This document shows, piece by piece, positions 1 through 64,000 of a DNA stretch of 64,000 bases; the first letter of the stretch is position 1, and every line of letters begins with the position of its first letter. Below the pieces are notes generated by a model. The model saw only the letters and a list, made by a program, of their open reading frames with translations. It made no database searches and had not been told where the DNA came from. Location: NCBI GenBank assembly GCA_023953695.1, contig JAMLJG010000006.1, positions 1-64,000 of the forward strand, given 5' to 3'. Both the position numbers and the translations under genes were made by a program. This stretch comes from Kiritimatiellia bacterium (GTDB lineage: Bacteria; Verrucomicrobiota; Kiritimatiellia; CAIVKH01).

Positions 1-1
1 T

Positions 2-796
2 CGGTTCGCTTTTGATCCGCAGTGGATTGCGCGCCACACCGAGAGCGCGAACCTCGCCGTATTTGTCTACAGCTTCTGGGCGGGCATTCCGACTCGCTGT
101 CCCAAAGCTGTCTGCCTGCTCGACGTGTGGTCCGACTTCATGTGGGGCGGGAGCGCAGCGGAGACGCGCGACCTGAAGTCCGCCGAATTGGTTGTCGTCA
201 TATCGCAGCAAGAGGAAGCGCGCCTTCGCGCGCGCGGGATTCGGCTAACGCTCTGGAGCCCGCCTTTTGTCGAGGCGGATCAACTGCCGGATTCGGATCG
301 GATTGGAATGGTTGGCTCGGCCAACGCATTTAATCGCGAAGGGCTGCGATGGCTTGGCGATGGGATTCCTGAATCGCCGATCCGCATGTACGGTAGATTG
401 GCCGCACACGCAACCGGCTCCGGATTCGAAGTCGTCGGGCGCTATGAGGAACCTCTGACTCCCTATCGCGAGTGCGGCATTGTCTTGATGACGACGGTTG
501 AGGGCATGGGCGTTCAGATCAAATCGATTGAAGCCCTCGCCGCCGGCCGCGCGATTGTCGCGCGGCGTGGCGCGATGCGCGGGATCCCACCGGGACGCGG
601 TGCATGGATCGAAGTGGATGCGCCAGCGGAGATGCGCGCCGCAGCGCGTCGCTTGCAGCGCGACGCGCAGGCGCGCGCGCAGCAAATGAAAGCCGCGCGC
701 GCATACTTCGATGAACATCTGAGAGTTGATCATCTGCGCGCAGAGCTTGAGGCCGCATTGTCGAGCGTGGCGGGACAAGCAGCAGCGAGATCGTAG
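2..796 (+). CDS. GT4-family glycosyltransferase, 5' end missing
   Basis: The reading frame is open from the first bases of the window, so the N-terminal acceptor domain lies outside. What remains is the C-terminal Rossmann half of a GT-B enzyme. It contains a short strand and loop GMVGSANAFN, then YRECGIVLMTTVEGMGVQIKSIEALAAGRAIVA, which is the usual nucleotide-sugar binding segment (E-G-x-G-V-x-x-K-x-x-E-A-L-A-x-G). It ends in a helical tail rich in Arg and Ala. Family knowledge says such proteins transfer a sugar from a nucleotide donor at the cytoplasmic face of the membrane. It heads a same-strand run of glycan-assembly genes reaching 9118. The sugar and acceptor cannot be read from the sequence. 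Confidence 0.75.
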   Translation, partial: RFAFDPQWIARHTESANLAVFVYSFWAGIPTRCPKAVCLLDVWSDFMWGGSAAETRDLKSAELVVVISQQEEARLRARGIRLTLWSPPFVEADQLPDSDRIGMVGSANAFNREGLRWLGDGIPESPIRMYGRLAAHATGSGFEVVGRYEEPLTPYRECGIVLMTTVEGMGVQIKSIEALAAGRAIVARRGAMRGIPPGRGAWIEVDAPAEMRAAARRLQRDAQARAQQMKAARAYFDEHLRVDHLRAELEAALSSVAGQAAARS

Positions 797-832
797 GGGA
801 TCACCAGCTTTGCTGTTGTCCACAGGGGCGGG

Positions 833-3124
833 ATGGCTACTATCGCGTTTGTGTTCTTCATCGAGTTAGCTGTATTTCTCATTTCAACTCTGTGCGCCGC
901 GAGGCTGTGCATTTGCGGCACGCGCGGCGTGTGGCGTTATGCTGGATTTTGGGTTGCGGCGCTGCTTGGGGCCCTCTTGCTGCTTCGTCCGCACGGAGAC
1001 ACCTTTACCGCGCTGGATCATTCGGGCTATCGGTTGATGGCGTTTGCCTTTGCGGAAGGTCGCGGCTTCAACGATGTGGACGCGACCGTTCTGGAATTGC
1101 CTGAAGACGTGCGGCAGGACGTCACGCTCTTGCCGTACACGAAGGATCGCAATACGCGCGATCGCTCATTCCGCCTGCTCTCGGATCAGACAGGAATAAC
1201 TGAACCGTTCTTCTATCCCACCCTGCCACTCGGCGCTTCTATTTTGCAGCGCCTTTTCCCGCAGCGAGGCATGGACTTTTTCGCGCCTCTGTTCGGGCTG
1301 TTCTTCGCGCTGGTTCTACTCGCGATGGGCCGCCGCGAGGGCGGAGCCGGTGGCTTGCTGTTGGCAGCGGCGTTGTTTTTGGCGACTCCGCTTCCCGCGA
1401 TGCTCTTCCGCGGTTTTTACGCTGAGTTATGCGGCGCTTCATTGGCGGCGTTGGCAGCGACTCACTGGCTGACGCTGCCCGCGGGACGGCCGGTTTCCCT
1501 CGCTGCCTATCTCGCGCTCGGCTTGGCTCCTGCTTTCCACCCAGCCCTGATCGTGATGTCTCTGCCATTGCTCGCTGTCTTGATCGTCGCGGATGGGGGA
1601 CCCGCGCGCCGCATCGTGATGGGATTGGCAATGTTTGCGATCGGCCCCGCATTTTTGATGTGGCTCACGGCGCGGGTCTGCGCTCCGTATGGGCGACTGC
1701 ATTGGCAGACATTGATCGTGAATTTTAAATATAGTCAATCCCATCAGGTGGTCTATGTGTTTGCCGCTTTCTGTGGCCTCGCCATGCTCGGATTGCTGAT
1801 CTGGCGATTCTTCGATCACGCGGCATTTCGGCGCGCGATTGACCGCTTGCGTCCGTGGGCTGCAGCGTGGTTGCTGCTCGCGCTTGTACCTGTTGCTCTC
1901 GCGCTACTCTTCTGGAGGGAGTCGGCGCAAGTCTGGCGAGGACTGACGGATCTTTGGAATGGTGTTCGTTGGCCTGCCGCCATTCTCGCGCTGGGCTGTG
2001 CAGTTCCTCTCGTGTTTTCCCGCACGGTCGCGCGTGCGCGACTGCTCGCGGGACTCGCCATCGCTCTCTTGCCCGTGTTCGCCTATTTGAAGGGCGCTGA
2101 GCAGATGGCCATGTGGAGTCAGCGTCGCTTGGGTCCATTTGTCGTATTGCTGCTGCCCGCACTGCTTCTGCCTGCGGCTCAATGGATGCGCGTGTTGAGC
2201 GTGAAGCGGCGCATTGTGGCACTGGGGCTGGGCGGATTGACGTTGGCGCTTGGCCTTGCCAATGCCGTGCGTTGGCCCGCACCGTACTGGGTGCAGCAGG
2301 AGGCAGGCGCGCTTGAACACGTGAACGAATTGAAAGAGCGAATAGGCTCGCGGTTGGTCCTTTTCGATTATCTCCCGGACAGCTTCCCCTTTGCGGTTGA
2401 TAATCAGACGCGAGCGATCGGATGGAACAGCGAAGCGAAGCCGAAGCACTGGGCCGAGTGGATCCGCTGGGCGAGGATCCGCGCAGCAACAGAAGAGGTA
2501 TGGTTCGCCTCCTCCTATTCGCTGCCTTTGTTGGAAGAGGGAATCCGGTTTGAGCCGCTTTTCACGGAGAATATCCCGCTCGTGCGCGTTCATAGCAAGC
2601 GCGCTCTGCCCGCCGTTGCAAGAGAGAGTGAACGAAAATTGACATTCGCACGTGTTGAGTCGGTGGGAGACGAAGAGTTTGTGCAAGACAAGCTGTTCGA
2701 CGGCAGCCCGACCGCGCTTCGCGCACCGTGGGGACCGCAGCAATCGCTCGTTCTGCCAGAAGGCACCCGTGGCGATGGGCAGTGGAGCCGGGAGGGAAGC
2801 GGAGTGATTGGCCCGATTCCGCGCAGTGGCCGGATTCGAATGACGCTCATCGCAGCATCGAATCAAGGCAAGCCCGTGCAGCGCCTACGGGTGGTGCCGC
2901 CGTGGGGTGAGCAGGGCGCCCAGTGGTTGGACGTGACGCCGGGAGCGAGCGAACTGACGGCGTGGTTTGACGCGCCGAACCATGCCGACCTGCCGCGCAC
3001 GGGGGTCTACCGATTTTACGCCGAAACGCCTTTCAACCCGCAGGCCCTCGGGCGCAGTGACAGACTGCCGGACGGCCTCGGGGCGCTGATGCATCGCGTG
3101 AAATTCGCTGTCGCTGAGCAGTGA
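833..3124 (+). CDS. Large polytopic membrane protein, GT-C-like
   Basis: 763 residues. The first ~500 form about a dozen hydrophobic segments; the last ~230 (after about residue 530) are soluble. The loop after the first spans carries DHSGYR and later PFFYPTLPLG, a layout like the acidic first loop and Y-P-x-x-P segment of lipid-sugar-dependent GT-C transferases, but no clear DD/DE catalytic pair was found. ATG follows a purine-rich AGGGGCGGG. It sits between a GT4 gene and two more large membrane proteins of similar plan, so a role in exporting or decorating a cell-surface glycan is an inference. I do not recognise a named family, and the C-terminal soluble part has no obvious catalytic motif. 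Confidence 0.6.
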   Translation: MATIAFVFFIELAVFLISTLCAARLCICGTRGVWRYAGFWVAALLGALLLLRPHGDTFTALDHSGYRLMAFAFAEGRGFNDVDATVLELPEDVRQDVTLLPYTKDRNTRDRSFRLLSDQTGITEPFFYPTLPLGASILQRLFPQRGMDFFAPLFGLFFALVLLAMGRREGGAGGLLLAAALFLATPLPAMLFRGFYAELCGASLAALAATHWLTLPAGRPVSLAAYLALGLAPAFHPALIVMSLPLLAVLIVADGGPARRIVMGLAMFAIGPAFLMWLTARVCAPYGRLHWQTLIVNFKYSQSHQVVYVFAAFCGLAMLGLLIWRFFDHAAFRRAIDRLRPWAAAWLLLALVPVALALLFWRESAQVWRGLTDLWNGVRWPAAILALGCAVPLVFSRTVARARLLAGLAIALLPVFAYLKGAEQMAMWSQRRLGPFVVLLLPALLLPAAQWMRVLSVKRRIVALGLGGLTLALGLANAVRWPAPYWVQQEAGALEHVNELKERIGSRLVLFDYLPDSFPFAVDNQTRAIGWNSEAKPKHWAEWIRWARIRAATEEVWFASSYSLPLLEEGIRFEPLFTENIPLVRVHSKRALPAVARESERKLTFARVESVGDEEFVQDKLFDGSPTALRAPWGPQQSLVLPEGTRGDGQWSREGSGVIGPIPRSGRIRMTLIAASNQGKPVQRLRVVPPWGEQGAQWLDVTPGASELTAWFDAPNHADLPRTGVYRFYAETPFNPQALGRSDRLPDGLGALMHRVKFAVAEQ

Positions 3125-3173
3125 ACACGCTGGCCGCTTTTCATTGGAGCGCCCGCGTAGTAGTCTGCGCGCC

Positions 3174-4838
3174 GTGAATGGGAGTGAGACAACAAGGCAG
3201 ACAGCGGGCACGCCGTGCATTCGCAATTTGCGCATTTTCGCGTTTCTTGCGCTGTTGATTTGTATCGGGTTCCCGCTTGCGGCGCTTCTCACCGGTCTTC
3301 GCGCGCCGCAGGCCATGATCGGCGATGAAGTGACGCACTATTCCCTGTTGGCGCACCAGGCTGACGTGTTTCCCGAGGTGACATTCGAAGTTCCCATTGC
3401 GACGGGGTGGGGCGAGCCCGAGGTGCGGAATTATGCCCATTCCAATTTGTGGCACTACTTCGGCGCGGCACTGTTTCGCCTGCTTCCTTCATTCGCGACG
3501 ATTCAGATTTATCACTCGCTGTTCTTTTTGCAGCTCTTGCTCGCAGGCCTCCTTCTCATTCGCCGCCGATTGAATTCGGACTCTCTTGGCGTGATCCTGT
3601 ACCTGCTGGTTTTGGCGTCGTTGCCGATGTCGCTCATCTTCTCCGTTGCGTTCTATCAGGACGTGCCCATGACGGCGCAGATTCTCACTGCGTTTTGCCT
3701 CCTGGATCGCAGGCGCTGGGTGTGGGGCACGATTTTTCTCGCACTAGCTTTCGAGGTGAAAGAGACCGCCGTCCTCTTCATCCCCGGTTTTCTCGCGATG
3801 CTGGCTGCTCAGCGGTGGGGTGATGCGCGTGGGCTGGCGCGCGCGGCGCGGTGGAATCGCCTGCTCATTCCGCTTGCACTCTCGGCGATTCTCTTGTGGC
3901 TGCCCATGCAGGTCACGGATCGAATGTTGGAACCTTATGGAGGCTTTTATCCTTTCCGGCAAATCGAGGCAGTGGCCGAGCGGGCCGCGGAAATAGCATC
4001 GCCCCCGAAACCGGTGGACACGAGAAAGAAGCCCGCATCGCCCGCAAAGAAGAAGCAGCAGTCCATCTCCATCTATGAGAATTCCATTTCCGCCTATCAT
4101 CCCGGCGATTTGCGGGAGCCGAAGAATTGGGCGATCTATGGCGGGGGTGTGTTGTGGGTTGTCGTTCTGGGTGGCGTGGCAGCGTGGGGTCTTCGGCGAA
4201 CGCGCCTGGTCGGCGCACGAACGGAGATGCCGTCGCCCTGGCCATTCTGGGTTGCGGTCAGCTTTCTCGGGCCCGCCATATTCCTGTTGAAGGCTTCGCC
4301 CGACGCGCGATTCTTCTACCCCGCACTCCCCTTGCTCCTCATTCCTCTGGTTGAGGCGGCGGCGCGAATTGTGCGTCCGCGCATGTGGATTTCTGCACTC
4401 GCGTTGTTGGCGCTCGTGCAGACGGGGTTGGTCTTGCACAAAACGCTCGAATTGAGGGAAGTCTCGCCCTCGCTGCGCGAGGCGATTGCATTCTTGAAAG
4501 AACATCCGCCCGCGCCGCCTCGGGTCTTCATGTATCCGGAAGGCAGTTATCGCCTCTTCCCGGTGCCGCACGACTGGTATCTCGGCGACCACTTGCGCGA
4601 GTTCTGGTTGCGCGACAACGAATATCGGCTCCAACTGCTGGCCCAGCGAAAGATCGGCGCTATTGTCCTGAAGAAATACCGAGTCGCGGCGGCGGATGCG
4701 CGGGTGTCGAACCTCGGGATCTATCCGGACTTCTTCGCCGAGCAACTGGACGCCGACGCGCGATTTCGCCGCGTGTTTGATAATGATGCCATCGCGATTT
4801 ACGAATGGGACGCGCCTGCGCTGATGCCACCGGAATAG
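3174..4838 (+). CDS. GT39/ArnT-like membrane glycosyltransferase
   Basis: About 555 residues with 9-11 predicted transmembrane segments. After the first span there is GDEVTHYS, matching the acidic DE motif in the first periplasmic loop of PMT/ArnT-type GT-C enzymes, which use polyprenyl-phosphate sugars. A low-complexity Lys/Pro/Ala stretch (VDTRKKPASPAKKKQQ) interrupts a middle loop, and a soluble tail closes the protein. The start is uncertain: GTG at 3174 is used because it just precedes the signal-anchor helix; a TTG at 3144 is also in frame, and neither has a strong Shine-Dalgarno. It is flanked by related membrane proteins on the same strand. The acceptor is unknown. Confidence 0.65.
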   Translation: MNGSETTRQTAGTPCIRNLRIFAFLALLICIGFPLAALLTGLRAPQAMIGDEVTHYSLLAHQADVFPEVTFEVPIATGWGEPEVRNYAHSNLWHYFGAALFRLLPSFATIQIYHSLFFLQLLLAGLLLIRRRLNSDSLGVILYLLVLASLPMSLIFSVAFYQDVPMTAQILTAFCLLDRRRWVWGTIFLALAFEVKETAVLFIPGFLAMLAAQRWGDARGLARAARWNRLLIPLALSAILLWLPMQVTDRMLEPYGGFYPFRQIEAVAERAAEIASPPKPVDTRKKPASPAKKKQQSISIYENSISAYHPGDLREPKNWAIYGGGVLWVVVLGGVAAWGLRRTRLVGARTEMPSPWPFWVAVSFLGPAIFLLKASPDARFFYPALPLLLIPLVEAAARIVRPRMWISALALLALVQTGLVLHKTLELREVSPSLREAIAFLKEHPPAPPRVFMYPEGSYRLFPVPHDWYLGDHLREFWLRDNEYRLQLLAQRKIGAIVLKKYRVAAADARVSNLGIYPDFFAEQLDADARFRRVFDNDAIAIYEWDAPALMPPE

Positions 4839-4856
4839 TCGAAGAAGAATACACGT

Positions 4857-6611
4857 ATGCTCCGCATTGTATTGGCTTGGTTAATTCTTGCGCTCGTTTG
4901 CCAGGGCTTCGGATTCGTTGTGCAATCCGTTTGGCGACTCGCGAGCGGTGAAGATGATGTGCTCGATGGGTGGTCGCGGTTTTGGATGGGGTTCTGCCTC
5001 CTCATCGCTGTGTTGCTCCTGCTGAACTTCGTGATCCCGCTCACCGCATTTGCCTGCGGAGCCGTTGCGCTCATTTCGGGGATTGGCTTCCTCGGCCGCT
5101 GCTCGCGATCCTCGTGCGCCATGCTGCCCGAAAGGCCGCCGCGCGAGCGCGCCGCGCTGCGCGAGGTGTTGTTCTGGGGCCTCGCCGCCACCGCGCTCGC
5201 GCTGTTGGCGATGAAGTCGGCCACATGGCGCTGGAACTCGGTCTACGACACGGATCTATACCACTTTTCCTGGGTGCGATTGGCCAAGGAGCACACCGTT
5301 GTGCCCGGCATTGCAAACCTCCACTGTCGTTTGGGAATGACCTATGGCGGTCTCCTGTTCGCGGCGTTTGTGGACCATGGCCTGTGGGCGGGGCGGTCGG
5401 CGTGGGTCGTTCCTGGATTTGCGCTCGGCGCGGCGCTGCTGCAGTGGCTCCACCTTCTCATACGCGAGACGCACGTTCCGCGCGCGGCTCGCATAGTGGG
5501 GCTCTTCACCTTTCCCTATTTGGTTGGCAAACTCGCGCTGTTGCAGCCCACGCTCTATACCGACAGCATCGCGCACCTATTCCTGCTCGTGGCGAGTCTG
5601 GAGTTGCTTCGTCGCCCGCCTGCGCCCAATCGCCCGTGGACGCTTGCGCTGCGCGTTCCGCTGGCCCTGGTCGCGGCGGGATTTGCGATCAAAGCGCTTT
5701 CCGCCCCGGCGTTGTTTGTTCTGGTGTGCGTTGCGGCGATTGCCTGGCTCGTGGAACTGCGCGCGACGCCAACGCGCGCCGTGCGCCGCGCGTTGGCGCT
5801 ACTGGCTTTGCCGAGTGTGCTCGTCCTGAGCGTGCTCGCGCGAAATGCGATCACTTCCGGCTGGCCGCTCTATCCGAGTCCGATGCTCCCGCTGTCGGTG
5901 GACTGGGCCGTTCCGCGCGAACCGATTGGGAAGGGTCATGAATATCGGATGCAATCGGTTGAGGGGCAGTACCGGGTTTTGAAGGGGTGGGCGCGTCGCC
6001 CGGGGCCCCACTATGGCAAGGCCATTGAGCAGCGCCTGTCTGAGTGGTGGCCCCGTTGGGCTCGGCATAATTGGCGCGGCGTTCCGCGCTTTACGGCATG
6101 GGCAGGTCTTGCCTGCGCGAGCCTCTGGTTGTTGTCATGGCCGTGGCGACGGCGTTTCGCGCCGGGTGGGAGTGCGATGCCCGCGCTCATCCTTCTTCTC
6201 GCGAGTGGATGCAGCCTGCTCTTCTGGCTCTTCACCGCGCCGGATTTGCGCTTTGGTATGGGATTCTTCTGGCTGTGGTTCGGCGCAGGCGCCGCACTGC
6301 TTTTTGAGCGGCTTCCCGATCGGCTCCCGGTGCGAATCGCCGCCTTCGTGGCGATGCTCGCGATTGTGGGGTGGATGAAGCCTTCGTTGGGGTGGACGCC
6401 GAAGCGCCCGTGGTGGGAGATCGGCCACTCGCGCAGTCTGCCCGTGAAAGCCGTTGCATTGGGGGGCGAGCCGCCACTCACCGTGTATGCGCCGGTGGAG
6501 GGCGATCAGTGCGGCGATGCGCCGCTGCCGTGCACACCCTATCCACTGCCGGAACTGCGCGCGCGAGACCCGGGAAATTGGGCCGCCGGACTCTATTTGC
6601 AGGCCGATTGA
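4857..6611 (+). CDS. LIC_10190-like integral membrane protein
   Basis: 584 residues, about 12 hydrophobic spans. The segment YDTDLYHFSWVRLAKEH followed by VVPGIANLHCRLGMTYG matches the signature I recall for the LIC_10190 family of membrane proteins (DT-x-x-Y-H ... VPGxxNLHxRL), which sit in polysaccharide clusters and look like GT-C proteins with an Asp-Thr-Asp in the first large loop. That family assignment is from memory and has not been searched. The gene begins 16 bp after the previous stop, consistent with one transcript. The short soluble C-terminus ends in a region with two Cys (residues ~555-562). Function is unproven. Confidence 0.6.
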   Translation: MLRIVLAWLILALVCQGFGFVVQSVWRLASGEDDVLDGWSRFWMGFCLLIAVLLLLNFVIPLTAFACGAVALISGIGFLGRCSRSSCAMLPERPPRERAALREVLFWGLAATALALLAMKSATWRWNSVYDTDLYHFSWVRLAKEHTVVPGIANLHCRLGMTYGGLLFAAFVDHGLWAGRSAWVVPGFALGAALLQWLHLLIRETHVPRAARIVGLFTFPYLVGKLALLQPTLYTDSIAHLFLLVASLELLRRPPAPNRPWTLALRVPLALVAAGFAIKALSAPALFVLVCVAAIAWLVELRATPTRAVRRALALLALPSVLVLSVLARNAITSGWPLYPSPMLPLSVDWAVPREPIGKGHEYRMQSVEGQYRVLKGWARRPGPHYGKAIEQRLSEWWPRWARHNWRGVPRFTAWAGLACASLWLLSWPWRRRFAPGGSAMPALILLLASGCSLLFWLFTAPDLRFGMGFFWLWFGAGAALLFERLPDRLPVRIAAFVAMLAIVGWMKPSLGWTPKRPWWEIGHSRSLPVKAVALGGEPPLTVYAPVEGDQCGDAPLPCTPYPLPELRARDPGNWAAGLYLQAD

Positions 6612-6669
6612 TCTGCCGCCCGCGGCATGGACACGGAACGGGTTTGTGCGCATACTGCCGGGATTGGAT

Positions 6670-7401
6670 ATGAAGGATGCCGTCGTCATCATTCCCGCAT
6701 TTAACGAAGAGGCTTCGATCGGTTCTCTGGTGAGAGAGCTCTCGGAAGCGTGTCCAGCGCTTCCGGTCGTCGTGATTTGCGACGGAGCGACCGACCGCAC
6801 GGCGCGCGTTGCGCGCGAGGCGGGGGCCACCGTGCTCGATCTGCCGTGCAATCTCGGGGTCGGCGGCGCGGTGCAGGCTGGGTTCCAATACGCATTGCAG
6901 AATGGCTATCAACTGGCCATTCGAATTGACGGCGATGGGCAGCATCCGCCGTCTGAGATTCCAACTTTGCTGAGCGCCGCGCGCGAGTCCGAGGCGGACC
7001 TCGTGATCGGGTCTCGGTTTTCATCGGCGGGCCTGCACACAACGCTCTTCCGTTTTTTTGGAATCAAGATGCTCGCGATATTTCTGTCCATCATCTGCCG
7101 CAAGCGCGTGACGGATCCGACATCAGGCTTCTGGGCTGTGAAGCGGCCGCTGTTGCAGTATTTCGCGCGAGATTATCCCGTGGATTATCCTGAACCGGAA
7201 GGGATCGCGCTGCTCAGCCGGTTGGGCTATCGCTTTGATGAGGTGAGTGTTCACTTCCGCTGTCGCCAGGCGGGTCAGTCCAGCATCCGAGGCTGGGGGA
7301 CGGTCTATTTTGCGCTCAAAGTTGGCTTTGCGTTGGTGGTGGATCGCGTGCGCGTCTTGAACAAAGGCTATTCGCGACGCTTTACCGTGGAGTGGCCATG
7401 A
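6670..7401 (+). CDS. GT2 glycosyltransferase, dolichyl-phosphate-mannose-synthase type
   Basis: 243 residues. It opens with VVIIPAFNEEASIGSLV, the N-terminal GT-A nucleotide-binding strand. ICDGATDRTARVA is next, then IRIDGDGQHPPSEI with the D-x-D metal site and the Q-H-P motif of polyprenyl-phosphate glycosyltransferases, and DPTSGFWAVKR further on. The start ATG at 6670 was chosen because everything upstream in frame overlaps the previous gene. It ends in an ATGA overlap with a DUF2304 gene, a pairing very common for undecaprenyl-phosphate-sugar synthases. It probably charges the lipid donor used by the neighbouring GT-C proteins. Confidence 0.85.
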   Translation: MKDAVVIIPAFNEEASIGSLVRELSEACPALPVVVICDGATDRTARVAREAGATVLDLPCNLGVGGAVQAGFQYALQNGYQLAIRIDGDGQHPPSEIPTLLSAARESEADLVIGSRFSSAGLHTTLFRFFGIKMLAIFLSIICRKRVTDPTSGFWAVKRPLLQYFARDYPVDYPEPEGIALLSRLGYRFDEVSVHFRCRQAGQSSIRGWGTVYFALKVGFALVVDRVRVLNKGYSRRFTVEWP

Positions 7402-8000
7402 ACGCTGTTTCCGTCATGCAAAACTGGGTCAATGCGCTCGTCGCGCCCATAGGGCCGATGGGCGCGCGGCTTGTACTTGCTGCGATCGCCGTCTTTCTTT
7501 TTGTGACCATGGTGGTCGCGGTGCGCGCAGGGCGCATTCACGTCTTCAGAAGCGTGATTCTCATTGCGCTGTCTCTTCTTTTCGCCGCGCTCGCGTGGAA
7601 CCTCCAACTGTTGCTCGAAGTGAATCGTATCACCTTTCTCGGCCGCATTCGCCTGCTCATGGGCGTCTTGAGTTTTGTGGTGTTGCTGGTGACGTTCGAG
7701 GCCGTGCGTCGGGCGCATTTGCGCGAGCGCTATGCGCTGTTGTGGATGTCCACGGGCATCATTCTGTTGCTGTGCGCGCTGTTCACGGATGTGTTGGACT
7801 TCTTCTGCGCGCTCTTTGGGATGCAGTATGTGACGTTCGTCGTCGCGGTCATCTTCACCTTCTTATTGCTTGTTGCGTTTCACTTCTCCATCGCGCTTTC
7901 GCGCTTGAGCGATGATCGCTCGCGTCTGGCACAGCGGTGCGCCCGTTTGGAGGCGCGGATCGAAGAATTGGAGAAGAAGAGTCGCCGCGCGGAGTCATGA
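7398..8000 (+). CDS. DUF2304 small membrane protein
   Basis: 200 residues with four to five hydrophobic helices and a short Arg/Glu-rich coiled tail (SRLAQRCARLEARIEELEKKS). The arrangement and its ATGA coupling to a GT2 gene are those of DUF2304, a family of membrane partners found next to polyprenyl-phosphate glycosyltransferases. The ATG overlaps the stop of the GT2 gene by 4 bp, and its own stop overlaps the start of the next glycosyltransferase by 4 bp, so the three are translationally coupled. The biochemical role of DUF2304 is not established; an assembly or flippase-accessory role is inference. Confidence 0.7.
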   Translation: MNAVSVMQNWVNALVAPIGPMGARLVLAAIAVFLFVTMVVAVRAGRIHVFRSVILIALSLLFAALAWNLQLLLEVNRITFLGRIRLLMGVLSFVVLLVTFEAVRRAHLRERYALLWMSTGIILLLCALFTDVLDFFCALFGMQYVTFVVAVIFTFLLLVAFHFSIALSRLSDDRSRLAQRCARLEARIEELEKKSRRAES

Positions 8001-9118
8001 GCGCGATGCGGCTGGGCGTCAACACGCTGTTCTACTTACCGGGCGAGGTCGGCGGCTCGGAGACCTATCTGCTCGAAACGCTGCGCGCGTTGGCGCGTCG
8101 AAGCGACGCGCCTCGGCTCGTGCTCTTCACCAATGCCGAGAACGAGGTGACGCTGCGGCGTGAATTTCCGATGGCCGAAGTGGTGTCCATCCGCGTCGCG
8201 GCAACGAATCGGTTTGCGCGGATTCCCGCAGAACAGCTCGAGCTGCCCCAACAGGTGAAGCGCGCGGGCGTAGATGTCTTGTGGTCGCCGGGGTATACCG
8301 CGCCGTGGCGCTGTGCGTGCCCACAAGTCGTTTCCATTTTGGATATGCAATACAAGCGCTTCCCCCACGACGTCACGTGGCTGGCGGCCCGAACGATGGA
8401 TGTGCTATATCCGCTCGCCGCGCGCAGCAGTGCGGCGGTTGTGACCATTTCTGAGTTTGCGAAATCCGAAATTGTTCACTTTCTCGGCACGCCTGCGGAG
8501 AAGATCGAGGTGACGCTCCTGGCTGCGGATTCCTCCTTCGCGGCCCCAGCGCCAGCGCGTCCCGCTGCGGTTGGGGCCGAGCCGTATCTCTTGTGCGTGG
8601 CGAACACCTATCCACACAAGAACATCGCCCTGCTGATTCGCGCGTTCAGTCGAATTGCGACAGAGATTCCGCATCGCCTTGTCTTGGTGGGCAAAGCGAG
8701 GTTGGGCGAACCCGAAGTGGCCGCTGCGCTTGCGCGCGCGCCGAAAGGGCGCGTGATCCGGTTAGCGCAGGTGACGCGGGAGGAATTGATCACGTTGAAT
8801 CAGCGAGCGGATTGGTTTGTGTTCCCATCGCTCTACGAGGGCTTTGGGCTCCCCGTCCTCGAGGCGATGACGGCGGGCGCGCCGGTGCTGACCACGCGCG
8901 AGGCGTCGCTGCCGGAAGTTGCGGGCGATGCGGCGCGCTATGGCGACGGGCGCGATGAAGTAGCATTTGCCGCCGCTCTCCGCGAGGCCATCGAGTTGCC
9001 CACAGACGCGCGAGCGCAATTGATCGCCGCCGGTCGCGCGCGCGCGGGATCGTTCACGTGGGATGCGAGCGCGGCGAAGCTCTGGCGCGTGTTGCAGCGC
9101 GTCGCGGCGGGGAAGTGA
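7997..9118 (+). CDS. GT4-family glycosyltransferase
   Basis: 373 residues, full length for GT4. The N-terminal domain starts RLGVNTLFYLPGEVGGSETY (a G-G-x-E-x-Y acceptor-side loop). The C-terminal domain has YLLCVANTYPHKNIALLIRAF, the typical V-x-x-x-x-P-x-K-N segment, and FPSLYEGFGLPVLEAMTAGAPV with the E-x-G-F-G-L-P-x-x-E-A-M donor-binding motif. Start ATG at 7997 overlaps the DUF2304 stop. It closes the glycan cluster; the next gene, hisC, is 99 bp away and unrelated. Donor and acceptor sugars are not predictable here. Confidence 0.88.
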   Translation: MSAMRLGVNTLFYLPGEVGGSETYLLETLRALARRSDAPRLVLFTNAENEVTLRREFPMAEVVSIRVAATNRFARIPAEQLELPQQVKRAGVDVLWSPGYTAPWRCACPQVVSILDMQYKRFPHDVTWLAARTMDVLYPLAARSSAAVVTISEFAKSEIVHFLGTPAEKIEVTLLAADSSFAAPAPARPAAVGAEPYLLCVANTYPHKNIALLIRAFSRIATEIPHRLVLVGKARLGEPEVAAALARAPKGRVIRLAQVTREELITLNQRADWFVFPSLYEGFGLPVLEAMTAGAPVLTTREASLPEVAGDAARYGDGRDEVAFAAALREAIELPTDARAQLIAAGRARAGSFTWDASAAKLWRVLQRVAAGK

Positions 9119-9217
9119 GCGGTAGAGTTTGACAATTGAGCACCGTCACTCTACCAGTTGCGCGATGGCGCTACTGCGCACGCCGAGATTCGTTTTTTGC
9201 GAAAGATGAAGTGATTT

Positions 9218-10243
9218 ATGCCGTTGATCCGACCTTCTGTTGCCGCGCTGACGCCCTATACGCCCGGCGAACAGCCGCGTGTGCCGGGGCTCATCAAGCT
9301 CAACACCAATGAGAATCCCTATCCGCCTTCGCCGCGCGTTGGCGAAGTGTTGAAATCCTTCGCGGCGGAGCGGCTTCGCCTCTATCCCGATCCCGTGGCG
9401 ACGGAGTTGCGTGCGGCCATTGCAGAACTGCACGGCTGCGCGATTGAGAATGTTTTTGCCGGAAACGGTTCGGACGAAACACTGGCGCTTTGCACGCGCG
9501 CATTTGTTCCGCCCGGTGGCGCGGTGGGTTGCTTCGAGCCGTCGTACTCGCTCTATCCCGTGCTCGCGGCAATCGCCGATGTGCCGACGCGGCGCGTTGC
9601 GCTGACGGATTCGTTTGAATGGGTGACGCCGGATCCGGGGCTCGCGCCACTCTTCTTTCTAACCACGCCGAACGCGCCGACGGGGATGCTGTATCCGCGC
9701 GCGGCGCTGGAAGCGTTTTGCGAGAGCTTTCGCGGTGTCGTGTTGCTGGACGAAGCATACGCCGATTTTGCTCCGGAAAACGGCATGGAGTTCGCCGTGC
9801 GCTATCCCAATGTGCTTGTTTCGCGCACGCTGTCGAAATCCTACTCGCTCGCGGGTATTCGCCTCGGTTATGCGATTGGCGCTGCACCGCTCATCGAGGC
9901 GATGTTCAAGATCAAGGATTCGTACAACCTCGATGCGTTGACGCAGGCGATCGGATTGGCGGCGATTCGGGATCAGGCGTGGATGCAGGCAAATGCGGCA
10001 AAGATCATCGCGACCCGCGAGCGAGTGACGCGCGAGCTGGAGAAGCGCGGGTGGGGCGTCCGGCCTTCCGCGACCAATTTTGTCTTTGCAAAACCTTCGG
10101 GCCGTTCGGCCGCGGAGTTGTTCGACCACTTGCGAGCAAAGGCGATCTTGGTGCGCCATTTCCCGGGCCCGCGAACGGGCGACTTTTTGCGGATCACCAT
10201 CGGCACGGACGAGCAGATGGACGCTTTGTTGGCCGCTTTTTAG
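9218..10243 (+). CDS. hisC: Histidinol-phosphate aminotransferase
   Basis: 341 residues, the usual length. It converts imidazole-acetol phosphate and glutamate to histidinol phosphate in histidine synthesis, in the cytoplasm, using PLP. Visible fold-type I landmarks are KLNTNENPY near residue 27, PNAPTG at 151-156, the D178-E-A-Y181 cofactor contacts, SRTLSKSYSLAG with the Schiff-base lysine K207, and GDFLRITIG near the end for substrate phosphate or carboxylate. The gene stands alone here without other his genes. HisC-like enzymes can also act on aromatic amino acids, so a broader role is possible. Downstream DUF3592 gene begins 9 bp after the stop. Confidence 0.9.
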   Translation: MPLIRPSVAALTPYTPGEQPRVPGLIKLNTNENPYPPSPRVGEVLKSFAAERLRLYPDPVATELRAAIAELHGCAIENVFAGNGSDETLALCTRAFVPPGGAVGCFEPSYSLYPVLAAIADVPTRRVALTDSFEWVTPDPGLAPLFFLTTPNAPTGMLYPRAALEAFCESFRGVVLLDEAYADFAPENGMEFAVRYPNVLVSRTLSKSYSLAGIRLGYAIGAAPLIEAMFKIKDSYNLDALTQAIGLAAIRDQAWMQANAAKIIATRERVTRELEKRGWGVRPSATNFVFAKPSGRSAAELFDHLRAKAILVRHFPGPRTGDFLRITIGTDEQMDALLAAF

Positions 10244-10252
10244 GAGGGCAAT

Positions 10253-11455
10253 ATGAGTGCTGTGCGTTTGCGAGGTGCGAACTCGCTTGTCTCTTCGTTG
10301 TTCGCCGTGATCCTGATCGTCGCAGGCGTATTCGCCGTGCGCTTCGCCATCGGGGTGGAGAAACAATCGGCAGCCATGCAGGGCTGGACGCCCGTTCTTG
10401 CTCACATTCGCGCGGTGGATTTGGAGCGCGTTGTGAAAAAGAAGGGAGCCCGTTTTCGGGTCGTGGCGCGCTATGAATACGAAGTGGATGGGCAGTCGTA
10501 TGAGGGATCGCGGGTAAGCGTTGTAACTTCGCCGGACGCCGCAGGGGGCCGGAATGAGCGACAATTCTACTTGCTGAAGAGCGCGATGGAGCAGGGCGGG
10601 GGATTCAAGGTGTTCGTGAATCCCGCGAATCCGATGGAGTCCGTTCTCTTTCCCGAGGTGCGTCGCTCGGATGTCTTCGGGCCTACGCTTATCGGCGCCA
10701 TTTTTGTTGTAGTAGGTGTCATTCTGTTTCTTGTGGGGGTGATCTCGTTCATTCGCGGGAAGCCCGAGCGCCGTTTGGCGAGGGAATATCCGGATGAGCC
10801 GTGGCGGTGGCGCGCGGATTGGAGCGAAGGGGTGATTAAGGCGGGCAATCGAACGACTGCGAATACCCTCTTGGTCTTTTCTCTGATTTGGTGCGCCATG
10901 CCGGCCGCTCTGTTGGTCGTGACGCGCGACCGTGCGCCCCTTGGGGCAATGGTTATGTCATCTGTATTCCTTCTGGTCGGTATTCTCTTTCTGGTGTGGG
11001 CGATTCGCGAGTTGCGGATTGCGAAAAAATACGGAGCGGCGCTCTTTCACATGGCATCGGTGCCCGGTGTGATGGGCGGCTCGTTGGCTGGAGTTGTCTC
11101 GCTGCCTGCGTCTGTGCAGCCCTACGAGTCGTATCGCACGGAGCTGGTGTGTCAGCGGAGGGTGCGGCGCGGGAAGCACACCTCAACGGATACGCTGTGG
11201 CGTGCGACACGATTGCTGGATGCCTCGAAATTGCCGTCGCGGGTGGACGGCTTGGAGGTTCCGATTCTCTTTGCGATCCCCATAGGTCATCCCGCGAGCG
11301 GAGGGAATGTGAGCTGGATCTTGCGTGTGAAAGCCAAGCAGCCGGGTGTGGATTTGGATGTCCACTTTGCCGTGCCTGTTTTTCAGACAGCGGAGAGTTC
11401 GGAATCCTTCGTGTTGGATGAGTCGGGGATCCAGCCGTTTGTTCGGCAGGAGTGA
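10253..11455 (+). CDS. DUF3592-type membrane protein
   Basis: 400 residues. An N-terminal transmembrane helix (~15-35) is followed by a soluble beta-rich DUF3592-like segment: VVARYEYEVDGQSYEGSRV, then FKVFVNPANPMESVL, the Y-x-x-x-G-x-x-Y and NPxxP pattern of the family. A second hydrophobic helix follows (~143-167), then two more (~205-225, ~232-252), then a second soluble domain that ends QPFVRQE. An ideal Shine-Dalgarno AGGAGG precedes the ATG. DUF3592 has no known activity. It may be cotranscribed with hisC, but no functional link is evident. A strong terminator follows. Confidence 0.75.
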   Translation: MSAVRLRGANSLVSSLFAVILIVAGVFAVRFAIGVEKQSAAMQGWTPVLAHIRAVDLERVVKKKGARFRVVARYEYEVDGQSYEGSRVSVVTSPDAAGGRNERQFYLLKSAMEQGGGFKVFVNPANPMESVLFPEVRRSDVFGPTLIGAIFVVVGVILFLVGVISFIRGKPERRLAREYPDEPWRWRADWSEGVIKAGNRTTANTLLVFSLIWCAMPAALLVVTRDRAPLGAMVMSSVFLLVGILFLVWAIRELRIAKKYGAALFHMASVPGVMGGSLAGVVSLPASVQPYESYRTELVCQRRVRRGKHTSTDTLWRATRLLDASKLPSRVDGLEVPILFAIPIGHPASGGNVSWILRVKAKQPGVDLDVHFAVPVFQTAESSESFVLDESGIQPFVRQE

Positions 11456-11486
11456 GGGGCGCTCGTTGGGTTGAGCGAGTTGGCGC

Positions 11487-11520
11487 AAAAAAGGCGCGGA
11501 TTGCTCCGCGCCTTCTTTGT
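11487..11520. terminator. Bidirectional rho-independent terminator
   Basis: A perfect GC stem AAGGCGCGGA / TCCGCGCCTT with a TTGC loop (11491-11514) is flanked by AAAAAA on the left and TTCTTTGT on the right. It therefore has a U-tract on both strands. It lies exactly between the convergent DUF3592 gene and pfp and probably serves both. Confidence 0.85.
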
Positions 11521-11540
11521 CTCGCCTATGGTGCGAGCGA

Positions 11541-12764
11541 CTATTTCTTCGCGACTTTGGCGGCCTTAAGGCGGCCCATCTTGGGGAGGGGGCCGACGAT
11601 GGGTGTCGCGTATTCGATGAAGGCCTTTGTGACGTCGTTGTTGGATTTCGCGATCCATGCGTCGGGCATGTGGCGCGTTTCCTTGGCGACGTTCTTGAGC
11701 TCGGTGCGCTCGATCCAGGTCATGTATTTCTTGCCCGGCGCGCGCTGGATGGCGGTGGAGCCGTTTTCATATTTTCCGCTGGTGGCAAATTTGACTGCGG
11801 CCACACCGGCGGCGCGCGCCTCTTTCTGGTCCACGGCCGAGGCCACGCCAGCGAAGGAGCGCTGTAAATAGCCGAACGTGTCGGCGCGGACGCGGGAGAT
11901 TTGAGCTTTCTCTTTGAGTTCTTTGGCGAGGAGGTCGCCGAGGGCGCCGGAGCCGGAGAGTTGGACGTTGCCGTGGCTATCCACTTCTTTGATGAATTTG
12001 CTGGCGATGGCGACGCCATTTTCATCGGAGATGCCTTCGGAGACGGCGACGACGCAGCGGCCGAGCTTCGTGTAGACGGCTTTGACGTCGTCCACAAACT
12101 TTTCGAGCGAGAACGGGCGCTCGGGGAGATAGATCAAGTGCGGTCCGTCATCGGGGAACTGGCGGGCGAGCGCTGCGGCTGCGGTGAGGAAGCCTGCGTG
12201 GCGGCCCATGATGACATTGATCTTCACGCCGGGGAGGGCGCGGTTGTCGAGGTTGTCGCCCATGAAGGCTTGCGCGACGAACTTGGCCGCGCTGCCGAAT
12301 CCGGGGGTGTGATCGTTTTCGCGCAGATCGTTATCAATGGTCTTGCAGATGTGGAAGCACTTCATCTGATAGCCTTCTGCGATGGCGGCTTCGTTGATGA
12401 TGTGGGTGGTTTCGGCGCTATCGTTGCCACCGATATAGAAGAAGTAGCGAATATTGTATTTCTGGAGGACTTTGAACACGCGCTGACAGTCTTCCGGTGT
12501 GGGCTTTTTGCGGACCGAGCCGAGGGCGGAGGAGGGGGTTTGGGCGACCAGCTCGAGGTTGGCCTTGGTCTCTTTGCCGAGGTCGCAGAAATTCTCGCTG
12601 AGAATGCCCTGTAGTCCGTGCAGGGACCCGTAGATTTTCTTGATCTCTTTGTGCTTCTTGGCCTCGAGGACTGCGCCGACGAGGCTCTGGTTGATGACAA
12701 CGGTGGGGCCACCGCTCTGGGCGATGATCATGTTGCCGGTGAGTTTCGTTTTCTTGGCTGCCAT
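11541..12764 (-). CDS. pfp: 6-phosphofructokinase, pyrophosphate-dependent type
   Basis: 407 residues. It phosphorylates fructose 6-phosphate in glycolysis. Motifs: QSGGPTVVINQSL at the N-terminus, IGGNDS at 111-116, CKTIDND at 140-146 and MGRHAG at 186-191. ATP-dependent enzymes carry GGDGS and PGTIDND. Here Asp replaces the second Gly and Lys precedes TIDND, the two substitutions known to mark the PPi-using class. The first acidic residue of GGDDS is Asn (GGNDS), a known minor variant. The reaction would be reversible and could serve gluconeogenesis. The C-terminus is Lys/Ala rich. A promoter-like sequence lies just upstream. Confidence 0.9.
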   Translation of the reverse strand: MAAKKTKLTGNMIIAQSGGPTVVINQSLVGAVLEAKKHKEIKKIYGSLHGLQGILSENFCDLGKETKANLELVAQTPSSALGSVRKKPTPEDCQRVFKVLQKYNIRYFFYIGGNDSAETTHIINEAAIAEGYQMKCFHICKTIDNDLRENDHTPGFGSAAKFVAQAFMGDNLDNRALPGVKINVIMGRHAGFLTAAAALARQFPDDGPHLIYLPERPFSLEKFVDDVKAVYTKLGRCVVAVSEGISDENGVAIASKFIKEVDSHGNVQLSGSGALGDLLAKELKEKAQISRVRADTFGYLQRSFAGVASAVDQKEARAAGVAAVKFATSGKYENGSTAIQRAPGKKYMTWIERTELKNVAKETRHMPDAWIAKSNNDVTKAFIEYATPIVGPLPKMGRLKAAKVAKK

Positions 12765-12796
12765 GTGCGTTCTCCGCGTGGGTTAAAGGTGCCGCG

Positions 12797-12824
12797 ACTG
12801 TACCGAATCGGGCCCGCCTTGCAA
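12797..12824 (-). promoter_or_regulatory. Sigma70-like promoter for pfp
   Basis: On the minus strand TTGCAA (12819-12824) is followed after 16 bp by TACAGT (12797-12802), about 30 bp upstream of the pfp ATG. The TTGC(A/C/T) -35 with TA-rich -10 recurs in front of other genes here. Prediction by eye only. Confidence 0.5.
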
Positions 12825-13076
12825 GCGCGAGAGTTGAGAAAGAGACGGGCCCCTGTTCATCGTCAACCTCGTTCTGCAACTATGTGCGGACTTCTCTGAA
12901 AGGCCGAGTCAACGGACAAGATGCGGCTATTTATCGTTGTTCGTTTCTCCTTGTTTCTTTGCTGCTCAATGCGGTCCTAGCAGATTCCGTGATCACACTT
13001 CTCTTCGCGCCTTTATGCGCCCTATAGCTTCAGATCCCCGGCTCTCTACTCTGACCCAAGACGCCAGCGTCGCCGC
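12825..13076. other. Intergenic stretch without a recognisable gene
   Basis: Between the pfp promoter and the IS110 remnant no convincing coding frame, tRNA or terminator was found. Base composition drops around 12900-13010 (TTTATCGTTGTTCG, TTGTTTCTTTGC). This may be the edge of the foreign patch or the non-coding end of the IS110 element; IS110 elements lack conventional terminal inverted repeats, so the boundary cannot be set by eye. Confidence 0.4.
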
Positions 13077-13646
13077 TTATGCGACGCGCTCCGTCCGTCT
13101 TTGACGAGAGCAGCCGGGGACATTCCGACTCCACGGGCGCGCCTGATAAGGACGCTTCTCGTGAAGCACGCAAAAGATGATCTGACACATCCGCCGCGCG
13201 GTGATCATGATCGCTGTGTTGGCCTTCTTCCCGCGCGAGCGGTGATGGCGATAGAGGCCGCCGAAGTAGGCGTCGCACCCCACAGCCACCCACGCCGCCT
13301 CCACCAACGCCCAGCGCAACCACTTGTTGCAACCCGAGACCAACCGCCCGTGATAGGTCTTGTCGCCCGAGCTTGAGGTCGTGGGGATCAGGCCCGCGTA
13401 CGCGCTAAGTTGCTCCGACAGCCCAAACCGTTCGATGCCGTCGATTTCAGTAGCAATCACATTGCCAAGGATCGGCCCGATGCCTGGAATGCTCGAGAGG
13501 CACCCGACGGCCTCATCGCCCTTGCCTTCCAAAGCAATCTTCTCGTCGAGTTCGCGGATGTGCCGCTCCAGGGAATCGAGCATCTCGAGTTGTTGGCGTA
13601 GGAGCAGATCGTCGGGAGCCGCAAGCACCAGCTTGTTCAGCGCAGC
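13077..13646 (-). pseudogene. IS110/IS1111-family transposase, C-terminal remnant
   Basis: The frame encodes only the C-terminal Transposase_20 half: a coiled segment (LDSLERHIRELDEKI), then LSSIPGIGPILGNVIATEI, a hairpin-like G-I-G-P motif, FGLSEQLSAYAGLIPTTSSSG, and WLRWALVEAAW with the conserved Ser/Cys-G-N region just before (SGCNKWLR). The N-terminal DEDD/RuvC-like catalytic domain is absent: an in-frame TAG lies at 13647-13649 and unrelated attC-like sequence begins at about 13663. It is therefore a truncated, inactive copy. IS1111-type members of this family include elements that target integron attC sites, which fits its position exactly beside one. Confidence 0.85.
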
Positions 13647-13662
13647 CTAGTGTCTAGACGTG

Positions 13663-13721
13663 ACCCCAACACCTCGCCGATGCCTGAGCGAAGCAGTTTC
13701 GGCTTGAACGAATTGTTAGAC
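13663..13721 (-). other. attC-like recombination site (59-bp) downstream of crcB
   Basis: Read on the minus strand it begins GTCTAACAATTCGTTC one base after the crcB stop, continues AAGCCGA, and has GCTTCGC near the loop. These are the left-hand landmarks of classical aadA-type 59-base elements (RYYYAAC inverse core and GCCGA inner arm). TCGGC lies opposite GCCGA, and the far end is GTTGGGG, one base off the GTTRRRY core. The right half is degenerate and directly abuts IS110 sequence, so it may be disrupted. Recognition is by eye; no covariance-model score was computed. Confidence 0.7.
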
Positions 13722-13722
13722 C

Positions 13723-14106
13723 TCAGCGCGGGAACAGCGAGATGAGCTTGAGGCCCAGCCAGACCGCGGTGAAGCCAAGGATAACGCTGGCACCAGCATA
13801 CAGCGCAGCTACCAAAAGCTCGCTGCGGCGCACAAGGAGAATTGCGTCTAGGCCGAATGCGGAAAAGGTCGTGAAGCCACCGAGCAGGCCGGTGAAGAGG
13901 AATAGCCGTGTGCCGGGGCCGAACAACTCATATCGCTCGGTGAGACCGGCAAGGATGCCAATGGCCAAGCAACCCAGAACATTGACCGAGAATGTGCTGT
14001 AGGGGAAGCGTTCTTGCGCAGTCATGTGCAGCACGAAGCCACCAAGCTTGTAGCGTGCGACTGAACCGATGAACCCACCGAGACCTACGAGCAAGATGCT
14101 TTTCAT
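13723..14106 (-). CDS. crcB: Fluoride exporter CrcB/FluC, as a gene cassette
   Basis: 127 residues with four transmembrane helices. It forms a dual-topology dimeric channel that expels fluoride across the inner membrane. Typical signatures are GLGGFIGSVARYKL at the N-terminus, FSVNVLGCLAIGIL with the conserved Asn, and FTGLLGGFTTFSAFGLDA containing the G-G-x-T-T-F-S-x-F motif with the Phe-box residues. The gene is tightly bounded: GTTAGAC lies about 30 bp before its ATG, and GTCTAAC one base after its stop. It carries no fluoride riboswitch upstream (no room). Its composition is lower in GC than neighbouring genes. The context indicates a mobile integron cassette of about 475 bp rather than a resident gene. 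Confidence 0.93.
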   Translation of the reverse strand: MKSILLVGLGGFIGSVARYKLGGFVLHMTAQERFPYSTFSVNVLGCLAIGILAGLTERYELFGPGTRLFLFTGLLGGFTTFSAFGLDAILLVRRSELLVAALYAGASVILGFTAVWLGLKLISLFPR

Positions 14107-14135
14107 GCGGATGGAAAGTAATGTTTGTTACTGAG

Positions 14136-14204
14136 GTCTAACGTTCAGGGTGTGGGTTGAGCCGACCGCGCAGCGGGCGGCGAATACCCACCACCCTGTT
14201 GTTC
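14136..14204 (-). other. attC site between the two cassettes
   Basis: Read on the minus strand it ends in a perfect core GTTAGAC (14142-14136). The outer arms CAGGGTGGTGGGT (14198-14186) and ACCCACACCCTG (14157-14146) pair with one extrahelical base, the hallmark asymmetry of attC. The inner arms GCCGCCCGC and GCGGTCGGC pair around a TGC loop. The upstream inverse core is imperfect (GAACAAC, only AAC conserved). The last codons and stop of the upstream gene lie inside the site, as is common for cassettes. Confidence 0.8.
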
Positions 14205-14738
14205 TCCGTTCTTGATCGTCTTTCTGTCTCGGAAGAGGGCGTCAAGGACGGCGATCGGTTCAGGCACCTCGTTTGTCGTCACCGGCGAGTATGTGTGATG
14301 GCCCCATTCCTGAAACACCCCGTCCGGCTTTCTTTCCCACAGATACACCGAGGCACAAGGCATGGCGTGTGTGTCGCCTTGTCGCGACAACATCCCTCGT
14401 TCCACCGTGACCGTTAGTTCGTTCGTTCCGACCGAATGGGTCACTACCAGAGTGAAAAGAGGTTCGGTCAGTGCCTTCGCCCTCATCAACTCATCTGACC
14501 CTGTGAATGTCGAGAATAGTTCAGCGAGGCGATTGATCTCAGCAGGGTTGTCGATGCCCCTGATGTAGCTGGGCATTGTGATTGTCCCCTGGCTTTCCCT
14601 CCTGATTTGGATATGGCTGATGGCGTGCCTTCGTTCGACGGTCCAACTAGGCAGGCCGACATGGACCGTTTCGCCAAGAACTGCGGCCGCCGTTCCGACA
14701 AGTAGTGCAGTCACGAGTATTGGTCTCATCTTCTTCAT
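14145..14738 (-). CDS. Secreted protein of unknown function, probable cassette gene
   Basis: 197 residues. The start ATG at 14738 opens a clear signal peptide, MKKMRPILVTALLVGTAAAVLG, preceded by GGCGGAAAC. The mature part is mixed alpha/beta with HVGLPSWTVERRHAISHIQIRRES, a segment IRGIDNPAEINRLAELFSTFTGS resembling a ligand-facing helix, and YLWERKPDGVFQEWGHHTYSP. No catalytic motif or known family was recognised. The C-terminus (PPAARSAQPTP) is encoded by the attC hairpin. Lower GC than neighbours and the attC position suggest acquisition as a cassette upstream of crcB. The frame stays open upstream to 14996, but those residues lack a convincing start and would bury the signal peptide. Confidence 0.6.
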   Translation of the reverse strand: MKKMRPILVTALLVGTAAAVLGETVHVGLPSWTVERRHAISHIQIRRESQGTITMPSYIRGIDNPAEINRLAELFSTFTGSDELMRAKALTEPLFTLVVTHSVGTNELTVTVERGMLSRQGDTHAMPCASVYLWERKPDGVFQEWGHHTYSPVTTNEVPEPIAVLDALFRDRKTIKNGEQQGGGYSPPAARSAQPTP

Positions 14739-14994
14739 GTTTCCGCCGGAGAACCATTGAGTGATCAGAAGGCTTTCTGTGTTATAGACTATTGGGCGTC
14801 TTTTGCGGAAAGCCTCCCGAGCTGCAATAGACTGACCTTTCGGCCATGAGGGTATCGTGTCGGGCGAGATCGGACAATCCAAAAGCGACTCCTTGACGAG
14901 GCGCGCGATGTCCTGCGTGTTCAGCATTGCCCCTGGTGAGGCATGGTCTTGACATGGGCCACTCTCGGCTCGACCCGCCGCAACGTCAAAGACC
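14739..14994. other. Upstream region of the cassette gene
   Basis: The minus frame of the downstream gene is open through this stretch and would give a helical segment (AMLNTQDIARLVKESLL), with an ATG at 14927. No second core site GTTRRRY was found to mark the cassette's left boundary, and no clear promoter. It could be a remnant of another cassette gene or the leader of this one. Confidence 0.3.
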
Positions 14995-15043
14995 AACTCA
15001 CCGGCTCAGCATTCACCCACAAAGGTAGGGCGGTTTGGCTCAA
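14995..15043 (-). repeat. Dispersed 50-bp repeat, copy 1
   Basis: The minus strand reads TTGAGCCAAACCGCCCT, then ACCTTT, then GTGGGTGAATGCTGAGCC and GGTGAGTT. It matches 47418-47467 on the plus strand with one indel and about two or three substitutions. On its minus-strand 5' side the GGCGGTTT / AAACCGCC arms form a hairpin around GAGC. It lies 175 bp downstream of typA. Confidence 0.8.
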
Positions 15044-15218
15044 ACCGCCGCCACTCGTTCTGCCAAAAATCCTTCGTTCAGGCCCGAACCGATCCGGCGC
15101 GGTGGGCCAACGCGCCCGACCTACTCCGCGCTGCGAAATCAGTCACAAAGATCGGCAACCCGCGTATGACGACAAGACAAAGGACCGTGGCTGCGGGCCC
15201 GAGGGTGGGCGGGGCGGC

Positions 15219-17063
15219 CTAATCCGCGTCGGACACGCGCTGGTTGGCGCGTTTGCGCTGCGTGGCGTTGAGTACCTTCTTGCGGAGGCGCAAGCTGATG
15301 GGGGTGGCCTCGACGAACTCGTCTTGGGCGATATATTCGATCGCGGCTTCGAGTGAGAACTTGCGCGGGGGTTCGAGCATGATGCCCTTGCCTTCGCCTT
15401 GGCTGCGCATGTTGGTGAGGTGTTTCTCCTTCGTCGGGTTGACGGGGATATCCTCTGCGCGCGGGTTTTCGCCGACGATCATGCCTTCATACACCTCGTC
15501 GCCCGGCATGATAAAGAGTTTGCCGCGCTCTTGGAGTGTGTCCAGGGCGAATGCAGTTGCGACGCCCTTGTCCATGGAGACGAGCGTGCCGGAGAGGCGG
15601 CTGGTGACGGGGCCGCAGTGGGGGGCATATTCCTTAAAGATGTGGCTCATTACCGCGCGGCCGCTGGTGACGTTGACCATATCGGTTTCGAAGCCGATCA
15701 ACCCGCGTGTCGGGATGACGGCTTGCAGGTGAACGCGGCTGGTGGCGGGGGTGCTGGGATCGCCATGGTGTTGCATGTCGGTGATTTGCGCCTTGCGGCC
15801 GGCGAGGTTCTGCATCAGGTCGCCGAGGCGATCCTGGGGGGTATCCACCCAGAGCGTTTCGAACGGCTCGAGTTTCTGGCCATTCTCGCGCTTCATGATC
15901 ACTTCCGGGCGCGAGACGAGCATTTCGAAGCCCTCGCGGCGCATTTGCTCGACGAGTACGGCGATTTGCAATTCGCCGCGCGCGCTGACGAGGAAAATGT
16001 TGGGCACATCGGTGTCTTGCACGGATAGCGATATGTTGGTGCGGGTCTCTTTGTAGAGACGCTCGCGGAGCTGGCGGGAGGTGAGGAATTTGCCTTCGCG
16101 CCCGGCGAGGGGGCCGTCGTTCACGCAAAACTGCATTTGGATGGTTGGCGGGTCGAGTTCGACAAACGGAATGGGCTCGCGCGACTCGTTGTCGCAAAGG
16201 GTTTCGCCGATATCGAGGTCTTCGAAGCCGGAGATGCCGACGATGTTGCCCGCCTCGCCATTGGCCGATTCTTCCGTGCGCATTCCGCTAAATGCGAAGA
16301 CCTTGGTGACTTTCGCGCGCTCGCGTTTGCCATTGCGGTGGATACAGACAATGGAGTCGCCCGCGTCCACGCGGCCTGCGGTGATGCGGCCGATTGCGAT
16401 GCGCCCGACGAAGTCGCTCCAGTCGAGATTGCTCACGAGCATTTGGAATGGCGCTTCGATATCGCCGACCGGCGGCGGAATGACCTCGGCGATCAAGTCG
16501 AGCAAGGGGGCCATGCCGACGCGTTCGTCATCGAGGTGGCGAATCGCAAATCCGTCGCGCGCACTGGCGAAGATGAACGGGCAGTTGAACTGTTCCTCTG
16601 TTGCGTGCAAGTCGAGGAGCAGCTCGAGCACCTGATCGTGGACGCGATCGGGGTTGGCGTGTTCGCGGTCAATTTTGTTCACGACCACAATGGGTTTGAG
16701 TCCGTGATGGAGCGCCTTCTGCAGCACAAATCGCGTTTGCGCTTGCGGGCCATCCACTGCATCCACCACCAGCAAGACGCCATCCACCATCTTCATGATG
16801 CGCTCGACTTCGCCGCCGAAGTCCGCATGGCCGGGGGTATCCACAATGTTGATCGTGAAGCCCTTCCAGCCGATGGAGGCGTTCTTGGCCTTGATCGTGA
16901 TGCCCTTTTCGCGCTCGAGGTCCATGGAATCCATGGCGCGCTCCTCGACTTCTTCGCGCGCTGAAAAGGCGCCGCCTTCGCGGAGCATTTTGTCAACGAG
17001 TGTGGTTTTGCCGTGGTCAACGTGCGCGATGATGGCGACGTTGCGATATTTTTCAGTACTCAT
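15219..17063 (-). CDS. typA: Ribosome-associated GTPase TypA/BipA
   Basis: 614 residues from the ATG at 17063, the normal family length. It is a translational GTPase that acts on ribosomes during stress and cold and in 50S assembly. G1 is [15 protein letters not shown], the switch region [25 protein letters not shown] contains the E-R-G/K-I-T-I motif, G3 is [15 protein letters not shown] and G4 is [10 protein letters not shown]-like domains III and V and the BipA-specific C-terminal domain follow. A longer in-frame start at 17126 is rejected because the -10 promoter element lies between it and 17063. The C-terminus is basic ([14 protein letters not shown]), as usual. Confidence 0.95.
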
Positions 17064-17074
17064 AAAGGGGCGCG

Positions 17075-17102
17075 AGTATAGACCCCGCTCGCGCTCCAGC
17101 AA
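17075..17102 (-). promoter_or_regulatory. Sigma70-like promoter of typA
   Basis: On the minus strand TTGCTG (17097-17102) and TATACT (17075-17080) are separated by 16 bp, with the -10 element 11 bp before the ATG. The leader would be very short. Two 17-bp palindromes lie immediately upstream. Confidence 0.65.
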
Positions 17103-17119
17103 TGACGATTTACGAAAAT

Positions 17120-17168
17120 CTTCCAAGGGTTGGAAGATGGCGCCCGGGCGACTTCCAAGGGTTGGAAG
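17120..17168. promoter_or_regulatory. Pair of identical 17-bp palindromes, possible operator
   Basis: CTTCCAAGGGTTGGAAG occurs at 17120-17136 and again at 17152-17168, centre-to-centre 32 bp, i.e. about three helical turns. They lie between divergent typA and the ABC-importer lipoprotein gene. A third, imperfect copy (CTTCCAAGGGTGGGAAA) is at 47529-47545. The symmetry and phasing suit a dimeric regulator, but an intergenic repeat family is equally possible. Confidence 0.5.
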
Positions 17169-17297
17169 TCTCTTTGGGGGCGCGACGCTGTTCGTGGGCG
17201 GAGTGACTTGAAAGTTAAGGAGTCCGGCTTTTTTGAGTTGGTTCCACCCTTTGCTCTGGACGGGTGCCGCGTCTTTGGCACAATCGGGCGCCTATTC

Positions 17298-18191
17298 ATG
17301 AAGTATGGAACGACAGTAGGAACTGCCGTTTGTTGCGGCTTGTTGCTTGTGGGCGCGATGGCGGGGTGTGGGCGAAAGTCCGATATTTCGTTGAGCCCTC
17401 GCGATGCCTTGGTTCAGGGCTGGCAGAACTTTCGGTTGGCGGAATACGACTTGGCCACGCAGGATTTCAACGCGGCGCTGGCCGGCGCGAAGGCGGGGTC
17501 GGACGAGTTTCTGCAGGCGACCTTTGGCTTGGCGAACGTCTGGAACTTGCGCAGACCGGGCGAGGATACGGCGCGCGCCAAGAAGCTCTACGAGCAGGTT
17601 ATTGAGCAGGCGCCGGATCACGATTTGGCGGCTTGGAGCACCCTGGCCCTTGCGCGACTGCAGCACGTGGTTCCGGTTGGCCACGATCCCGATTATCCGG
17701 CCGTTCGCGCGGCGTATAGGGCGCTGATCGAGAAATATCCGAATCATTTGGCCGCCAAAGAGGCTTCGATCTATCTCAATGCGCTTTTGATTTCGACGCT
17801 GGAAACGAACCAGCTTTTGCAGGCCGTTTCGAACTTGAAGGCCTACATCGAAAGTGGCGCGCGCGAGTTTCGCGCGCCCGCGCTCTCGCTGCTGGCCGTG
17901 AGCTACAATACGCTCGGCAGGCAACAGGAGCGGTTGGAAGCGGAAATCGAGTCCTTTAAGAATGTGGAAATTGATCCGGCCAACCCCTTCAATGAATATG
18001 CGTGGGCCTATTGGAACATTGCGACGATCGCGGAGTTCGAGGTGGGCAATTTTGAGCTGGCGCGGGAGTATTATCGGCAGCTCATTAAGGAATATCCGGC
18101 GGACATCCGCGTGTTCCCATCGAAGGAAGCTCTCGCGCGGATGGATCGCGTGGAGGCGGAATTGAGCGCAGGGAAGAAGGTGACGCGATGA
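17298..18191 (+). CDS. TPR-type lipoprotein of an ABC-importer operon
   Basis: 297 residues from the ATG at 17298. The start is placed there because it gives a lipoprotein signal with lipobox VGAMAGC. The mature protein is helical and carries tetratricopeptide-like pairs: WQNFRLAEYDLATQDFNAAL, LYEQVIEQAPDHDLAAWSTLALARL and YRALIEKYPNHLAAKEA, then FELAREYYRQLIKEYPADI near the end. It overlaps the next gene, the binding protein, by ATGA. It would be anchored in the outer leaflet or periplasm and could scaffold the importer or capture substrate. That role is inferred from position only. Confidence 0.75.
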   Translation: MKYGTTVGTAVCCGLLLVGAMAGCGRKSDISLSPRDALVQGWQNFRLAEYDLATQDFNAALAGAKAGSDEFLQATFGLANVWNLRRPGEDTARAKKLYEQVIEQAPDHDLAAWSTLALARLQHVVPVGHDPDYPAVRAAYRALIEKYPNHLAAKEASIYLNALLISTLETNQLLQAVSNLKAYIESGAREFRAPALSLLAVSYNTLGRQQERLEAEIESFKNVEIDPANPFNEYAWAYWNIATIAEFEVGNFELAREYYRQLIKEYPADIRVFPSKEALARMDRVEAELSAGKKVTR

Positions 18192-19894
18192 TCCGCGCGG
18201 CGTTCTCCTTTGTGCGAAGCTACTTCGCGCTGATCTTGGTCGCGGCGACGTTTGCATGGTCCGCGATTGCGATTGTTTCCTATCGCGCGCGCGGTGTTCC
18301 GCCCGGCGCGATCACGATTCGATTGGGCCATTGGCAGCTCGAGGCGAGCGTGCGCGAGGCGATTGATCAAATGGCGGAGGAATATCGCCGGACGGTCAAC
18401 CCGAATGTGTATTTGATTCAGGACGCGATCCCCGAAGGCACCTATGGCCAGTGGGTCAGCACGCAACTGATGGGCGGAACCGCGCCCGATATTTTGCAGG
18501 TGGGCGCGATGCTGCCGGGCAATATCTGGCTTTCCTACTATCAGCGGTTCTTTGTTCCGCTCACGCGCACAGTCGAGCGGCCGAACCCGCACAACGTTGG
18601 CACCGAGCACGAAGGCGTCCCGCTGCGAAAGACCTACAAGGACGGCATGAAGACCGCCTATGTGGACGAAATGCAGGAGTACATGAGCATCCCGCTCGCG
18701 CAATTCGGCTCCCGCATGTTCTACAACAAGGATTTGTTGAAGAAGCTGACCGGCCTGGATGAGCCGCCGGATGAGTATCGGGCGTTCCTCGATGTGTGCG
18801 AAAAAATCCGCGCGCAGCAGGGCGACGATGGGCGATTCTTCATCCCCATTGCCTGTTCCGGCTATCACTTCGGCATGATGGGCGGGTTGATGTGGGAGCC
18901 GCTCACCTACCGCGCGATTGAAAAGGCGGACTTCAACCGCGACGGCAGCGTTGGCAATGACGAGCAGTTTGTGGCGTTTCGCACCGGCCGGCTCGACTTC
19001 GACTTCCTCCCGTATCGCGCGCGTTTCAAAATGATTGAAGAAATGACGCGCTACTTCCAGTCCGGCTACACCGGACTGACGCGCGATGAAGCGGTCTTCC
19101 TCTTTGCGCAGCAGAAGGCCGTGTTTATGGCGACTGGTACCTGGGACGCCCGCTCGCTGCAGGAGCAGGCCAAAGGGCAGTTCAATGTCGGCGTGATGCG
19201 CTATCCCTTCCCGACGCCGGAAGATCCATTCTACGGCCCCGTGGCGCCGGCTCGCCCGCGCGAGCAGGTGGGAACGGGTTTCCAATTCGGCATCGCTCGC
19301 ACCAGCGCGCACCCCGATGTCGCACTCGACTTTCTCCTGTTCCTCGCCTCGCGAATGGGGAATCAAGAGCTCAATCGAATCATTGGCTGGATTCCCTCCA
19401 TCCAGGGAACCGAAACCGATCCGCTGCTGCGCGCGTTCGAGCCGAACATTGTCGGGATCTACGGCGCGATGAACTTCACGCTCGGCGGGGAGACGGTGGT
19501 CCGCTGGAACCAGTTGCAGGCGCTGTATCAGGTCAACCAGATCACCTATCAGCAGTTTGCCGACACGTATAAGCCCTTCTATCTGGAGCGCGGTCTGCTC
19601 GATTATATGGAGCAGAGCCGCGATTGGCGGCGCGGCATGCAGCGCAACGAGCTGTTCCTCGCGGGTATTCGCGCGCGCGCGCTGTTCAGCGAAGGCGCCG
19701 AATCCAATACCGAGTGGATTCGCTATCGCGCGTTGACCGCCAGTCGGCAGGTGTGGGAAGAGCTCAATCGCAGCCGGCAGTTGAAGCTGATGGAGAAGGG
19801 CATTGCAACGAACGCCGTGGGCCCATACGAGTACAGCCCCGAAGTTCTGGAGATCGTCAAAAAGAACCTCAAGAGAAAGGCAGATCAACAATGA
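18188..19894 (+). CDS. Extracellular solute-binding protein (family 1), membrane-anchored
   Basis: 568 residues, long for the family (usually 400-450). An N-terminal uncleaved-looking helix (residues 11-31) replaces a lipobox. The binding-protein core is evident: ITIRLGHWQLEASVREAIDQ, GTAPDILQVGAMLPGN, FGSRMFYNKDLLKKLTGL, and AVFMATGTWDARSLQEQ. This layout is typical of carbohydrate-uptake type-1 importers. Residues 248-259 form an exact EF-hand loop (D-x-N-x-D-G-x-x-x-x-x-E) inside the second lobe. The C-terminal ~120 residues are an added helical region. ATG overlaps the lipoprotein stop by 4 bp, and the stop overlaps ridA. Substrate unknown; an oligosaccharide is likely. Confidence 0.85.
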   Translation: MIRAAFSFVRSYFALILVAATFAWSAIAIVSYRARGVPPGAITIRLGHWQLEASVREAIDQMAEEYRRTVNPNVYLIQDAIPEGTYGQWVSTQLMGGTAPDILQVGAMLPGNIWLSYYQRFFVPLTRTVERPNPHNVGTEHEGVPLRKTYKDGMKTAYVDEMQEYMSIPLAQFGSRMFYNKDLLKKLTGLDEPPDEYRAFLDVCEKIRAQQGDDGRFFIPIACSGYHFGMMGGLMWEPLTYRAIEKADFNRDGSVGNDEQFVAFRTGRLDFDFLPYRARFKMIEEMTRYFQSGYTGLTRDEAVFLFAQQKAVFMATGTWDARSLQEQAKGQFNVGVMRYPFPTPEDPFYGPVAPARPREQVGTGFQFGIARTSAHPDVALDFLLFLASRMGNQELNRIIGWIPSIQGTETDPLLRAFEPNIVGIYGAMNFTLGGETVVRWNQLQALYQVNQITYQQFADTYKPFYLERGLLDYMEQSRDWRRGMQRNELFLAGIRARALFSEGAESNTEWIRYRALTASRQVWEELNRSRQLKLMEKGIATNAVGPYEYSPEVLEIVKKNLKRKADQQ

Positions 19895-20274
19895 AACGAG
19901 TTGTGTTGACTCCTCATGCGGCGCAGCCCATTGGCCCCTACAACCAGGCCGTTGTGGTGGGCGACCTCGTGTACACGTCCGGGCAGATTCCCGTTGATCC
20001 CGCCACGGGCCAGATGGTGACGGGCGATGTGAAAGAGCAGACCGAGATGGTCTTGCGCAACCTCAAGGCCATTCTCGAAGCGGCGGGGTCCGGCATTGAT
20101 CGCGTGGTGAAAACCACGGTTTTTTTGCAGGACATGAACGATTTTGCCGCGATGAACGAGGTATATGGCAAGCTGTTTTCCGACAAAGCTACGGCACCCT
20201 CGCGCAGCACCATTCAGGTCGCGCGATTGCCCAAGGATTCGAAAGTTGAAATTGAGGCTGTGGCTAGCCTCTAG
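19891..20274 (+). CDS. ridA: RidA/YjgF enamine-imine deaminase
   Basis: 127 residues, full length. It hydrolyses reactive 2-aminoacrylate and related imines released by PLP enzymes. Signatures: AAQPIGPYNQAV at the N-terminus, VYTSGQIPVDPATGQMV, and SRSTIQVARLPKDSKVEIEAVA, with the conserved catalytic Arg in the R-S-T segment. It is a cytoplasmic trimer in the known family. Its ATG overlaps the binding-protein stop by 4 bp and the permease follows 40 bp later, so it is embedded in a transport operon, an unusual setting for a housekeeping protein. Confidence 0.93.
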   Translation: MKRVVLTPHAAQPIGPYNQAVVVGDLVYTSGQIPVDPATGQMVTGDVKEQTEMVLRNLKAILEAAGSGIDRVVKTTVFLQDMNDFAAMNEVYGKLFSDKATAPSRSTIQVARLPKDSKVEIEAVASL

Positions 20275-20314
20275 GCGAACCCTCGTGCGCACGAAACAAA
20301 GCTGATTTATACCG

Positions 20315-22348
20315 ATGACGCCAAAGAAAATACGCTGGGATCAGGTCAAGTATCACTGGGAGATTTATCTCTTCATTATCCCCACGCTGATCCTGATCGC
20401 CTTGTTCCAATACTACCCGGCGGCGAGCGGTATTTTCCACAGCTTCTACCGCTGGAATGGCTCGGATATTTCGGAGCCTGTGGGCTTCCTCAACTATCTC
20501 GACCTGCTGAAGAATCCCGAGTTTTGGAACTCCTTCCGACTCGCGTTCATCCTGGGCGGGTGGAACGTGGTGAAGATGATCCCGGCCCTGCTGGTTGCCG
20601 TGGCGATCCATCGGTGTCGGAGCGAGAAGATGAATTTCTTCTACCGCACACTCTTTGTGGTGCCGATGGTGATTCCGGGCTTGATCGTTGTGCTGATTTG
20701 GCGCTCGTTCTTCTTCGAGGCGACCTCGGGCTATCTCAACAAGTTTCTGATCGGCAGCGGGCTGTTCGACCTATTGGTGCATTTCGACAAGGTGTTTCAG
20801 TGGGGCGGCGTATTTGTGCCCGGTCAAATGCCTGCGTGGTTGGGCGATCCCCGTCTGATTGTCACGGCCTGCATTGTTTGGGGATTTCCGTGGGTGGGTT
20901 CGTTCGCGGTGCTCACGCACTTGGCCAAGCTGCAGGGCATCAGCAAGGATGTGTATGAAGCGGCCGAAATTGACGGCGTGAGCTGGTTCAGCAAGTTTAC
21001 AAAAATTGAACTGCCCCTGATCATGGGGTCCATTTATTTGCTCCTCGTCTTCGTCATCATTGATACGGTCAAAGACGCGGGCATGATTCTGGCGCTCGCA
21101 GGGCTGGAGGGTGGACCCGGCGGAAAGGCGACCGTTCCTGCGCTGTTCATGTTGCGGAAGGCGTTTCTTACGCAGGAAATGGGCGCCGCCTGCGCCATCG
21201 GCATTGTCTTGACCCTCGTGGTGTTGGGGTTGCAGAAACTCAGCACGCTCCTTGTCGGCTGGACGGGTTTGACGCCGGGCCAGAAGACTGCGGTGCGCTG
21301 CACGACGGGCCTTGTCGGATTGGGGATTTTGGCGTGGTCCTTTCAGCAGCACTCCACGCGCTTGGTGGGGCTCGGCCTCATTTTTGCGATCGGCTCCATT
21401 CCGTTCCCCCAGATTTTTGCTGCGGTTGCGCGGCTGTTTCCGGAGAAGAAGCGCGATGAGTCGTGGGTGCGCCCCGAAGATCGCGCGCTCCTGCTGGAGG
21501 GCAATCCGCTGTTTCGCGCCGCACGCGCGTTGGGCGGTGTGGGATTGCGCGGCTTCAAGCACATCTTCATCTGGTTTGTGCTCGTGTTCGCGTTTCTGCC
21601 GCTCTATCTGATGATCGTCGTCAGCGTGAAAGACAATCAGCAGTTCTATCTCGCACCCGCCACGCTGACAGCTCCGATGCATTGGGACAACTGGCGCACC
21701 GCGTGGGAATCGGTCACGCCGACCGTGGCCAACAGCCTCTTTATTTCGACCAGTTCGACAGTGCTGACGCTTTTCTTTGCGCTGTGCGGTGCCTATTTCT
21801 TTGCGCGCTTGCGCGTGCCGCTTTCGAATGCGATGTGGAACGCGATTCTTCTGTTGATGATGATGCCCGCCATCGCGAACCTTGTGCCGCTGTTCATTCT
21901 CCTGCGCGATATGAACCTGCTGAACACGCTCTCTGCGCTCATCATTGTCGGCGCGTCGGGCGGTCAGATTTTCGGCATTTTCATGCTGCGCGGGTTTGTG
22001 TCCGATATTCCCCAGGATCTGTTCGAGGCGGCCGAAATTGACGGCGCCTCGCACTTCCAGCAGATGCGCCACGTTGTATTGCCGCTATCTGGGCCGATTC
22101 TCGGAACGGTTGGCGTCATGCACTTCATCGGCGCGTGGAACGACTTTGTGTTGCCTTTGATTGTGATGCGCGACCACGCGCGGTTGCCGGTGATGGTGCA
22201 ACTGCTGCGGATGGCGGGTGAGTACATCAAGCTGTGGGGCCCGCTCATGGCGGGTTACGCCATCGCCTCCATCCCGATCATCATCCTATTCATCTTCGCG
22301 CAGCGCCTGTTCATCAAGGGCATGACCGAAGGCGCGGTGAAGGGCTGA
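20315..22348 (+). CDS. Fused double permease of a sugar ABC importer (MalF/UgpA + MalG/UgpE)
   Basis: 677 residues, about twice a single permease. The N-terminal half (1 to ~320) is a MalF/UgpA-like subunit whose cytoplasmic coupling helix reads EAAEIDGVSWFSKFTKIELPL at about 215-235. A linker with extra hydrophobic helices (~325-375) and a charged stretch (EKKRDESWVRPEDRALLLEG) leads to a MalG/UgpE-like half (~410-677) with EAAEIDGASHFQQMRHVVLPL at about 571-591. Both EAA-G loops are intact, so one polypeptide could form the whole transmembrane channel. No ATPase gene follows; the nearest match is at 35174. Start ATG at 20315 has weak Shine-Dalgarno. Confidence 0.9.
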   Translation: MTPKKIRWDQVKYHWEIYLFIIPTLILIALFQYYPAASGIFHSFYRWNGSDISEPVGFLNYLDLLKNPEFWNSFRLAFILGGWNVVKMIPALLVAVAIHRCRSEKMNFFYRTLFVVPMVIPGLIVVLIWRSFFFEATSGYLNKFLIGSGLFDLLVHFDKVFQWGGVFVPGQMPAWLGDPRLIVTACIVWGFPWVGSFAVLTHLAKLQGISKDVYEAAEIDGVSWFSKFTKIELPLIMGSIYLLLVFVIIDTVKDAGMILALAGLEGGPGGKATVPALFMLRKAFLTQEMGAACAIGIVLTLVVLGLQKLSTLLVGWTGLTPGQKTAVRCTTGLVGLGILAWSFQQHSTRLVGLGLIFAIGSIPFPQIFAAVARLFPEKKRDESWVRPEDRALLLEGNPLFRAARALGGVGLRGFKHIFIWFVLVFAFLPLYLMIVVSVKDNQQFYLAPATLTAPMHWDNWRTAWESVTPTVANSLFISTSSTVLTLFFALCGAYFFARLRVPLSNAMWNAILLLMMMPAIANLVPLFILLRDMNLLNTLSALIIVGASGGQIFGIFMLRGFVSDIPQDLFEAAEIDGASHFQQMRHVVLPLSGPILGTVGVMHFIGAWNDFVLPLIVMRDHARLPVMVQLLRMAGEYIKLWGPLMAGYAIASIPIIILFIFAQRLFIKGMTEGAVKG

Positions 22349-22412
22349 TTCGCGATCGCGCCCAAGCGGCGCTTCGCCGTTCGCGATTACCGCCGTTTTC
22401 GATGAGCGGCTG

Positions 22413-22985
22413 CTATTTTTTCAGCGCGGCGAGTTTGTTTAGATCAATCGCCGCGGCTGCGGCTTGGAGGTCTTGCGCCTCGCCGCCACGGAGTCCGATC
22501 TCGACCATGAAGCGGCCCGCCACGAGGATTTGCAGGTCGCCGGTCTTGTCGGAGCTGTCGTATTTTTCGAGGGCCTTGTGTCCGCCAATCGTCGTGGTGC
22601 GTTCATAGCCCGTGTCGGATTCGCGATCAATTTCGTGCGCGGCCCATGCGCCCATCATGCTTGCGAGGAATGTTCCGCTATAGTCCACAATTTTTACGGA
22701 AAGAGTCGCGTCTCCCGCTGCATATTGCCCCTCAGCTTCGGAAACGGACATGCCCATCATGCTGTTCTTTTCGCCACTGGCGCCGGTGCGCTTGTAGGAC
22801 TTGAAGGCGTCGGGGAGCAGGGCCTTGAGTTCGCGAAAGTCAACGACGGCCACGGTCGAGGTGGATTGGTTTGCCGCTGCGCCAAGGAGTCCCATCAGGG
22901 CTGAGAGATCGGGCTCTTGGGCGCGGGTGAATGGGGCTGAAGCGATTAGGCACGAGCTGACGAGCAAGACAGATTTTATTTTCAT
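22413..22985 (-). CDS. Secreted protein of unknown function
   Basis: 190 residues from the ATG at 22985. It has a signal peptide (MKIKSVLLVSSCLIASAPFTRA) and a small mature domain: VVDFRELKALLPDAFKSYKR, a Met-rich turn SMMGMSVSEAEGQY, VKIVDYSGTF, then ESDTGYERTTTIGGHKALEKYD and VAGRFMVEIGLRG. The VDFRELKALLP...RTGASGEK...GYEKTTT pattern resembles a conserved uncharacterised periplasmic family I recall from Bacteroidetes and other gram-negatives. No catalytic residues recognised. It is convergent with the permease gene and divergent from the small gene at 23063. Confidence 0.65.
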   Translation of the reverse strand: MKIKSVLLVSSCLIASAPFTRAQEPDLSALMGLLGAAANQSTSTVAVVDFRELKALLPDAFKSYKRTGASGEKNSMMGMSVSEAEGQYAAGDATLSVKIVDYSGTFLASMMGAWAAHEIDRESDTGYERTTTIGGHKALEKYDSSDKTGDLQILVAGRFMVEIGLRGGEAQDLQAAAAAIDLNKLAALKK

Positions 22986-23003
22986 AAAAGAGAGACTCCT
23001 CAA

Positions 23004-23032
23004 TTGCCAGACATCCTGAACGCGGGTACACT
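23004..23032 (+). promoter_or_regulatory. Sigma70-like promoter for the 23063 gene
   Basis: TTGCCA (23004-23009), a 17-bp spacer, then TACACT (23027-23032), placing transcription start about 25 bp before the ATG at 23063. Confidence 0.6.
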
Positions 23033-23062
23033 ACGAATAGAGTGTTGGGAATTCAACGAGAA

Positions 23063-23401
23063 ATGCCGCTTCTCGACCAGCCTGATAAAAAGGGCGCGCC
23101 GGATAATGGCGCGAACGCAGAGAATGCGATGAACGAAGTGGCTCCTGTTGTGTCTGAACAGGATATGGAAGCCGGCGTTCAGCCGATTGATGAATTGATG
23201 CGCGCGCGCAACTGGTCCAATCACGATTTGGTGATGGCGGCGCTGGGCAGCGGACTCACACACAAGCAAGTCGCCAAAGCGCGGCGCGGCCGCCGTCTGA
23301 CGTATCATTTGCAAGGCAAGATCATCGCGGCGATGAATCAACTGGCCGGCACTCCGGGATCCATCCGGCAGGAGGATTGTTTCAACTATCGAGGGCACTG
23401 A
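23063..23401 (+). CDS. Small helical protein, possible HTH regulator
   Basis: 112 residues from ATG 23063. The N-terminal 40 residues are acidic and probably disordered. The core, IDELMRARNWSNHDLVMAALGSGLTHKQVAKARRGRRLTYHLQGKIIAAMN, is a run of short helices. The NHDLV...LTHKxVAxAxxGRRLT pattern is one I recall from short hypothetical proteins of PVC bacteria, where it resembles a Cro-like HTH (KxVxxAxxGRR as recognition helix). DNA binding is inference. It lies 67 bp upstream of hpf on the same strand, so it may be cotranscribed with a stationary-phase factor. Confidence 0.6.
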   Translation: MPLLDQPDKKGAPDNGANAENAMNEVAPVVSEQDMEAGVQPIDELMRARNWSNHDLVMAALGSGLTHKQVAKARRGRRLTYHLQGKIIAAMNQLAGTPGSIRQEDCFNYRGH

Positions 23402-23468
23402 TTTCGCACATCGAGCCGGTGTGCGGTTGTGAAAAAGACAGAGTACGCAACAGAAAGGAAGCGAGACT

Positions 23469-23831
23469 ATGAGCATGAGCATCCTGGTGCACGCAGAGGG
23501 GTTCCGCCTGCGAGACGATCTCAAGGAGAAGACGATCGCTAAAGTGGAGCGCCTCGAACCTCATGTGGTTCGCGCGCTGCGCGCGCGAGTGACGTTGCGG
23601 AGGGTCAGCATGCGCCCGTCGGATCGCCAATTCGAAGCCGCGATTCTGATCGAGGTGCCGGGCAATGACATTAGCGCCACTCAGAAGGCGGCCGAGCCGC
23701 TCGATGCGGTGGACAAATTGGTCGAAAAGGCTGCGCAGCTTTTGAGAAAACAGAAGACGGCGAAGCTCTCTCGGCGGACGACTGAGAAGTTGGGAGAGTC
23801 GGAGCTGAAGCTGGCCGAAGCCTTGTCGTAG
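23469..23831 (+). CDS. hpf: Short-form ribosome hibernation factor HPF/RaiA family
   Basis: 120 residues. N-terminal beta strand ILVHAEGFRLRDDLKEKTIAKVERLEPHV and RARVTLRRVSMRPSDRQFEAAILIEVPGNDISAT follow the beta-alpha-beta-beta-beta-alpha fold that sits in the decoding centre of idle 30S subunits. AVDKLVEKAAQLLRKQK is the closing basic helix. The long-form C-terminal dimerisation domain is absent, though a charged 25-residue tail remains. A GAAAGGAAG Shine-Dalgarno precedes the ATG. A strong terminator follows directly. Confidence 0.85.
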   Translation: MSMSILVHAEGFRLRDDLKEKTIAKVERLEPHVVRALRARVTLRRVSMRPSDRQFEAAILIEVPGNDISATQKAAEPLDAVDKLVEKAAQLLRKQKTAKLSRRTTEKLGESELKLAEALS

Positions 23832-23854
23832 AACAGTCAATCTGAACCTTGTGA

Positions 23855-23893
23855 AGCGCGTGGCCGCAGAGGTGCGGCCACGCGCTCTCTTTT
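23855..23893 (+). terminator. Rho-independent terminator after hpf
   Basis: A 14-bp perfect stem AGCGCGTGGCCGCA / TGCGGCCACGCGCT around GAGG is followed by TCTCTTTT. It separates hpf from the convergent amylase gene. Confidence 0.9.
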
Positions 23894-23969
23894 GGTGCGT
23901 CTTCGCTCCTGCGCGAACCTGCGAGGAGGGGTCGCCTGGGCGGTGGTCCCTCGCAGAGGGACTTCGCAG

Positions 23970-26900
23970 TTAAGGCAGGCGAATGCGGATGCGGTATGCG
24001 CCGTGAGGGGCGGCGTTGGTGTCTTCAATGGGGAGCGGCGCGCCGGTGCCGGGCTGGTTGCTACGAATGGTGATCCACTCGTCTGTGGTGGCGAGGTCGG
24101 CCTTCCATTGCAGATCGTAGAGGCGCCCGTCAACGGACGGGGTGATGACGGTGGGGAGCGCGTCGGCGGTGATGCTGCTGATGAAGGGGTGATCGCTGAG
24201 GCTGATGGGCGATGTGCCGGCGATGAACTCGGCAAAATTGCTGTAGCCGTCGCCATCTGCGTCTTGGTGCGCCTTCGACTGATCGGCGTCTTGGCCGGTG
24301 GGGTGGTCGAACCAGCCGCGCATCCACCAGTCGGGCAGTCCATCGCCATCGGTATCCACGTCGCCGATTTTCTTGACGCCGATGCCTGAAACGCGCGCGT
24401 TGTCGTCCCACGGGATGAAGTGGAGGTCGAGCTGCGCATCGGCGACGCTGCTGGTGAAGGTTTGCTGGATTCCGATGTTTTTCCCGCCGGCGGTGGCGAA
24501 GATATCGAAATTGGTGAGCGCGCGGGCGCCCTCGATGTAGAGATCGAAGATGCGCTGGCCGGGTGCGTTCACCCACGTTTCGGCCTGCAGGAGTGTAATT
24601 TCATACACGCCTTCGGGCACATCGAAGCGATAGTCGAGGGTGCCGTCGGTAGAGCTGTAGCGTTCGCTTTGATAGAGGGTCTGGGCGCTTGGGCAGACGT
24701 TTGAAATGGTGTTGCCGATGAAGCCGACAGTGCCGTTGAGATAGCCGAATGAGCCGGGGCTCCACGCTTGGTCGGCTTGCCAAGTCGAGGTGTCGCAATT
24801 TGTGATGGCGGTGGCGCTGCCTGCGTTCAGGCGTTGTTCGTAGGCGCCGGGGACATTGAAGAAGCGCAGGGTGAACGGGCTGACGGCCGAGTAGTTGCCG
24901 GAGGAGTCGCGCGCCCGCGCGGCGATGTGGCGCACGCCGTTGAGGAAGTTTCGCGAGTCGAGGGAATAGCTCCAGGTGGTGGTGCCGGTGGCGCCATACC
25001 AATCGCCGCCGTCCAATTGAATCTCAACCGCTGAAACGGCGACGTTGTCCGCTGCGGTTCCGCTGATGACAAGGGTGTCGCTCACCATTGCGCCATCGGC
25101 GGGCGTTTGGACGAGGAGGGTTGGCGGCACGGCGTCGGTATAGACTGCGGAGGCGGTGTGGAACATGGTTTCGAACGCGCCGTAGAGGTGGTTTCCGGAT
25201 TCGGCGTCAAAGGCATTGGTGCTGACGCGAGCCTGGATGCGCGCCTTGCCGGGAAATCCGGGGCTGGGCGTGAACGTCATGACCGTTTGATTCGAGGTCC
25301 ACGCGAATGTGCCGCCGACTGCTGGTTGGGTGGAAAAGGCTGCCTCTGTTGCGGCGGTGTTCATCGGTTTGCTGAATGTCAGCGTGATCGGCGCTGTGGC
25401 GATGACGTTGGTGGAGTCGTGCGCGGGAGTTTGGGCGATCACGAGGGGGTCGAGGGGGAGCAGGCGATTCTTGGGAAGGAACATTTTGTAGCCGCCTGCG
25501 GGCACGGCGATGGGGGGCATGCGGTCGCTGCCGGAGGTGGTGGTGAGGGTTTCGTTTGTGTCGAGAAGATTCACCATCACGGTCCCTGCGGGATAATAGG
25601 TGGGGCGGTTGGTGAGTGTTTGGCTGGCTGTGGCGGTGTTGAAGACCACGAGGATTTCCTCGCCGATGTCTGTCAGTGTGCGCGCATAGGCGAAGAGGCC
25701 GGGGCCGCCGGAGTTGGCCCAGCGGTTCTGGTGGGATCCGCGCCGGAGGCTGGGGTAGAGGCGGCGCAGATTGTTCAGTCGGGCAATGTGCAGGAAGGAG
25801 CCCTGCGTCATGTTGAAGTTGTCGCCGAGTGAGGGGCCCGACTCGAATTGGCCGTCGAACATATCTTCTCGGTTGTTGGGATCGCCGCTTCCGTTGAAGT
25901 TTTGTTCGGTGCCGTAGTAGAGGCAGGGGATTCCGCGGCTCGTGTAGAGCCAGTTCAGGGCGAGTGCGAGGCGGTTGGTGTTGTTGCCCGCCTTGTTCAT
26001 GAAACGGGCTTGGTCGTGGTTATCGAGAAAGGTGACGAGGCGATAGTGGGAGTAGGGGTCGTAGTAGGTCGAGATTCGGTTGTAGCGGTCTTCGATCTGG
26101 CGCGTGTTGCCGGAGGCTTCTGCAAAGACGCTGTTCACGGAGAAATAGAGGGGATAGTCGAGAATGGAGTCGTTCGCGAACGCGCCGCCCGCCTTGGTTC
26201 CGGTGTAGTAGCCCGCTTTGGCGTCGGAGCCGTCATAGACCTCGCCGAATTGGAAGAAATTGGTTTTGCCGAGCGAGGTCGCATAGGCGCGAATTGCGGG
26301 GTTGAAATATTGCCAGACGCCAATTTCCGCGTGCTTCACCGTGTCGAGGCGAAAGCCATCGAAATCAGCAACGCGGATCCAGTGTTTATAGATTTCCACG
26401 AGGTTGGAGCGCACATACTCCGTTTCTGTGCGCAGATCGTCGAGTCCGCTCAACTCGCCGAGGATTTGTTCGGGATCGGTGTAGTTCTTGATGACTCCGT
26501 TGTTGTGGAAGTTGGTGAGCAAATTGAACGGGGCGGGATATCCCTGACCATTTCGCCAGCGCGGTGGGTAGCCATTGATGTTGAACGCGGTGTTCCACGC
26601 AGCGTTCGCGCTATCAATTCGGTCGCCTTGGTGATTCAGCACAATGTCGAGGCAAACATAGATGCCCAGGTCGTGCGCGGCATTGACCATTTCCTTGAGG
26701 TCGTTGGTCGTGCCCCAGTTCGGTTGAAGCGAATAGAAGTTGTCCGCGCCATATCCGTGGTAGCCCGAGTTGCCATAGTTTTGCGGGATCGGTGTGATCC
26801 AGAGCGCGGTTGCGCCGAGCGCCTTGATATAGTGCAGTTTTTCTTGGATCCCTTTGAAGTCGCCGCCGTGGATGCGGCGGCTGTTCGCGGGGCTTGCGCT

Positions 26901-27086
26901 CGATTGCGGGTTTGCGTTGTTGTTGGAAGGGTCGCCGTCGTTAAAGCGGTCTGTGAAGATGAAATAGAAGTTCTGATCGCGCCAGTCGTCGGGCGATGGG
27001 AAGTGCGATTGTGCGCGAGCCGGTTCGACTGCGCCGAAAAGGCAGCCCAGCAGAACTACCAAGCCCATAGAAATTCGCCTCTGCAT
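23970..27086 (-). CDS. Secreted GH13 alpha-amylase with multidomain C-terminus
   Basis: 1038 residues from ATG 27086. Signal peptide to EPARAQ. The catalytic barrel (about 35-450) shows DIVLNHQG, GFRLDTVKH with nucleophile D248, FGEVYDG with acid/base E282 and FLDNHDQ with D358. It hydrolyses alpha-1,4-glucans outside the cytoplasm. After a C-domain come an SbsA-like Ig domain (ITLTFSKPMN), a bacterial Ig domain (LVISGTAADNVAVSAVEIQLDGG), a CBM-like domain (EGVYEITLLQAETWVNAPGQRIFDLYIEG), a calcium-type D-x-D-G-D-G-L-P-D repeat (DTDGDGLPDWW ... DADGDGYSNFAEF) and the short C-terminal module also found at 41052. The ABC importer at 18188-22348 could take up its maltodextrin products (inference). 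Confidence 0.92.
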   Translation of the reverse strand: MQRRISMGLVVLLGCLFGAVEPARAQSHFPSPDDWRDQNFYFIFTDRFNDGDPSNNNANPQSSASPANSRRIHGGDFKGIQEKLHYIKALGATALWITPIPQNYGNSGYHGYGADNFYSLQPNWGTTNDLKEMVNAAHDLGIYVCLDIVLNHQGDRIDSANAAWNTAFNINGYPPRWRNGQGYPAPFNLLTNFHNNGVIKNYTDPEQILGELSGLDDLRTETEYVRSNLVEIYKHWIRVADFDGFRLDTVKHAEIGVWQYFNPAIRAYATSLGKTNFFQFGEVYDGSDAKAGYYTGTKAGGAFANDSILDYPLYFSVNSVFAEASGNTRQIEDRYNRISTYYDPYSHYRLVTFLDNHDQARFMNKAGNNTNRLALALNWLYTSRGIPCLYYGTEQNFNGSGDPNNREDMFDGQFESGPSLGDNFNMTQGSFLHIARLNNLRRLYPSLRRGSHQNRWANSGGPGLFAYARTLTDIGEEILVVFNTATASQTLTNRPTYYPAGTVMVNLLDTNETLTTTSGSDRMPPIAVPAGGYKMFLPKNRLLPLDPLVIAQTPAHDSTNVIATAPITLTFSKPMNTAATEAAFSTQPAVGGTFAWTSNQTVMTFTPSPGFPGKARIQARVSTNAFDAESGNHLYGAFETMFHTASAVYTDAVPPTLLVQTPADGAMVSDTLVISGTAADNVAVSAVEIQLDGGDWYGATGTTTWSYSLDSRNFLNGVRHIAARARDSSGNYSAVSPFTLRFFNVPGAYEQRLNAGSATAITNCDTSTWQADQAWSPGSFGYLNGTVGFIGNTISNVCPSAQTLYQSERYSSTDGTLDYRFDVPEGVYEITLLQAETWVNAPGQRIFDLYIEGARALTNFDIFATAGGKNIGIQQTFTSSVADAQLDLHFIPWDDNARVSGIGVKKIGDVDTDGDGLPDWWMRGWFDHPTGQDADQSKAHQDADGDGYSNFAEFIAGTSPISLSDHPFISSITADALPTVITPSVDGRLYDLQWKADLATTDEWITIRSNQPGTGAPLPIEDTNAAPHGAYRIRIRLP

Positions 27087-27128
27087 GCGTGCTGAATGTA
27101 GCAAGGCGCGTGCCGGAGGTGAAGCGTT

Positions 27129-28079
27129 TTAGCTTGAGAAGGGTTCGACAATTTCCACGGCCGGAAATTCGGTGGTGATTGCGTCCAATTGATCGGCCGT
27201 AAAGAGCATTTTGATGTTCGGACCCGCGTCCATTGTGAAATAGAGCGGAAGCCCCTCTTTTCGCAGCGCCCAGATTTTTCGCATGGTTGCGACGGATTCG
27301 GGAAGCCAGAAGAGAACGGGTGGCCACGCCGCGAGACCCGTGGCGTGCATGGCGAGGGCATTCGATTCTGCCGTCCGGCCCAATAGTTCGAAGTCGCGCG
27401 TTTCGATGGACTCCTTGATGAGGGCGATGTCGTGCGAAACCTTGATGGGCCAGGCTTCATAGAGCGACGAAGTGAGTCGGGTGCATTTCATTGCCTGCCG
27501 CGAGCTGATTTCCTTCTCCAGCTCCGAAAGTCGCAGGACGCCGAGGCGCAGGTCGGGCCATGTGCCTTTGACCTGTTCTGCATAGCTGTCCAAGCCGTCC
27601 TCATCCGCGCCTGCATTCCACTCGACGAACCCACGCAAGACGGAGCGACAGGCGCTGCCGCTGCCCAATCGAGCGAGGATGGATAGGTTCTTTGTGGAGA
27701 GCGCCCAGCCGAACAGATCATCCAGCGCGAGAACGAGCGCAGCGAACCCCGAAGCCGAGGAAGCCATCCCCGCGGCTGTGGGAACTGTGTTCTGCGTATC
27801 CACCCGGAAGAAAACGGTGGGCGAGGGGCGGAAGAGATCCAGGAAGGTTGCGAGCGCCTTGGCGAACTTTGTCGTGGCGGGCATTTCCCTGTTATTGAGT
27901 GTCACGATGTCGCGCGGCTCTGGCGAAAGACACACGCTCGTCGTTGTCCCCAATTTCCCGAGCGAAATGGATAAACTCGGGGTGATTGGGAGGTTCAATT
28001 CTTCGTTTCGCTTGCCCCAGTATTTGCAGAGCGCAATGTTCGACGGGGCGAATGCGGACGCGCAGTACTTAACGGGCAT
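27129..28079 (-). CDS. mvaD: Diphosphomevalonate decarboxylase (GHMP superfamily)
   Basis: 316 residues from ATG 28079. It would convert mevalonate 5-diphosphate to isopentenyl diphosphate with ATP. Family marks: FAPSNIALCKYWGKRNEELNLP, PTAAGMASSASGFAAL (glycine-rich phosphate loop), LGSGSACRS and YFTMDAGPNIK with the conserved Asp. The chosen start follows CGGGGTC and gives the normal N-terminus; a GTG or ATG further out (28139) would add about 20 residues without clear function. No other mevalonate-pathway gene is in the window, so it may be a scattered pathway member or a related phosphomevalonate-type decarboxylase. Confidence 0.85.
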   Translation of the reverse strand: MPVKYCASAFAPSNIALCKYWGKRNEELNLPITPSLSISLGKLGTTTSVCLSPEPRDIVTLNNREMPATTKFAKALATFLDLFRPSPTVFFRVDTQNTVPTAAGMASSASGFAALVLALDDLFGWALSTKNLSILARLGSGSACRSVLRGFVEWNAGADEDGLDSYAEQVKGTWPDLRLGVLRLSELEKEISSRQAMKCTRLTSSLYEAWPIKVSHDIALIKESIETRDFELLGRTAESNALAMHATGLAAWPPVLFWLPESVATMRKIWALRKEGLPLYFTMDAGPNIKMLFTADQLDAITTEFPAVEIVEPFSS

Positions 28080-28247
28080 TTGACCCCGTTTCTCGCCGAG
28101 CAGCGGCGTCACAACATCAATTTTGCGAAGTGAACTCATTTGGTGGCGCAGTATCGCAGAGCCGGGTGAAACGATCAAGCCTTGCCCGGCCACACTGCTT
28201 AAATTAAGCCGATTTTAGAGGCAGATTCCAATTTTCTAAAAAACATA

Positions 28248-28277
28248 TTGCCCGAACTTTGTCGGGTCACCTAGACT
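28248..28277 (+). promoter_or_regulatory. Candidate promoter of the TPR-ExbBD-VWA operon
   Basis: TTGCCC (28248-28253), 18-bp spacer, TAGACT (28272-28277) in an AT-rich divergent intergenic region (28194-28331). A TTAAATTAA palindrome lies just upstream at about 28198-28206. Confidence 0.45.
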
Positions 28278-28331
28278 TGATGCTTCAGTCGTATTGCGAT
28301 CCAAGGAGGCGGGTTCGAAATATCCGATGGC

Positions 28332-31094
28332 ATGAAGCATTCGGTGAAGCGTTTTATTTTAAGCAGTTGCCTGCTGCTTTTGGCTCTTGCGCCCTTAAGC
28401 CGGGGGCAGGGCGGCAGCGAGGTTTCGCCCAATGCGATTCCGGAAGCGATGACGACGGACCTCAAATTCACCGTCAATCGCTTGGTCACCGGTGGCAATC
28501 TGCGCGAAGCGGTGCCCTATCTTGAGGAACTGATCCGACGATTCGGGCAGACCAAGGTTGCGCAGTATGACCGCGAGCTTGAGCGCTACTATTACTTCCT
28601 CGGCGCCGCGTGGATTCAGTCGGAAGAGTATGAGTTCGCTGTCGAGGCGCTCGAGAAATATGCGCAGCGCTTTCCAAAAGCAAACGATGCTCCGATCGTT
28701 CTCGATTGGCTGGGTGACTGCTATCGCTTGACGGAGGATTTTCGCAAAGCGGCCACCGTCTACGAAAACCTCCGCGCGCAATACGCGTTGAAAGGCGCGA
28801 TGCTCGACGAGGTGATGTCGAAGGAGGCCATCTGCCTTGTTCAGCTCGAAGAGTGGGAGAAGGTGATTCCATTGCTGACGCAACTGCTGGAGCAGGCGCG
28901 CGATCCGGAATTGCGCGGCATGGCGGCAACCACGCTCGTTCGCGCCTATCTCTCGCTGGATCAGGTGGACAAGATCGTTCAACTGCTGCCGCAGGTGATG
29001 GCGATTTCACAGGCGCGGTATGATGTGGATTTCAACCTGATGCTGATCCGCGGGGGCGACACGAAATATCATGCGAGCGATTATCCGAACGCCCTGATGC
29101 TCTATCAGCTCGCGCTGACGAAGGAAGAGTTGTTGGTGCGGCTGGAAGAGTTGATCGGACGCACAGAGCGCGCCATCCAAGCGTGGAAGGACTTTCAGAA
29201 TATCCGTGGCTTCACAGCGCTCAAGACGCGCCTCAAGTCGCTGCAATCGCAGCGCGAAGATTTGCTTCGTCGGGACAGCTTCACGGAAGAACTTCTGTTC
29301 CGCATGGGCCAGACCTATTTCGAGATGAATCGAAAGTGGGAGGCGTTCTGGACGTTCTGGTCCATTTGGAAAACACTTCCGGAGAGCAAGGATGCGCGGC
29401 AGGCGCTCTTCAGCTCGTTTCAACTGGCGGCGGAGCTGAATATGGATTCGCGCGCGATCGAGTTCGGACAGACCTTTTTGGACACTTTCGGGCTCGGCGA
29501 CTATTTTGACGAAGTCTCTCTTCAGTTGGCCAATCTCCAGCTTCGCAACCGCAATTACGACGCGGCGATCAAGGTGGTTGAGCAGGCGCTGGCGGCGAAT
29601 CCCGACCACGCATTCAAGGACCGCTTGATTTTCATCACGGGTTACTGCCTGTTTCAGAAGGATCAACTCACCGAGGCGCTGGCCGCGTTCACGGAAATCC
29701 GAACCCACCATCCCGACAGCGAGGCCGAGGAGGGCGCGAATTACTGGATCGGCCTGACCTATCTTTTCCTGCAGCAATACGAAGATGCGCGCGATGAGTT
29801 CAGCGAGTTCGTGAATCGCTATGTGAGCGGCATCTATTATGAGGACGCGCGCTTTCGGTTGGGCGTCGCGGAATATGGGCTGGGCGAGTTCGTCGCGGCG
29901 CGCGGGCACTTTGAGAAGTTCATCGCCGATTTTCCATCCAGCCCGCTGCTGGCCGAGGCCTATTCGTTCCTCGGCGATATCGCGGGATCGGATGCGCGCC
30001 TGAGCGAGGCGCTCGAGCTCTATGCGCAAGTGCCGAAGCATACCTCGCGCATGAATCAAATTGATCACGCTGCGTTCCAGACGGGCAAGATTTTGGAGCT
30101 GCAAGGGAAGTTCGGAGAGCTGGCGGACTACTTTACCCGGTATATCCAAACGTATCGAAACAAGGGGCAGTTCACGGAGGCGATCTATCGAATCGGCTTT
30201 GCGCGGAAGATGCAGGGCGACTTTAGCGGCATGCTCTCCGCCTATGAGCAGGCTGTACGCCGCTATGCGGACGATGCCAGTGCGCTCGGCGTTGATCTGA
30301 TTCTGAAGGATTGGGTGGATCAATCCATCCAGACCGAGGGCCGTCCTCCCGAGGCGAAACTGCGCGAGTGGCTCGACAATGTGAAGGCGCAAAAGACCAA
30401 GACCGCGTGGCTGCGCTATCAATGGGCGCTGAGCGATCTGGCGAAGTTGGATCCCGCGCCGGAGTTCACCCCGGAACTGCTCGAATTCGCGACGCCCGCA
30501 GTGTTGGAGTGGATGGGCCGAACGACGGCGGCCCGCAACCCGACGTTGGCGCGAAAGGCGTTTGAGAAGTCCGTCAAAGAGTTCCCCGACAGTTTGTGGG
30601 CGGGCGACTGCATCCTGGAGTGGGCGGAACTGGAGGCCGCTTCCGACCAGTATGCCAAGGCGCAGGCGCTGTTTGATCGCTATATGACCTCGTTTCCCAC
30701 CGCTGAAAAAGCGGGTGCGGCGCTCAAGCGATCCGCAGATATGTTGGTCGCCCTGAAAAAATATCCGGAAGCTGTGGAAAACTATCTGCGGATTCTCGAA
30801 ATGAAAGAGTGGCGGGGACCGCTGTGGCCCGAGAGCCTTTATCAGATTGGATTTGCCCTTATGGAGCAGGGCAAATTGCAGGAGGCGTTCGGCTATTTCC
30901 AGCGCGTGTATGTGATGTATGGCGGCTATCCTGAGTGGTGCGCCCGCGCCTATTTGCAGAGCGGCATTGCGCTCGAAAAGTTGAATCGCCGCCGCGAGGC
31001 CGTTGCGACGTATGAGGAAATGCTGACCCACGAAAACCTGCGCGCTCTCGAATGGGGGCGCGAGGCGGAGAAAAGATTGGCGGCGCTGCGATGA
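28332..31094 (+). CDS. Large secreted TPR protein, first gene of ExbBD-VWA operon
   Basis: 920 residues. Signal peptide MKHSVKRFILSSCLLLLALAP ending at about SRGQG. The rest is a long solenoid of tetratricopeptide-like helix pairs with recurring W-x-x-x-x-x-x-A, FPKANDAPIVLDWLGDCYRL, HHPDSEAEEGANYWIGLTYL, FPSSPLLAEAYSFLGDIA and FPTAEKAGAALKRSADML segments, i.e. about 18-20 units resembling the YbgF/BamD type. It would lie in the periplasm as an extended protein-binding surface. It overlaps the next gene by ATGA, and the six genes run without gaps larger than 20 bp. Length and repeats are seen; the partner is unknown. Confidence 0.85.
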   Translation: MKHSVKRFILSSCLLLLALAPLSRGQGGSEVSPNAIPEAMTTDLKFTVNRLVTGGNLREAVPYLEELIRRFGQTKVAQYDRELERYYYFLGAAWIQSEEYEFAVEALEKYAQRFPKANDAPIVLDWLGDCYRLTEDFRKAATVYENLRAQYALKGAMLDEVMSKEAICLVQLEEWEKVIPLLTQLLEQARDPELRGMAATTLVRAYLSLDQVDKIVQLLPQVMAISQARYDVDFNLMLIRGGDTKYHASDYPNALMLYQLALTKEELLVRLEELIGRTERAIQAWKDFQNIRGFTALKTRLKSLQSQREDLLRRDSFTEELLFRMGQTYFEMNRKWEAFWTFWSIWKTLPESKDARQALFSSFQLAAELNMDSRAIEFGQTFLDTFGLGDYFDEVSLQLANLQLRNRNYDAAIKVVEQALAANPDHAFKDRLIFITGYCLFQKDQLTEALAAFTEIRTHHPDSEAEEGANYWIGLTYLFLQQYEDARDEFSEFVNRYVSGIYYEDARFRLGVAEYGLGEFVAARGHFEKFIADFPSSPLLAEAYSFLGDIAGSDARLSEALELYAQVPKHTSRMNQIDHAAFQTGKILELQGKFGELADYFTRYIQTYRNKGQFTEAIYRIGFARKMQGDFSGMLSAYEQAVRRYADDASALGVDLILKDWVDQSIQTEGRPPEAKLREWLDNVKAQKTKTAWLRYQWALSDLAKLDPAPEFTPELLEFATPAVLEWMGRTTAARNPTLARKAFEKSVKEFPDSLWAGDCILEWAELEAASDQYAKAQALFDRYMTSFPTAEKAGAALKRSADMLVALKKYPEAVENYLRILEMKEWRGPLWPESLYQIGFALMEQGKLQEAFGYFQRVYVMYGGYPEWCARAYLQSGIALEKLNRRREAVATYEEMLTHENLRALEWGREAEKRLAALR

Positions 31095-32077
31095 GAACAA
31101 ACCCATTCCGCAGACATTGGAGAGTGTCGGCGCTCGCGCTGTTGATCGCGGTGTCGGGCGCAACCGCTCGCGCGGCGGACGTGCCTGCGATCGTCTATAT
31201 TCGAAATGCGCGCGGCGCAATGGATGTCACGCTGACCGGGCGCCAGAAGAACTCGGTATATGCGCGACCCGCGAATTTGCAGGCGGGCATGACGATTCTC
31301 AACGCGGATGACATCGAGGCTATTCAGATACAACTCGATGGCGCCGCGCTTGCTGCCGCAGAAAATGCTGTGCGCGCTGGAAAGCTGAACGAGGCGGTGA
31401 CTCTCTATCGCCAGGTTGTTGCGCCCGTTTTGCCTTATCTGGACATTCGATCGAACAACGCCATTGCTCCGGCGTTTCGCTATGCGGAATTGCTGCGGAT
31501 GCGCGCGTTGTGGGGCGAATCCATAAAGATTTATCGGGCGCTGCAGAACGCAGCCGATCTCGATACGCGCCAAGCCGCGACCGCGTGGGATGCCTATGCG
31601 TTGACGAAGCAGGGTGATGCCGAGGCGGCGGCGAAGGTAATCGAATCGTTGGCCATTGACGATCCGAGGCACCTCGGTTTTGTCGCCGCTTCGCTCGCTC
31701 GGGCGCGGATTGCCCTCGCGCGGAGCGAGGACGAAGCCGCGCTCGATTGGACCGCGCGCGCCGCCGCGTTGGGGCGGCTCGACAATCCGCTATACCCCGA
31801 GACGCTCTTGCTCGCGGCCGAATGCTATGAGCGGATGGCGCGCAAAGCCCCCGCAAAATTGCGGCAAAGCTCTGTCACGCAGACGAGCGATGGCGAGGTG
31901 AGGCAACCTCCGATGACGGCATCCGAGTTCGCCGCCGTCGCCCGCAGCATTTACACGCAGATCACCGTCCTTTTCCCGAAGACGGAACCCTCACAAATCG
32001 CTGCAGACCGATTGAGCGCCGAGGCCGAACAGGCCACCGCGCCCGCGCAGCCTCTTTCACCAGGAGACCCAAAATGA
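31091..32077 (+). CDS. Secreted TPR-like protein, second gene of operon
   Basis: 328 residues from ATG 31091, overlapping the upstream stop by 4 bp. A signal peptide runs to ATARA. A beta-rich N-terminal portion (VPAIVYIRNARGAMDVTLTGRQKNSVYARP) resembles an SH3-like or nucleation domain, followed by ILNADDIEAIQIQLDGAALAAA and helical repeats (KLNEAVTLYRQVVAPVLPYLDI ... SLARARIALARSEDEAALDWTARAAAL). The C-terminal end is low complexity, rich in Ala, Gln and Pro. It is presumably periplasmic. I do not recognise a named family. Confidence 0.75.
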   Translation: MRTNPFRRHWRVSALALLIAVSGATARAADVPAIVYIRNARGAMDVTLTGRQKNSVYARPANLQAGMTILNADDIEAIQIQLDGAALAAAENAVRAGKLNEAVTLYRQVVAPVLPYLDIRSNNAIAPAFRYAELLRMRALWGESIKIYRALQNAADLDTRQAATAWDAYALTKQGDAEAAAKVIESLAIDDPRHLGFVAASLARARIALARSEDEAALDWTARAAALGRLDNPLYPETLLLAAECYERMARKAPAKLRQSSVTQTSDGEVRQPPMTASEFAAVARSIYTQITVLFPKTEPSQIAADRLSAEAEQATAPAQPLSPGDPK

Positions 32078-32841
32078 ATGTCCACACAATAAAAGCTCTA
32101 TTCGCCGCGATCGCGTTGGCGTTTTGCATCGCCGCGCCCGCGCTGGCCCAGGACAACGAGGCGTCGGATGCGCCGCCCGTTGCGGCCCAGAAGCAGACCT
32201 TTGGTCAAATCCTGAAAACGGGCGGCTGGACCATGTGGCCGCTCGGCGTCTGCTCTGTAGCGGGTGTCGGCTTGCTGATTTTCAATGCATTGGTGTTGCG
32301 TCCGAGCCGCATGTTGAAGCCCGAGATCACGGCGCAGATCAAAGATGCCGCCTCCACGCTCGATGTCGAACGCGCGCGGACGCTGTGCGCGGCGAATCCT
32401 TCTCCGGTGACAACCATCATCGCCGCCGGGCTCGACCGCATTCGCGGAGATGAGCTGCACCTCGAATCCATCGAGAAGGGGATGGAGGAACAGTCGCTGC
32501 AGGAGATTGCCAAATACATGCAGCCGATCAACTATCTCTCCGTCATTGCGACCATCAGCCCGATGATCGGGCTGCTGGGCACGGTGTCCGGCATGATCAA
32601 GGCCTTCCAGGCGATGGCGTATGGCGCGATGGGCCGCCCCGAGTTGCTCGCGAACAACATCGGCGAAGCGCTCATCACGACGGCCACGGGACTCATCATT
32701 GGTATTCCCGTGATGGTATTCTACTTCTTCTTCAAGAACCGATTCACCTCGGTCGTGGCCTCCATCAATCGCTCGTGCGGCGACCTTCTGGAGTCGCTGG
32801 CCTCCGCGGGGCGGAACGCGGCCTCGACCCCTTCCGAATAG
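32074..32841 (+). CDS. MotA/TolQ/ExbB-type proton channel with signal peptide
   Basis: 255 residues. It begins with a cleavable signal peptide (MNVHTIKALFAAIALAFCIAAPALAQ), then a first true span at ~52-72 (WPLGVCSVAGVGLLIFNALV), a cytoplasmic region SIEKGMEEQSLQEIAKYMQPINYLSVIATISPMIGLLGTVSGMIKAF, and spans at ~148-170 and ~192-215 (EALITTATGLIIGIPVMVFYFFF). The P-M-I-G-L-L-G-T-V-x-G-M-I motif is diagnostic for the MotA/TolQ/ExbB family, whose pentamer conducts protons and drives ExbD/TolR. ATG overlaps the preceding stop. It pairs with two ExbD genes downstream. Confidence 0.92.
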   Translation: MNVHTIKALFAAIALAFCIAAPALAQDNEASDAPPVAAQKQTFGQILKTGGWTMWPLGVCSVAGVGLLIFNALVLRPSRMLKPEITAQIKDAASTLDVERARTLCAANPSPVTTIIAAGLDRIRGDELHLESIEKGMEEQSLQEIAKYMQPINYLSVIATISPMIGLLGTVSGMIKAFQAMAYGAMGRPELLANNIGEALITTATGLIIGIPVMVFYFFFKNRFTSVVASINRSCGDLLESLASAGRNAASTPSE

Positions 32842-32860
32842 TCCGCGCGCAACTCTCGCC

Positions 32861-33271
32861 ATGAAGATACACATTCCAGATGATGGATCGGGGGGGTTCC
32901 AAATGGCCCCGTTGATTGACATCGTGTTCCTGCTGATCATTTTCTTCATGGTCGCCGCGGACATGAATCAACAGGCGCGCATCCCGCTGGAAATCCCATC
33001 CGCTTCACACGCCACGCGCCCGAAGGACCCCAGCGGACGCGGCGTCATTTCCATCAAGGAGAACGGCGACTTTTTTGCCGGCCAGACGAAGGTGACGGCC
33101 GACCAAATTCGCGAGCTGGCCGAACAGCGCGTGAAAGAGAATCCGAATTTCCGAATCTTTCTGCGCGCGGCCAAGGGCACCCCGCACAAGTTCGTGCGCG
33201 AGGCGATGCAAGCCACCGCAGAGGGCGGCATTGCCGACATCATATTTTCCGCATACGCAACTGAACAATGA
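32861..33271 (+). CDS. ExbD/TolR-family protein 1
   Basis: 136 residues. A short cytoplasmic N-terminus is followed by one transmembrane helix, MAPLIDIVFLLIIFFMVAADM, with the proton-carrying Asp of the family (P-L-I-D-I-V-F-L-L). Then comes a periplasmic domain with VISIKENGDFFAGQTKVTADQIRELAEQRV and FLRAAKGTPHKFVREAMQATAEGGI, the alpha/beta TolR fold. The stop overlaps the start of the second ExbD by 4 bp. Works with the ExbB-like channel to turn proton flow into force on periplasmic partners. Confidence 0.92.
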   Translation: MKIHIPDDGSGGFQMAPLIDIVFLLIIFFMVAADMNQQARIPLEIPSASHATRPKDPSGRGVISIKENGDFFAGQTKVTADQIRELAEQRVKENPNFRIFLRAAKGTPHKFVREAMQATAEGGIADIIFSAYATEQ

Positions 33272-33726
33272 AGATCCCACTCGCAACCCTGGAAACTACG
33301 AAAGAAGACGAAGAGCTTCAGATCGCGCCGCTCATTGACTGCGTGTTCCTGCTGCTGATCTTCTTCATGGTGACCTCCTCCCTGCACAAGTTTGAGAGCG
33401 ATCTGGGCATCCAGCTTCCCGGTCGCGTTGCGCAGTCGGAACAGTTGGTGATGCCCGATGAACAGTTGGTCGAGATTCTCGACGATGGCCGCGTGATGTT
33501 GAACAACCAGGTGTTCGATTCGCCGACCTCGCGCGATATGCCCGAATTGACGGCGACGCTTATCCGCTTTCGGCAGGCGTGCGAGCTGGCCAAAGTGCGC
33601 CCGCTGCTGACCGTGCAGGCGTCCGGCCAATCCCGACATGAGCGCCTCATTGATGTGCTCAACGCGGCCTCCGGCGCCGATATCAAGAATGTGTCCATTG
33701 GGCTGGGCGACGAGGAGGGAACATGA
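33268..33726 (+). CDS. ExbD/TolR-family protein 2
   Basis: 152 residues. Span IAPLIDCVFLLLIFFMVTSSL carries the conserved Asp. The periplasmic domain is longer than in the first copy: VEILDDGRVMLNNQVFDSPTSRDMPELTATLIRFRQA and PLLTVQASGQSRHERLIDVLNAASGADI. A two-ExbD arrangement suggests a hetero-dimeric force transducer in the channel, as in some gliding and PVC systems (inference). It overlaps the VWA gene by ATGA. Confidence 0.92.
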   Translation: MKIPLATLETTKEDEELQIAPLIDCVFLLLIFFMVTSSLHKFESDLGIQLPGRVAQSEQLVMPDEQLVEILDDGRVMLNNQVFDSPTSRDMPELTATLIRFRQACELAKVRPLLTVQASGQSRHERLIDVLNAASGADIKNVSIGLGDEEGT

Positions 33727-34994
33727 CGAACATTGCCCCCAAGAAGCCGCGCACGCGCTCGCTGTTCTACACGGTGTTTATGGCCAGCCTCATGCTTCAT
33801 GTGGGGGCAATTCTGATCATCAGTCCCATCGTCCTCTTTTCCTATTTCTTCAAGCGCGAGGTTGCCTTCGAGCCCGCGCCGGAGGTGGAGCGCCGTCTGG
33901 AGCCGCGGAAGCTGCAATACAAGGTTCACGTGCAGGAGACGCAGAAGCGGAGTGGTCGCCCGCAGGTGCAGCCGCGGCTGACCGCCGACCGCGTGGGCGA
34001 TATATCGCTGCCGGACATCAAGCTCGATATCGCGCCGATCAAGAATCCGAATCTTCCGCGCATGGCGAACTTTTCCGGGTCCGGCATAGGAACGGGATTT
34101 GGCGATGGCGAGGGGAGTGGCGGTCTCTCTGCGGGGTTGTCCTCGGTCAACTTCTTCGGCGTGCGCGCACAGGGCGAGCGCGTCTTCATTATTATAGACG
34201 TTTCCGCCAGTATGATCGAAGACCTGCGCGGTGGCTTTAACGGTTTCAAGCTGGTCAAAGACGAAGTCGGGCGCCTCATCAAGAATTTGTCGCCCGGCAC
34301 CTTCTTCAACATTGGCACCTTTGCGCACAGTTTTGATCAATTCAAAGACAATCTGGTGCTCGCCAATCCCGACAACAAACAGGCCGCGATTTCCTGGCTC
34401 GCGAAATACAACATGCCGAATGGCAGACTCGAAACGTTCAGCCCCAACAACGAATTGCCCGTGGATGTGGACACCTACAAAGTCGGGAAGGGCGACAAGG
34501 GCGGCTCCACTCGGCAGGACCTCGCGCTTGCGCACGCGATGAATCAGGGCGCCGATGCGGTCTTCATGATGACCGACGGTCAGCCGCGCCTCATGCGCCA
34601 TCTCACTGATGAGGAGTGGGAGGAGTGGAAGAAGAAATACTGGACGGACGCCGAGAAGAATCGGGTCGCTGCCGCGCGCGAGCGCGAAAAGAAGGCCTTG
34701 GAAGAGGAGAACAAGCGGCGCGCCAAACGCGGCTTGCCGCCCAAGGTCGAAAGCGAGTATGGCATTGCCGAGTTGAAATGGCCCGAAATGCCGCGCGAGA
34801 GCATGATTGACTACATCGCCGCCCTGCAGAAGAAGCTCTATGTGGACGCCCAGAAGCGCCCGGCCCGCATATATGTCATCGGCTACGAAACGCTGCCCGA
34901 AGACGAAGAGTTCTTGCGCCAGATCGCCCGCAAGAACGGCGGCACCTTCCGCCATCTCAAGAACCTCGTTAAAGACAACCGCTACGCGCAGTGA
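33723..34994 (+). CDS. TonB-like-anchored von Willebrand factor A protein
   Basis: 423 residues. One N-terminal span (~15-42) and a proline/charged periplasmic linker (EPAPEVERRLEPRKLQYKVHVQETQ) look like TonB. Where TonB would have its C-terminal domain there is instead a VWA domain: RVFIIIDVSASMIEDL with MIDAS D159-x-S-x-S163, GGSTRQDLALAHAMNQGADAVFMMTDGQP with the later MIDAS Thr and Asp. A charged helical insert (SDEEW...KAREREKKALEEENKRR) follows, and RIYVIGYETLPEDEEFLRQIARKNGGTF closes the fold. MIDAS domains bind metal and a partner's acidic residue. As the last gene of the operon it is the probable output of the ExbBD motor. Confidence 0.88.
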   Translation: MTNIAPKKPRTRSLFYTVFMASLMLHVGAILIISPIVLFSYFFKREVAFEPAPEVERRLEPRKLQYKVHVQETQKRSGRPQVQPRLTADRVGDISLPDIKLDIAPIKNPNLPRMANFSGSGIGTGFGDGEGSGGLSAGLSSVNFFGVRAQGERVFIIIDVSASMIEDLRGGFNGFKLVKDEVGRLIKNLSPGTFFNIGTFAHSFDQFKDNLVLANPDNKQAAISWLAKYNMPNGRLETFSPNNELPVDVDTYKVGKGDKGGSTRQDLALAHAMNQGADAVFMMTDGQPRLMRHLTDEEWEEWKKKYWTDAEKNRVAAAREREKKALEEENKRRAKRGLPPKVESEYGIAELKWPEMPRESMIDYIAALQKKLYVDAQKRPARIYVIGYETLPEDEEFLRQIARKNGGTFRHLKNLVKDNRYAQ

Positions 34995-35063
34995 GGCGCA
35001 GCGCGCCTGAAGGAGCGCGTGCCCGCTGCCCCTGAATTTCCATGCCCACCCCTGTCTTGCGGA

Positions 35064-35092
35064 TTGATTCCGGGCGGTGTGGATGCTATCAA
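35064..35092 (+). promoter_or_regulatory. Sigma70-like promoter upstream of the ABC ATPase
   Basis: TTGATT (35064-35069), 17-bp spacer, TATCAA (35087-35092), followed by about 80 bp of leader to the ATG at 35174. Confidence 0.55.
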
Positions 35093-35173
35093 CGGAACGC
35101 TCTCGTCGAATGCGGCCGCGCGGTTGCGGCCCGGGGCGCTGTGTCCGCGGCGAGGAACGCTGGGAGATCAACA

Positions 35174-36277
<1,104 letters not shown>

Positions 36278-36308
36278 CCCGTGTCCTCGCACTCCAAAGG
36301 AATGGGCG

Positions 36309-37496
36309 ATGCCTGAATGGCTGATCATTCTCGGCCAGACGCTGCTGGTGGCCGCCGTGAGTTGCGCGGTGCTCGCTGTTCTGGTGAGCCATTTGCGGTT
36401 TCAGGCCATGACCTATCGCGCGCGCGCGGTCAAAAGTCCCGGGCCTGCCGCGCGCTCTGCATTTGAGTTGCGAATCACGCAGCAACTCGCGACGGCGCAC
36501 CGCGATCCCGCGCCGTTCCTCATCGCGCGCGTCGCGCTGATAAATTGGACGCAATTGGGAGAACTGCACGGCGCACAAGCGCTTGCGGAACTCATGGCGG
36601 CGGTCGAAAAGCGCTTGAAGGAAAATATCCGCGCGTCCGATGTCGCGCTGCGCTTGACGGATGATGAAGTGGGTCTTCTTCTGCGCGCAGGCCGCGCCGC
36701 GGGGGAGAAAGCGCTCAAACGTCTCTTGGAGTCGCTATCGGCCACGCCCATCACACTCGCCTCCGGGCTCTCGATTCGTGTGGATGCGCTCGCCGGCGTT
36801 GCGTCCCATCCTGAAGATGGCGATCGCGCGACTTCGCTCTGTGAAAAGGCGGAGATCGCCTTGCGGAATGCGCGGGAGAAGGGGCGCGGGTGGGCGTGGG
36901 CCAATGACGCCGTTGTGCCGCGGGAAGCGGCGGCTGTGAGCGATGGCGACGCGGAGGAGGGCGCGCCCCTGTTGGATGAGTTGACCGGTGTGCTGCGGGC
37001 GGATCGGGTCGAAATGGCGCTGCAACGGTTTGTCGCCACGCGGCGGCGCGCCGACTTGCCCGTGGCTGTGTTGGTGTTCGATATTGATGCCCTCCGCCGC
37101 TACAATCAACAATACGGTCGTGGCACGGGCGACGCCTTGCTGCGCGGCGTTGCGCAGTTTCTGCAGAGTCAGTCGCGTCAACGCGATCTGATTGGGCGCT
37201 TGGGGGAGGACCAATTCGTCCTCGTGCTCGACTGCGGGGCCGACGCGGCGCTGGCGGTCGCGCAGCGCTTGTGGTCTGCCATCCGCAAAGTTCCCTTGGG
37301 CCCATCCGCCTTGCGGATCACGATCACTATCGGCGTCGCTGCATGGCCGGAGCATAGTGGGCACGCGCGCGGCCTACTGGAAGAAGCTCAACTTGCACTT
37401 CGCGTGGGCAAGGATAAGGGGCGCAACCAGTGCGTGCTTTTCGACGAGTCCATGCGGCAATTGAAGGCGGCATCAGCTCCCACGGAATCCTTTTGA
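36309..37496 (+). CDS. Membrane-anchored tandem degenerate GGDEF protein
   Basis: 395 residues. An N-terminal span (~5-28) is followed by two diguanylate-cyclase-like domains. In the first (~50-190) the active-site loop reads RLTDDEVGLLLR where GG(D/E)EF is expected. In the second (~215-380) it reads RLGEDQFVLVL, so Gly2 and the essential Glu are replaced. DIDALRRYNQQYGRGTGDALLRGVAQFL preserves the fold and the metal-contact Asp. Both active sites therefore look inactive. It could be a c-di-GMP or GTP sensor or a purely structural protein. The ugpC-GGDEF-pdxJ run is short-spaced, but no functional link is evident. Confidence 0.8.
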   Translation: MPEWLIILGQTLLVAAVSCAVLAVLVSHLRFQAMTYRARAVKSPGPAARSAFELRITQQLATAHRDPAPFLIARVALINWTQLGELHGAQALAELMAAVEKRLKENIRASDVALRLTDDEVGLLLRAGRAAGEKALKRLLESLSATPITLASGLSIRVDALAGVASHPEDGDRATSLCEKAEIALRNAREKGRGWAWANDAVVPREAAAVSDGDAEEGAPLLDELTGVLRADRVEMALQRFVATRRRADLPVAVLVFDIDALRRYNQQYGRGTGDALLRGVAQFLQSQSRQRDLIGRLGEDQFVLVLDCGADAALAVAQRLWSAIRKVPLGPSALRITITIGVAAWPEHSGHARGLLEEAQLALRVGKDKGRNQCVLFDESMRQLKAASAPTESF

Positions 37497-37506
37497 AGGA
37501 AGTGCC

Positions 37507-38226
37507 ATGAAACTCGGAGTGAACATTGATCACGTTGCCACCTTGCGCCAGGCGCGCGGAACCGTCTATCCGGACCCGTTCGATGCGGGGCGCGTTTGTG
37601 CGGAAGCGGGGGCGCACGGGATCACTGTGCATCTGCGCGAAGATCGCCGCCACATTCAAGATCGCGATGTCGAGCGCCTGATTGCGGCTCGTCCGCTCCC
37701 GATCAATTTGGAGATGGCCAATGCGGCAGAGATTGTCGCGATTGCGCTTCGCTTGCGTCCCGAAGAAGTCTGTCTTGTTCCCGAGCGACGCCAGGAGTTG
37801 ACGACCGAGGGCGGATTGGATGTGGTGGGTCAGGAGGGCGCGCTTCGCCCCACGGTCGCCGTGCTGCGCGATGCCGGAATTGCCGTCAGCCTTTTCATCG
37901 CACCCGAGCCGCGCCAGATCGAAAAAGCCGCTGCGCTCGGCGCTCCATTCATCGAGCTGCATACAGGCACTTTCTGCGATGCTTCCGGTGCAGCGGCGGA
38001 GGAGGAGCTGAGGCGACTGATCGAAGGCGCGCAGTTGGCTCACCGCCTCGGGTTGAAGGTCAATGCGGGGCATGGCATCAATCTCGATAACCTTCCGGGC
38101 ATCTTGCGGATTCCGCATCTCGATACGCTCAATATCGGGCACAGCATCATCGCGCGTTCCGTGTTTGTGGGCTTGCGTGAGGCGATTGCCGAAATGTTGC
38201 GCGGGATGGCGCAGGCACCTTCGTGA
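37507..38226 (+). CDS. pdxJ: Pyridoxine 5'-phosphate synthase
   Basis: 239 residues, full length. It condenses 3-amino-1-hydroxyacetone 1-phosphate with deoxyxylulose 5-phosphate to pyridoxine 5'-phosphate. Signatures: LGVNIDHVATLRQARGT, HGITVHLREDRRHIQDRDV, NLEMANAAEI, LVPERRQELTTEGGLDV, IELHTGTF and LKVNAGHGINLDNL. A Shine-Dalgarno GAAGGAAG precedes the ATG. It starts 10 bp after the GGDEF gene. Use of deoxyxylulose phosphate implies the organism makes that MEP-pathway intermediate, which is relevant to the nearby mvaD. Confidence 0.95.
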   Translation: MKLGVNIDHVATLRQARGTVYPDPFDAGRVCAEAGAHGITVHLREDRRHIQDRDVERLIAARPLPINLEMANAAEIVAIALRLRPEEVCLVPERRQELTTEGGLDVVGQEGALRPTVAVLRDAGIAVSLFIAPEPRQIEKAAALGAPFIELHTGTFCDASGAAAEEELRRLIEGAQLAHRLGLKVNAGHGINLDNLPGILRIPHLDTLNIGHSIIARSVFVGLREAIAEMLRGMAQAPS

Positions 38227-38336
38227 TCCATTGACCGGCAGGATGATGGTCAAGGCTCGCTGCCTGCCATCGGGGGCCAGGCTTGAGAAGTGGCGCTGAG
38301 TGGAGTAGATTGTCTGCCCCTCGAAAGGAGCTTGCG

Positions 38337-38792
38337 ATGAAGAAGAAAAAAGAAATTGTCCGTGCGTTGAAGGATGCCTATTGGAAGGAACTCGAGACGG
38401 TGCAGAACTATCTCGCGAACTCGGTCAATCTGGATGGCGTTCGCGCAGAGGAAATCAAAGCGGCGTTGGCGGCCGATGTGGCGGAAGAGTTGGGTCATGC
38501 GCAGCAGTTGGCCAAGCGCATCAAAGTGTTGGGCGGTTCGGTGCCCGGTTCCCTTGAGTTCAAGGCTCGTCAGAAAGAGTTGCAGCCACCGGAAGATTCG
38601 ACCGATGTGGTCGCTGTGATCCGGGGTGTGATTGCAGCAGAAGAAGACGCTATTTCTGGCTATAACAAGCTGATCAAACTCTGCGATGGCGAGGATTACG
38701 TCACGCAGGACCTGGCGATCACACTTCTGGCCGATGAAGAAAATCATCGCGTTCAGTTCCAGGGCTTCTTGAAAGAATATGAGCGGGAATAG
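38337..38792 (+). CDS. Ferritin-like/bacterioferritin-type diiron protein
   Basis: 151 residues. Four-helix bundle with two E-x-x-H motifs: EELGHAQQLAKRI and LADEENHRVQF, plus carboxylates in KELETVQNYLANS and AAEEDAISGYNKL. These match the bacterioferritin/ferritin-like superfamily, including the P-P-E-D-S-T loop between helices. Likely iron storage or oxidative protection in the cytoplasm. The start ATG 38337 follows AAAGGAG. Its 3' end overlaps purU by 14 bp. Confidence 0.85.
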   Translation: MKKKKEIVRALKDAYWKELETVQNYLANSVNLDGVRAEEIKAALAADVAEELGHAQQLAKRIKVLGGSVPGSLEFKARQKELQPPEDSTDVVAVIRGVIAAEEDAISGYNKLIKLCDGEDYVTQDLAITLLADEENHRVQFQGFLKEYERE

Positions 38793-39660
38793 CGGAGAGA
38801 ACGAAGCTCCGCAGTCCGCCGTTCTGCTCATCAGTTGCCCCGATAGATCGGGGCTTGTGGCGGCCGTCACGACGTTTATGGCGGAGCGCGGCGGAAATAT
38901 TCTCGATCTGGAGCAGCATGCAGAAGAGTCCTCGAACTCGTTCTTCATGCGGCTGGAGTGGGATCTCCGTGGATTTGCTCCTTCGCTCGAAGACATCGCG
39001 CGCGAGTTTGAGCCTGTTGCTGAGCGCTTTTCCATGAAGTGGGAACTGCGCCGCCGCGATCAGCTCGCACGGATTGCGCTCTTCGTTACCAAGGCGCCGC
39101 ACTGCCTTGTCGAATTGCTTGCGCGCCATCAGGCGGGGGAGTGGGCTGCCGATATTCCGCTAATCGTGAGCAATCGCGAAGATTTGCGCGGCGTTGCGGA
39201 GCGTTTCCGCATTCCGTTTCACCATCTGCCGGTTGTCGCAGGAAATAAGCCTGCGCAAGAGGAGGCCGCGCGAGCCCTGATGGAATCGCATCGGATTGAT
39301 CTGATCGTCTTTGCGCGCTATATGCAGATTGTGACGGGCGGGTTCATCCGCCATTTCCCCAATCGCATCATCAATATCCACCACTCCTTCTTGCCCGCCT
39401 TTCCCGGTGCGCGGCCCTATCACCAGGCGCACGAGCGCGGTGTGAAGGTGATCGGCGCGACTTCGCATTATGTCACGGAAGACCTCGATGCCGGGCCGAT
39501 CATTGTGCAGGACGTGGCGCGCATCTCGCACCGCGATTCGGTGGAGGATTTGATTCGCAAGGGGCGCGATATCGAAAAGTTGGTTCTCGCGCGCGCGGTC
39601 ACGGCCCACCTGGAACACCGCGTGCTTGTGTACGGCAATCGAACGATTGTTTTTCAGTGA
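38779..39660 (+). CDS. purU: Formyltetrahydrofolate deformylase
   Basis: 293 residues. It hydrolyses 10-formyl-tetrahydrofolate to formate and tetrahydrofolate, supplying formate and balancing one-carbon pools. The N-terminal ACT domain is VLLISCPDRSGLVAAVTTFMAERGGNILDLEQH. The formyl-transferase domain has the INIHHSFLPAFPGARPYHQAHERGV active site, with the catalytic Asn-x-His-x-S, and TEDLDAGPIIVQDV with the Asp. Translation is coupled to the upstream ferritin-like gene (start inside its end). A formyltransferase of glycinamide ribonucleotide would lack the ACT domain, supporting PurU. Confidence 0.94.
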   Translation: MSGNSGENEAPQSAVLLISCPDRSGLVAAVTTFMAERGGNILDLEQHAEESSNSFFMRLEWDLRGFAPSLEDIAREFEPVAERFSMKWELRRRDQLARIALFVTKAPHCLVELLARHQAGEWAADIPLIVSNREDLRGVAERFRIPFHHLPVVAGNKPAQEEAARALMESHRIDLIVFARYMQIVTGGFIRHFPNRIINIHHSFLPAFPGARPYHQAHERGVKVIGATSHYVTEDLDAGPIIVQDVARISHRDSVEDLIRKGRDIEKLVLARAVTAHLEHRVLVYGNRTIVFQ

Positions 39661-39695
39661 GCGACTGCAGTGCAGCTCGGTGGTCGGAGGCTGCG

Positions 39696-40571
39696 TCAAT
39701 CCATCGGGGTGAAGTGACGCCGCGAGGTGTCGAGCCCTGTCAGGCGTTCGAATATTTGCATGATCCGGTTCTTGCGCTCGCGGCGAGTCAACCGGTGCGC
39801 AGGATTTGCGGCGAATAGTCCTTCGGCCGGCGGAAGCCAGTCGAGGATGGCGCGCGGATGTGTTCCCGTGAAGGGCTTGAGCACCTGCGGATCTATTTCG
39901 GCATAGTCCACTTTGGGGAAGGGCTTGTCGCTCCAGTGGTGGATGGTGCCCTGCCACTTCTCGTTGAACTTTTCTTCCGGGCGCACCCAGCCGTAGTGAT
40001 AGATCGTGGCGTCTGCGCTTGCTGCGCGCGGATAGCGCATGCGCTTATAGTTCGTCACGACGGAGAAGAATAGGCCCTTCGGCCCCCAGACGGGGATATT
40101 GTTGCGCACGGCGCGCACTTCGCGGCGATACCAGCGCGGCGATTGAGCGATTGTGTTTCGGTTTCCGTAGAAGTGGTGATAGTGAAAATAGAGCGCTTCG
40201 ACGCGGCGGTTGCTCAAGTGGCGCTCCATGGCCGCGCGAATCCGAGGCAGATCGTCTTCGTGGAGTATCTCGTCGCCCTCCAAATAGAGCGCCCAGTCGC
40301 CGGTGCAGTTGAACAGCGCGATCGTCTTTTGTTGGCCGTAAATGAAGCCCTTGACCTTCCAACTCCCGTCCAGATTTTCGTTCCAGGCGGTGGGGATGAT
40401 GCGGATTCTGGGATCGCCAATGGCACGGATTTGCGCCTCGGTGTCGTCGTCGCTGGGGCCCAGCGCAATCACGAATTCGTCCACCAGTGGGAGGGCCGAT
40501 CGGATGGATTCCACAAAGGGAAATTGCAGGCGGTGAGCGTTGCGAAGGAAAGTGAAGGCGCTAATTTTCAT
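39696..40571 (-). CDS. GT2-family glycosyltransferase
   Basis: 291 residues. It starts KISAFTFLRNAHRLQFPFVESIRSALPLVDEFVIALGPSDDDT, a GT-A fold nucleotide-binding opening, and has CTGDWALYLEGDEILHEDDLPRI with the D-x-D-like metal motif (E-G-D-E), plus HLSNRRVEALYFHYHHFYGN and RWYRREVRAVR. This is the WcaA-like family of soluble cytoplasmic transferases found in cell-surface glycan clusters. It is convergent with purU and separate from the big cluster at 1-9118. Donor not predictable. A slightly unusual feature is the aromatic/His-rich HYHHFYGN loop. Confidence 0.85.
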   Translation of the reverse strand: MKISAFTFLRNAHRLQFPFVESIRSALPLVDEFVIALGPSDDDTEAQIRAIGDPRIRIIPTAWNENLDGSWKVKGFIYGQQKTIALFNCTGDWALYLEGDEILHEDDLPRIRAAMERHLSNRRVEALYFHYHHFYGNRNTIAQSPRWYRREVRAVRNNIPVWGPKGLFFSVVTNYKRMRYPRAASADATIYHYGWVRPEEKFNEKWQGTIHHWSDKPFPKVDYAEIDPQVLKPFTGTHPRAILDWLPPAEGLFAANPAHRLTRRERKNRIMQIFERLTGLDTSRRHFTPMD

Positions 40572-40711
40572 TCGATAGATAGTGATTCGATGAGGATTAT
40601 TCCTCCCGCTGCAAATAAATGCGAATTGGTTCTGGAGACGACTCTAGCCATGTACGCGCTGCGCGGCAATGGAAACGGAGCCGGAAATGCGCGCTCTGGA
40701 GCGGGAGAGGG

Positions 40712-40945
40712 CTACGGCGCGTGCGCGAAAATGTCAATGGGGCTGGCTCGGCCGTGCCGGTTTGACCAGTGTTCACATTTTTGCCAAGCGTACATCTTGG
40801 GGTAGGGGTAGCGGCGACAGTTTCCGACCACGTGATAGTGCGTGCGCTCCCAGAACAGGCACTGCTCGCAGCATGAGAGCCAGAGGATTTGCTTGTCGGC
40901 AGGAACGGGGCCAATGCCCTCGACTTTTCGCAACGTCAGCGGCAT
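40712..40945 (-). CDS. Cysteine-rich mini-protein, possible metal-binding
   Basis: 77 residues. Five Cys at 25, 26, 29, 43 and 57, including SCCEQCLFW, NCRRYPYP and KCEHW. The C-x-x-C ... CRRYP ... C-E-H-W spacing recalls a family of small zinc- or Fe-S-binding proteins with a W-C-G-E-W ending that I know from other bacteria. No signal peptide. The gene is isolated between a GT2 gene and the giant Gly-rich gene. Metal binding is inference. Confidence 0.6.
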   Translation of the reverse strand: MPLTLRKVEGIGPVPADKQILWLSCCEQCLFWERTHYHVVGNCRRYPYPKMYAWQKCEHWSNRHGRASPIDIFAHAP

Positions 40946-41051
40946 GGCGAAAGGATCGGACAGAGGACGACAATTTGCAATGCGTCAGATGGGCGAGCCT
41001 CGCCGTCGCCGCGCGCACGGAAGGCGCGCGCGGCGGGGGGCGAAGCGTTCC

Positions 41052-44015
41052 TCAAGGTAAGACGGCGCGGAAGAATTGGATGGCATTGGTGCCGACGGGG
41101 AGGTTGCCGATGTAGCTGCCTGCATTGTCGGTGATGCCCGTGCCGATGACCGACCATTCGCTGTCGTTTAGATCTGTCTTGCCCTCGATTATGTAGGTCT
41201 GATCCGCGACGCCGCTGATCCCGATATCATTTTCATCATCGTCGAGCGCGGTGATGGCGAGGACGGTGGGGGGCGCCTCGGAGAGATAGCGGATGGTTCC
41301 GTTGGTTAGCGTTTCCATCGAGAGGAAAGACGGGCCGGTTGCGGAACGGCCGCTGATTGCGCCGCTGGTCACGTTGGAAGGAACAAGCGTCATAAAGATG
41401 CCATGCCCGCCAAGTACAGAAACCGTTTCTGGGCCGCTCCCGCCGAAAAGCGGATTGCGCGATGATCCCCGCTTCTTGAGTGAAGCGGGTGCATTTGTCG
41501 CGCCGAGAATGAGGGAAGGATAGCCGATAGGCTCGTGAGTGAGGTTGATGTAGAGCAGCGCGTCAAAGCCCGCGTAGTGATCGTTGAATCCCGGCGGCCC
41601 GAGGTGCGTGCGGTAGAGCGCGGCAATCGCATTGCTCGGCGCATTGTCGAGCACGTCAGCGATATTGGCTCGCACGGCGTCGGAGGTCGCATTCAGGCCG
41701 GTGATCCCGTAGGTCTCCGGGCCGTCCACGAGGCCGGGAATGAAGGGCGTCTCAGGTTGGGCTGCGATGAACGGATTTGCGTCGCGTGGTCCGGTGAAGG
41801 TTTCGCGAGTCGCGCCCATTTGAGAGAGATTTGTTGAGCCGGCATTGAGCCCGAGGAGGAATCGTCCATTTCCGCCGACAGCGGCGCCCGCGCCGCCGGA
41901 GGTGTCAACGCTCAGGCCGATGGGTTGAAAAACGGATGTGAAAAGTTTAATCGTTCCGCCCGCGCCGCCGCCGCCGCTTCCTCCCATGGCAGGCATGCCT
42001 CCCGTGCCGCCGAAGGCGGAAGAGCCAGCGTTTCCGCCTTGGCCGCCCATTCCGCCATAGCCGCCAAATCCGCCACTACCGCCAGCCGAGCCATATTCGG
42101 CAACTCCATCACTGCCCATTTCCCCATCGGAACCCAGGTCTCCGTCGAGCCCACTTCCACCCGAAGAACCGTCAGCTGCCGATCCCGATTGACCCATTCC
42201 CCCAGAGCCGCCCATTCCGCCCGCTCCACCAAGACCGCCAGAGCCACCGCTGCCGAAAATGCCGCCCATCCCACCCGAGCCACCGCTGCCGGGGTATCCA
42301 TCTACACCATCTATCGCGCCGGCACCACCATCGCCGAACACGCCGTCAGCGCCCACAGGTCCATCATTTGCGTCCAAGCCCGCGTCTGCGACAAGTGAAT
42401 TGGCATCTCCTCCACGCGCGTAAAATTCACCACCTGCATTCATGCGGCCGAGGGCGATGATTTCAAGTGCGCCACCGCCGCCACCGCCCGCTCCACCACC
42501 CATACCTCCGCGTCCTCCCATTCCTCCTCCCGCGCCTAGCGCTGCGACGCCGCCACCGCCACCGGTTCCAGGCATGCCGGCGAATCCGCCAGCCCCGGGC
42601 ATTCCTCCATTCCCTCCATCACCGCCCCTGCCGCCGGCTCCGCCATGGCCGCCGTTGCCTCCATCGCCGCCATTTCCACCATCGCCACCATCGAACTCGC
42701 CCGCGTCACCACCGGGATCGCCGGCCATTCCGTCTTCACCATCTGACCCCATTTCGCCGTCCTGTCCGGCATATCCACCGTCTCCACCCGCGCCACCGCC
42801 GCCATTGCCGCCCGCACCGCCACCGCCACCGCTACCACCCGCGCCACCACCGGCGGCGCCGCCGCCACCGCCTCCACCCGAGCCGCTCCCGCCGGAGCCG
42901 CCTCCACCGCCACCACCACCGCTGATCAGGGACCCCGTGGCTGTGTTTTGACCCGCAGCACCGACGATCCCAATTTCTGCATCTTCGCCGGAGCTGCCGA
43001 CGGTTCCATCGCTGCCCGCTTCGCCCATCGGCCCATCCTCGCCGGAGTCCCCATCGCCTCCATCGCTGCCTACGTCGCCGGAACTCGCCTCATAGCCGCC
43101 GCCACCACCGATGCCAACACTGGCACCAACGCTTCCACCGTTCCCTCCGCTCTGAGCGGCTAAGCCACCGTAGCCACCCGCGCCGCCCATGCCTCCAGCG
43201 CCTCCGTTCACGGATGCGCCGCCCACGCCGCCGAGACCGCCGTTCACCCCTGCTTCGCCCGTGCCGCCGCTTGCGGATGCCGATCCGCTCTGCCCGTCCT
43301 CTCCTGCGGTGCCGTCGAATCCGTCTTGCCCAGGTGAACCCGGCTCGCCGCTTGTTCCTGTGTCGCCATCAAGGCCCGATTCGCCGCTATCGCCCGGACC
43401 ACCGGCAGACCCAGGAAGACCTGAAGATCCGGGGCCTCCCATATCGCCCATCAAGCCGCCCCCGAAGGGAGCATCGCCGCCGTTTCCGCCTGTTCCTCCT
43501 TCACCACCGTCCGCGCCATCGCCGCCCATGCCACCGTCACCGCCGCTACCGCCCGAACCCCCCATTCCGCCATTGCCGCCATTCCCGCCGTTGCCAGCCA
43601 GTCCGCCCGCACCTCCATCGCCGCCGTTTCCGCCCGCGCCGCCCGCGCCCCCATCGCCGCCCCTTCCGCCTTCAGCGCCCAAGCCGCCTCCGGGGCCGGG
43701 CGACCTATTCAAGGCAGAGACATCCACCTCTACAGTTGGCGCGATGTTCGCGTTGCCCGCCACGAGCAGCGAAATGCCGTTTGCGCCGACTGCGGTCACC
43801 GTGTCTGTGCCCATCAAATTCAAGTCGCCGTGAATGAGCCACTGGGCGACGGAATTGGTCGTGCTGGCGAACGTCGTCGAAACGCCGTGGATCTCGTTGG
43901 TCACCACGCCATTCTCGGTGAACGTGCCGGTGTCGGTGTTGAAGACAAACTCACTCGCGTGAAGGGATAGAGCGAGAAAGCAAGTCAAGATGAGCGACAA
44001 TGCGATGCGGCGCAT
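41052..44015 (-). CDS. Giant secreted glycine-rich/collagen-like protein
   Basis: 987 residues. Signal peptide MRRIALSLILTCFLALSLHA. A ~70-residue beta domain follows (FVFNTDTGTFTENGVVTNE ... GNANIAPTVEVDVSALN). Residues ~104-690 are Gly-rich low complexity. They include GGxGG-type segments, as in mycobacterial PE-PGRS proteins, and stretches of true Gly-X-Y collagen repeat (GLDGDTGTSGEPGSPGQDG). A ~290-residue globular tail contains GATRETFTGPRDANPF, and the protein ends IIEGKTDLNDSEWSVIG ... FFRAVLP, the same C-terminal module as the amylase. It is presumably exported and may form an extended fibrous surface layer. The function is unknown. Confidence 0.85.
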   Translation of the reverse strand: MRRIALSLILTCFLALSLHASEFVFNTDTGTFTENGVVTNEIHGVSTTFASTTNSVAQWLIHGDLNLMGTDTVTAVGANGISLLVAGNANIAPTVEVDVSALNRSPGPGGGLGAEGGRGGDGGAGGAGGNGGDGGAGGLAGNGGNGGNGGMGGSGGSGGDGGMGGDGADGGEGGTGGNGGDAPFGGGLMGDMGGPGSSGLPGSAGGPGDSGESGLDGDTGTSGEPGSPGQDGFDGTAGEDGQSGSASASGGTGEAGVNGGLGGVGGASVNGGAGGMGGAGGYGGLAAQSGGNGGSVGASVGIGGGGGYEASSGDVGSDGGDGDSGEDGPMGEAGSDGTVGSSGEDAEIGIVGAAGQNTATGSLISGGGGGGGGSGGSGSGGGGGGGAAGGGAGGSGGGGGAGGNGGGGAGGDGGYAGQDGEMGSDGEDGMAGDPGGDAGEFDGGDGGNGGDGGNGGHGGAGGRGGDGGNGGMPGAGGFAGMPGTGGGGGVAALGAGGGMGGRGGMGGGAGGGGGGALEIIALGRMNAGGEFYARGGDANSLVADAGLDANDGPVGADGVFGDGGAGAIDGVDGYPGSGGSGGMGGIFGSGGSGGLGGAGGMGGSGGMGQSGSAADGSSGGSGLDGDLGSDGEMGSDGVAEYGSAGGSGGFGGYGGMGGQGGNAGSSAFGGTGGMPAMGGSGGGGAGGTIKLFTSVFQPIGLSVDTSGGAGAAVGGNGRFLLGLNAGSTNLSQMGATRETFTGPRDANPFIAAQPETPFIPGLVDGPETYGITGLNATSDAVRANIADVLDNAPSNAIAALYRTHLGPPGFNDHYAGFDALLYINLTHEPIGYPSLILGATNAPASLKKRGSSRNPLFGGSGPETVSVLGGHGIFMTLVPSNVTSGAISGRSATGPSFLSMETLTNGTIRYLSEAPPTVLAITALDDDENDIGISGVADQTYIIEGKTDLNDSEWSVIGTGITDNAGSYIGNLPVGTNAIQFFRAVLP
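41955..43706 (-). repeat. Low-complexity glycine-coding repeat region
   Basis: About 1.7 kb of imperfect GGN-rich triplet and nonamer repeats inside the giant gene (complement appears as CCGCC/ACC tracts on the plus strand). Codon use is varied (GGA, GGC, GGT, GGG mixed), implying old, diverged repeats rather than recent slippage. It generates long spurious proline-rich frames on the opposite strand. Confidence 0.85.
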
Positions 44016-44257
44016 GGGAACCTCCTGAGTGTGACAGCGACTGATGGTCTAGATAGCGGCAATCAAGACTGCGTTGTTCAGCGATTCTCTCGCTGTCGAG
44101 GAGGAGCACGCGCTCCTTCTTGCGCGCACATTAGTTTCAAGCGACGCACGCAGCAAGAAAAATATAACAGTATCCGAAATAGGTGATTGTGAACTATGGC
44201 GTTCGAATGGTGAGAAGATGGGTGCGCCCTTTCGGCGATGCTGCAGGTCGCGGTATT

Positions 44258-45010
44258 CTAGGAAGCTGGTTCGCGACTGACGCCGGAGAGTTGCGCCGCA
44301 GCGAGTTCATCGAGAAGGATCGTCGCATTCGTGTGCCGCTGCAAAATGGAAGCCGGACACTCCTCCGAAACCGGTCCTTCAATCATCCGCGCCACAACCT
44401 CCGCCTTGGCGCTTCCCGTTGCGAGAAGCAGGCACGCCCGGCTCTCCATAATCGTGCCGATGCCCATGGTGATGGCGCGGCGCGGAACTTCACCGACGGA
44501 GGCAAAAAAGCGCGCGTTGTCGAGAATCGTGCGCTCTGTCAATGGCTGCACTCGCGTGCGCGAATCGAAATCGGAGTGCGGCTCGTTGAAGCCGATGTGG
44601 CCATTGGCCCCAAGTCCGAGCACCTGAATGTCAATCCCGCCCGCCGCAGCAATCGCCGCCTCATACGCCGCGCATGCAACCTCCACATCCACAGCCAAGC
44701 CATCGGGCACGTGAGTTCGTTCGGGGCGAATGTTCAGGTGATCGAAAAGTTCAGTCTGCATAAAGTGGCGAAACGACTGCGGGTGATCCGGAGCGAGGCC
44801 GATATATTCATCGAGGTTGAACGATGACGCCTCGCTGAAGTCGAGCCCCTCCGCGCGGTGCATGCGGATGAGCTCCCTATACATTGGAAGTGGCGTCGCA
44901 CCCGTCGCGAGACCGAGAACGCTCTTGGGGTTGCTCCGAATCTGCCGAGCGAACATCTGTGCCGCGTGTTGACCAACTTCACCAGGATCGCGGAAAACAA
45001 CAATCTCCAT
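44258..45010 (-). CDS. nagB: Glucosamine-6-phosphate deaminase
   Basis: 250 residues. It converts glucosamine 6-phosphate to fructose 6-phosphate and ammonia, feeding glycolysis. Signatures: LGLATGATPLPMYRELIR, SSFNLDEYIGLAPDHPQSFRHFM with the general-base Asp, VLGLGANGHIGFNEPHSDF with the His of the charge relay, and RAITMGIGTIMES. It is the third gene of an operon; its start overlaps the PIG-L gene stop by 1 bp. It lacks the long C-terminal extension seen in NagB fusions. Confidence 0.94.
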   Translation of the reverse strand: MEIVVFRDPGEVGQHAAQMFARQIRSNPKSVLGLATGATPLPMYRELIRMHRAEGLDFSEASSFNLDEYIGLAPDHPQSFRHFMQTELFDHLNIRPERTHVPDGLAVDVEVACAAYEAAIAAAGGIDIQVLGLGANGHIGFNEPHSDFDSRTRVQPLTERTILDNARFFASVGEVPRRAITMGIGTIMESRACLLLATGSAKAEVVARMIEGPVSEECPASILQRHTNATILLDELAAAQLSGVSREPAS

Positions 45011-45867
45011 TACGAGCGGCCCATCCGTTTGGCTAGCCGCGAGCGAATATCGCTCGCGAATCGCTCCATATACTGATCCACATAGCGAATCAAGTCCAGT
45101 TGATCGTCGCGGAGCAGGGGAGACAAATCCATCGCGAACCAGAGCAAGTCCGAGGTATCCACGCGGTGGGACTGGTAATACGTCGCATTTGCCCGCGCCC
45201 GCCCGATCGTCGCGAGGTCGTAGCGTTTTCCGCCCGCGATTTGGGAGTCAAAAATGCCGACCAGCGAGTGAAAGAGATGGTCGCGCCCGCCGACATCCAG
45301 CGCGACCTTGTCCGTATCCAACATCCAGTCGAGCCCTCGCCACACCTCACAGCCGAACAGCTTCGCCGGACGCCTTTCCATCGGCAGCGCGCGCAGGCTT
45401 TCGAGAACCGAAAGGAGAACGCCGATGTGCGTGTCGTGCTTGTCGGCCGGGTTGTGTGTATAGACAATGCGCGGCTGCGCGACTTGCAGAATCGAATCGA
45501 GATCGCTGCGCAAGGACGAATCGGTGGGCGACTTCACTACCTGACTCGGGTGGTTGAGTTGAATCATCGCGCTATAATCGCCAACCGCCGCCGCCTTCTC
45601 CTGCTCCTTGTGACGCACGCGCTTCATGTCGTCGTCGCTGTGACCTGCATAGACTCCGACACGCGCGCTCCCTGCGCCATCCGTGCATGTGACGCCGCCA
45701 AACCACAAATCCTTGCGCCCGTAACATTCGCGGATCCCGTGGAACGCCATGATCTCCAAATCGTCCTGATGCGCGCCAATGCCGAGATGCGTGATGCGCG
45801 CCAAGGCCTCTGCGGTGGACGTTCCGTCGGGCACAAAAACAGTCGCATTCGGTTGCACAAACTTCAC
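45010..45867 (-). CDS. PIG-L-family zinc N-deacetylase
   Basis: 285 residues. The zinc site shows GIGAHQDDLEIMAFHG (H-x-D-D near residue 33) and YTHNPADKHDTHIGVLLS (H-x-x-D-x-H). These enzymes remove N-acetyl groups from GlcNAc-type sugars. CTDGAGSAR and DDMKRVRHKEQEKAAAV are also typical. Middle gene of a three-gene operon, overlapping both neighbours. No NagA-type amidohydrolase is present, so this enzyme may perform GlcNAc or GlcNAc-6-P deacetylation, with the kinase and NagB completing the path to fructose 6-phosphate (inference). Confidence 0.9.
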   Translation of the reverse strand: MKFVQPNATVFVPDGTSTAEALARITHLGIGAHQDDLEIMAFHGIRECYGRKDLWFGGVTCTDGAGSARVGVYAGHSDDDMKRVRHKEQEKAAAVGDYSAMIQLNHPSQVVKSPTDSSLRSDLDSILQVAQPRIVYTHNPADKHDTHIGVLLSVLESLRALPMERRPAKLFGCEVWRGLDWMLDTDKVALDVGGRDHLFHSLVGIFDSQIAGGKRYDLATIGRARANATYYQSHRVDTSDLLWFAMDLSPLLRDDQLDLIRYVDQYMERFASDIRSRLAKRMGRS

Positions 45868-47294
45868 GGCGCTTCTCCTTTCGATCGCTTCAGCGGCGGC
45901 AAGCTCGCGGCGGCAACCGCCTGACCCACGCGGCGCGACTGCTCATCCGGCACGCGCACCGCAAACGGCGCTCCCGCCTCGCCATACAAATGTTGCAGAA
46001 CACAGTGAGCCGCTGCGATAAGAATCTCGCCCCCGCGCCCCGATGTCACGCGACCGAGCACCAGCACATCGCCAAACGAATAGAAGCGGCGATAGAGCGG
46101 CAACGTGTGGCCGAGATAGGTTCCGATCGTCTCAAAGATTTGCTCCGCGCGGCGGTCTCCTTCTTCTGCCAATCGTTGGACCAGCAGCAAACGCTCCGGC
46201 AGCGGCATGGAGCGCGGCGCTTCAATCCCCGCCGCGGGCAAGAGTCGGCTCACGGCCTGTTGGGAGAAATATTGCGCGCCCACACCGGGCGCACCGGACC
46301 ACTCATCCTTCGGCGCGTCAGGACGCGCATCGAGCGGCGCAAACGCCAACTCATTGAGCCACCCGAGGATGTGCCCCTGCGGATCGAGATAGCCAACCGC
46401 CTCGCTCGAACCCATCGCAATGCCGAGGATGCCGTTGCGCTTGAGCGACATTGCCCCCGCGAGGGCCGTGACATCTCCGTCATTAGCCACCGCCAGTGGA
46501 ACTTGCCACTCCGACTGTATCCGGAGAAACAGCGGCTTCACGCGCTGCTCAAAAACCGCTGCCGGCACCGCGCGAAAGAGCGAGGCCACCATAATTTTGT
46601 TATTCACAATGATTCCAGCCGAACTGCCGCCAATCGCATCCACGCGCGGAAGGTGCGCAGCGGCCTGTTTCAATCCCTCTGTCAGCCTGCGATGGTGATA
46701 GGCTGGATCCGGCTCTGACACGGGATCCCATGGAAACTCGGCGCTGAACAGCGACACCCCATCCTGAACCGCTGCAATTTTGTAATCGCTCGCGCCGAGA
46801 TCGAAGCCGATCCGGCATCCCTCCACGTGCCCGCCGAGCGCCTGCCCGGTTGCTGTGGCAGAGGGGAGCGCCTCCGATGCGCACGATCGAACCTCGAACG
46901 GTCGCTCGAATGCGCGCGCCATCAAGCCTGCTTCGAACGCCAGCGCACCCTCCGGCGACAAGAGCGAGCGGATATAGCGGATGGCAACGTCCGGCGCCGC
47001 GATGTGCAGCGTCGCGCCTCCGCGCGCCCAAAGAAGAAATTTGATTGTGTGTCGCAGAAACGCCAGCGTATCCGCGCTGGGCTCGGACTCCGGAAGCAAG
47101 CGACCCTCCCAGCGCGACACAGAGCCCGGCACACCCTCCAGCGCCACCTCGCAGCGCAGTGCGGAAGGCGTTTCATTCGCGCGCCGCTCATAATCGTTCA
47201 AAAAGAGACCGAGCGGCACGAACCCCGGGTCCAGCACAGGCCCGCTCAAATCGCCCTGCGCCCCGCCAGATAGCCTGTCGAATTCTGAGTTCAT
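45864..47294 (-). CDS. ROK-like sugar kinase with N-terminal extension
   Basis: 476 residues from ATG 47294. The first ~160 residues form an extra domain (DPGFVPLGLFLNDYERRANETPSALRCEVALEGV ...) of no recognised family. The kinase part begins GCRIGFDLGASDYKIAAVQDG (phosphate-1, D-x-G-x-S/T) and contains SSAGIIVNNKIM, ANDGDVTALAGAMSLKRNGILGIAMGSSEAVGYLD (A-N-D-x-x catalytic region). The C-x-C-G-x-x-G-C zinc motif of classical ROK proteins is absent. It would phosphorylate a hexose, plausibly GlcNAc or GlcN. The first operon gene, overlapping the PIG-L gene by 4 bp. It could also be a non-catalytic regulator; confidence in kinase activity is moderate. Confidence 0.7.
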   Translation of the reverse strand: MNSEFDRLSGGAQGDLSGPVLDPGFVPLGLFLNDYERRANETPSALRCEVALEGVPGSVSRWEGRLLPESEPSADTLAFLRHTIKFLLWARGGATLHIAAPDVAIRYIRSLLSPEGALAFEAGLMARAFERPFEVRSCASEALPSATATGQALGGHVEGCRIGFDLGASDYKIAAVQDGVSLFSAEFPWDPVSEPDPAYHHRRLTEGLKQAAAHLPRVDAIGGSSAGIIVNNKIMVASLFRAVPAAVFEQRVKPLFLRIQSEWQVPLAVANDGDVTALAGAMSLKRNGILGIAMGSSEAVGYLDPQGHILGWLNELAFAPLDARPDAPKDEWSGAPGVGAQYFSQQAVSRLLPAAGIEAPRSMPLPERLLLVQRLAEEGDRRAEQIFETIGTYLGHTLPLYRRFYSFGDVLVLGRVTSGRGGEILIAAAHCVLQHLYGEAGAPFAVRVPDEQSRRVGQAVAAASLPPLKRSKGEAP

Positions 47295-47605
47295 GCCCAC
47301 AGTCTCTCTCAAGAGGCGAAATGGCGCAAGCATATATTTGAGGAATCAAATAAATAAGAGCGGGATACTCCTGCGCCTCGCTCGATACACCTCGCGCCTC
47401 GGTGTGGGCAGGGCGCGTTGAGCCAAACCGCCCTGCTTTTTGTGGGTGAATGCTGAGCCGGTGAGTTTGGCTGGTGCGTTGCGGCGGCATGAGCGGGGCT
47501 GTCTGATCGGAGCGAGGCTATAGATTTCCTTCCAAGGGTGGGAAAATGCGCTGGATCGGGATTCCAACATCTGTTAATTGCGTAGTCTGGAAAAAGAGGA
47601 GGGGT
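47295..47605. other. Divergent intergenic region with repeats
   Basis: No gene seen. It holds an AT-rich imperfect palindrome TTTGAGGAATCAAA near 47337-47350 just before the amino-sugar operon start (possible operator), the dispersed repeat at 47418-47467, and the third copy of the CTTCCAA motif at 47529-47545. The repeat's GCAGGGCG/CGCCCTGC stem followed by TTTTT (47408-47442) could also act as a terminator. Confidence 0.5.
47418..47467 (+). repeat. Dispersed 50-bp repeat, copy 2
   Basis: Begins TTGAGCCAAACCGCCCTGC, then TTTTT, GTGGGTGAATGCTGAGCC and GGTGAGTT. Nearly identical to the minus-strand copy at 14995-15043, 32 kb away and in the opposite orientation. The 5' portion pairs with upstream GCAGGGCG to form a hairpin. 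Confidence 0.8.
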
Positions 47606-48121
47606 ATGAAGTTGCGATGGATGGCGTTTTGTATTGGTGGGCTGCTTGCGGCGGCTGGGTGTTCGACTGTCACGCCGATTCCAGGCGATGCGGCTATGCG
47701 CAGCCCGCGTTTCGGGCAGATGACGAAGGCCGATGCGGTGGGCGTTATGCGCGCCCAGGCCAGGCCCGCGAGCGGCATGACCGACTATGGCAGTTTTGCG
47801 ATGGATGAGGAGGGATTTTCGTTCAAGCGGACGACCCAGAATACACGGTCGGAATATCGCGATGGCCGCAATGTGACGGTCACGCAGACGGTGTGGATCA
47901 CGCGCAACGTACCGTGGAACTCGATCAGCCGCACGACCGCGTATTTCCGCGACTACGAATTTTTGTTCACAGACGAGTACCGCGTCAACCTGACCTACGA
48001 GATGACCGATTTCGACGGGAAGCGGCGGGTGAAGGCGGACGAGGAATTCGATTTCGTGTGCCGAACCGAGCCGGATGTGATTGACGTGCTCGCGGCGATC
48101 AAGGCCCTGCAGGGCGAGTAG
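47606..48121 (+). CDS. Small lipoprotein of unknown function
   Basis: 171 residues from ATG 47606, preceded by the strong Shine-Dalgarno AGAGGAGGGG. Lipoprotein signal MKLRWMAFCIGGLLAAAGC with lipobox at Cys19. The mature region contains RSEYRDGRNVTVTQTVWITRNVPWNSISRTTAYFRDYEFLF and VNLTYEMTDFDGKRRVKADEEFDF, a beta-rich pattern without recognisable family. It ends with a predicted helix (PDVIDVLAAIKALQGE). It stands alone on the plus strand. Outer-membrane anchoring is likely; role unknown. Confidence 0.7.
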   Translation: MKLRWMAFCIGGLLAAAGCSTVTPIPGDAAMRSPRFGQMTKADAVGVMRAQARPASGMTDYGSFAMDEEGFSFKRTTQNTRSEYRDGRNVTVTQTVWITRNVPWNSISRTTAYFRDYEFLFTDEYRVNLTYEMTDFDGKRRVKADEEFDFVCRTEPDVIDVLAAIKALQGE

Positions 48122-48255
48122 CCGACTCGCGCCACGCTCACGGCGCGTTCTCCTACAGGGGTTGTTTGTCGCATACTGGCTGTTCACCGGGTATTTAATC
48201 CCTGATGGATATTGCTGTGCGCGAGACGCGGCGGCTGTTGGAGTGAAATGACGGT

Positions 48256-48702
48256 ATGACGCGGTTGGAGCGACGGATTTTTGTGGTGATCAATCTGCTG
48301 GTGGCCGGGAGTGGCGCGGCGTTTGGTTTGATTGATTGGCTGGGCAAGCCGTCCGACGGCGTGTCGCTTTCGCATCCGTGGGTGCAGCCCGCTTTGTTCC
48401 TGCATGTCTTTTTCGCCCCGATGCTGGTGTTTGCGATTGGCCATTTGTTCTATCGCCACGGCGTGGCGATGTTGAGCGCGGGGATGGCGGAGGGGAGGCG
48501 CAGTGGCGCAGCTCTCTTGGCGTTGGCGCTTCCGATGATTTTTTCGGGCTATCTATTTCAGCTTGTGATGAACGAGGGATGGCGCACGGTTTGGCTCACG
48601 GTCCATATTTCCTCCGCCATTCTGTGGATTGCCAGTGTATCGGTTCACGTCATGGTGCATGTGCGTGCGCGACGTTGCCGTTCTGGGCAGGCTCGACGCT
48701 GA
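48256..48702 (+). CDS. Small four-helix membrane protein
   Basis: 148 residues with four spans at about 8-28, 44-66, 82-102 and 109-133. Histidines fall near helix ends (LFLHVFFAPMLVFAIGHLFYRHG; LTVHISSAILWIASVSVHVMVHVRA), a pattern compatible with b-type heme ligation in DUF4405/cytochrome b561-like proteins, but only some pairs line up and no strong signature is present. It precedes the gene at 48727 by 24 bp. A link to the respiratory operon downstream (opposite strand) is possible only by proximity. Confidence 0.55.
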   Translation: MTRLERRIFVVINLLVAGSGAAFGLIDWLGKPSDGVSLSHPWVQPALFLHVFFAPMLVFAIGHLFYRHGVAMLSAGMAEGRRSGAALLALALPMIFSGYLFQLVMNEGWRTVWLTVHISSAILWIASVSVHVMVHVRARRCRSGQARR

Positions 48703-48726
48703 AGGGCGATCTGCTAGACTGTGGGC

Positions 48727-49674
48727 ATGATCGCGGTGGATCACAGACAGGTTGCGGCGTTTGCGGACTTTTTTTGCGCTGCATCGGATGTGAAGGCCTT
48801 TGATTTCTGTCACACGCCGCCTCCGGCCATTTTCCCGCCCGCGCACGGGGCCGGCGTCCTCGAGTATGTCTTTTTCAATGCGGGCCATCAGTTCGGGTTC
48901 TGGCGGTTGGAGAACGATCGCTATGCGGGGCCTATGCTTGCGGTGGTTGATGGCCATCAGCGGAAGGGCTCGGATTATGTGTCCTATTGCCTCACGCGCG
49001 CGTGGCGCGAGAACGCCGATGTATTCATGCCGGCCTCCGTGTCGGCGGTGGACTGGAATAAAGTTTTTCGAGATGACGAAGGGCGGAATCCTCTGCCGAT
49101 GTGGGAGGAGCATGTTGCGATTATTTCGCGCTATGCGAACTGGTTCGCGGAGCGGGCGACCACTCCGGCGGAGTTGGTCGCGCGATCGAATGCGGCGGAG
49201 CGCCCGCTCGCAACGCTTCTGGCTGAGGCGGGGACGATCCCGGGCTATGTGGAGGATCCGCTGCACAAGAAGTTGTTCCTTCTCGCGATCATGTTGGAGA
49301 ATCGGCCTGAGAAATTTTTGCGCGTGACGGATCCGGAGTCCTACGAGCCGATCATTGATTATCATCTTCAGCGCAGCGCGCTGCGCGCGGGGTTGGTGCG
49401 CGTTGAGGATGCGTCGGTTCGGGCCGCACTGGTGGAGCGCCGCGTGGTGCCGGCAGAGGTTGAGGGGCGCATTCGTCAGGCGGTTTTTGATGCGCTCTGC
49501 GAGGTCGTGCGTCTTTCGGGCCGTTCGGTTGCCGCGGTGGACTATTTCTTCTTCATGAATCGCCGCCGCTGCCCCGAGATGTCGCAGCCCGAGTGCGAGC
49601 GCTGTCCGGTGCAGTCTATCTGCACGCAAGAGGTTGATCTATTTCAGCCGGTTTTCCGAACCACGTTCTATTGA
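48727..49674 (+). CDS. Putative HhH-GPD-like N-glycosylase with Fe-S-type cysteines (queuosine-salvage-like)
   Basis: 315 residues. All-helical. The C-terminus ends CPEMSQPECERCPVQSIC, Cys spacing 7-2-5, close to the C-x6-C-x2-C-x5-C [4Fe-4S] loop of endonuclease III/MutY. A HhH-GPD-like core is suggested by DPLHKKLFLLAIMLENRPEKF, PIIDYHLQRSALRAGLVRVED and AVDYFFFMNRR. Acidic and His residues (AVVDGHQRKGSDYVSY) sit early. The DPLxKKxxLLAxxL and DYHLxRxALRxGLV strings are what I recall of the queuosine-salvage (Qng1/DUF2419) family, which shares the glycosylase fold. Which base it cleaves is unresolved. Confidence 0.55.
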   Translation: MIAVDHRQVAAFADFFCAASDVKAFDFCHTPPPAIFPPAHGAGVLEYVFFNAGHQFGFWRLENDRYAGPMLAVVDGHQRKGSDYVSYCLTRAWRENADVFMPASVSAVDWNKVFRDDEGRNPLPMWEEHVAIISRYANWFAERATTPAELVARSNAAERPLATLLAEAGTIPGYVEDPLHKKLFLLAIMLENRPEKFLRVTDPESYEPIIDYHLQRSALRAGLVRVEDASVRAALVERRVVPAEVEGRIRQAVFDALCEVVRLSGRSVAAVDYFFFMNRRRCPEMSQPECERCPVQSICTQEVDLFQPVFRTTFY

Positions 49675-51731
49675 GCGGCGGGAAGGTGGCGCGGCGTTTC
49701 GCTCGCGCGCGGAGGGGGTTCGGGCGCGGCGTTCTTGCGCATTTGCATGAGGTGGTCGGCCAGAAGCGTTTTGCCGTTGAACTCGAACAGTTCGGCGTGG
49801 CCGCGGGTGATGGTCACGGTGTCATCGAGCAGGATGTGTTCGGTGTTGTCGGTGTCCATGAGGAGGCGGATGGCGACGCGATGGGAGCCGGGATCGAGTT
49901 CGAGTTCTTGCGCGATGCGGATGTCGCGACCATCGCGACGGGTGTGCATGGAGCGCGAGTAGCGCTCGTGTCCATCCACGAGGATCGAGAGCGTGTAGTT
50001 GACGTGGCGGCGGACGGTCTTCTTGGGCAGGCGCATGTGGGCGGGCGTACTGGCCAGTTCTTCGGGGGTCCAATCCTGTTGTTCTTCGACGACGAGGCCG
50101 GGCAGGGTGAGGAAGGCGCGAAAGACTCCGTGTTCGGGGGGCGTACCCGTCTTCCACGCGCTGAAGACGGCGATGACAGCGACGAAGAGGGTGTGGGCGA
50201 GGGCCGTTCGGAGCCAGGCGCGTTTTTTGTTGGGAGGCGTGCGCGGTTGAGTGGTGTCGGTTTCCAATTCGCGCGCGATGGCGTGAAAGGCGTGTCCCGA
50301 TTCGGGCAGCACGCGGACTCGACTCACGAAGTCGGGATCGAGCGAGGGGCGGCGTCGGTTGAGGAGGCGCGCGGATGCGAGGTCATATCCCCAGCGATTG
50401 CTGCAGTTTTCGCCGGGGCAGGTGAGCAAGAGGGCAGAAGGCGCGCGTTCGAGGAGGTGATACATCGTGTCCGCGTGCAGTTTTCCTGCGCAGCGCACGC
50501 CGAGGGTGATGAGGTCGGGATAGTGCGAGCGGAGTCGGGCGAGCGTGCGAGCGATGCCTTGATTGGTTTCGCAATAGACCAGGGCGGGGCGTGTTGAGGT
50601 GAAGCTCCCGGCGGGTATGGAGTGGTTGAGCCATTCGAGTTGTGTGGCGGACGTTTCATCGGGCAAGCCGATTGCGACATCGAGGCAACTGGCGATGCAG
50701 AGTCCGCATTCCGTGCATTTGTCCGGCGCAACGACCGCGAGCAGGCGGCGATTGCCATCGGTGCGAGCTTGCATGGAAATGGCTTCGAATGGGCAATCGC
50801 GCGAGCATTGCGAGCAGCCGGTGCACTTGTCGTAGGAGACGACGGCGGGGCCGGATGCGCGATTACCTTGCCACCACCAGGGCATGGTTGCGAAGGCGAG
50901 GGTGAGAAGGAGAAAGAGGGCGAAGAGGATGACGGGGCCGGGGTGTTCGACGAAGGGGAGCCAGAATCCGGTGAAGAGGTCGGTCGGCATGCGTCCGGTG
51001 AGGATACGCGGATCGGCGCTTTCGAGGAGAGGGGCGGGCATGAGGATGGAGACGAGGAAGAGCGCGCTGATGAGCGCGGTGAAGGTGGCGACGTGGGGGA
51101 ACCATCCGGGTTTGGCCAGGTGCGCGGTGTGGATCCAGATCATGATGGTCATGACGAGGGGCACGGCGACGTGCAGGAAGAGGTTCATGAAGAAGAAGGA
51201 GCCGGTGAGCGGTACCGCGCCGCCGAAGGTTCGCAGGAGTGTGTCGCGGAGAAAGGGAGCGACCGTGGCGAGGCGCGCGCCGGATTCTGCGACCCATTGT
51301 CCGTGTTGGTCCCAGACCATGACGTAGCCGGTCCACGCGGAGGCCAGCAGGGCGCCGGTGAGCGCGACGCCGCTGATCCAGGCGAGCACGCGCGGGCCCC
51401 AGCTTCGCCCCTGGATGACGACTTGGAGGATGTGAAAAACGGTGGCGACGATGGCAATGTCGGTTGCGTAGCGATGCATGGAGCGCATCCATCGGCCCAG
51501 CCACCACTGTTCCTGGATTCGCTCGAGGGACGCGTGAGGCGATCCGATTCGGTAGAAGAGGAGCAGGTAGAGTCCGGTGATTAGGAGGAGAAGCAGCATG
51601 CCGATGGCGAGGGTTCCGCTGCGATAGAGCGGGTTGAACTCGGATCGGTAGAGCTTGTCGAACAGGCGGGTGATGGGGCTGAGGGCCGCGGCGAGGGATC
51701 GCCGTGGAACGTTAATCTTTTGTGCGCTCAC
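49668..51731 (-). CDS. Cytochrome b / 2x[4Fe-4S] ferredoxin / MvhD-like fusion
   Basis: 687 residues from GTG 51731, which overlaps the SCO stop by 4 bp. Residues ~40-290 are a cytochrome b-like membrane part with seven or so spans. Bis-heme histidines appear paired at H86/H100 (MHRYATDIAIVATVFH) and H187/H201 (LHVAVPLVMTIMIWIH). Residues 303-313 (CTGCSQCSRDC) and 339-349 (CTECGLCIASC) are two [4Fe-4S] sites. Residues ~380-450 have VYCET, VRCAGKL and CPGENC, the pattern of MvhD/HdrA-type hydrogenase delta subunits. A further span (~510) and a beta domain end the protein. A single polypeptide could pass electrons between quinol, ferredoxin and the CuA oxidase. Partner and direction unknown. 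Confidence 0.85.
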   Translation of the reverse strand: MSAQKINVPRRSLAAALSPITRLFDKLYRSEFNPLYRSGTLAIGMLLLLLITGLYLLLFYRIGSPHASLERIQEQWWLGRWMRSMHRYATDIAIVATVFHILQVVIQGRSWGPRVLAWISGVALTGALLASAWTGYVMVWDQHGQWVAESGARLATVAPFLRDTLLRTFGGAVPLTGSFFFMNLFLHVAVPLVMTIMIWIHTAHLAKPGWFPHVATFTALISALFLVSILMPAPLLESADPRILTGRMPTDLFTGFWLPFVEHPGPVILFALFLLLTLAFATMPWWWQGNRASGPAVVSYDKCTGCSQCSRDCPFEAISMQARTDGNRRLLAVVAPDKCTECGLCIASCLDVAIGLPDETSATQLEWLNHSIPAGSFTSTRPALVYCETNQGIARTLARLRSHYPDLITLGVRCAGKLHADTMYHLLERAPSALLLTCPGENCSNRWGYDLASARLLNRRRPSLDPDFVSRVRVLPESGHAFHAIARELETDTTQPRTPPNKKRAWLRTALAHTLFVAVIAVFSAWKTGTPPEHGVFRAFLTLPGLVVEEQQDWTPEELASTPAHMRLPKKTVRRHVNYTLSILVDGHERYSRSMHTRRDGRDIRIAQELELDPGSHRVAIRLLMDTDNTEHILLDDTVTITRGHAELFEFNGKTLLADHLMQMRKNAAPEPPPRASETPRHLPAAQ

Positions 51732-52627
51732 TTTTCGATCCGTGCAATTGCGTCGGTGATCCAGGAGGCCGATGGGCGGTTGAAGAGATAGGCCAATCGC
51801 CCGTCGGCATCCAGGATATAGACCATGGGCGGGTGTGTGATGTCGCCGTTTTGTTCGTCGCGAATTGTTGGCACGCGATATTCTTTCAACACGCGCTGAA
51901 TTTCCTCCAGCGAGCCGGTGTACATCCGCGATTGCGGGCCGAAATCCCAGCTTTTTGCCATCGCGGCGATTTGACCTTCTCGGTCGCGCCACGGGTCGAG
52001 GGTGATGACGAGGATCGGAATGCGCTGCCCCAAAGTTTCCGACGCTTCCTTGAGTTCGCTGAGGATGGCGGGGCAGATGGTCTTGCAGTGGGAGAAGGCG
52101 AAGGTGAGGATGAGCGGCGCGCCGCGAAAGTCGGCGGGTCCGCTGCGCTGCCCGAATTGGTCGGTGAGTTGAAAGGCATGGGCCGGATCGGAGAGTCGAG
52201 GATAGCCCTCGGGCAGTTCGCCATCCGTTTCATCGAGGTAGATGGCGGCGGCGAGTGCGCGTCCATCGCGGATCCGGCTGGTGACCCAGGCGGCCTCGGA
52301 GGAGACGCCGAAGGTCGCGAGCAGAATGATGATTTTGCCGAGAGGGGCGCGATAGAGGAAGGCGAGTGCGTCGAAGGCTTCGCGGCGATAGGAGACGATG
52401 ACTGCGGCGAGGAGGAGCAGGGGGCTCAGCGTCAGCATGATCCACCCACGCGCATCGGGCATGCCGGTTTCGGTGGTGCCGAAACAGACTGCCTGCGCGC
52501 GGAGGAACCAATCGGGTGTTGTCGCTGGAACCTGCCAGAAGCCGAAGAGCCAGAACCCCATTGTGGCGAGCAGCCAGAGGAAGAGGATCCCGAGTATCGT
52601 CAAGCGCCCGCGCACGGCCTCAACCAA
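51728..52627 (-). CDS. SCO1/SenC-family copper chaperone with extra N-terminal spans
   Basis: 299 residues. The C-terminal thioredoxin-like domain carries FSHCKTICPAILSEL (C-x3-C-P, the CuA metallochaperone motif) and the distal His in GDITHPPMVYILDADG. It would load copper into CuA of subunit II. Unlike ordinary one-span SCO proteins it has three N-terminal spans (~10-30, ~60-82, ~95-112) around a conserved-looking loop AQAVCFGTTETGMPDARGW. The start is ambiguous (TTG at 52627 or GTG at 52615). It overlaps the stop of subunit I and the start of the cytochrome b fusion, so the operon is translationally coupled. Confidence 0.88.
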   Translation of the reverse strand: MVEAVRGRLTILGILFLWLLATMGFWLFGFWQVPATTPDWFLRAQAVCFGTTETGMPDARGWIMLTLSPLLLLAAVIVSYRREAFDALAFLYRAPLGKIIILLATFGVSSEAAWVTSRIRDGRALAAAIYLDETDGELPEGYPRLSDPAHAFQLTDQFGQRSGPADFRGAPLILTFAFSHCKTICPAILSELKEASETLGQRIPILVITLDPWRDREGQIAAMAKSWDFGPQSRMYTGSLEEIQRVLKEYRVPTIRDEQNGDITHPPMVYILDADGRLAYLFNRPSASWITDAIARIEK

Positions 52628-54353
52628 TCTTCCAGATGAATGCCAGGGACTTCCAGTTCACGAAGTAGTAGAGGACGAAGCAAACGAAGAAGATGATGAC
52701 CAGCACCACGGTTCCCGGGGTGCCCGTCTTGTGCAGCTTCGCCACGCGCTCGCCCCCTTCGTGCGCCTGTTTGGGGAGTTTGATCACGCCCGGTGGGACG
52801 TGGCCCGCCGAAGCCTCTGGGTTTGCCGGATCGAAGCGGCGTCCAAAGAAGACGCTGGCCACGGCGATCAGGACATAGATGAGCAGGCCGAGGAACGCGA
52901 GGATGCCGCCGATGCCGAAAATGGCCTGCAGCACATAGACCACGGGATTGAAGTCCGCCGTGAAGAGCGCGTTGGAGAAGCTGCTGTCGTAGTGGCGGCG
53001 CGGCACACCGAAGACGCCCATGAACGTCATGGCGACAGACATGACTGTGATGCCGATACCGAAGATGTAGGGCTGCGCTTTGGCGAGCGGATACATGCGG
53101 ATTTGTTTGCGGAAGATGAGCGGCAGGAGGTAGTAGGTCACCGCCATGAAGGACAGCGCAGTTCCCCCGACCACCGTTGTGTGGAAGTGGCCCGGCACGC
53201 GCAGCGTGTTGTGGACGATGATGTTGATTTGCTCCGTGCCGATGACGACGCCCGTGATGCCGCCGAGGAACCCGAAGATCACGAGCGAGATCATCAAGCC
53301 GGAGAAGCCGGGGTCGCTCCACGGGGCTTTGCGGAGCCATTCGAAGATGCCGTTGGTATAGCCGCGGAGCCGCTGCCCCATCTCAATGCCCGCCGGGACC
53401 GTGAAGCCGTGAATCATGCTCGCGAGCACGGCGAGATACATGGCGTAGCTGGTGTTCCACACCTTCCATGCGGGGCCCATGCCGGGGTCCACCAGAAGAT
53501 GGTGCGCGGAGGCCATGGAAATGAAGAGAATATAGAGGAAGAAGGCTGTGCGGCTGACCTTCTCATTGAGCACGACGCCGCCGACCGTGAGGCCCGCCAG
53601 CAGGTACCAGATGGAGACCATGGCCGCCACGTTGATTTGCTGGCTGGAGTGGCCGAGGCCCCAGAACAGCAGGCGGTAGATTTGCGGGTCCACGTTCATC
53701 AATCCGAGCGACCACAGATAGGTCGGGATGTAGATCAGCGCGCCGTGGAGCAGCGTGATGACCGCGATAATCGCGGCCGTCAGGCCACCGAACGTGACCA
53801 GTGGCATACTGCCGGTGTATGCGCCCTCTTTCTTCGCAATCACCAAGGTCGCCACGAATTGCAGCGAGACAATCAACGCGCCGACAGCGAAGAAGATGAT
53901 GCCGAGGTAGTAGTTGGGCGCCGCTTTGAGCGGGGGATAGGAGGAGAACGTCACATCCGCTTTGCCCGCGAAGACGTAGTACTCCACGATCAGTGTGCCC
54001 ACGACCATCAGCACGAACGCGAGCCAGCCGAGTTTGGGCGCTGGCAAACGCGAACTCAGCACAATGGGGCCGGCGAAATAGAGAACGGCCATTTCAAAGA
54101 ATATGATGAAGAAGATCAGCATATTCAGGCCGTGCGCCGTCAGGAGCCGGTAATACCACGTTGCATCCAGCAGGTGGACAGCCTCCCAGCGCGTGAGGAC
54201 GAGCAGAAGCGCCGCGATACCGCCGATGAGGAGGCAGACGACCGAGACCACTGCGTGCAATCGAAGAAGGATGCTGGCGGTGGGGTCAATCTTGAGGCCC
54301 GTGATCGGGCAGGAGCGGCAACGCGCCGCGAATTGTGAAATAGCGTCTTTCAT
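52620..54353 (-). CDS. Heme-copper oxidase subunit I lacking the catalytic Tyr (NO-reductase-like)
   Basis: 577 residues, about 14 spans. Low-spin heme His H74 (TAHGLNMLIFF), CuB His H235 (WGLGHSSQQINVAA), CuB pair H284/H285 (SAHHLLVDPGMGP), heme a3/low-spin pair H389/H391 (VPGHFHTT) are all present. The residue four after H235, Tyr in A- and B-type oxygen reductases (H-P-x-V-Y), is Gln239 here. The cbb3-type alternative Tyr six residues before the HH pair is Ile. Every oxygen-reducing member I know has such a Tyr, while NO reductases lack it. So NO reduction is the most economical reading (inference). Overlaps the SCO gene. Confidence 0.9.
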   Translation of the reverse strand: MKDAISQFAARCRSCPITGLKIDPTASILLRLHAVVSVVCLLIGGIAALLLVLTRWEAVHLLDATWYYRLLTAHGLNMLIFFIIFFEMAVLYFAGPIVLSSRLPAPKLGWLAFVLMVVGTLIVEYYVFAGKADVTFSSYPPLKAAPNYYLGIIFFAVGALIVSLQFVATLVIAKKEGAYTGSMPLVTFGGLTAAIIAVITLLHGALIYIPTYLWSLGLMNVDPQIYRLLFWGLGHSSQQINVAAMVSIWYLLAGLTVGGVVLNEKVSRTAFFLYILFISMASAHHLLVDPGMGPAWKVWNTSYAMYLAVLASMIHGFTVPAGIEMGQRLRGYTNGIFEWLRKAPWSDPGFSGLMISLVIFGFLGGITGVVIGTEQINIIVHNTLRVPGHFHTTVVGGTALSFMAVTYYLLPLIFRKQIRMYPLAKAQPYIFGIGITVMSVAMTFMGVFGVPRRHYDSSFSNALFTADFNPVVYVLQAIFGIGGILAFLGLLIYVLIAVASVFFGRRFDPANPEASAGHVPPGVIKLPKQAHEGGERVAKLHKTGTPGTVVLVIIFFVCFVLYYFVNWKSLAFIWKIG

Positions 54354-54356
54354 GGA

Positions 54357-54905
54357 TTAGTCCTCTACGATGATTTTGCCGATCATCAAGTGATGACCGA
54401 TGCCGCAGAACTCGTTGCAAATGATTTTGAACTCGCCGGCCTCGGTGGGCGTCATTTTCAGCGCATAGTCATAGCCCGGCACGACTTGGATATTGATGTT
54501 CACGGGGAAGAGGCCAAACCCGTGATTCAGGTCGAGGCTGGAGAGGTGAATGGTGTATTCGACGCCCTTCTTCAGCTTCAACACAGGCGACCACATCCAC
54601 ATTTGCCCGAGCAGATAGACCTCGCTGCCCGCCGGAGGCTCGACGACGGGGATTCCCTGGTCCGTGCCAACGCTGTAATCCTCGATGAACTTTTGCGTGC
54701 GCGCATAGAACGCCATCGGGTCCACCTTGCCGCGCGTTCCGGAAGGGTTTTGTCCCCCCTTGAAGTGCCAGAACGGCATCGCGGCGAACATGAAAATGCA
54801 CCAGATGAAGGAGACGGTGACCCATATTTTTTCCTGGCGCCCTGCGGGCTTCCACCAGTCCGAGCCGGGGCCGACCAGCGCGGAGTGCATGCTTTCGTCA
54901 GACAT
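54357..54905 (-). CDS. CuA-containing heme-copper subunit II
   Basis: 182 residues. One N-terminal span (~28-46) precedes a cupredoxin domain. The full CuA ligand set is present: H128 in LDLNHGFGLF, then CNEFCGIGHHLM giving C163, E165, C167, H171 and M174. Thus it can accept electrons from a soluble or membrane cytochrome c, although none is encoded here. QMWMWSPVLKL matches the aromatic stretch of subunit II. Stop and start of subunit I are 3 bp apart. Length is short, as in B-type enzymes. Confidence 0.95.
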   Translation of the reverse strand: MSDESMHSALVGPGSDWWKPAGRQEKIWVTVSFIWCIFMFAAMPFWHFKGGQNPSGTRGKVDPMAFYARTQKFIEDYSVGTDQGIPVVEPPAGSEVYLLGQMWMWSPVLKLKKGVEYTIHLSSLDLNHGFGLFPVNINIQVVPGYDYALKMTPTEAGEFKIICNEFCGIGHHLMIGKIIVED

Positions 54906-54920
54906 AGGTGCCGCCTTTCT

Positions 54921-55070
54921 TTAGGGAAGAGGTGAGGGAGGAAGGGTGACGACTTCGTAGATGCCCCAGAGCGTGTAGAACACGAACATCGTCACGATCC
55001 CGAGCACGAGCAGGAGAATCGGACGATCCATCAAGCGCTGACCCAAGGGCTTTTTGGGCTTCATTTCCAT
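54921..55070 (-). CDS. 49-aa single-span protein, probable small subunit of the heme-copper complex
   Basis: A short frame starting MEMKPKKPLGQRL, with one hydrophobic helix ILLLVLGIVTMFVFYTLWG and a short tail VVTLPPSPLP. GGAGGCGGCC precedes the ATG (55070); the stop is 15 bp before the subunit II start. Gene order (small span, CuA subunit, subunit I) resembles the small IIa-type subunits of ba3-class enzymes. It is probably embedded in the complex. Confidence 0.75.
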   Translation of the reverse strand: MEMKPKKPLGQRLMDRPILLLVLGIVTMFVFYTLWGIYEVVTLPPSPLP

Positions 55071-55099
55071 GGCCGCCTCCAATTAGGACTTTCATATCC

Positions 55100-55150
55100 T
55101 TTATTGATGGGCAGGCGTCGAATTGCAAGCACAATTTGCACTCTATACTC
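55100..55150. promoter_or_regulatory. Divergent promoter region
   Basis: A TTGCAA hexamer (55123-55128), palindromic, can act as -35 for both strands: plus-strand TATACT at 55144-55149 (15-bp spacer, slightly short) for the 55233 gene, and on the minus strand an AT-rich AATAAA about 17 bp away for the oxidase operon. By eye only. Confidence 0.4.
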
Positions 55151-55232
55151 CGAAATGTTTTCGGCGGCCTTGCCCTCGCGGCCGCCATGGCGTAGGGTCA
55201 ATCCTCATGAATTGCCTCAAGGGAGAACGCGC

Positions 55233-56195
55233 ATGCGAACGTTGAAGAAAATTGTGTTGGTGTTGGTCTTGTTGTTGGTGGGCTTGGTGCTCTTTCTGAA
55301 ATTCCTCGGTGGGGCGACCATCAAACAGGCAGTGAACACGGGCGGGCCGCTCGTGTTGGGCGTGCCGGTCACGCTGGAACACGCGACGTTGGATCCGATT
55401 TTGGGTCGCGTTCGTCTCAAGGGACTGCACGTTGGCAATCCGGAAGGCTTCAAGACGGATGGCCTTTTCGATCTGGGCTCGCTCGATATCAAACTCAACA
55501 TGCGTTCGCTCGCGAGCGACACGATTCAGATCCAGAAAATTGAGATCAAAGCTCCGAAAATCACGATGGAGCGCGGGCTGACGCAGAGCAATTTGGGCGC
55601 GTTGATCGAGAGCCTTGAGAAGAAGGATGGTGGCGAGGCGAAGGAAGGGGAAGAACCGGCGGCCGAGTCGGCGGCGAAAGAGGGCGGCAAGAAAGTGGTC
55701 ATTGATGAGATCAGCATTGCCGGAGCGCAACTAAACCTGAGCGTGACCGCGATGGGCGGACTCGCGGCGCCTCTGCCCTTGCCCCCGGTGACGCTTCGCG
55801 ATGTCGGCAAGGAGAGCGATGGCGATTCGTTTGTTGATGTCATTTCGCGCATTTTGAAGGCGATCCTCGGCGCTGCGACCGATGTTATTGCGGGCGCAGG
55901 GAAGCTGGTCATCGGCGGAGCCGCGGCGGCCGGTGGCGCTGCGATAGATGGCGCCGCATTTGTCGGCGGCGCGGCCCTTGACGGAGTGACGGCCGTGGGC
56001 GGTGCTGCAGTGGATGGTGCAATGGTAGTTGGCGGTGCGGCTGTGGATGGCGCAAAGGCGGTTGGTGGCGCAGCGGCTGCGGCTGGCGGCGCGGTTCTCG
56101 ATGGCGCGGGCAGCGCTGTTAAAGGTGTGGGTAGCCTGCTCGGACTCGGCGGGGATAAGGACAATAAGGAGTCGAGCGAGAAGAAGGGCGAGTAG
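55233..56195 (+). CDS. AsmA-like (DUF748-type) inner-membrane-anchored protein with Ala-Gly repeat
   Basis: 320 residues from ATG 55233, following AAGGGAG. One N-terminal span (~5-28) and then VTLEHATLDPILGRVRLKGLHVGNPEGFKTDGLFDLGSLDIKLNMRSLASDTIQIQKIEIKAPKI, the beta-strand/turn pattern of AsmA/DUF748 proteins, which form lipid-transport bridges. Residues ~230-300 are a regular Ala/Gly-rich repeat, V-G-G-A-A-V-D-G-A, about nine residues each and seven to eight copies. The tail (DKDNKESSEKKGE) is charged. Short for AsmA. Function uncertain. Confidence 0.7.
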   Translation: MRTLKKIVLVLVLLLVGLVLFLKFLGGATIKQAVNTGGPLVLGVPVTLEHATLDPILGRVRLKGLHVGNPEGFKTDGLFDLGSLDIKLNMRSLASDTIQIQKIEIKAPKITMERGLTQSNLGALIESLEKKDGGEAKEGEEPAAESAAKEGGKKVVIDEISIAGAQLNLSVTAMGGLAAPLPLPPVTLRDVGKESDGDSFVDVISRILKAILGAATDVIAGAGKLVIGGAAAAGGAAIDGAAFVGGAALDGVTAVGGAAVDGAMVVGGAAVDGAKAVGGAAAAAGGAVLDGAGSAVKGVGSLLGLGGDKDNKESSEKKGE

Positions 56196-56217
56196 CGCTC
56201 GTTTCTGATGTGTTTGC

Positions 56218-56253
56218 AAGGGCCGCATTCGGTGAATGCGGCCCTTCGCTTTT
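56218..56253. terminator. Rho-independent terminator between convergent genes
   Basis: A 13-bp perfect stem AAGGGCCGCATTC / GAATGCGGCCCTT with a GGT loop (56218-56246), then CGCTTTT. It sits between the AsmA-like gene and the convergent CusA gene. Confidence 0.9.
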
Positions 56254-56262
56254 ACGGCTCGG

Positions 56263-59200
56263 TTAGGCGCGCTTTGCGAGGCGGCGCTCTTCACGCCAGC
56301 AGAAGAGAACGGGCGCGACGAGGGTGGTCATCACTTGGAGGGTCATTCCACCGAAGGAGGGGATGGCCATGGGAATCATGATGTCGGCCCCGCGCCCGGA
56401 GGAAGTGAGGACGGGGATGAGGGCGAGGATGGTGGTGGCGGTGGTCATCATGCAGGGGCGCACGCGGCGCAGTCCGGCTTCGATGGTCGCCTCGCGGATT
56501 TCGCGGGCAGTGCGAGGGGCCAATCCTTCGAAGCGTTGGGTTAGATAGGTGCACATGATCACGCCGTCATCGGTTGCGACGCCGAAGAGGGCGAGAAAGC
56601 CGACCCAGATGGCGACACTGAGGTTGATGGTGTTCACTTGGAAGAGGTCGCGCATGTTCACGCCGAAGAGATGGAAATTGAGGAACCAGTCTTGCGCGTA
56701 GAGCCAGATCAGGAGGAATCCACCTGACCAGGCGATGAAGATTCCGGTGAAGACGAAGAAGGAGAGGGCCGTGTCGCGGAACTGGAAGTAGAGAATCATG
56801 AAGATGATGAAGAGCGTCAGTGGAATCACGGTGGCAAGGCGCTGTGATGCTCGGATTTGATTCTCGTAGCTTCCGGCAAAGGTGTAGCTGACGCCGGGGG
56901 GCAGGACGAGTTGCCCTGAGGTGAGCTGTTGCTCGAGGTGCTGACGCGCTTGTTGAACGACATCCACTTCGGCGAACTGGGGCTTTTTGTCGAAGATGAC
57001 AAAGCCGGTGAGGAATGTGTCTTCGCTGCGGATCATTTCGGGACCGCGCGCGTAGCGGATATCCGCGAGCTGTTCGAGCGGGATTTGCGCGCCGTTCATC
57101 GCGGGCACGAGGATTCGGCGGAGCGCCTCGGGTGAATCGCGCAGCTCGCGCGCATAGCGCACGCGGACGGGGTAGCGCTCGCGGCCCTCGATGGTTCGCG
57201 TGGCGCGTTGTCCGCCGATGGCGACTTCGAGAACGTCTTGAAAATCTTCGATTCGGATTCCGTAGCGCGCGAGGGCGATGCGGTCGGGAACCACTTCGAG
57301 ATAGGGCTTGCCGACGATGCGATCCGCAATGACGGTACTGGGCTCGACCATGGGGACCTCGCGCAGCGCCTTCTCGAGGGCGATACCGGCCTTTTCAATA
57401 GCCTCCAGATTGGGGCCGTGCACTTTGAGTCCCATTGGCGAGCGCATTCCGCTTTGCAGCATCACGACGCGTGTTGCGATGGGTTGGAGACGCGGCGCGG
57501 CCGTGGTGCCGGGGATTTCAGCCGCGCGAACGATTTCATCCCAAATGTTGTCGGGCTTGCGAATACCGGCCCAGGCTTCGCGGCCGGGGTTCAGCTCGGG
57601 ATCGAGCGGCGGTCGCCATTGGCGGAACGGTTTGCCGTGCGGATCAGGGATCAATTCGCCATGGGCATCGCGCAAAAAGGCGCCTCGAATGAAATAGGGT
57701 TTTCCATCCGGCGCGAGGACGGGGGCGCCGTCGAACGAGCGCGCCAGATCGTTGGTTGTCGCGTCATACTTAAAGGAAAGGCGATGGCCGTTGCGATCGG
57801 TTGCATATTCCGAGCGGTAGTTGATGACCGTTTCGATCATTTGCACGGGGGCGGGGTCGAGCGGGCTCTCAGCGCGCCCGAGCTTGCCGACGGCGGTTTC
57901 GACTTCCGGGATCGCGTAGAACGCCATGTCCTGTTTCTGGAGCACATCGAGCGTTTCATCCAGCGACGCGTGCGGAAGCGTGGATGGCATGTAGAGATAG
58001 GAGCCTTCGTCCAAAGGCGGCATGAACTCTTTGCCTAGGCCGGGGAAAGCGTGCGCGACGGTGGAGACAGGGCCCCATGTGCGCAGCGCTCTGGGCATCC
58101 AAGCGAAGAGCCGATCGAACCCCAGCCAAACCATCAATCCCAGCAGGACGAGCGCGGTCGGAATGAGCAGGAAGGCGCGCTTGTGATTGAGGCACCAGCG
58201 GAGGATGCGCTCATAGATGCGTTGGTAGTAGAGGAGCGCCCCGAGCGTTGCGCCGAGGATGAGGGCGACGAGAAGAAAGTTGCGAAAGAGACCGCGGTCG
58301 GGGCCGAGCGGCATCCAGTGCGCGGAAATGAGCCCGACAATGAAAACGGCGGCCGCCCACGAGAGGGGCGACTGGTTCGGCTTGGGCGCTTCGGGTTTGG
58401 CGGCGCGTTTGCGGTGGCGGAAGAATGCGTGCGCGGCGGCGGGGAGAATCGTCAGCGCGATGATGACCGATGCGAGGAGCGCAAACGTCTTGGTGAACGC
58501 GAGAGGCTTGAAGAGCTTGCCTTCCGCCCCCTCCATCGCGAAGACGGGAAGAAAGCTGATGATGGTGGTCGAGATCGCGGTGACGACGGCGCTGCCGACC
58601 TCGCAGGTCGCCTTGTAGATCACGGGGAGCGTTCTGCGGCGATCGCCGCGCTCGTCCGCAGGCATCGCATCGAGGTGCTTGAGGATGTTTTCACACACGA
58701 TGATGCCCATATCCACCACGGTGCCGATCGCAATGGCGATGCCGGAGAGCGAGACGATGTTGGCATCCACCTTGAAGAATCGCATGGCGATGAAACAGCC
58801 CAGCACTGCCAGTGGCATGACGCCGGAAATGAGCAAGGAGCTGGCGAAGTGGCGCACCATCACGAGGACGACGATTGTGGTGACGAGGATTTCGAGATAG
58901 AGCGCGTCGTTGAGGGTGCCGAGGGTTTCGTAGATCAATTCGCTGCGATCGTAGAAAGGGATGAGCGTGACCTGGCTCGTTGTGCCATCGGCAAGTGTCT
59001 TTTTGGGGAGCGAAGGCGCGAGTTCGGCAATCTTCTTTTTGACATTTCCAATGGCTTCGAGCGGGTTCTCGCCGTGTCGCACGACGACCACGCCGCCGAC
59101 CACTTCCGCGCCTTCCTTGTCCAACGCGCCGCGCCGCAACTCGGGGCCCAGGCTCACGTGGGCGACGTTCTTGACGTAGATTGGCACGTTATCGGCAACT

Positions 59201-60054
59201 TTGATCACGGTATTCTCGAGGTCGCTCACGCTCTTCAAGAAGCCAATGCCGCGCACGGTGTATTCGACCTGATTCACCTCGAACACGCTGGCGCCGACAT
59301 CGAGGTTCGACATGCGGACCGCGTTGACGATTTCGGGCAGAGTGACGCCGTGCGCGCGCATGGCGTCGGGGTCAACATCCACCTGATACTCTTTGACGTA
59401 TCCGCCGATCGAGGCGACCTCGCTCACGCCTTCGGCCGATTGGAGTGCATAGCGAACGGTGAAATCCTGGATCGAGCGCAGTTCGGAGAGATCCCAGCCG
59501 CCGGTGGGCTTGCCTTGCGGATCGCGCCCTTCGAGGGTGTACCAGAATACCTGACCGAGCGCGGTCGCGTCGGGGCCCAGCATCGGCTGTACACCTTCGG
59601 GCAACGTGTCGGGCGGCAGGCTGTTCAATTTTTCGAGAATGCGGGATCGGGCCCAGTAGAACTCCGCGTCCTCGTTGAAGATCACGAAGATCATGGAGAA
59701 GCCGAAGGCCGACTCGCTGCGGATCGTCTTGACCTCGGGTACGCCGAGAAGCGCGACGGTGAGCGGATAGGTGACTTGGTCCTCCATGTCCTGAGGCGAT
59801 CGGCCCATCCACTCGGCGAACACGATCTGTTGATTTTCGCCGATGTCGGGAATGGCATCCACCGGCACGGGCGCGCGATGTAGGAATGGAATCTTCCAAT
59901 CGAACGGCGCGTGAATGATGCCCCAGAAGATGAAGAAGATGGTGAGGAGCGAGACGACCAGTTTGTTGGTCATGCAGAATCCGATCACGCGCTCCACAAG
60001 TGTGCGCGGCTTCGGCAGGTCGCCGGGCGACGGGGCGGAAGGGGTGGTGGACAT
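56263..60054 (-). CDS. cusA: CusA/CzcA-family heavy-metal RND efflux pump
   Basis: 1263 residues from ATG 60054, some 200 longer than usual. Twelve-span RND plan: ENQQIVFAEWMGRSPQDMEDQVTYPL (heavy-metal-RND opening), SGIAIAIGTVVDMGIIVCENILKHLDAMPADERG with the proton-relay Asp, LGKEFMPPLDEGSYLYMPSTLP, and WVGFLALFGVATDDGVIMCTYL near the end. Of the CusA metal-site Met triad, MLQSGMRSP and RGPEMIRSED keep the first and third; the middle one (GGAM in E. coli) reads GGQRATR here. The extra residues include a long loop (EYATDRNGHRLSFKYDATTNDL ... IRKPDNIWDE). Exports Cu(I)/Ag(I) or divalent metal; specificity uncertain because of the missing Met. Confidence 0.93.
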   Translation of the reverse strand: MSTTPSAPSPGDLPKPRTLVERVIGFCMTNKLVVSLLTIFFIFWGIIHAPFDWKIPFLHRAPVPVDAIPDIGENQQIVFAEWMGRSPQDMEDQVTYPLTVALLGVPEVKTIRSESAFGFSMIFVIFNEDAEFYWARSRILEKLNSLPPDTLPEGVQPMLGPDATALGQVFWYTLEGRDPQGKPTGGWDLSELRSIQDFTVRYALQSAEGVSEVASIGGYVKEYQVDVDPDAMRAHGVTLPEIVNAVRMSNLDVGASVFEVNQVEYTVRGIGFLKSVSDLENTVIKVADNVPIYVKNVAHVSLGPELRRGALDKEGAEVVGGVVVVRHGENPLEAIGNVKKKIAELAPSLPKKTLADGTTSQVTLIPFYDRSELIYETLGTLNDALYLEILVTTIVVLVMVRHFASSLLISGVMPLAVLGCFIAMRFFKVDANIVSLSGIAIAIGTVVDMGIIVCENILKHLDAMPADERGDRRRTLPVIYKATCEVGSAVVTAISTTIISFLPVFAMEGAEGKLFKPLAFTKTFALLASVIIALTILPAAAHAFFRHRKRAAKPEAPKPNQSPLSWAAAVFIVGLISAHWMPLGPDRGLFRNFLLVALILGATLGALLYYQRIYERILRWCLNHKRAFLLIPTALVLLGLMVWLGFDRLFAWMPRALRTWGPVSTVAHAFPGLGKEFMPPLDEGSYLYMPSTLPHASLDETLDVLQKQDMAFYAIPEVETAVGKLGRAESPLDPAPVQMIETVINYRSEYATDRNGHRLSFKYDATTNDLARSFDGAPVLAPDGKPYFIRGAFLRDAHGELIPDPHGKPFRQWRPPLDPELNPGREAWAGIRKPDNIWDEIVRAAEIPGTTAAPRLQPIATRVVMLQSGMRSPMGLKVHGPNLEAIEKAGIALEKALREVPMVEPSTVIADRIVGKPYLEVVPDRIALARYGIRIEDFQDVLEVAIGGQRATRTIEGRERYPVRVRYARELRDSPEALRRILVPAMNGAQIPLEQLADIRYARGPEMIRSEDTFLTGFVIFDKKPQFAEVDVVQQARQHLEQQLTSGQLVLPPGVSYTFAGSYENQIRASQRLATVIPLTLFIIFMILYFQFRDTALSFFVFTGIFIAWSGGFLLIWLYAQDWFLNFHLFGVNMRDLFQVNTINLSVAIWVGFLALFGVATDDGVIMCTYLTQRFEGLAPRTAREIREATIEAGLRRVRPCMMTTATTILALIPVLTSSGRGADIMIPMAIPSFGGMTLQVMTTLVAPVLFCWREERRLAKRA

Positions 60055-60056
60055 GG

Positions 60057-61862
60057 CTAGTTCTCCGCTCCCACGTGGCCGCGGATAACGCCACACGTCA
60101 GCATCTCATCGCCAAAGTAGGGGTTGAGAATGGCCTCTGTGCGCTGTAGCCACTCGGCCCCTTTGTCGTCGTTGGCCATTGGGCAAAAGGCGATGAACGC
60201 GCGCTCGCGCAAATCGGCTGCATGTTCTCTTGCGATGGCAACCACGGGTTGGCTGATGAGGCCGAACGCGATTCGCGCCGTATCCAACGATTTCGCGGCG
60301 ACGAGCGTGGCAGCGTGCGCGGCGATGCGGGGGAAGTCGGCCTTCGCGGCGTCTTGAAGCTGCGCGGCGTTGGCGTGCGCGCCATCGAGATCATCGTTTG
60401 CCAACGCGCCCGCGAGGTCGAGGTAGGCGTGGAGGAGCGCGTTGAACGATTCGGCATAAGGCTCAAGTTTCGCGGCGTTCTCCTCTGCGGTTTCGACCGG
60501 ACTCATCATGCTCGGCTTGGCGAGGAGCTGGGCGGCGCTATCAATTTTCATATTTCCCCGCACGACGACCTGTTCGCCCTCGCGCAGTCCTGCCTTCACG
60601 ATGTAGAAGTTGCCCGCGCGCGGACCGAGTTCGACCTCGCGCCCTTCGTAGAGGCCCGGCGAATGTGGATCGGCCACATAGACGATGGCGCGGCGTCCTG
60701 TGAGGAGCGGAGCGGTGGCGGGAATCACCAACGGCGGAATCGAAGTGAGCGCGTCAGCGGAGACAAAGCCCAGTTCCAGCGTGGGCACGAGCGCCATGTC
60801 GCAGATATCGCACGTTCCCGGCGCGGCTTTGATGACCTCCGGGTGCATTGGGCAAATCCACTTATCGGCCAATTCGGGCGAGACTTCTTTGCCGCTCACG
60901 GACTGGCGGGCCAGCAGCGTTGCGCGAACAAACATGCCCGGCTTGAGCGAGCCGTCTGGATTCGGCACGTTCAGTCGAATCTTGGCGGAGCGCGTTTGGT
61001 CGTTGAGTTCGGGAGGGATAAACGCGACATGGCCGGTGAACGTGCGGCCGGGGAGCGCCTCGACTGTGAGCTCCACAAGTTGACCATAGTGAATGGAGCC
61101 GAGATCGCTTTCATACGCATCGAGAAGCGCCCAGACTGCCGTGTTGTCTGTGATGGTTGCGAGTGTATCGCCGCGATTGAGCCAGTGCCCTTCGTTGCCA
61201 CTCTTGCTCACCAGCACACCGTCCACGGGACTCCGCACCGTGAACGCGCGGCTGGCAGTGCCGCGCTGTAGTGTGGCGTCAATCTCCTCGTCGAGCACGC
61301 CGAGCAGACTCAGTTTCTGCCGCGCTCCTTCCGCGTTGCCGCTGCGCTGCGCTGCCAGCAATTCTTTTTGCGCGGCGAGCACCTCCGGGCTGTAAATCTC
61401 CGCGAGGTGATCGCCCTTGCGGAGCGGCACACCCTCATAATTGACGAAGAGCCGCTCAATCACGCCATCGGCCAGCACGGTGACATCGCGCGCGCGCGTG
61501 CTATCGAACGCGATCTTGCCCACCATCCGGATCTCCGATTCGACAAAGCGGCGCTCGACGGGCGCGGTTTCAATTTGCGCGATCGCGCGCGCAGCGGGGG
61601 AGAGTTCAATTTGGCGCGGGCCGAGCTGCTTGTTGCTTCCGCTGTGCAGCGGTGTCAGATCCATACCGCAGAGCGGACACTTGCCCGGATGGGGTTGACG
61701 AATTTGCGGGTGCATGGAGCAGGTCCAAATCGTGTCCTCCGCGACGACATGCGCAGCCGCGTCAGTGGGCGCAGTTTTGGGCGCGGACGAAAAGCAGCCG
61801 CGCAGGAACAAGCCTGCGAGAAAGGCAATCAGCAGCAGGGCGACTAGATGGGAGCGTTTCAT
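60057..61862 (-). CDS. cusB: CusB-type periplasmic adaptor with two heavy-metal binding domains
   Basis: 601 residues from ATG 61862. N-terminal anchor/lipoprotein-like signal (ends GLFLRGC). A heavy-metal-binding motif WTCSMHPQIRQPHPGKCPLCGMDLTPL (residues ~46-73) precedes the membrane-fusion core (IAFDSTRARDVTVLADGVIERLFVNYEGVPLRKGDHLAEIYSPEV). A second copy, WICPMHPEVIKAAPGTCDICDMALVP, is inserted at about residue 290. A C-terminal ~150-residue helical domain (ENAAKLEPYAESFNALLHAYLDLAGAL...) resembles DUF3347. It links CusA to the outer-membrane channel and can pass metal to CusA. The operon gap to cusA is 2 bp. Confidence 0.92.
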   Translation of the reverse strand: MKRSHLVALLLIAFLAGLFLRGCFSSAPKTAPTDAAAHVVAEDTIWTCSMHPQIRQPHPGKCPLCGMDLTPLHSGSNKQLGPRQIELSPAARAIAQIETAPVERRFVESEIRMVGKIAFDSTRARDVTVLADGVIERLFVNYEGVPLRKGDHLAEIYSPEVLAAQKELLAAQRSGNAEGARQKLSLLGVLDEEIDATLQRGTASRAFTVRSPVDGVLVSKSGNEGHWLNRGDTLATITDNTAVWALLDAYESDLGSIHYGQLVELTVEALPGRTFTGHVAFIPPELNDQTRSAKIRLNVPNPDGSLKPGMFVRATLLARQSVSGKEVSPELADKWICPMHPEVIKAAPGTCDICDMALVPTLELGFVSADALTSIPPLVIPATAPLLTGRRAIVYVADPHSPGLYEGREVELGPRAGNFYIVKAGLREGEQVVVRGNMKIDSAAQLLAKPSMMSPVETAEENAAKLEPYAESFNALLHAYLDLAGALANDDLDGAHANAAQLQDAAKADFPRIAAHAATLVAAKSLDTARIAFGLISQPVVAIAREHAADLRERAFIAFCPMANDDKGAEWLQRTEAILNPYFGDEMLTCGVIRGHVGAEN

Positions 61863-61869
61863 GCGGGAG

Positions 61870-63150
61870 CTACCTGTTGTCTGTTGAGGTGAGGACGCCG
61901 GTTGACTGTTCCCAGTCGCGAAGGGGTCCGGCGAGTTGGTCCAGCCGCGCGCGAGCGCGCGCCTGGGTTGCGATGGCCGTGTGCAAATCGAACTCTGATT
62001 CCAACAGTGTGCGCTGTGCCTCGATGCGGTCCAAGAGGCTGCCGGTGCCCGCGGTGTAGGCCGCTTGTGTCTGCTCCACAGCCTGGCGGGCCAGCGGCAC
62101 GACGGTCTCGCGCAGCAGCGCGGCCGTGCGAGACGCGTTCTCCGCTTGGGCGTGCCATTCGGTGACTTCCTGTTCAATCGCGCGCAATTCTTCCTGTCGC
62201 TCCGCCTCTGCCCACTGGCGCTCGGCCTCGGCGCTGGCAATGGAGCCTTTGTATTTGCCGCCCCAGATCCACGGGAGGTTCATTGCGATGCCGGTATCAA
62301 TCGCTTCAATCTCGCTGCGGCCCTCGAGTTGGCGCGCGGCAACGCTCAACTCAATCATCGGCGCGCGATCCCGCCGCGCGGCGCGAGTGGCCGCCGCGCG
62401 CGCTTGGATTTCGCGGTCGCGCGCGAGCAGTCTGCAGTTTTGCTCGCGCGCGTTGGCGAGCAACTGCGCGAGATCGGTGAGCGGTTCGGTTGGCAGCGCG
62501 AGGTCGCTCACCTCGCGCTGCGCATCGGGACTCGCGTTGAGCTGCGCGTTGAGTGTGGCGAGGGCAACCGATTGCTCGCGCTCGAGCGTTGCCACCTCGT
62601 TGCTTTGTTTGGCTCGCTCTATTTGCGAGCGCGTTAAGTCCGCAGACATCGCCTGGCCCGATTCGTATCGCGCGCGGACGCTATCGGCGAGATCGGCGGA
62701 CAATTGCGCCATTTCCCGAAGCGTGGCGACGCGCTGATCGGCCAGCCAGAGATTCCACGCCGCTTCCGTCAGCGCGGTGCGGAGTTCTCGGCCCGCCTCC
62801 AGATAGCGATACGCGGCGGCCTCGGCGTCGAGCTGAGCCGCCTTCAGCCGCGCGCTGCGTTGGCCCCACGCGGGGAGGCGCTGACTCACCATGTATTCGA
62901 TGTCCATGTAGTCACTCATCCGCGTATCCGCGCGCTCGAACGTTGCGCCGATCATCGGGTCCTCGAGGCCTCCTGCGCTCCGAATGCGCTGCTGGGCCGC
63001 GTGCCATTGGCGCTCGGCCGCTTGCAGGCGCGGGTTTGCGTGCATCGCTTCGTCGAGGAGCGACGGGAGCGAGTCGGCGAACCCAATGGAGCTGACCCAC
63101 GAGAGGGCGAGCGCGAGTGCTGTCGCGCGAGAGACGCGGTGAGTGTACAT
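61870..63150 (-). CDS. cusC: Outer-membrane efflux channel, TolC/CusC family
   Basis: 426 residues from ATG 63150. Signal peptide MYTHRVSRATALALALSWVSSIGFAD. Two OEP repeats of paired coiled-coil helices: LLDEAMHANPRLQAAERQWHAAQQRI and SGQAMSADLTRSQIERAKQSNEVATLEREQSVALATLN, then LANAREQNCRLLARDREIQ and YTAGTGSLLDRIEAQRTLLESEFDLHTA. The GLEDPMIGATFER and PWIWGGKYKGSIASAEAE segments are the usual beta strands. It forms the trimeric exit duct. The stop is 8 bp before the start of cusB. Confidence 0.92.
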   Translation of the reverse strand: MYTHRVSRATALALALSWVSSIGFADSLPSLLDEAMHANPRLQAAERQWHAAQQRIRSAGGLEDPMIGATFERADTRMSDYMDIEYMVSQRLPAWGQRSARLKAAQLDAEAAAYRYLEAGRELRTALTEAAWNLWLADQRVATLREMAQLSADLADSVRARYESGQAMSADLTRSQIERAKQSNEVATLEREQSVALATLNAQLNASPDAQREVSDLALPTEPLTDLAQLLANAREQNCRLLARDREIQARAAATRAARRDRAPMIELSVAARQLEGRSEIEAIDTGIAMNLPWIWGGKYKGSIASAEAERQWAEAERQEELRAIEQEVTEWHAQAENASRTAALLRETVVPLARQAVEQTQAAYTAGTGSLLDRIEAQRTLLESEFDLHTAIATQARARARLDQLAGPLRDWEQSTGVLTSTDNR

Positions 63151-63167
63151 GGTGGGAGTGGTGTGAT

Positions 63168-63452
63168 TTAAGGGTTGTCGCTGGCAGCCTTGGCCTTCGC
63201 TTCGTCCGCCATCTTCTTTAGATATTTCTCCGGGTCGGCGTTGAACTTCTTCAGGCAGCGTTTGCAACAGAGTTTGATTTCCTGGTTGCCGTGCTTGAAT
63301 ACATAGGCGTCGCCCATCGAGCCGAGGTCTTCATCCGACACGATGCACGTCGTCAGCGGGTAGGGCGTGGTGGCCTCTTCTTCCGCGAGGACCGCGGGGG
63401 CGACGCCGATCAACGCGAGCGCTGCGAGGGCGAGGAGTAGTTTCTTCTTCAT
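63168..63452 (-). CDS. Periplasmic YHS/TRASH-like metal-binding protein
   Basis: 94 residues from ATG 63452, overlapping the previous stop by 4 bp. Signal peptide to VLAEEE. The mature domain has TTCIVSDEDLGSMGDAYVFKHGNQEIKLCCKRCLKKFNADPEKYLKKM, the C-x(n)-C-C-x-x-C ... F-x-x-D-P-x-K-Y-x-x-x-L layout of YHS-domain proteins that bind copper or heavy metal. A copper/silver handling role as part of the efflux operon is likely. Small secreted YHS proteins adjacent to Cus systems are common. Confidence 0.85.
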   Translation of the reverse strand: MKKKLLLALAALALIGVAPAVLAEEEATTPYPLTTCIVSDEDLGSMGDAYVFKHGNQEIKLCCKRCLKKFNADPEKYLKKMADEAKAKAASDNP

Positions 63453-63943
63453 GTTCCGTCTTCCTTTTCTTTGTGGGTGGTGATGATGCAACACGAACCT
63501 TGTCCCTCGGCGCACTCTTCGCAGAGGCATTTGCCGACGCGCGCCATCAAGCGCGCTCGCTGTTCCGGGGTCAGAATCGAACGCACGCGCTCCAGGTAAT
63601 GCAGAGTGGCTTGCTCATTCGCGACGTGCGCCTCGCACATCGCGTCCACGGCCGCGCGCGCGGTTTCGCCGTCCCACTCGTCGGCCGTCAGCGCGTGGAC
63701 GAGTTGGCAGCGGGCCTGAACCTGCTGGTCGTTCATGGCGCGGAGACTTTCTTCATACGCCGGTTGGAGTTGGCGCACCTCGTCTGCCTGGGCGGAGGTG
63801 AGGCCGAGCCAATCGAGATTGGCGACGGATAGATCGCGAAGAACGTCGGAGGCCGAATCGGGCGAAGCGCTGAAGCGACCCACCGCGAACGCGATCGCCG
63901 CCGCCGCGACGATGGCGAGAATCCAGAAGCGGGAGGCGCTCAT
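63449..63943 (-). CDS. Spy/CpxP/CnrX-type periplasmic metal-sensor-like protein
   Basis: 164 residues. N-terminal span (~7-25), then LDWLGLTSAQADEVRQLQPAYEESLRAMNDQQVQARCQLVHALTADEWDGETARAAVDAMCEAHVANEQATLHYLERVRSILTPEQRARLMARV, the LTxxQ-type helical hairpin of the ZraP/CpxP/CnrX superfamily. The last 30 residues are Cys-rich (KCLCEECAEGQGSCC), suiting metal sensing. Begins an ATGA overlap with the upstream gene, so it may be the CnrX-like partner of a sigma/anti-sigma pair upstream (partly seen). Confidence 0.85.
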   Translation of the reverse strand: MSASRFWILAIVAAAAIAFAVGRFSASPDSASDVLRDLSVANLDWLGLTSAQADEVRQLQPAYEESLRAMNDQQVQARCQLVHALTADEWDGETARAAVDAMCEAHVANEQATLHYLERVRSILTPEQRARLMARVGKCLCEECAEGQGSCCIITTHKEKEDGT

Positions 63944-64000
63944 CGCGATTCACTCGCTTGTGCCACAGCCAATGTCAGGCTGGACAGCGCAGCCGGCCGG
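63940..64000 (-). CDS. C-terminal end of an upstream gene (partial)
   Basis: The minus frame is open to the window edge and ends ...PAALSSLTLAVAQASESR, stopping with an ATGA overlap at the start of the periplasmic sensor-like gene. Coupled upstream genes in CnrX/ZraP-like operons are often ECF sigma factors, but nineteen residues cannot identify it. Confidence 0.4.
   Translation of the reverse strand, partial: RPAALSSLTLAVAQASESR

Follow-up and report, generated by a model that had tools for sequence, protein, structure and literature searches.

Motors of the ExbBD type are known to drive a few arms, namely TonB, TolA, MotB-like proteins and parts of the Agl system. The locus analyzed here raises the question of what such a motor might pull when its arm ends in a vWA domain. 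It lies in a 64,000-nucleotide stretch of a Kiritimatiellia genome (contig JAMLJG010000006.1, positions 1 to 64,000), hereafter called the window, and comprises six genes on one strand (Table 1). This architecture is not new. A family of vWA force transducers with TolQR-like motors has been described in PVC bacteria, seeded from Tichowtungia, with a layout in which a TPR gene, one tolQ-like gene and two different tolR-like genes precede the vWA gene (Williams-Jones et al., 2025, PMC12204202, Fig. 4a-b). Its members are reported to harbor an SHLS motif in the transmembrane (TM) helix with an essential His, a flexible domain II of ~100 residues and a C-terminal vWA fold, and an AF3 model docks the TM helix outside the motor pentamer through the His residue (PMC12204202). 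The first-pass annotation, which had noted similar ExbBD-VWA groupings of no described function in PVC bacteria, agrees with the description of the family in that no task is assigned there, while the grouping itself had already been published (PMC12204202).

Table 1. Genes of the operon, with positions in the window and the basis of each assignment.
Feature	Position	Strand	Basis
TPR1	28332..31094	+	ORF list; Pfam; leading position in the operons of relatives
TPR2	31091..32077	+	ORF list; AlphaFold2 model; ATG 31091 overlaps the TPR1 stop
ExbB/TolQ-like proton-channel subunit	32074..32841	+	Pfam; invariant Thr170, Thr203; tree
ExbD1/TolR-like subunit	32861..33271	+	Pfam; invariant TM Asp20
ExbD2/TolR-like subunit, second type	33268..33726	+	Pfam; invariant TM Asp24
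VWA force transducer, 423 aa	33723..34994	+	TM Ser22-x3-His26; arm; vWA/MIDAS C-terminus

The six-gene operon is confirmed. Four of its five junctions are 4-nt ATGA overlaps, one of them established by placing the start of TPR2 at an in-frame ATG within a mechanical ORF that begins at 31052. ExbB and ExbD1 are separated by 19 nt, the sole non-overlapping junction. Of 37 named relatives, 24 share the six-gene order, which occurs in many families, and this synteny, whose absence would have spoken against the initial proposal, is conserved far beyond chance. Operons of this type are patchy in their distribution, with a VWA match in 127 of 240 genomes of the class, and vWA arms devoid of adjacent motor genes are found at 6 of the 37 named loci and likewise in the clade g45. 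Searches of plasmid records yielded no match. A secreted protein of ~160-200 residues is encoded after the VWA gene at eight named loci (L068, L069, L072, L076, L080, L082, L083 and L101); it gave no Pfam match in the three copies scanned and is absent from the window, and it was rejected as a conserved seventh partner. Apparent recurrent matches among the other flanking genes, also discarded, proved to be either ORFs antisense to the motor genes or ABC ATPases of a generic kind.

The motor subunits, a proton channel and two ExbD proteins as annotated at first, were recognized by Pfam, with E values of 4.6e-28 for ExbB (MotA_ExbB) and of 1.8e-20 and 7e-18 for ExbD1 and ExbD2, respectively (ExbD). 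The hallmarks of ExbB/ExbD 5:2 motors are present. The channel residues Thr170 and Thr203 of ExbB are invariant among the 21 family members aligned (21/21), as are the TM Asp residues of both ExbD proteins (19/19 in each case), and the ExbB protein of the window falls in the VWA-engine clade of the ExbB tree. We infer that pulling would be proton-driven and that the two ExbDs would form a heterodimer.

The operon starts with two proteins predicted to be exported, initially described as secreted TPR solenoids. This description holds for TPR1, a 920-residue protein with an N-terminal signal-peptide-like stretch and tandem TPRs (TPR_6, E 2e-36) that include CpoB/YbgF- and BamD-like repeats. It applies in part to TPR2, a protein of 328 residues with a signal peptide. 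Its AlphaFold2 model (pLDDT 89.5) shows ~11 helices that match TPR structures, but they are preceded by a five-stranded β barrel (residues 34-80), and TPR2 is thus best described, according to the model, as a small β barrel followed by TPR helices. As the Pfam matches of both TPR2 (TPR, 0.32) and the VWA protein (VWA, 0.022) are sub-threshold only, fold assignments for these two proteins required structure predictions. In the case of the VWA protein, a sequence search against solved structures returned nothing significant, and the AlphaFold2 model places a vWA domain at residues ~140-412, for which Foldseek matches to vWA structures reached E values down to 6.6e-9.

The VWA protein had been proposed to be a TonB-shaped membrane protein with a C-terminal VWA domain, and each part of this proposal is borne out. 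The model helix of its single TM segment spans residues 9-42, and two of its residues are largely kept among the 29 aligned members, Ser22 in 25 and His26 in 27. Of the strict SHLS motif, the Leu and second Ser positions are not conserved, being occupied by Phe, Ala or Ile and by Val, Thr or Ile, respectively. No Asp residue is found in the TM stretch YTVFMASLMLHVGAILIISPIVLFSYFF. The helix is followed by a flexible arm of ~100 residues that is Gly-rich and conserved at residues 49-146, with mostly low pLDDT at residues 43-139, and then by the vWA fold. In the latter, the MIDAS residues Asp159 and Asp285 are present in 29/29 members, Ser163 and Thr263 in 27/29, and Ser161 in 26/29, with Thr in the other three; overall, a few members have Thr at the Ser positions. 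The protein has no Pfam TonB_C match. Because a KKPRTR sequence precedes the TM helix, the positive-inside rule predicts the vWA domain to be periplasmic, in keeping with the orientation initially assumed.

These features relate the system to several known ones. With the family of Williams-Jones et al., as it is described there, it shares the His-containing TM helix, the flexible arm, the vWA head and the order of TPR, tolQ and two tolR genes, while it differs by a second exported TPR-type gene with a β-barrel start and by the retention of half of the SHLS motif (PMC12204202). The same source describes a TPH-vWA family, in which a membrane-tethered vWA protein is likewise encoded beside a TolQ homologue; there, the proton Asp is carried by the vWA protein and ExbD is lacking, unlike the present case with its two separate ExbD genes and a vWA TM helix devoid of Asp (PMC12204202). 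The residues of ExbB and ExbD, the Ser-x3-His TM helix and the three-part transducer are as in TonB-ExbB-ExbD and Tol-Pal. In contrast with those systems, a vWA domain replaces the C-terminal domain of TonB or TolA, the ExbDs are of two types, TPR partners are present and no TonB receptor was found in the genome.

We consider it probable that the operon encodes a Tol/Ton-like machine of the cell envelope that belongs to the vWA force transducers and is powered by the proton-motive force, with a MIDAS head that grips and pulls a ligand. ExbB would form the proton channel and enclose the helices of two ExbDs, presumably one per type, while the VWA protein would dock with its TM helix outside ExbB via Ser22 and His26, in the manner of TonB and TolA. 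The arm would take the vWA head into the periplasm, where its metal site might grip the ligand. Our guess is that this ligand is one of the two exported TPR proteins of the operon or a TPR-scaffolded complex of the outer membrane or the surface, and the cellular task of the machine is likewise a matter of guesswork. Proton flow would then exert a pull on the gripped complex and so loosen, move or remodel it. The head would thus be a substrate-specific tool, with the five upstream genes as its engine.

A second operon type in the class bears on this division of labor. It has the same five-gene engine layout, with an α/α-toroid arm in the position of the VWA protein, in 19 of the 20 loci fetched (one with broken frames). 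This sister operon is near-universal in the class, with a toroid-arm match in 197 of 240 genomes, and often adjoins mutL. The VWA-type and toroid-type ExbB proteins form separate clades (tree supports 90/89 and 97/98), and head type and engine are paired clade by clade. A profile comparison aligned the TM helices of the two arms with Ser-x3-His in register (E 2e-4, with a probability of only 47% over 36 columns). Toroid- or PA14-headed sister arms are not mentioned where the vWA family is described (PMC12204202), and a search of a library of open-access papers for ExbBD arms with such heads found nothing relevant. The β-barrel fold of TPR2, the toroid sister operon and a PA14-headed arm in the genome of the window are contributed by the present analysis.

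Among other explanations, the most resilient, although unlikely, is a Tol-Pal-like function in envelope maintenance, with a periplasmic or outer-membrane scaffold moved during growth or division. The resemblance of the TPR1 repeats to CpoB/YbgF and BamD would fit such a role, as would the near-ubiquity of the sister toroid operon and its frequent location at mutL rather than at nutrient genes. On the other hand, the genome already harbors a complete Tol-Pal cluster (C5), and the patchiness of the VWA operons is ill-suited to an essential role.

The C5 cluster contains the only TonB_C match in the genome (93.6% complete), in which no Plug domain was detected. Taken together, these two results indicate that the target of the vWA system is not a recognized TonB receptor; such a target is unlikely and was rejected for this genome. 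Plug matches occur in 204 of 240 genomes of the class, about as commonly in those with strong vWA matches as overall, and thus receptors and vWA operon look independent. The lack of a detected receptor might instead suggest a substitute for TonB that powers the uptake of polysaccharides or other large nutrients across the outer membrane, a somewhat more doubtful proposition than envelope maintenance. In Fibrobacter succinogenes, the FSU_2396-2403 cluster encodes OmpA, TPR, TPR, ExbB, ExbD, ExbD and a TonB-family transducer (FSU_2399 is not listed), FSU_2397-2403 are reported to be up-regulated on cellulose, the cluster appears in envelope proteomes, and cellulases, OmpA and a fibroslime protein accompany FSU_2397 in a complex of outer-membrane vesicles (PMC6851124, PMC4619616). 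The parallel is by locus tag and product name only, and the transducer there is of the TonB family rather than vWA. Many vWA arms are also found in large g45 genomes, some beside sulfatases, glycosidases or a KDG-kinase/KDPG-aldolase operon. This link to polysaccharide loci looked convincing by eye but failed against random same-genome stretches and is not claimed here (signature count, 12 sulfatases in 302 neighboring genes and 4 in 276 control genes; Pfam scan, sulfatases in 7/83 neighbors and 6/98 controls, fucosidases in 5/83 and 4/98). Furthermore, no conserved outer-membrane channel gene adjoins the operon, and most operon-bearing relatives possess TonB receptors as well.

The Agl-Glt motor of Myxococcus consists of one TolQ-like and two TolR-like subunits, and the present motor matches the subunit count of AglR-AglQ-AglS, with a different transducer. 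By analogy, the motor might drag a surface adhesion complex via the vWA head and a TPR scaffold, resulting in gliding or surface movement. While such a role is raised as possible by Williams-Jones et al. (PMC12204202), Pontiella agarivorans, a relative in culture, is described as lacking motility (PMC10880615), and we regard gliding as improbable. A chance grouping of ExbBD-like genes with vWA and TPR genes, which stand-alone vWA relatives might evoke, is refuted by the conserved gene order; the overlapping junctions and the matching clades of engines and heads also speak against it.

For the preferred reading, that of a proton-driven machine with a vWA head, the sister operons suggest a broader frame. 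On balance, we lean toward the view that Kiritimatiellia possess a single proton-driven five-gene chassis, made of a long TPR protein, a β-barrel/TPR protein, ExbB and two ExbDs, on which vWA, α/α-toroid and PA14 heads are exchangeable. If so, force-driven envelope machines would constitute a modular class in which a change of head changes the job, and the heads would offer a direct handle on what the machines grip. This would provide a candidate role for a class of envelope motors that is widespread in Verrucomicrobiota and, according to the literature searched, unstudied at the bench. The genome of the window has kept a toroid-type engine, whose toroid gene is absent, and encodes elsewhere the PA14-headed arm (C2), also found in G002 and G005. 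This arm is homologous to the toroid arms, with which it shares residues 5-138 (E down to 2e-17), and it may serve the toroid-type engine.

The six genes that a first-pass annotation had described as an overlapping TPR-TPR-ExbB-ExbD-ExbD-VWA operon are all present on one strand of the window. The overlap holds at TPR1/TPR2, TPR2/ExbB, ExbD1/ExbD2 and ExbD2/VWA (4 nt each, with ATGA shared by stop and start) and fails at ExbB/ExbD1, which lie 19 nt apart; given these overlaps and the gap, the spacing would be that of a translationally coupled operon. The TPR1, ExbB, ExbD1 and ExbD2 assignments are backed by Pfam and NCBIfam, while the vWA domain and TPR2 are sub-threshold in those searches and are identified from predicted structures. 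The VWA protein is modelled (AlphaFold2, 29 sequences) with a membrane helix at residues 9-42, followed by an arm of low confidence; Foldseek matches its vWA domain to structures of inter-alpha-inhibitor, PilB, BatB and other vWA domains. TPR2 is predicted with high confidence to form a five-strand barrel, followed by about 11 helices resembling TPR domains.

The operon is real and conserved, and it is a further member of a family already described (Williams-Jones et al., 2025; PMC12204202). That paper reports neither a function nor a deletion phenotype for the vWA family. The closest named relatives are metagenome-derived and carry the labels Kiritimatiellae, Lentisphaerae or Verrucomicrobia, so that the source is probably an uncultured Kiritimatiellia-type bacterium. 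Among 37 named loci collected with the vWA alignment, the upstream TPR and motor genes occur in the window's order at 24; two of these have a filled but unscored TPR2 slot, and a few have a TPR1 that is divided between two ORFs or truncated where the contig begins. About seven others lack the TPR part or are truncated at contig ends, and six have a vWA gene without nearby motor genes. vWA matches were found in 127 of 240 genomes class-wide and in 117 of 288 phylum-wide, both upper figures, as hits close to the 0.001 cut-off could represent other vWA proteins. In one clade of relatives (g45; L103-L110, L113, L114, L117-L132), many members carry at least seven vWA arms per genome, mostly without adjoining motor genes. 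Locus L112 holds a tandem array of four complete vWA genes and a partial fifth. A seventh gene directly 3' of VWA, absent from the window and present in one sub-clade (L068, L069, L072, L076, L080, L082, L083, L101), encodes a secreted protein of about 160-200 aa, with no Pfam match in the scanned copies.

Across 29 vWA transducers, D159, D285, R62, L64, V70, P80, R85 and P97 never vary, nor do several glycines; Ser22 is conserved in 25 and His26 in 27, and the MIDAS residues S161, S163 and T263 in 26, 27 and 27, respectively. The arm between membrane and head ranks among the best conserved regions of the transducer, which argues for a binding or force-bearing element over a mere spacer. The channel Thr residues of ExbB are invariant, as is the Asp of both ExbD proteins. 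The operon is probably a proton-driven force transducer, and in general terms this mechanism is likely.

The most interesting addition to the described family is a toroid-headed sister operon, together with a PA14-headed arm; these suggest one engine with exchangeable heads. At locus L101, a second five-gene engine lies after the vWA operon; its arm combines a membrane helix bearing Ser-x3-His with a linker and an alpha/alpha-toroid domain, which is squalene-cyclase-like by a sub-threshold Pfam hit. With this arm as query, matches were obtained in 197 of 240 class genomes, and motor genes lie directly upstream of the toroid gene in 19 of 20 loci fetched around matches (among the 19, L197 has broken frames); mutL adjoins it in about half of the 19. 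An automatic motif scan, too strict to serve as a count, returned 12 of 40 toroid sequences. The mutL-adjoining engine on contig C7 of the window's own genome (G000) has no toroid gene, with about 106 nt between the end of ExbD2 and mutL, and the same-genus genome G001 (L185) carries one at this position. In the ExbB tree, the C7 protein falls within the toroid-type clade (one group, supports 97/98) and that of the window operon within the vWA-type clade (one group, supports 90/89). Profile comparison of the vWA and toroid arms aligned 36 columns and kept the Ser and His residues in register, at E 2e-4 and a probability of 47%, weakly suggesting homology, with the caveat that composition alone can align membrane helices. 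Residues 5-138 of the PA14 arm match N-terminal parts of toroid arms from other genomes (E down to 2e-17), and hence these two arms, with differing heads, have a homologous N-terminal part. Among 58 genomes searched, the complete PA14 arm was seen only in G000, G002 and G005, the latter two encoding close relatives of the G000 arm.

Seven MotA/ExbB-type matches were found in G000 (2.62 Mb, 39 contigs). The second vWA operon, on C4, belongs to another sub-clade of the vWA-type engine than that of the window. The 260-aa protein on C13 has no Pfam match; with its TPR-ExbB-ExbD set it is possibly another engine and arm. Because no Plug domain was detected in G000, its vWA arms serve no recognised TonB receptor; the domain was found in 204 of 240 class genomes.

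Motor-related loci of G000 and neighbours of the window operon
Feature	Location	Strand	Remarks
vWA operon	window 28332-34994	+	one of the seven sites
Second vWA operon	C4, L052 (G000:C4:53500-73000), 8710-15259	-	TPR2 slot unscored
TPR-TPR-ExbB-ExbD-ExbD	C7, L060 (G000:C7:31000-50000), 8668-13986	-	adjoins mutL
TPR-ExbB-ExbD, 260-aa protein	C13, L061, 6646-11104	+	
ExbB-like protein	C23, L062, 7742-9232	-	496 aa, long C-terminal extension
ExbB-ExbD-TPR	C37		
Tol-Pal cluster	C5		TolQ, TolR, TolB, Pal; TonB_C protein read as TolA
PA14-headed arm	C2, L153:769-1932	-	stand-alone, Ser-x3-His; PF07691, 2.7e-21
Diphosphomevalonate decarboxylase	window 27129-28193	-	mevalonate pathway; adjoins vWA operon; TIGR01240, 3.7e-86
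Long exported protein	window 23970-27104	-	N-terminus alpha-amylase-like by eye only

The best outside clue to function comes from Fibrobacter succinogenes, in which the near-consecutive genes FSU_2397-FSU_2403 (2399 not listed) encode TPR, TPR, ExbB, ExbD, ExbD and TonB-family proteins next to the OmpA gene FSU_2396 (PMC6851124; PMC4619616), a cluster that resembles the window operon by gene names and order alone. Its proteins were detected in proteomes of the cell envelope, several of them exclusively or predominantly on cellulose, and FSU_2397 is reported as part of a complex in outer-membrane vesicles that also contains cellulases, OmpA and fibroslime protein (PMC6851124; PMC4619616). By analogy, this parallel weakly supports a function involving large complexes of the outer membrane or the surface. 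An initially attractive association between polysaccharide loci and the multi-copy vWA arms of clade g45 failed a same-genome control.

Follow-up and report, generated by a model that had tools for sequence, protein, structure and literature searches.

The gene on the minus strand at positions 49668–51731 of the window, by which the whole analysed stretch of 64,000 nucleotides is meant, encodes one protein of 687 amino acid residues with the domain order cytochrome b, 2×[4Fe-4S], MvhD/FlpD-like, transmembrane (TM) helix and beta-sandwich, and this fusion is very probably the dedicated redox partner of the eNOR encoded in the same operon, a nitric oxide reductase on which little work has been done. 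The protein probably serves the way in which eNOR gets electrons, shares them or matures with them, and it most likely passes electrons of cytosolic origin, or those of quinol, to NO reduction. eNOR has been proposed as an NO reductase that conserves energy and as a source of N2O, and the bacteria in which it occurs far outnumber those commonly regarded as denitrifiers. The source of its electrons is not stated in the literature searched, and a fusion found in many phyla along with one large clade of eNOR is a candidate for it.

The initial annotation had the interval of the gene right; the strand is the minus one, and a plus-strand reading of the same positions, which contains stops, was rejected. 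The start codon is a GTG at 51731 that overlaps the stop codon of SCO1, the gene upstream. The single fusion protein of 687 residues proved genuine, with four heme His, eight ferredoxin Cys and four MvhD-type Cys all present, and its three modules had been correctly named, while the subunit-IV-like helices E and F, a seventh TM helix and the C-terminal beta-sandwich had been overlooked. All 63 homologues compared had the full set of heme His, 62 of them had every ferredoxin Cys and 56 every FlpD Cys (the FlpD Cys were incomplete in seven and entirely lost in L021), so that the Cys and His pattern is not a product of chance. Hydropathy analysis gave six TM segments in the cytochrome b part and one near residues 504–529, and the AlphaFold2 model of the whole chain, obtained with 63 sequences, had a mean pLDDT of 89.8 and a pTM of 0.88. 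The predicted sidedness of each domain follows from the cytochrome b topology.

The six-TM cytochrome b core (residues about 25–290; 50862–51659, minus strand) was delimited by Pfam, profile and fold matches, with the Pfam Cytochrome_B family at residues 25–207 (1.8e-16). Helices A–D are b6-like and carry the heme ligands H86/H100 and H187/H201; helices E–F are subunit-IV-like, with D251 at the position of the Glu of the PEWY motif. D251 is kept in 61 of the 63 homologues, and the window copy has also lost the Trp of the motif. The family profile matched cytochrome b6 at 4.6e-37, alignments to mitochondrial-type cytochrome b extended beyond helix D, a profile of the C–F segment aligned to b6f subunit IV and bc1 cytochrome b through PEWY with Asp for Glu, and Foldseek alignments with cytochrome b chains covered about 290 columns. 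The bis-heme cytochrome b with a Qo region expected of bc1/b6f was thus found in the fusion, with D for E in PEWY. The bis-heme four-helix bundle, the ligand spacing and the alignable E–F and PEWY segments are common to the fusion and to cytochrome b6 plus subunit IV or bc1 cytochrome b, from which it differs in the Asp, in the added cytoplasmic FeS arm and in the operon, among whose genes no Rieske protein and no cytochrome c1/f was found.

The cytoplasmic arm consists of a 2×[4Fe-4S] ferredoxin domain (residues about 296–350; 50682–50846, minus strand; C303, C306, C309, C313 and C339, C342, C345, C349), matched by the Pfam dicluster ferredoxin family at residues 302–349 (1e-8), and an MvhD/FlpD-like module (residues about 380–480; 50292–50594, minus strand; C387, C414, C438 and C443). 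FlpD (PF02662) reached 15.7 bits in the window protein, under the Pfam curated cut-off of 22.3; it matched 61 of 64 fusion homologues at E ≤ 1e-3, and the family profile matched the solved MvhD chains 9sw2_D (1.1e-13) and 5odc_D (4.3e-12). The arm matched the C-terminus of HdrA at 1.9e-18. The full-length HdrA2 model gave 37 bits against a cut-off of 1100, the match being limited to model positions 572–726, and an HdrA2-like protein from a genome of the same class has the same order of 2×[4Fe-4S] followed by MvhD, with 34% identity to the arm. From these matches, the cytoplasmic arm looks like the tail of HdrA2, appended to a cytochrome b with six helices. In HdrA2, which is HdrA fused to MvhD in Methanosarcina and in bacteria and whose MvhD extension has been described (PMC6019823), the C-terminal 2×[4Fe-4S] and MvhD follow each other as in the fusion, whereas the flavin/thioredoxin-reductase-like part of HdrA2 is missing from the fusion and a membrane cytochrome b stands in its place. 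This shows a second use of the MvhD/HdrA2 wiring module, away from Hdr chemistry and on a membrane cytochrome of respiration. Behind the arm come the seventh TM helix (residues about 504–529) and a predicted periplasmic beta-sandwich (together residues about 500–670; 49722–50234, minus strand). A fold search with the beta-sandwich against the PDB gave no significant match; in Alphaproteobacteria and Gemmatimonadota the beta domain is a separate gene.

The operon is arranged as small subunit, subunit II, subunit I, SCO1 and fusion, all on the minus strand. The small subunit (54921–55070) is a 49-aa single-TM protein (MEMKPKKPLGQRLMDRPILLLVLGIVTMFVFYTLWGIYEVVTLPPSPLP) whose likeness to other copies was judged by eye; in most eNOR loci a similar short ORF lies ahead of subunit II. 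Subunit II (54357–54905) is a cupredoxin with the CuA motif CNEFCGIGHHLM, subunit I (52620–54353) is the heme-copper catalytic subunit with H235-S-S-Q-Q239, and the SCO1/SenC-family protein, a copper chaperone, lies at 51728–52627 (PF02630, 4.4e-25). The closest PDB relative of subunit I is the Thermus ba3 oxidase, and the alignment of HSSQQ239 to HPIVY237 of that enzyme places Gln239 at Tyr237. All six heme-copper His (H74, H235, H284, H285, H389 and H391) are present. Gln at the position of the oxidase active-site Tyr is the signature of eNOR (PMC8756737), and by Gln239, the six His and the adjacent CuA subunit II the enzyme beside the fusion is an eNOR, with NO reductase as its predicted function. 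The tie to a CuA oxidase or NO reductase drawn in the initial annotation was thereby borne out and the enzyme made identifiable. The Gln was kept in every related subunit I in which the WGxGH motif was located, the simple pattern failing to locate it in 15 of 84. Subunit I is 52% identical to the Defluviimonas copy and 45–48% identical to those of Thermus and Thermomicrobium. The Gln at the Tyr position, the six His, the CuA subunit II and the small TM subunit are shared with the eNOR already described (PMC8756737, PMC4653789); those descriptions comprise subunits I and II only, to which the clade of the window adds the cytochrome b fusion.

A genome scan with the fusion as single-protein query returned no relatives, and eNOR subunit I was used instead to scan the genomes of 84,980 species, from which the best 80 loci, the closest relatives of the window eNOR, were taken. 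The fusion lay at most 7 kb from eNOR in 48 of the 52 loci with adequate flank, the four without it being L029, L049, L082 and L083. The set extends over Alphaproteobacteria, Gammaproteobacteria, Accumulibacter, Deltaproteobacteria, Myxococcota, Gemmatimonadota, Acidobacteriota, Bacteroidota, Oligoflexia and Rokubacteria. SCO is nearly always found between eNOR and the fusion, often together with CyoE. In Gemmatimonadota the fusion lies beside eNOR yet is divergently transcribed, so that the proximity is more than mere co-transcription. The plasmid search returned a single fusion-bearing record, from Defluviimonas, in which an eNOR operon encodes the small subunit, II, I, CyoE, SCO, the fusion (31% identical to that of the window), a separate beta-domain protein and a hemerythrin. 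The eNOR operons of Thermus and Thermomicrobium, with subunits 44–45% identical to the Defluviimonas subunit, are without the fusion, so that not every eNOR must have it as a neighbour.

Within the phylum of the window, a full-length fusion was found in eight of 388 genomes and eNOR subunit I in the same eight, with the two genes adjacent in 8/8 carriers. The chance of such identical sets is about 8e-17 on the assumption of independent genomes, an assumption that does not hold, six of the eight coming from one family and all of them from three. No other sampled genome of the genus or family of the window carries eNOR or the fusion, a distribution suggesting that the genes were acquired by transfer or lost elsewhere. 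A mirror-tree comparison of subunit I and the fusion over 61 operons gave r = 0.953, where permutation reached no more than 0.135, a correlation to which shared organismal descent contributes. The deltaproteobacterial copy L045 groups among Gemmatimonadota copies in both trees, and the acidobacterial copy L041 pairs with the gemmatimonadete copy L051 in both, as expected if the genes travel jointly. The domain order proved conserved and the genetic tie real. Cytochrome b and MvhD were not found as separate proteins in close relatives, only the beta domain being sometimes separate.

In seven loci of betaproteobacterial type (L072, L080, L081, L093, L097, L098 and L100) the fusion is followed by a second protein, whose cytochrome b, as measured in L080, shares 44% identity with that of the fusion over 287 aa. 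Its arm consists of Fer2, FAD_binding_6 and NAD_binding_1, a [2Fe-2S]-FAD-NAD(P)H reductase like those of dioxygenases. The presence of an NAD(P)H reductase arm on the same core suggests electron transfer between this membrane core and reductants of the cytosol, and this swap of arms is the best available hint in that direction.

The genome of the window is 93.6% complete. It contains NirK over the cut-off, adjoined by a Rrf2-family regulator, and no NosZ over the cut-off. Since NirK and eNOR are present and NosZ was not found, the organism looks from its gene content like a partial denitrifier that would reduce nitrite to N2O. Four heme-copper subunits I were found in all, and the aa3 genes have an NrfD protein (PF03916) encoded close by, an arrangement known from alternative complex III. 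No PF00033 cytochrome b besides the fusion was found in the genome, and bc1 was not detected.

The fusion is proposed to act as a dedicated transmembrane electron conduit of eNOR. In its b6/subunit-IV-like core, two b hemes would conduct electrons across the membrane; the cytoplasmic side would bear an HdrA2-type input arm, with an MvhD-like [2Fe-2S] docking domain after the 2×[4Fe-4S], and the periplasmic side the TM-anchored beta-sandwich next to the CuA subunit. Most likely the MvhD-like domain would be reduced from the cytosol, by ferredoxin, by NAD(P)H or by a dehydrogenase docked to it, and from this domain electrons would pass through the 2×[4Fe-4S] to heme bH and heme bL, and then either to quinone at a Qo-like site or directly to CuA and eNOR, where NO would be reduced to N2O. 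This reading is based on the linkage and co-divergence with eNOR, the nearly invariant heme and ferredoxin ligands, the homology of the arm and the reductase arm of the sister protein, and it is supported by the presence of NirK, the lack of NosZ, the fusion being the sole PF00033 cytochrome b found and the FNR/Dnr-like boxes ahead of proteobacterial copies. The whole route, from a cytosolic donor through the fusion to quinone or CuA and then to NO, is given an even chance, and the physical complex, the direction of flow, the soluble donor and the p-side acceptor are all inferred. Against a conduit stand the eNOR operons without the fusion and the seven homologues with incomplete FlpD Cys; the ACIII-like NrfD beside the aa3 genes could also feed CuA through cytochrome c instead.

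The SCO1 gene between eNOR and the fusion fits a role in assembly equally well. In that case the fusion would be a maturation reductase similar to CcoG (RdxA/FixG), which would move cytosolic electrons across the membrane for the reduction of Cu(II), heme or disulfides while eNOR is assembled, together with SCO1 (and CyoE) and outside the catalytic path. CcoG/RdxA/FixG, NosR and NapH link cytosolic FeS clusters through the membrane to periplasmic copper or heme enzymes, and they have neither a cytochrome b6-like bis-heme core nor MvhD; the likeness to the fusion is a functional analogy, no sequence kinship having been found. The recurrent SCO and CyoE genes and the eNOR operons without the fusion agree with maturation, as does the periplasmic beta-sandwich, which may resemble the Ig-like tail of CcoG. 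However, that beta domain has no significant PDB match, and no CcoG/FixG_C match to the fusion was obtained in Pfam or among the best 25 of 97 NCBIfam matches. A bis-heme cytochrome b in whose Qo region an Asp is conserved is not needed by CcoG, and a full quinone-type core together with the tight co-divergence with subunit I exceeds what assembly would appear to require. Maturation is considered unlikely.

The same Qo-region features might instead belong to quinol bifurcation, in which one electron would go to CuA/eNOR, replacing Rieske, and the other through bL and bH to the [4Fe-4S]/MvhD arm and on to ferredoxin or NAD(P)+, the cost being paid by NO reduction. The alignment of helices C–D and E–F with cytochrome b6, subunit IV and bc1 cytochrome b through the PEWY region, the conservation of D251, the low-potential clusters wired beside the n-side heme and the origin of the MvhD/HdrA arm in bifurcating systems are in agreement with it. 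The exchange of the PEWY Glu for Asp and the lost Trp in the window copy, an operon without Rieske or cytochrome c, the failure to identify a low-potential acceptor and the thermodynamic gating that it would require make it rather improbable; if true, denitrifying bacteria would conserve the oxidising power of NO as low-potential reductant. It is very doubtful that the fusion is a plain quinol dehydrogenase, passing electrons from menaquinol or ubiquinol through the b hemes to CuA with a regulatory or vestigial cytoplasmic arm. The quinone-type core, the undetected bc1 and the dispensability of the FlpD Cys in some lineages would suit such an enzyme, but the ferredoxin Cys, intact in 62/63, argue against a vestigial arm, and the arm of the sister protein is an NAD(P)H reductase. 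Finally, the low-potential branch proposed in the initial annotation is plausible as a cytoplasmic branch since the arm matches the HdrA2 C-terminus, but its work with flavin-based bifurcating HdrA/Mvh-type partners, suggested by the MvhD-like module and the HdrA2-like ferredoxin pair, can practically be discounted: a search of the 93.6% complete genome found no other FlpD protein and no HdrA over the cut-off (weak ferredoxin-like matches only), the annotated Defluviimonas operon has no Hdr/Mvh genes, and some relatives have lost or altered FlpD Cys.

eNOR and all the single modules of the fusion were already known. The initial annotation knew of no such fusion in standard respiratory complexes; the architecture in fact occurs in many phyla, and a similar Chloroflexi ORF, RME88945.1 (cytochrome b6, DMSOR-beta-like, FlpD and cytochrome c), is listed uncommented in Table A3 of PMC8756737 and is not discussed there as an eNOR partner. 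Cytochrome b6, ferredoxin and FlpD in one ORF are common to RME88945.1 and the fusion, the cytochrome c (C1) domain being extra in the former. The fusion as a partner of eNOR was not described in the literature searched, which left out the broad NOR survey of Murali et al. (PNAS 2024); as a candidate partner it is new within that literature, and a prior mention is possible. The fusion gene is also a practical marker for this eNOR clade, whose members are frequently annotated as cytochrome c oxidase.

Of NO-regulator motifs, neither an FNR box nor an NsrR box was found ahead of the operon in the window. An AGGA-N8-TCCT inverted repeat is present there and is hardly shared by other eNOR loci. 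FNR/Dnr-like boxes were detected upstream of 25 of 83 eNOR loci, mostly proteobacterial, against a mean of 0.125 in shuffled sequences.

The nearest relative found for the cytoplasmic arm of the fusion protein was an HdrA2-like protein fused to MvhD, which is encoded in a genome of the window's class (L008:1405-3462).

In a homologue from the window's phylum (L021), none of the four FlpD cysteines was left and the heme and ferredoxin ligands were all kept. The last of these cysteines was missing in the sequences from loci L018-L020, L068, L074 and L078.

Betaproteobacterial eNOR operons contained, immediately after the first cytochrome b fusion, a second one composed of cytochrome b, [2Fe-2S], FAD and NAD(P)H-binding domains (L080:13397-15409; also L072, L081, L093, L097, L098 and L100), which could be a heterodimer partner. 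Most alphaproteobacterial eNOR operons ended with a bacteriohemerythrin gene, as exemplified by L014:14131-14535, whose product may serve as an NO/O2 carrier. The eNOR genes of Gemmatimonadota and some relatives were divergent in transcription from the genes encoding the fusion and the beta domain (L028, L030, L031, L035, L037-L048, L050, L051, L055, L056 and L059). At one gemmatimonadete eNOR locus devoid of the fusion (L049:4068-5972), genes for a NapH/MauN-like ferredoxin-type membrane protein and a cytochrome d1/lactonase-like propeller were found nearby, a possible functional substitute for the fusion.

Upstream of the eNOR operon in the window, genes for a CusA/CzcA-type RND pump, a CusB-like adaptor and a TolC-like channel (56263-63267, minus strand) represent copper handling adjoining a copper enzyme. 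The convergent 317-residue ORF at 48721-49674 (plus strand) matched no known family beyond a weak endonuclease III-type FeS-cluster match. A 987-residue protein, most of it a very glycine-rich repeat region, is encoded at 41052-44015 (minus strand).

Follow-up and report, generated by a model that had tools for sequence, protein, structure and literature searches.

In enzymes of the heme-copper superfamily, splitting of O2 is not favoured without the tyrosine that is cross-linked to histidine in the oxygen reductases. Among the nitric oxide (NO) reductases (NORs) of this superfamily, the characterised eNOR is reportedly the enzyme of Rhodothermus marinus, and the family is said to have been described with it by Murali et al. 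(2024, PNAS). One eNOR has been characterised biochemically (PMC11388526). As the original prediction for the DNA studied here had assumed, the members of the superfamily that are NORs lack this tyrosine and have Glu, Gln, Asp, or Asn instead (PMC3475470). eNOR is identified by Gln at the tyrosine site, after Hemp and Gennis 2008, while sNOR carries Asn, gNOR carries Asp, and cNOR and qNOR carry Glu (PMC8756737). Genes of such NORs frequently carry a mistaken cytochrome c oxidase annotation (PMC8756737). In Ardenticatena maritima, eNOR and NirK share an operon (PMC4653789). Verruconatronum alginivorum, which has NirK and an eNOR homologue, the latter being the only NOR that its authors report, grows on nitrite and formed 1.5-1.7 mM N2O from 4 mM nitrite (PMC13274419).

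The window, that is, the whole stretch of 64,000 nucleotides that was analysed, contains an open reading frame (52620-54353(-)) for a heme-copper catalytic subunit of 577 amino acids, for which the Pfam COX1 score was 221.8 bits (cut-off, 34.8). In the alignment to the ba3 enzyme of Thermus thermophilus (1ehk), which was gap-free in this region, H235 corresponded to the CuB ligand His233 and Q239 to the cross-linked Tyr237, so that HPIVY of ba3 was aligned with HSSQQ. All six metal-binding histidines were kept, namely H74 and H391 for the low-spin heme, H389 for the high-spin heme, and H235, H284, and H285 for CuB. Five of them (H74, H235, H284, H285, and H389) were unchanging across 84 relatives, and H391 was kept in 80 of the 84. 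The tyrosine position of the cbb3 enzymes, six residues before the HH pair, was fixed by the CcoN of the same genome (..YIWAGPHH..); in subunit I it is occupied by I278, and its relatives have Ile or Leu there. Position 239 was Gln in each of the 84 clade members, and the 20 A- and B-type outgroup sequences in the alignment that cover this site had tyrosine without exception. Therefore, Gln239 is neither a chance substitution nor a sequencing error.

Several other residues distinguish this group. Q238, N241, E87, Y274, and H315 were invariant in the Gln clade and missing from the B-type oxidases sampled; Y274 is located on the helix adjoining the CuB histidine pair. In the Gln-clade alignment, Y250, S312, and E324 were also invariant, T318 was mostly Thr or Ser, and T312 of ba3 was replaced by an invariant histidine. 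Taken together, Y250, S312, H315, T318, and E324 would be compatible with the single K-like proton channel reported for eNOR. In the eNOR of a Thermus plasmid (L022 8983-10668), Lys was found in place of the low-spin heme ligand H391 (GHFK for GHFH), and the same change was observed in Bacteroidota eNORs (L088, L089, and L107, match 7001-8659). The sequences suggest that the heme of these enzymes could be His/Lys-ligated.

The gene of subunit II (54357-54905(-)) is located directly upstream of that of subunit I, and the two adjoined each other in all 56 related loci with enough flanking sequence. The protein has one N-terminal transmembrane helix and a CuA cupredoxin domain with a complete motif (C163-NEF-C167-GIG-H171-HL-M174 and the upstream H128). 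Its best scores were obtained with the models of oxidase subunit II (CoxB) and the NosZ CuA domain, all of them under the curated cut-offs. The SCO1/SenC-type copper chaperone for CuA assembly is encoded at 51728-52627(-) (PF02630, 4.4e-25), and SCO genes were present near eNOR in 33 of the 56 loci. Thus, the features listed in the original prediction, namely the six heme and CuB histidines, Gln four residues after the CuB His235 in place of the cross-linked tyrosine, Ile at the cbb3 position, and an intact CuA subunit, were all confirmed.

When the genomes of bacteria and archaea were scanned, at least 263 relatives of subunit I were found, and the 80 that were kept represented about 10 phyla. 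The best of them were 70-71% identical and originated from Oligoflexia and Rokubacteria metagenome-assembled genomes, and no relative was found in the viral collection. The nearest named plasmid records, from Defluviimonas, Thermomicrobium roseum, and T. thermophilus, showed 46-52% identity and shared the motif GH(S/G)(S/A)QQ(I/V)N. All three homologues are labelled "cbb3-type cytochrome c oxidase subunit I," and automatic annotation is therefore misleading here, as had been expected. The genus and family relatives of the window species yielded only weak subunit I matches (24%-34% identity), of which those read were A-type; hence, both eNOR and the Asn-type enzyme described below are patchy in this lineage.

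A maximum-likelihood tree of 42 rows (IQ-TREE, LG+C20 PMSF), from which the Rhodothermus marinus eNOR sequence was left out, placed subunit I inside a monophyletic Gln clade with a support of 100/99. The sister group was a tyrosine-bearing B-type clade including ba3 (100/99), and the A-type enzymes formed the outgroup. Three long-branch rows, the Asn-type enzymes, are less surely placed, and the membership of subunit I in the Gln clade is independent of them. The AlphaFold model of subunit I, built from 28 sequences (pLDDT 80.8, pTM 0.86), resembled oxidase subunits I in a structure search (Z about 34-35), and solved NORs were not found among the 50 structural matches listed. The ba3 enzyme, a B-family O2 reductase, is similar to the window enzyme in its fold (Z about 33.8, 27% identity), heme and CuB ligands, and CuA subunit, but differs in having HPIVY with the cross-linked tyrosine instead of HSSQQ and in lacking the extra invariant residues E87, N241, and H315.

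The same genome encodes NirK (362 bits against a cut-off of 296.3) in a cluster with an FGE-domain, NirV-like protein, SCO, and NnrS; a position next to NirK is the usual place of NirV. NirS was not found in the genome by profile search, and neither was NosZ, the model of which matched only CuA/cupredoxin domains. Likewise, cNOR and qNOR were not found in this assembly, which is 93.6% complete. The only heme-copper subunits I of the genome belong to an A-type enzyme with the usual HPAVY, a fused CcoNO cbb3 oxidase, the window enzyme, and a second enzyme without the tyrosine (G000:C34:150774-152231(-), loci L004 and L177), which has Asn at the site (FGHVIVN). This Asn-type enzyme comes with a CuA subunit II and an SCO gene of its own and grouped in the tree with an enzyme from the Ruegeria pomeroyi megaplasmid. 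The genus of the latter, as Silicibacter, is listed for sNOR (PMC8756737). The Asn-type enzyme is sNOR-like, and one genome thus encodes two different enzymes lacking the tyrosine. Since no cNOR or qNOR was found, removal of the NO that NirK produces would fall to eNOR and the Asn-type enzyme. NirK or NirS was also present in the sequence retrieved around several related eNOR loci and in none of the 20 control oxidase loci. The first NirK query had matched 9 of the 20 control loci, while the NirK domain alone matched none of them, and the nine matches are therefore attributed to the cytochrome c domain that NirK carries as a fusion.

Subunit I carries Gln at the tyrosine site, which is the published definition of eNOR, and we conclude that the operon very probably encodes an eNOR, a two-subunit NO reductase of the heme-copper superfamily derived from B-family oxygen reductases. 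This assignment is based on the sequence, ligands, clade, gene context, presence of NirK, and absence of NosZ, and the reduction of NO would be expected by analogy with the family. The original prediction had proposed a NOR derived from an oxygen reductase and a phylogeny as the means of checking it; the tree placed the window enzyme outside the B-type O2-reductase clade, and the eNOR-defining Gln, the position of the Gln clade beside the B-type clade, and the NirK and NosZ findings all argue for such an enzyme. With the eNOR family the window enzyme shares Gln instead of the cross-linked tyrosine, the six histidines, the CuA subunit II directly upstream, and B-family kinship. No difference from the family was found, at 46%-71% identity to the members compared, and the enzyme is a further member of a known, widespread family and no discovery in kind.

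Other families were considered and rejected. Membership in sNOR needs Asn and membership in gNOR needs Asp at the tyrosine site, which is Gln in the window enzyme. cNOR and qNOR have Glu at this site, together with the NorC heme-c subunit in cNOR or a fused quinol subunit in qNOR, in contrast to Gln and the CuA subunit II found here. A B-family O2 reductase needs tyrosine four residues after the CuB histidine, where the window enzyme has Q239, and a C-family (cbb3) O2 reductase needs it six residues before the HH pair, where I278 was found.

The gene content suggests that the likely role of the enzyme is in the conversion of nitrite via NO to N2O. The source of NO would be NirK, the gene of which is located in another part of this genome. 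Electrons would enter at CuA of subunit II, with SCO loading the copper, and proceed through the low-spin heme (H74/H391) to the heme-CuB site (H389; H235, H284, and H285), where two molecules of NO could be converted to N2O. The cross-linked tyrosine needed for the O-O splitting of O2 is replaced by Gln239. The N2O formed would be released because no NosZ was found. N2O is a greenhouse gas, and because automatic annotation pipelines name eNOR genes cytochrome oxidase, the capacity to produce it is overlooked in this genome as well as in the many phyla that carry the family.

Linked to these genes is one coding for a protein of 774 amino acids (49668-51992(-); Pfam Cytochrome_B and Fer4, with homology from about 51701). 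It consists, in this order, of a diheme cytochrome b of the b6 type, in which the four heme histidines are conserved, two [4Fe-4S] motifs, a region homologous to FlpD/MvhD, a transmembrane helix, and a C-terminal beta domain anchored in the membrane. FlpD/MvhD is an adaptor known from hydrogenase-heterodisulfide reductase complexes. Four histidines and 11 cysteines were invariant in the alignment of 18 relatives, and the alignment profile matched the solved structures of cytochrome b6 (2e-35), the ferredoxin part of HdrA, and MvhD (9.9e-13). Modules of these three types supply the domains of the protein, but the window fusion differs from them in being tied to eNOR. Pfam FlpD was called in the homologues and not in the window copy, and in many relatives the C-terminal beta domain is a separate small gene.

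In 49 of the 56 loci with enough flanking sequence, a relative of this cytochrome b module was located no more than 7 kb from eNOR, and no such neighbour was present at any of the 20 control oxidase loci (Fisher's test, p about 8e-13). Among 250 genomes of one order, that of Candidatus Accumulibacter, the module was carried by all 19 eNOR-bearing genomes versus 1 of the 231 others (p about 1e-27, uncorrected for shared ancestry); this count takes either form of the module, and in two of the 19 genomes (G137 and G215) the cytochrome b part alone was matched. No account of the association between eNOR and the cytochrome b module was found in the literature searched, which excludes Murali et al. 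2024. This association is less known than eNOR itself, and the module represents the most interesting part of the locus.

We propose that the module feeds electrons to eNOR, either by direct transfer or with quinone or cytochrome c as an intermediate, so that the cytochrome b-ferredoxin-FlpD protein would move electrons from a cytoplasmic donor towards the enzyme. In the original prediction, the enzyme was a cytochrome c-dependent NO reductase; a NOR with CuA is supported by our data, while its dependence on cytochrome c is not, as the linked module suggests another electron route. It could tentatively be supposed that eNOR is normally a complex of several components, in which the cytochrome b/[4Fe-4S]/FlpD protein passes low-potential electrons from the cytoplasm across the membrane to CuA. 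If true, NO reduction would draw on electrons at the level of ferredoxin or NADH in addition to those of the bc1/cytochrome c chain, and if the module is the electron input, the energetics of this NO-reduction pathway would have to be redrawn. The near-perfect co-occurrence of eNOR with this protein offers a concrete and testable answer to the question of eNOR electron supply. An open reading frame with cytochrome b6, a DMSOR-beta-like domain, and FlpD (RME88945.1) is included in a published domain table (PMC8756737). If it is read as being fused to its C1 cytochrome c, a route to cytochrome c would be plausible. Accumulibacter-type eNOR loci (L079 12616-14697; L091, L094, L096, and L098) carry a second cytochrome b, which at L079 has [2Fe-2S]-FAD-NAD reductase domains in place of the ferredoxin-FlpD part. 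The L079 fusion looks as if NAD(P)H could feed the same eNOR pathway.

Membership in eNOR is also compatible with another physiological role, namely NO detoxification with little respiratory flux, operating mainly under nitrosative stress. The hemerythrin genes found near 17 of the 56 related loci and the Rrf2 regulator and DUF542 protein adjoining the Thermus copy are consistent with this role. However, in an eNOR-bearing isolate, the yield was twice as high with nitrite-dependent growth (PMC13274419), and conservation of the proposed electron-input gene points to sustained turnover, making detoxification an unlikely main function. Much less probable is a high-affinity O2 reductase in which another residue, such as Y274, could take over from the cross-linked tyrosine. 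The fold and metal ligands are indeed oxidase-like, Y274 does not vary within the Gln clade, and the role of a high-affinity O2 oxidase has been argued for the related sNOR in Nitrosomonas (PMC6967387). On the contrary, the genome already has A-type and cbb3 oxidases with the normal tyrosine, NirK is present without cNOR or qNOR, NirK or NirS occurs near related loci, and an eNOR-bearing isolate produces N2O from nitrite (PMC13274419). Finally, an sNOR of the NorSY-SenC type is hardly credible: the order of subunit II, subunit I, and SCO/SenC resembles norSY-senC of Nitrosomonas (PMC6967387), and sNOR and the Asn-type enzyme of the same genome likewise combine a heme-copper subunit I lacking the tyrosine with a CuA subunit II and SCO, but they carry Asn rather than Gln, and the Asn-type and Ruegeria pomeroyi enzymes form a clade apart from the window enzyme.

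Outside the eNOR operon and its linked module, three other genes were noted in the window. A protein of 317 amino acids (48721-49674(+)) had no Pfam family over the cut-off, and a weak endonuclease III-like iron-sulfur motif was noted at its C-terminus (PF10576, 0.033). The gene at 55104-56195(+) encodes an AsmA/DUF748 protein, the last third of which is made up of GGAA(V/A)DGA(M/K)-like repeats. An AcrB-family (ACR_tran) efflux pump of 1277 amino acids is encoded at 56263-60096(-) and, in our impression, presumably resembles metal-exporting RND pumps.
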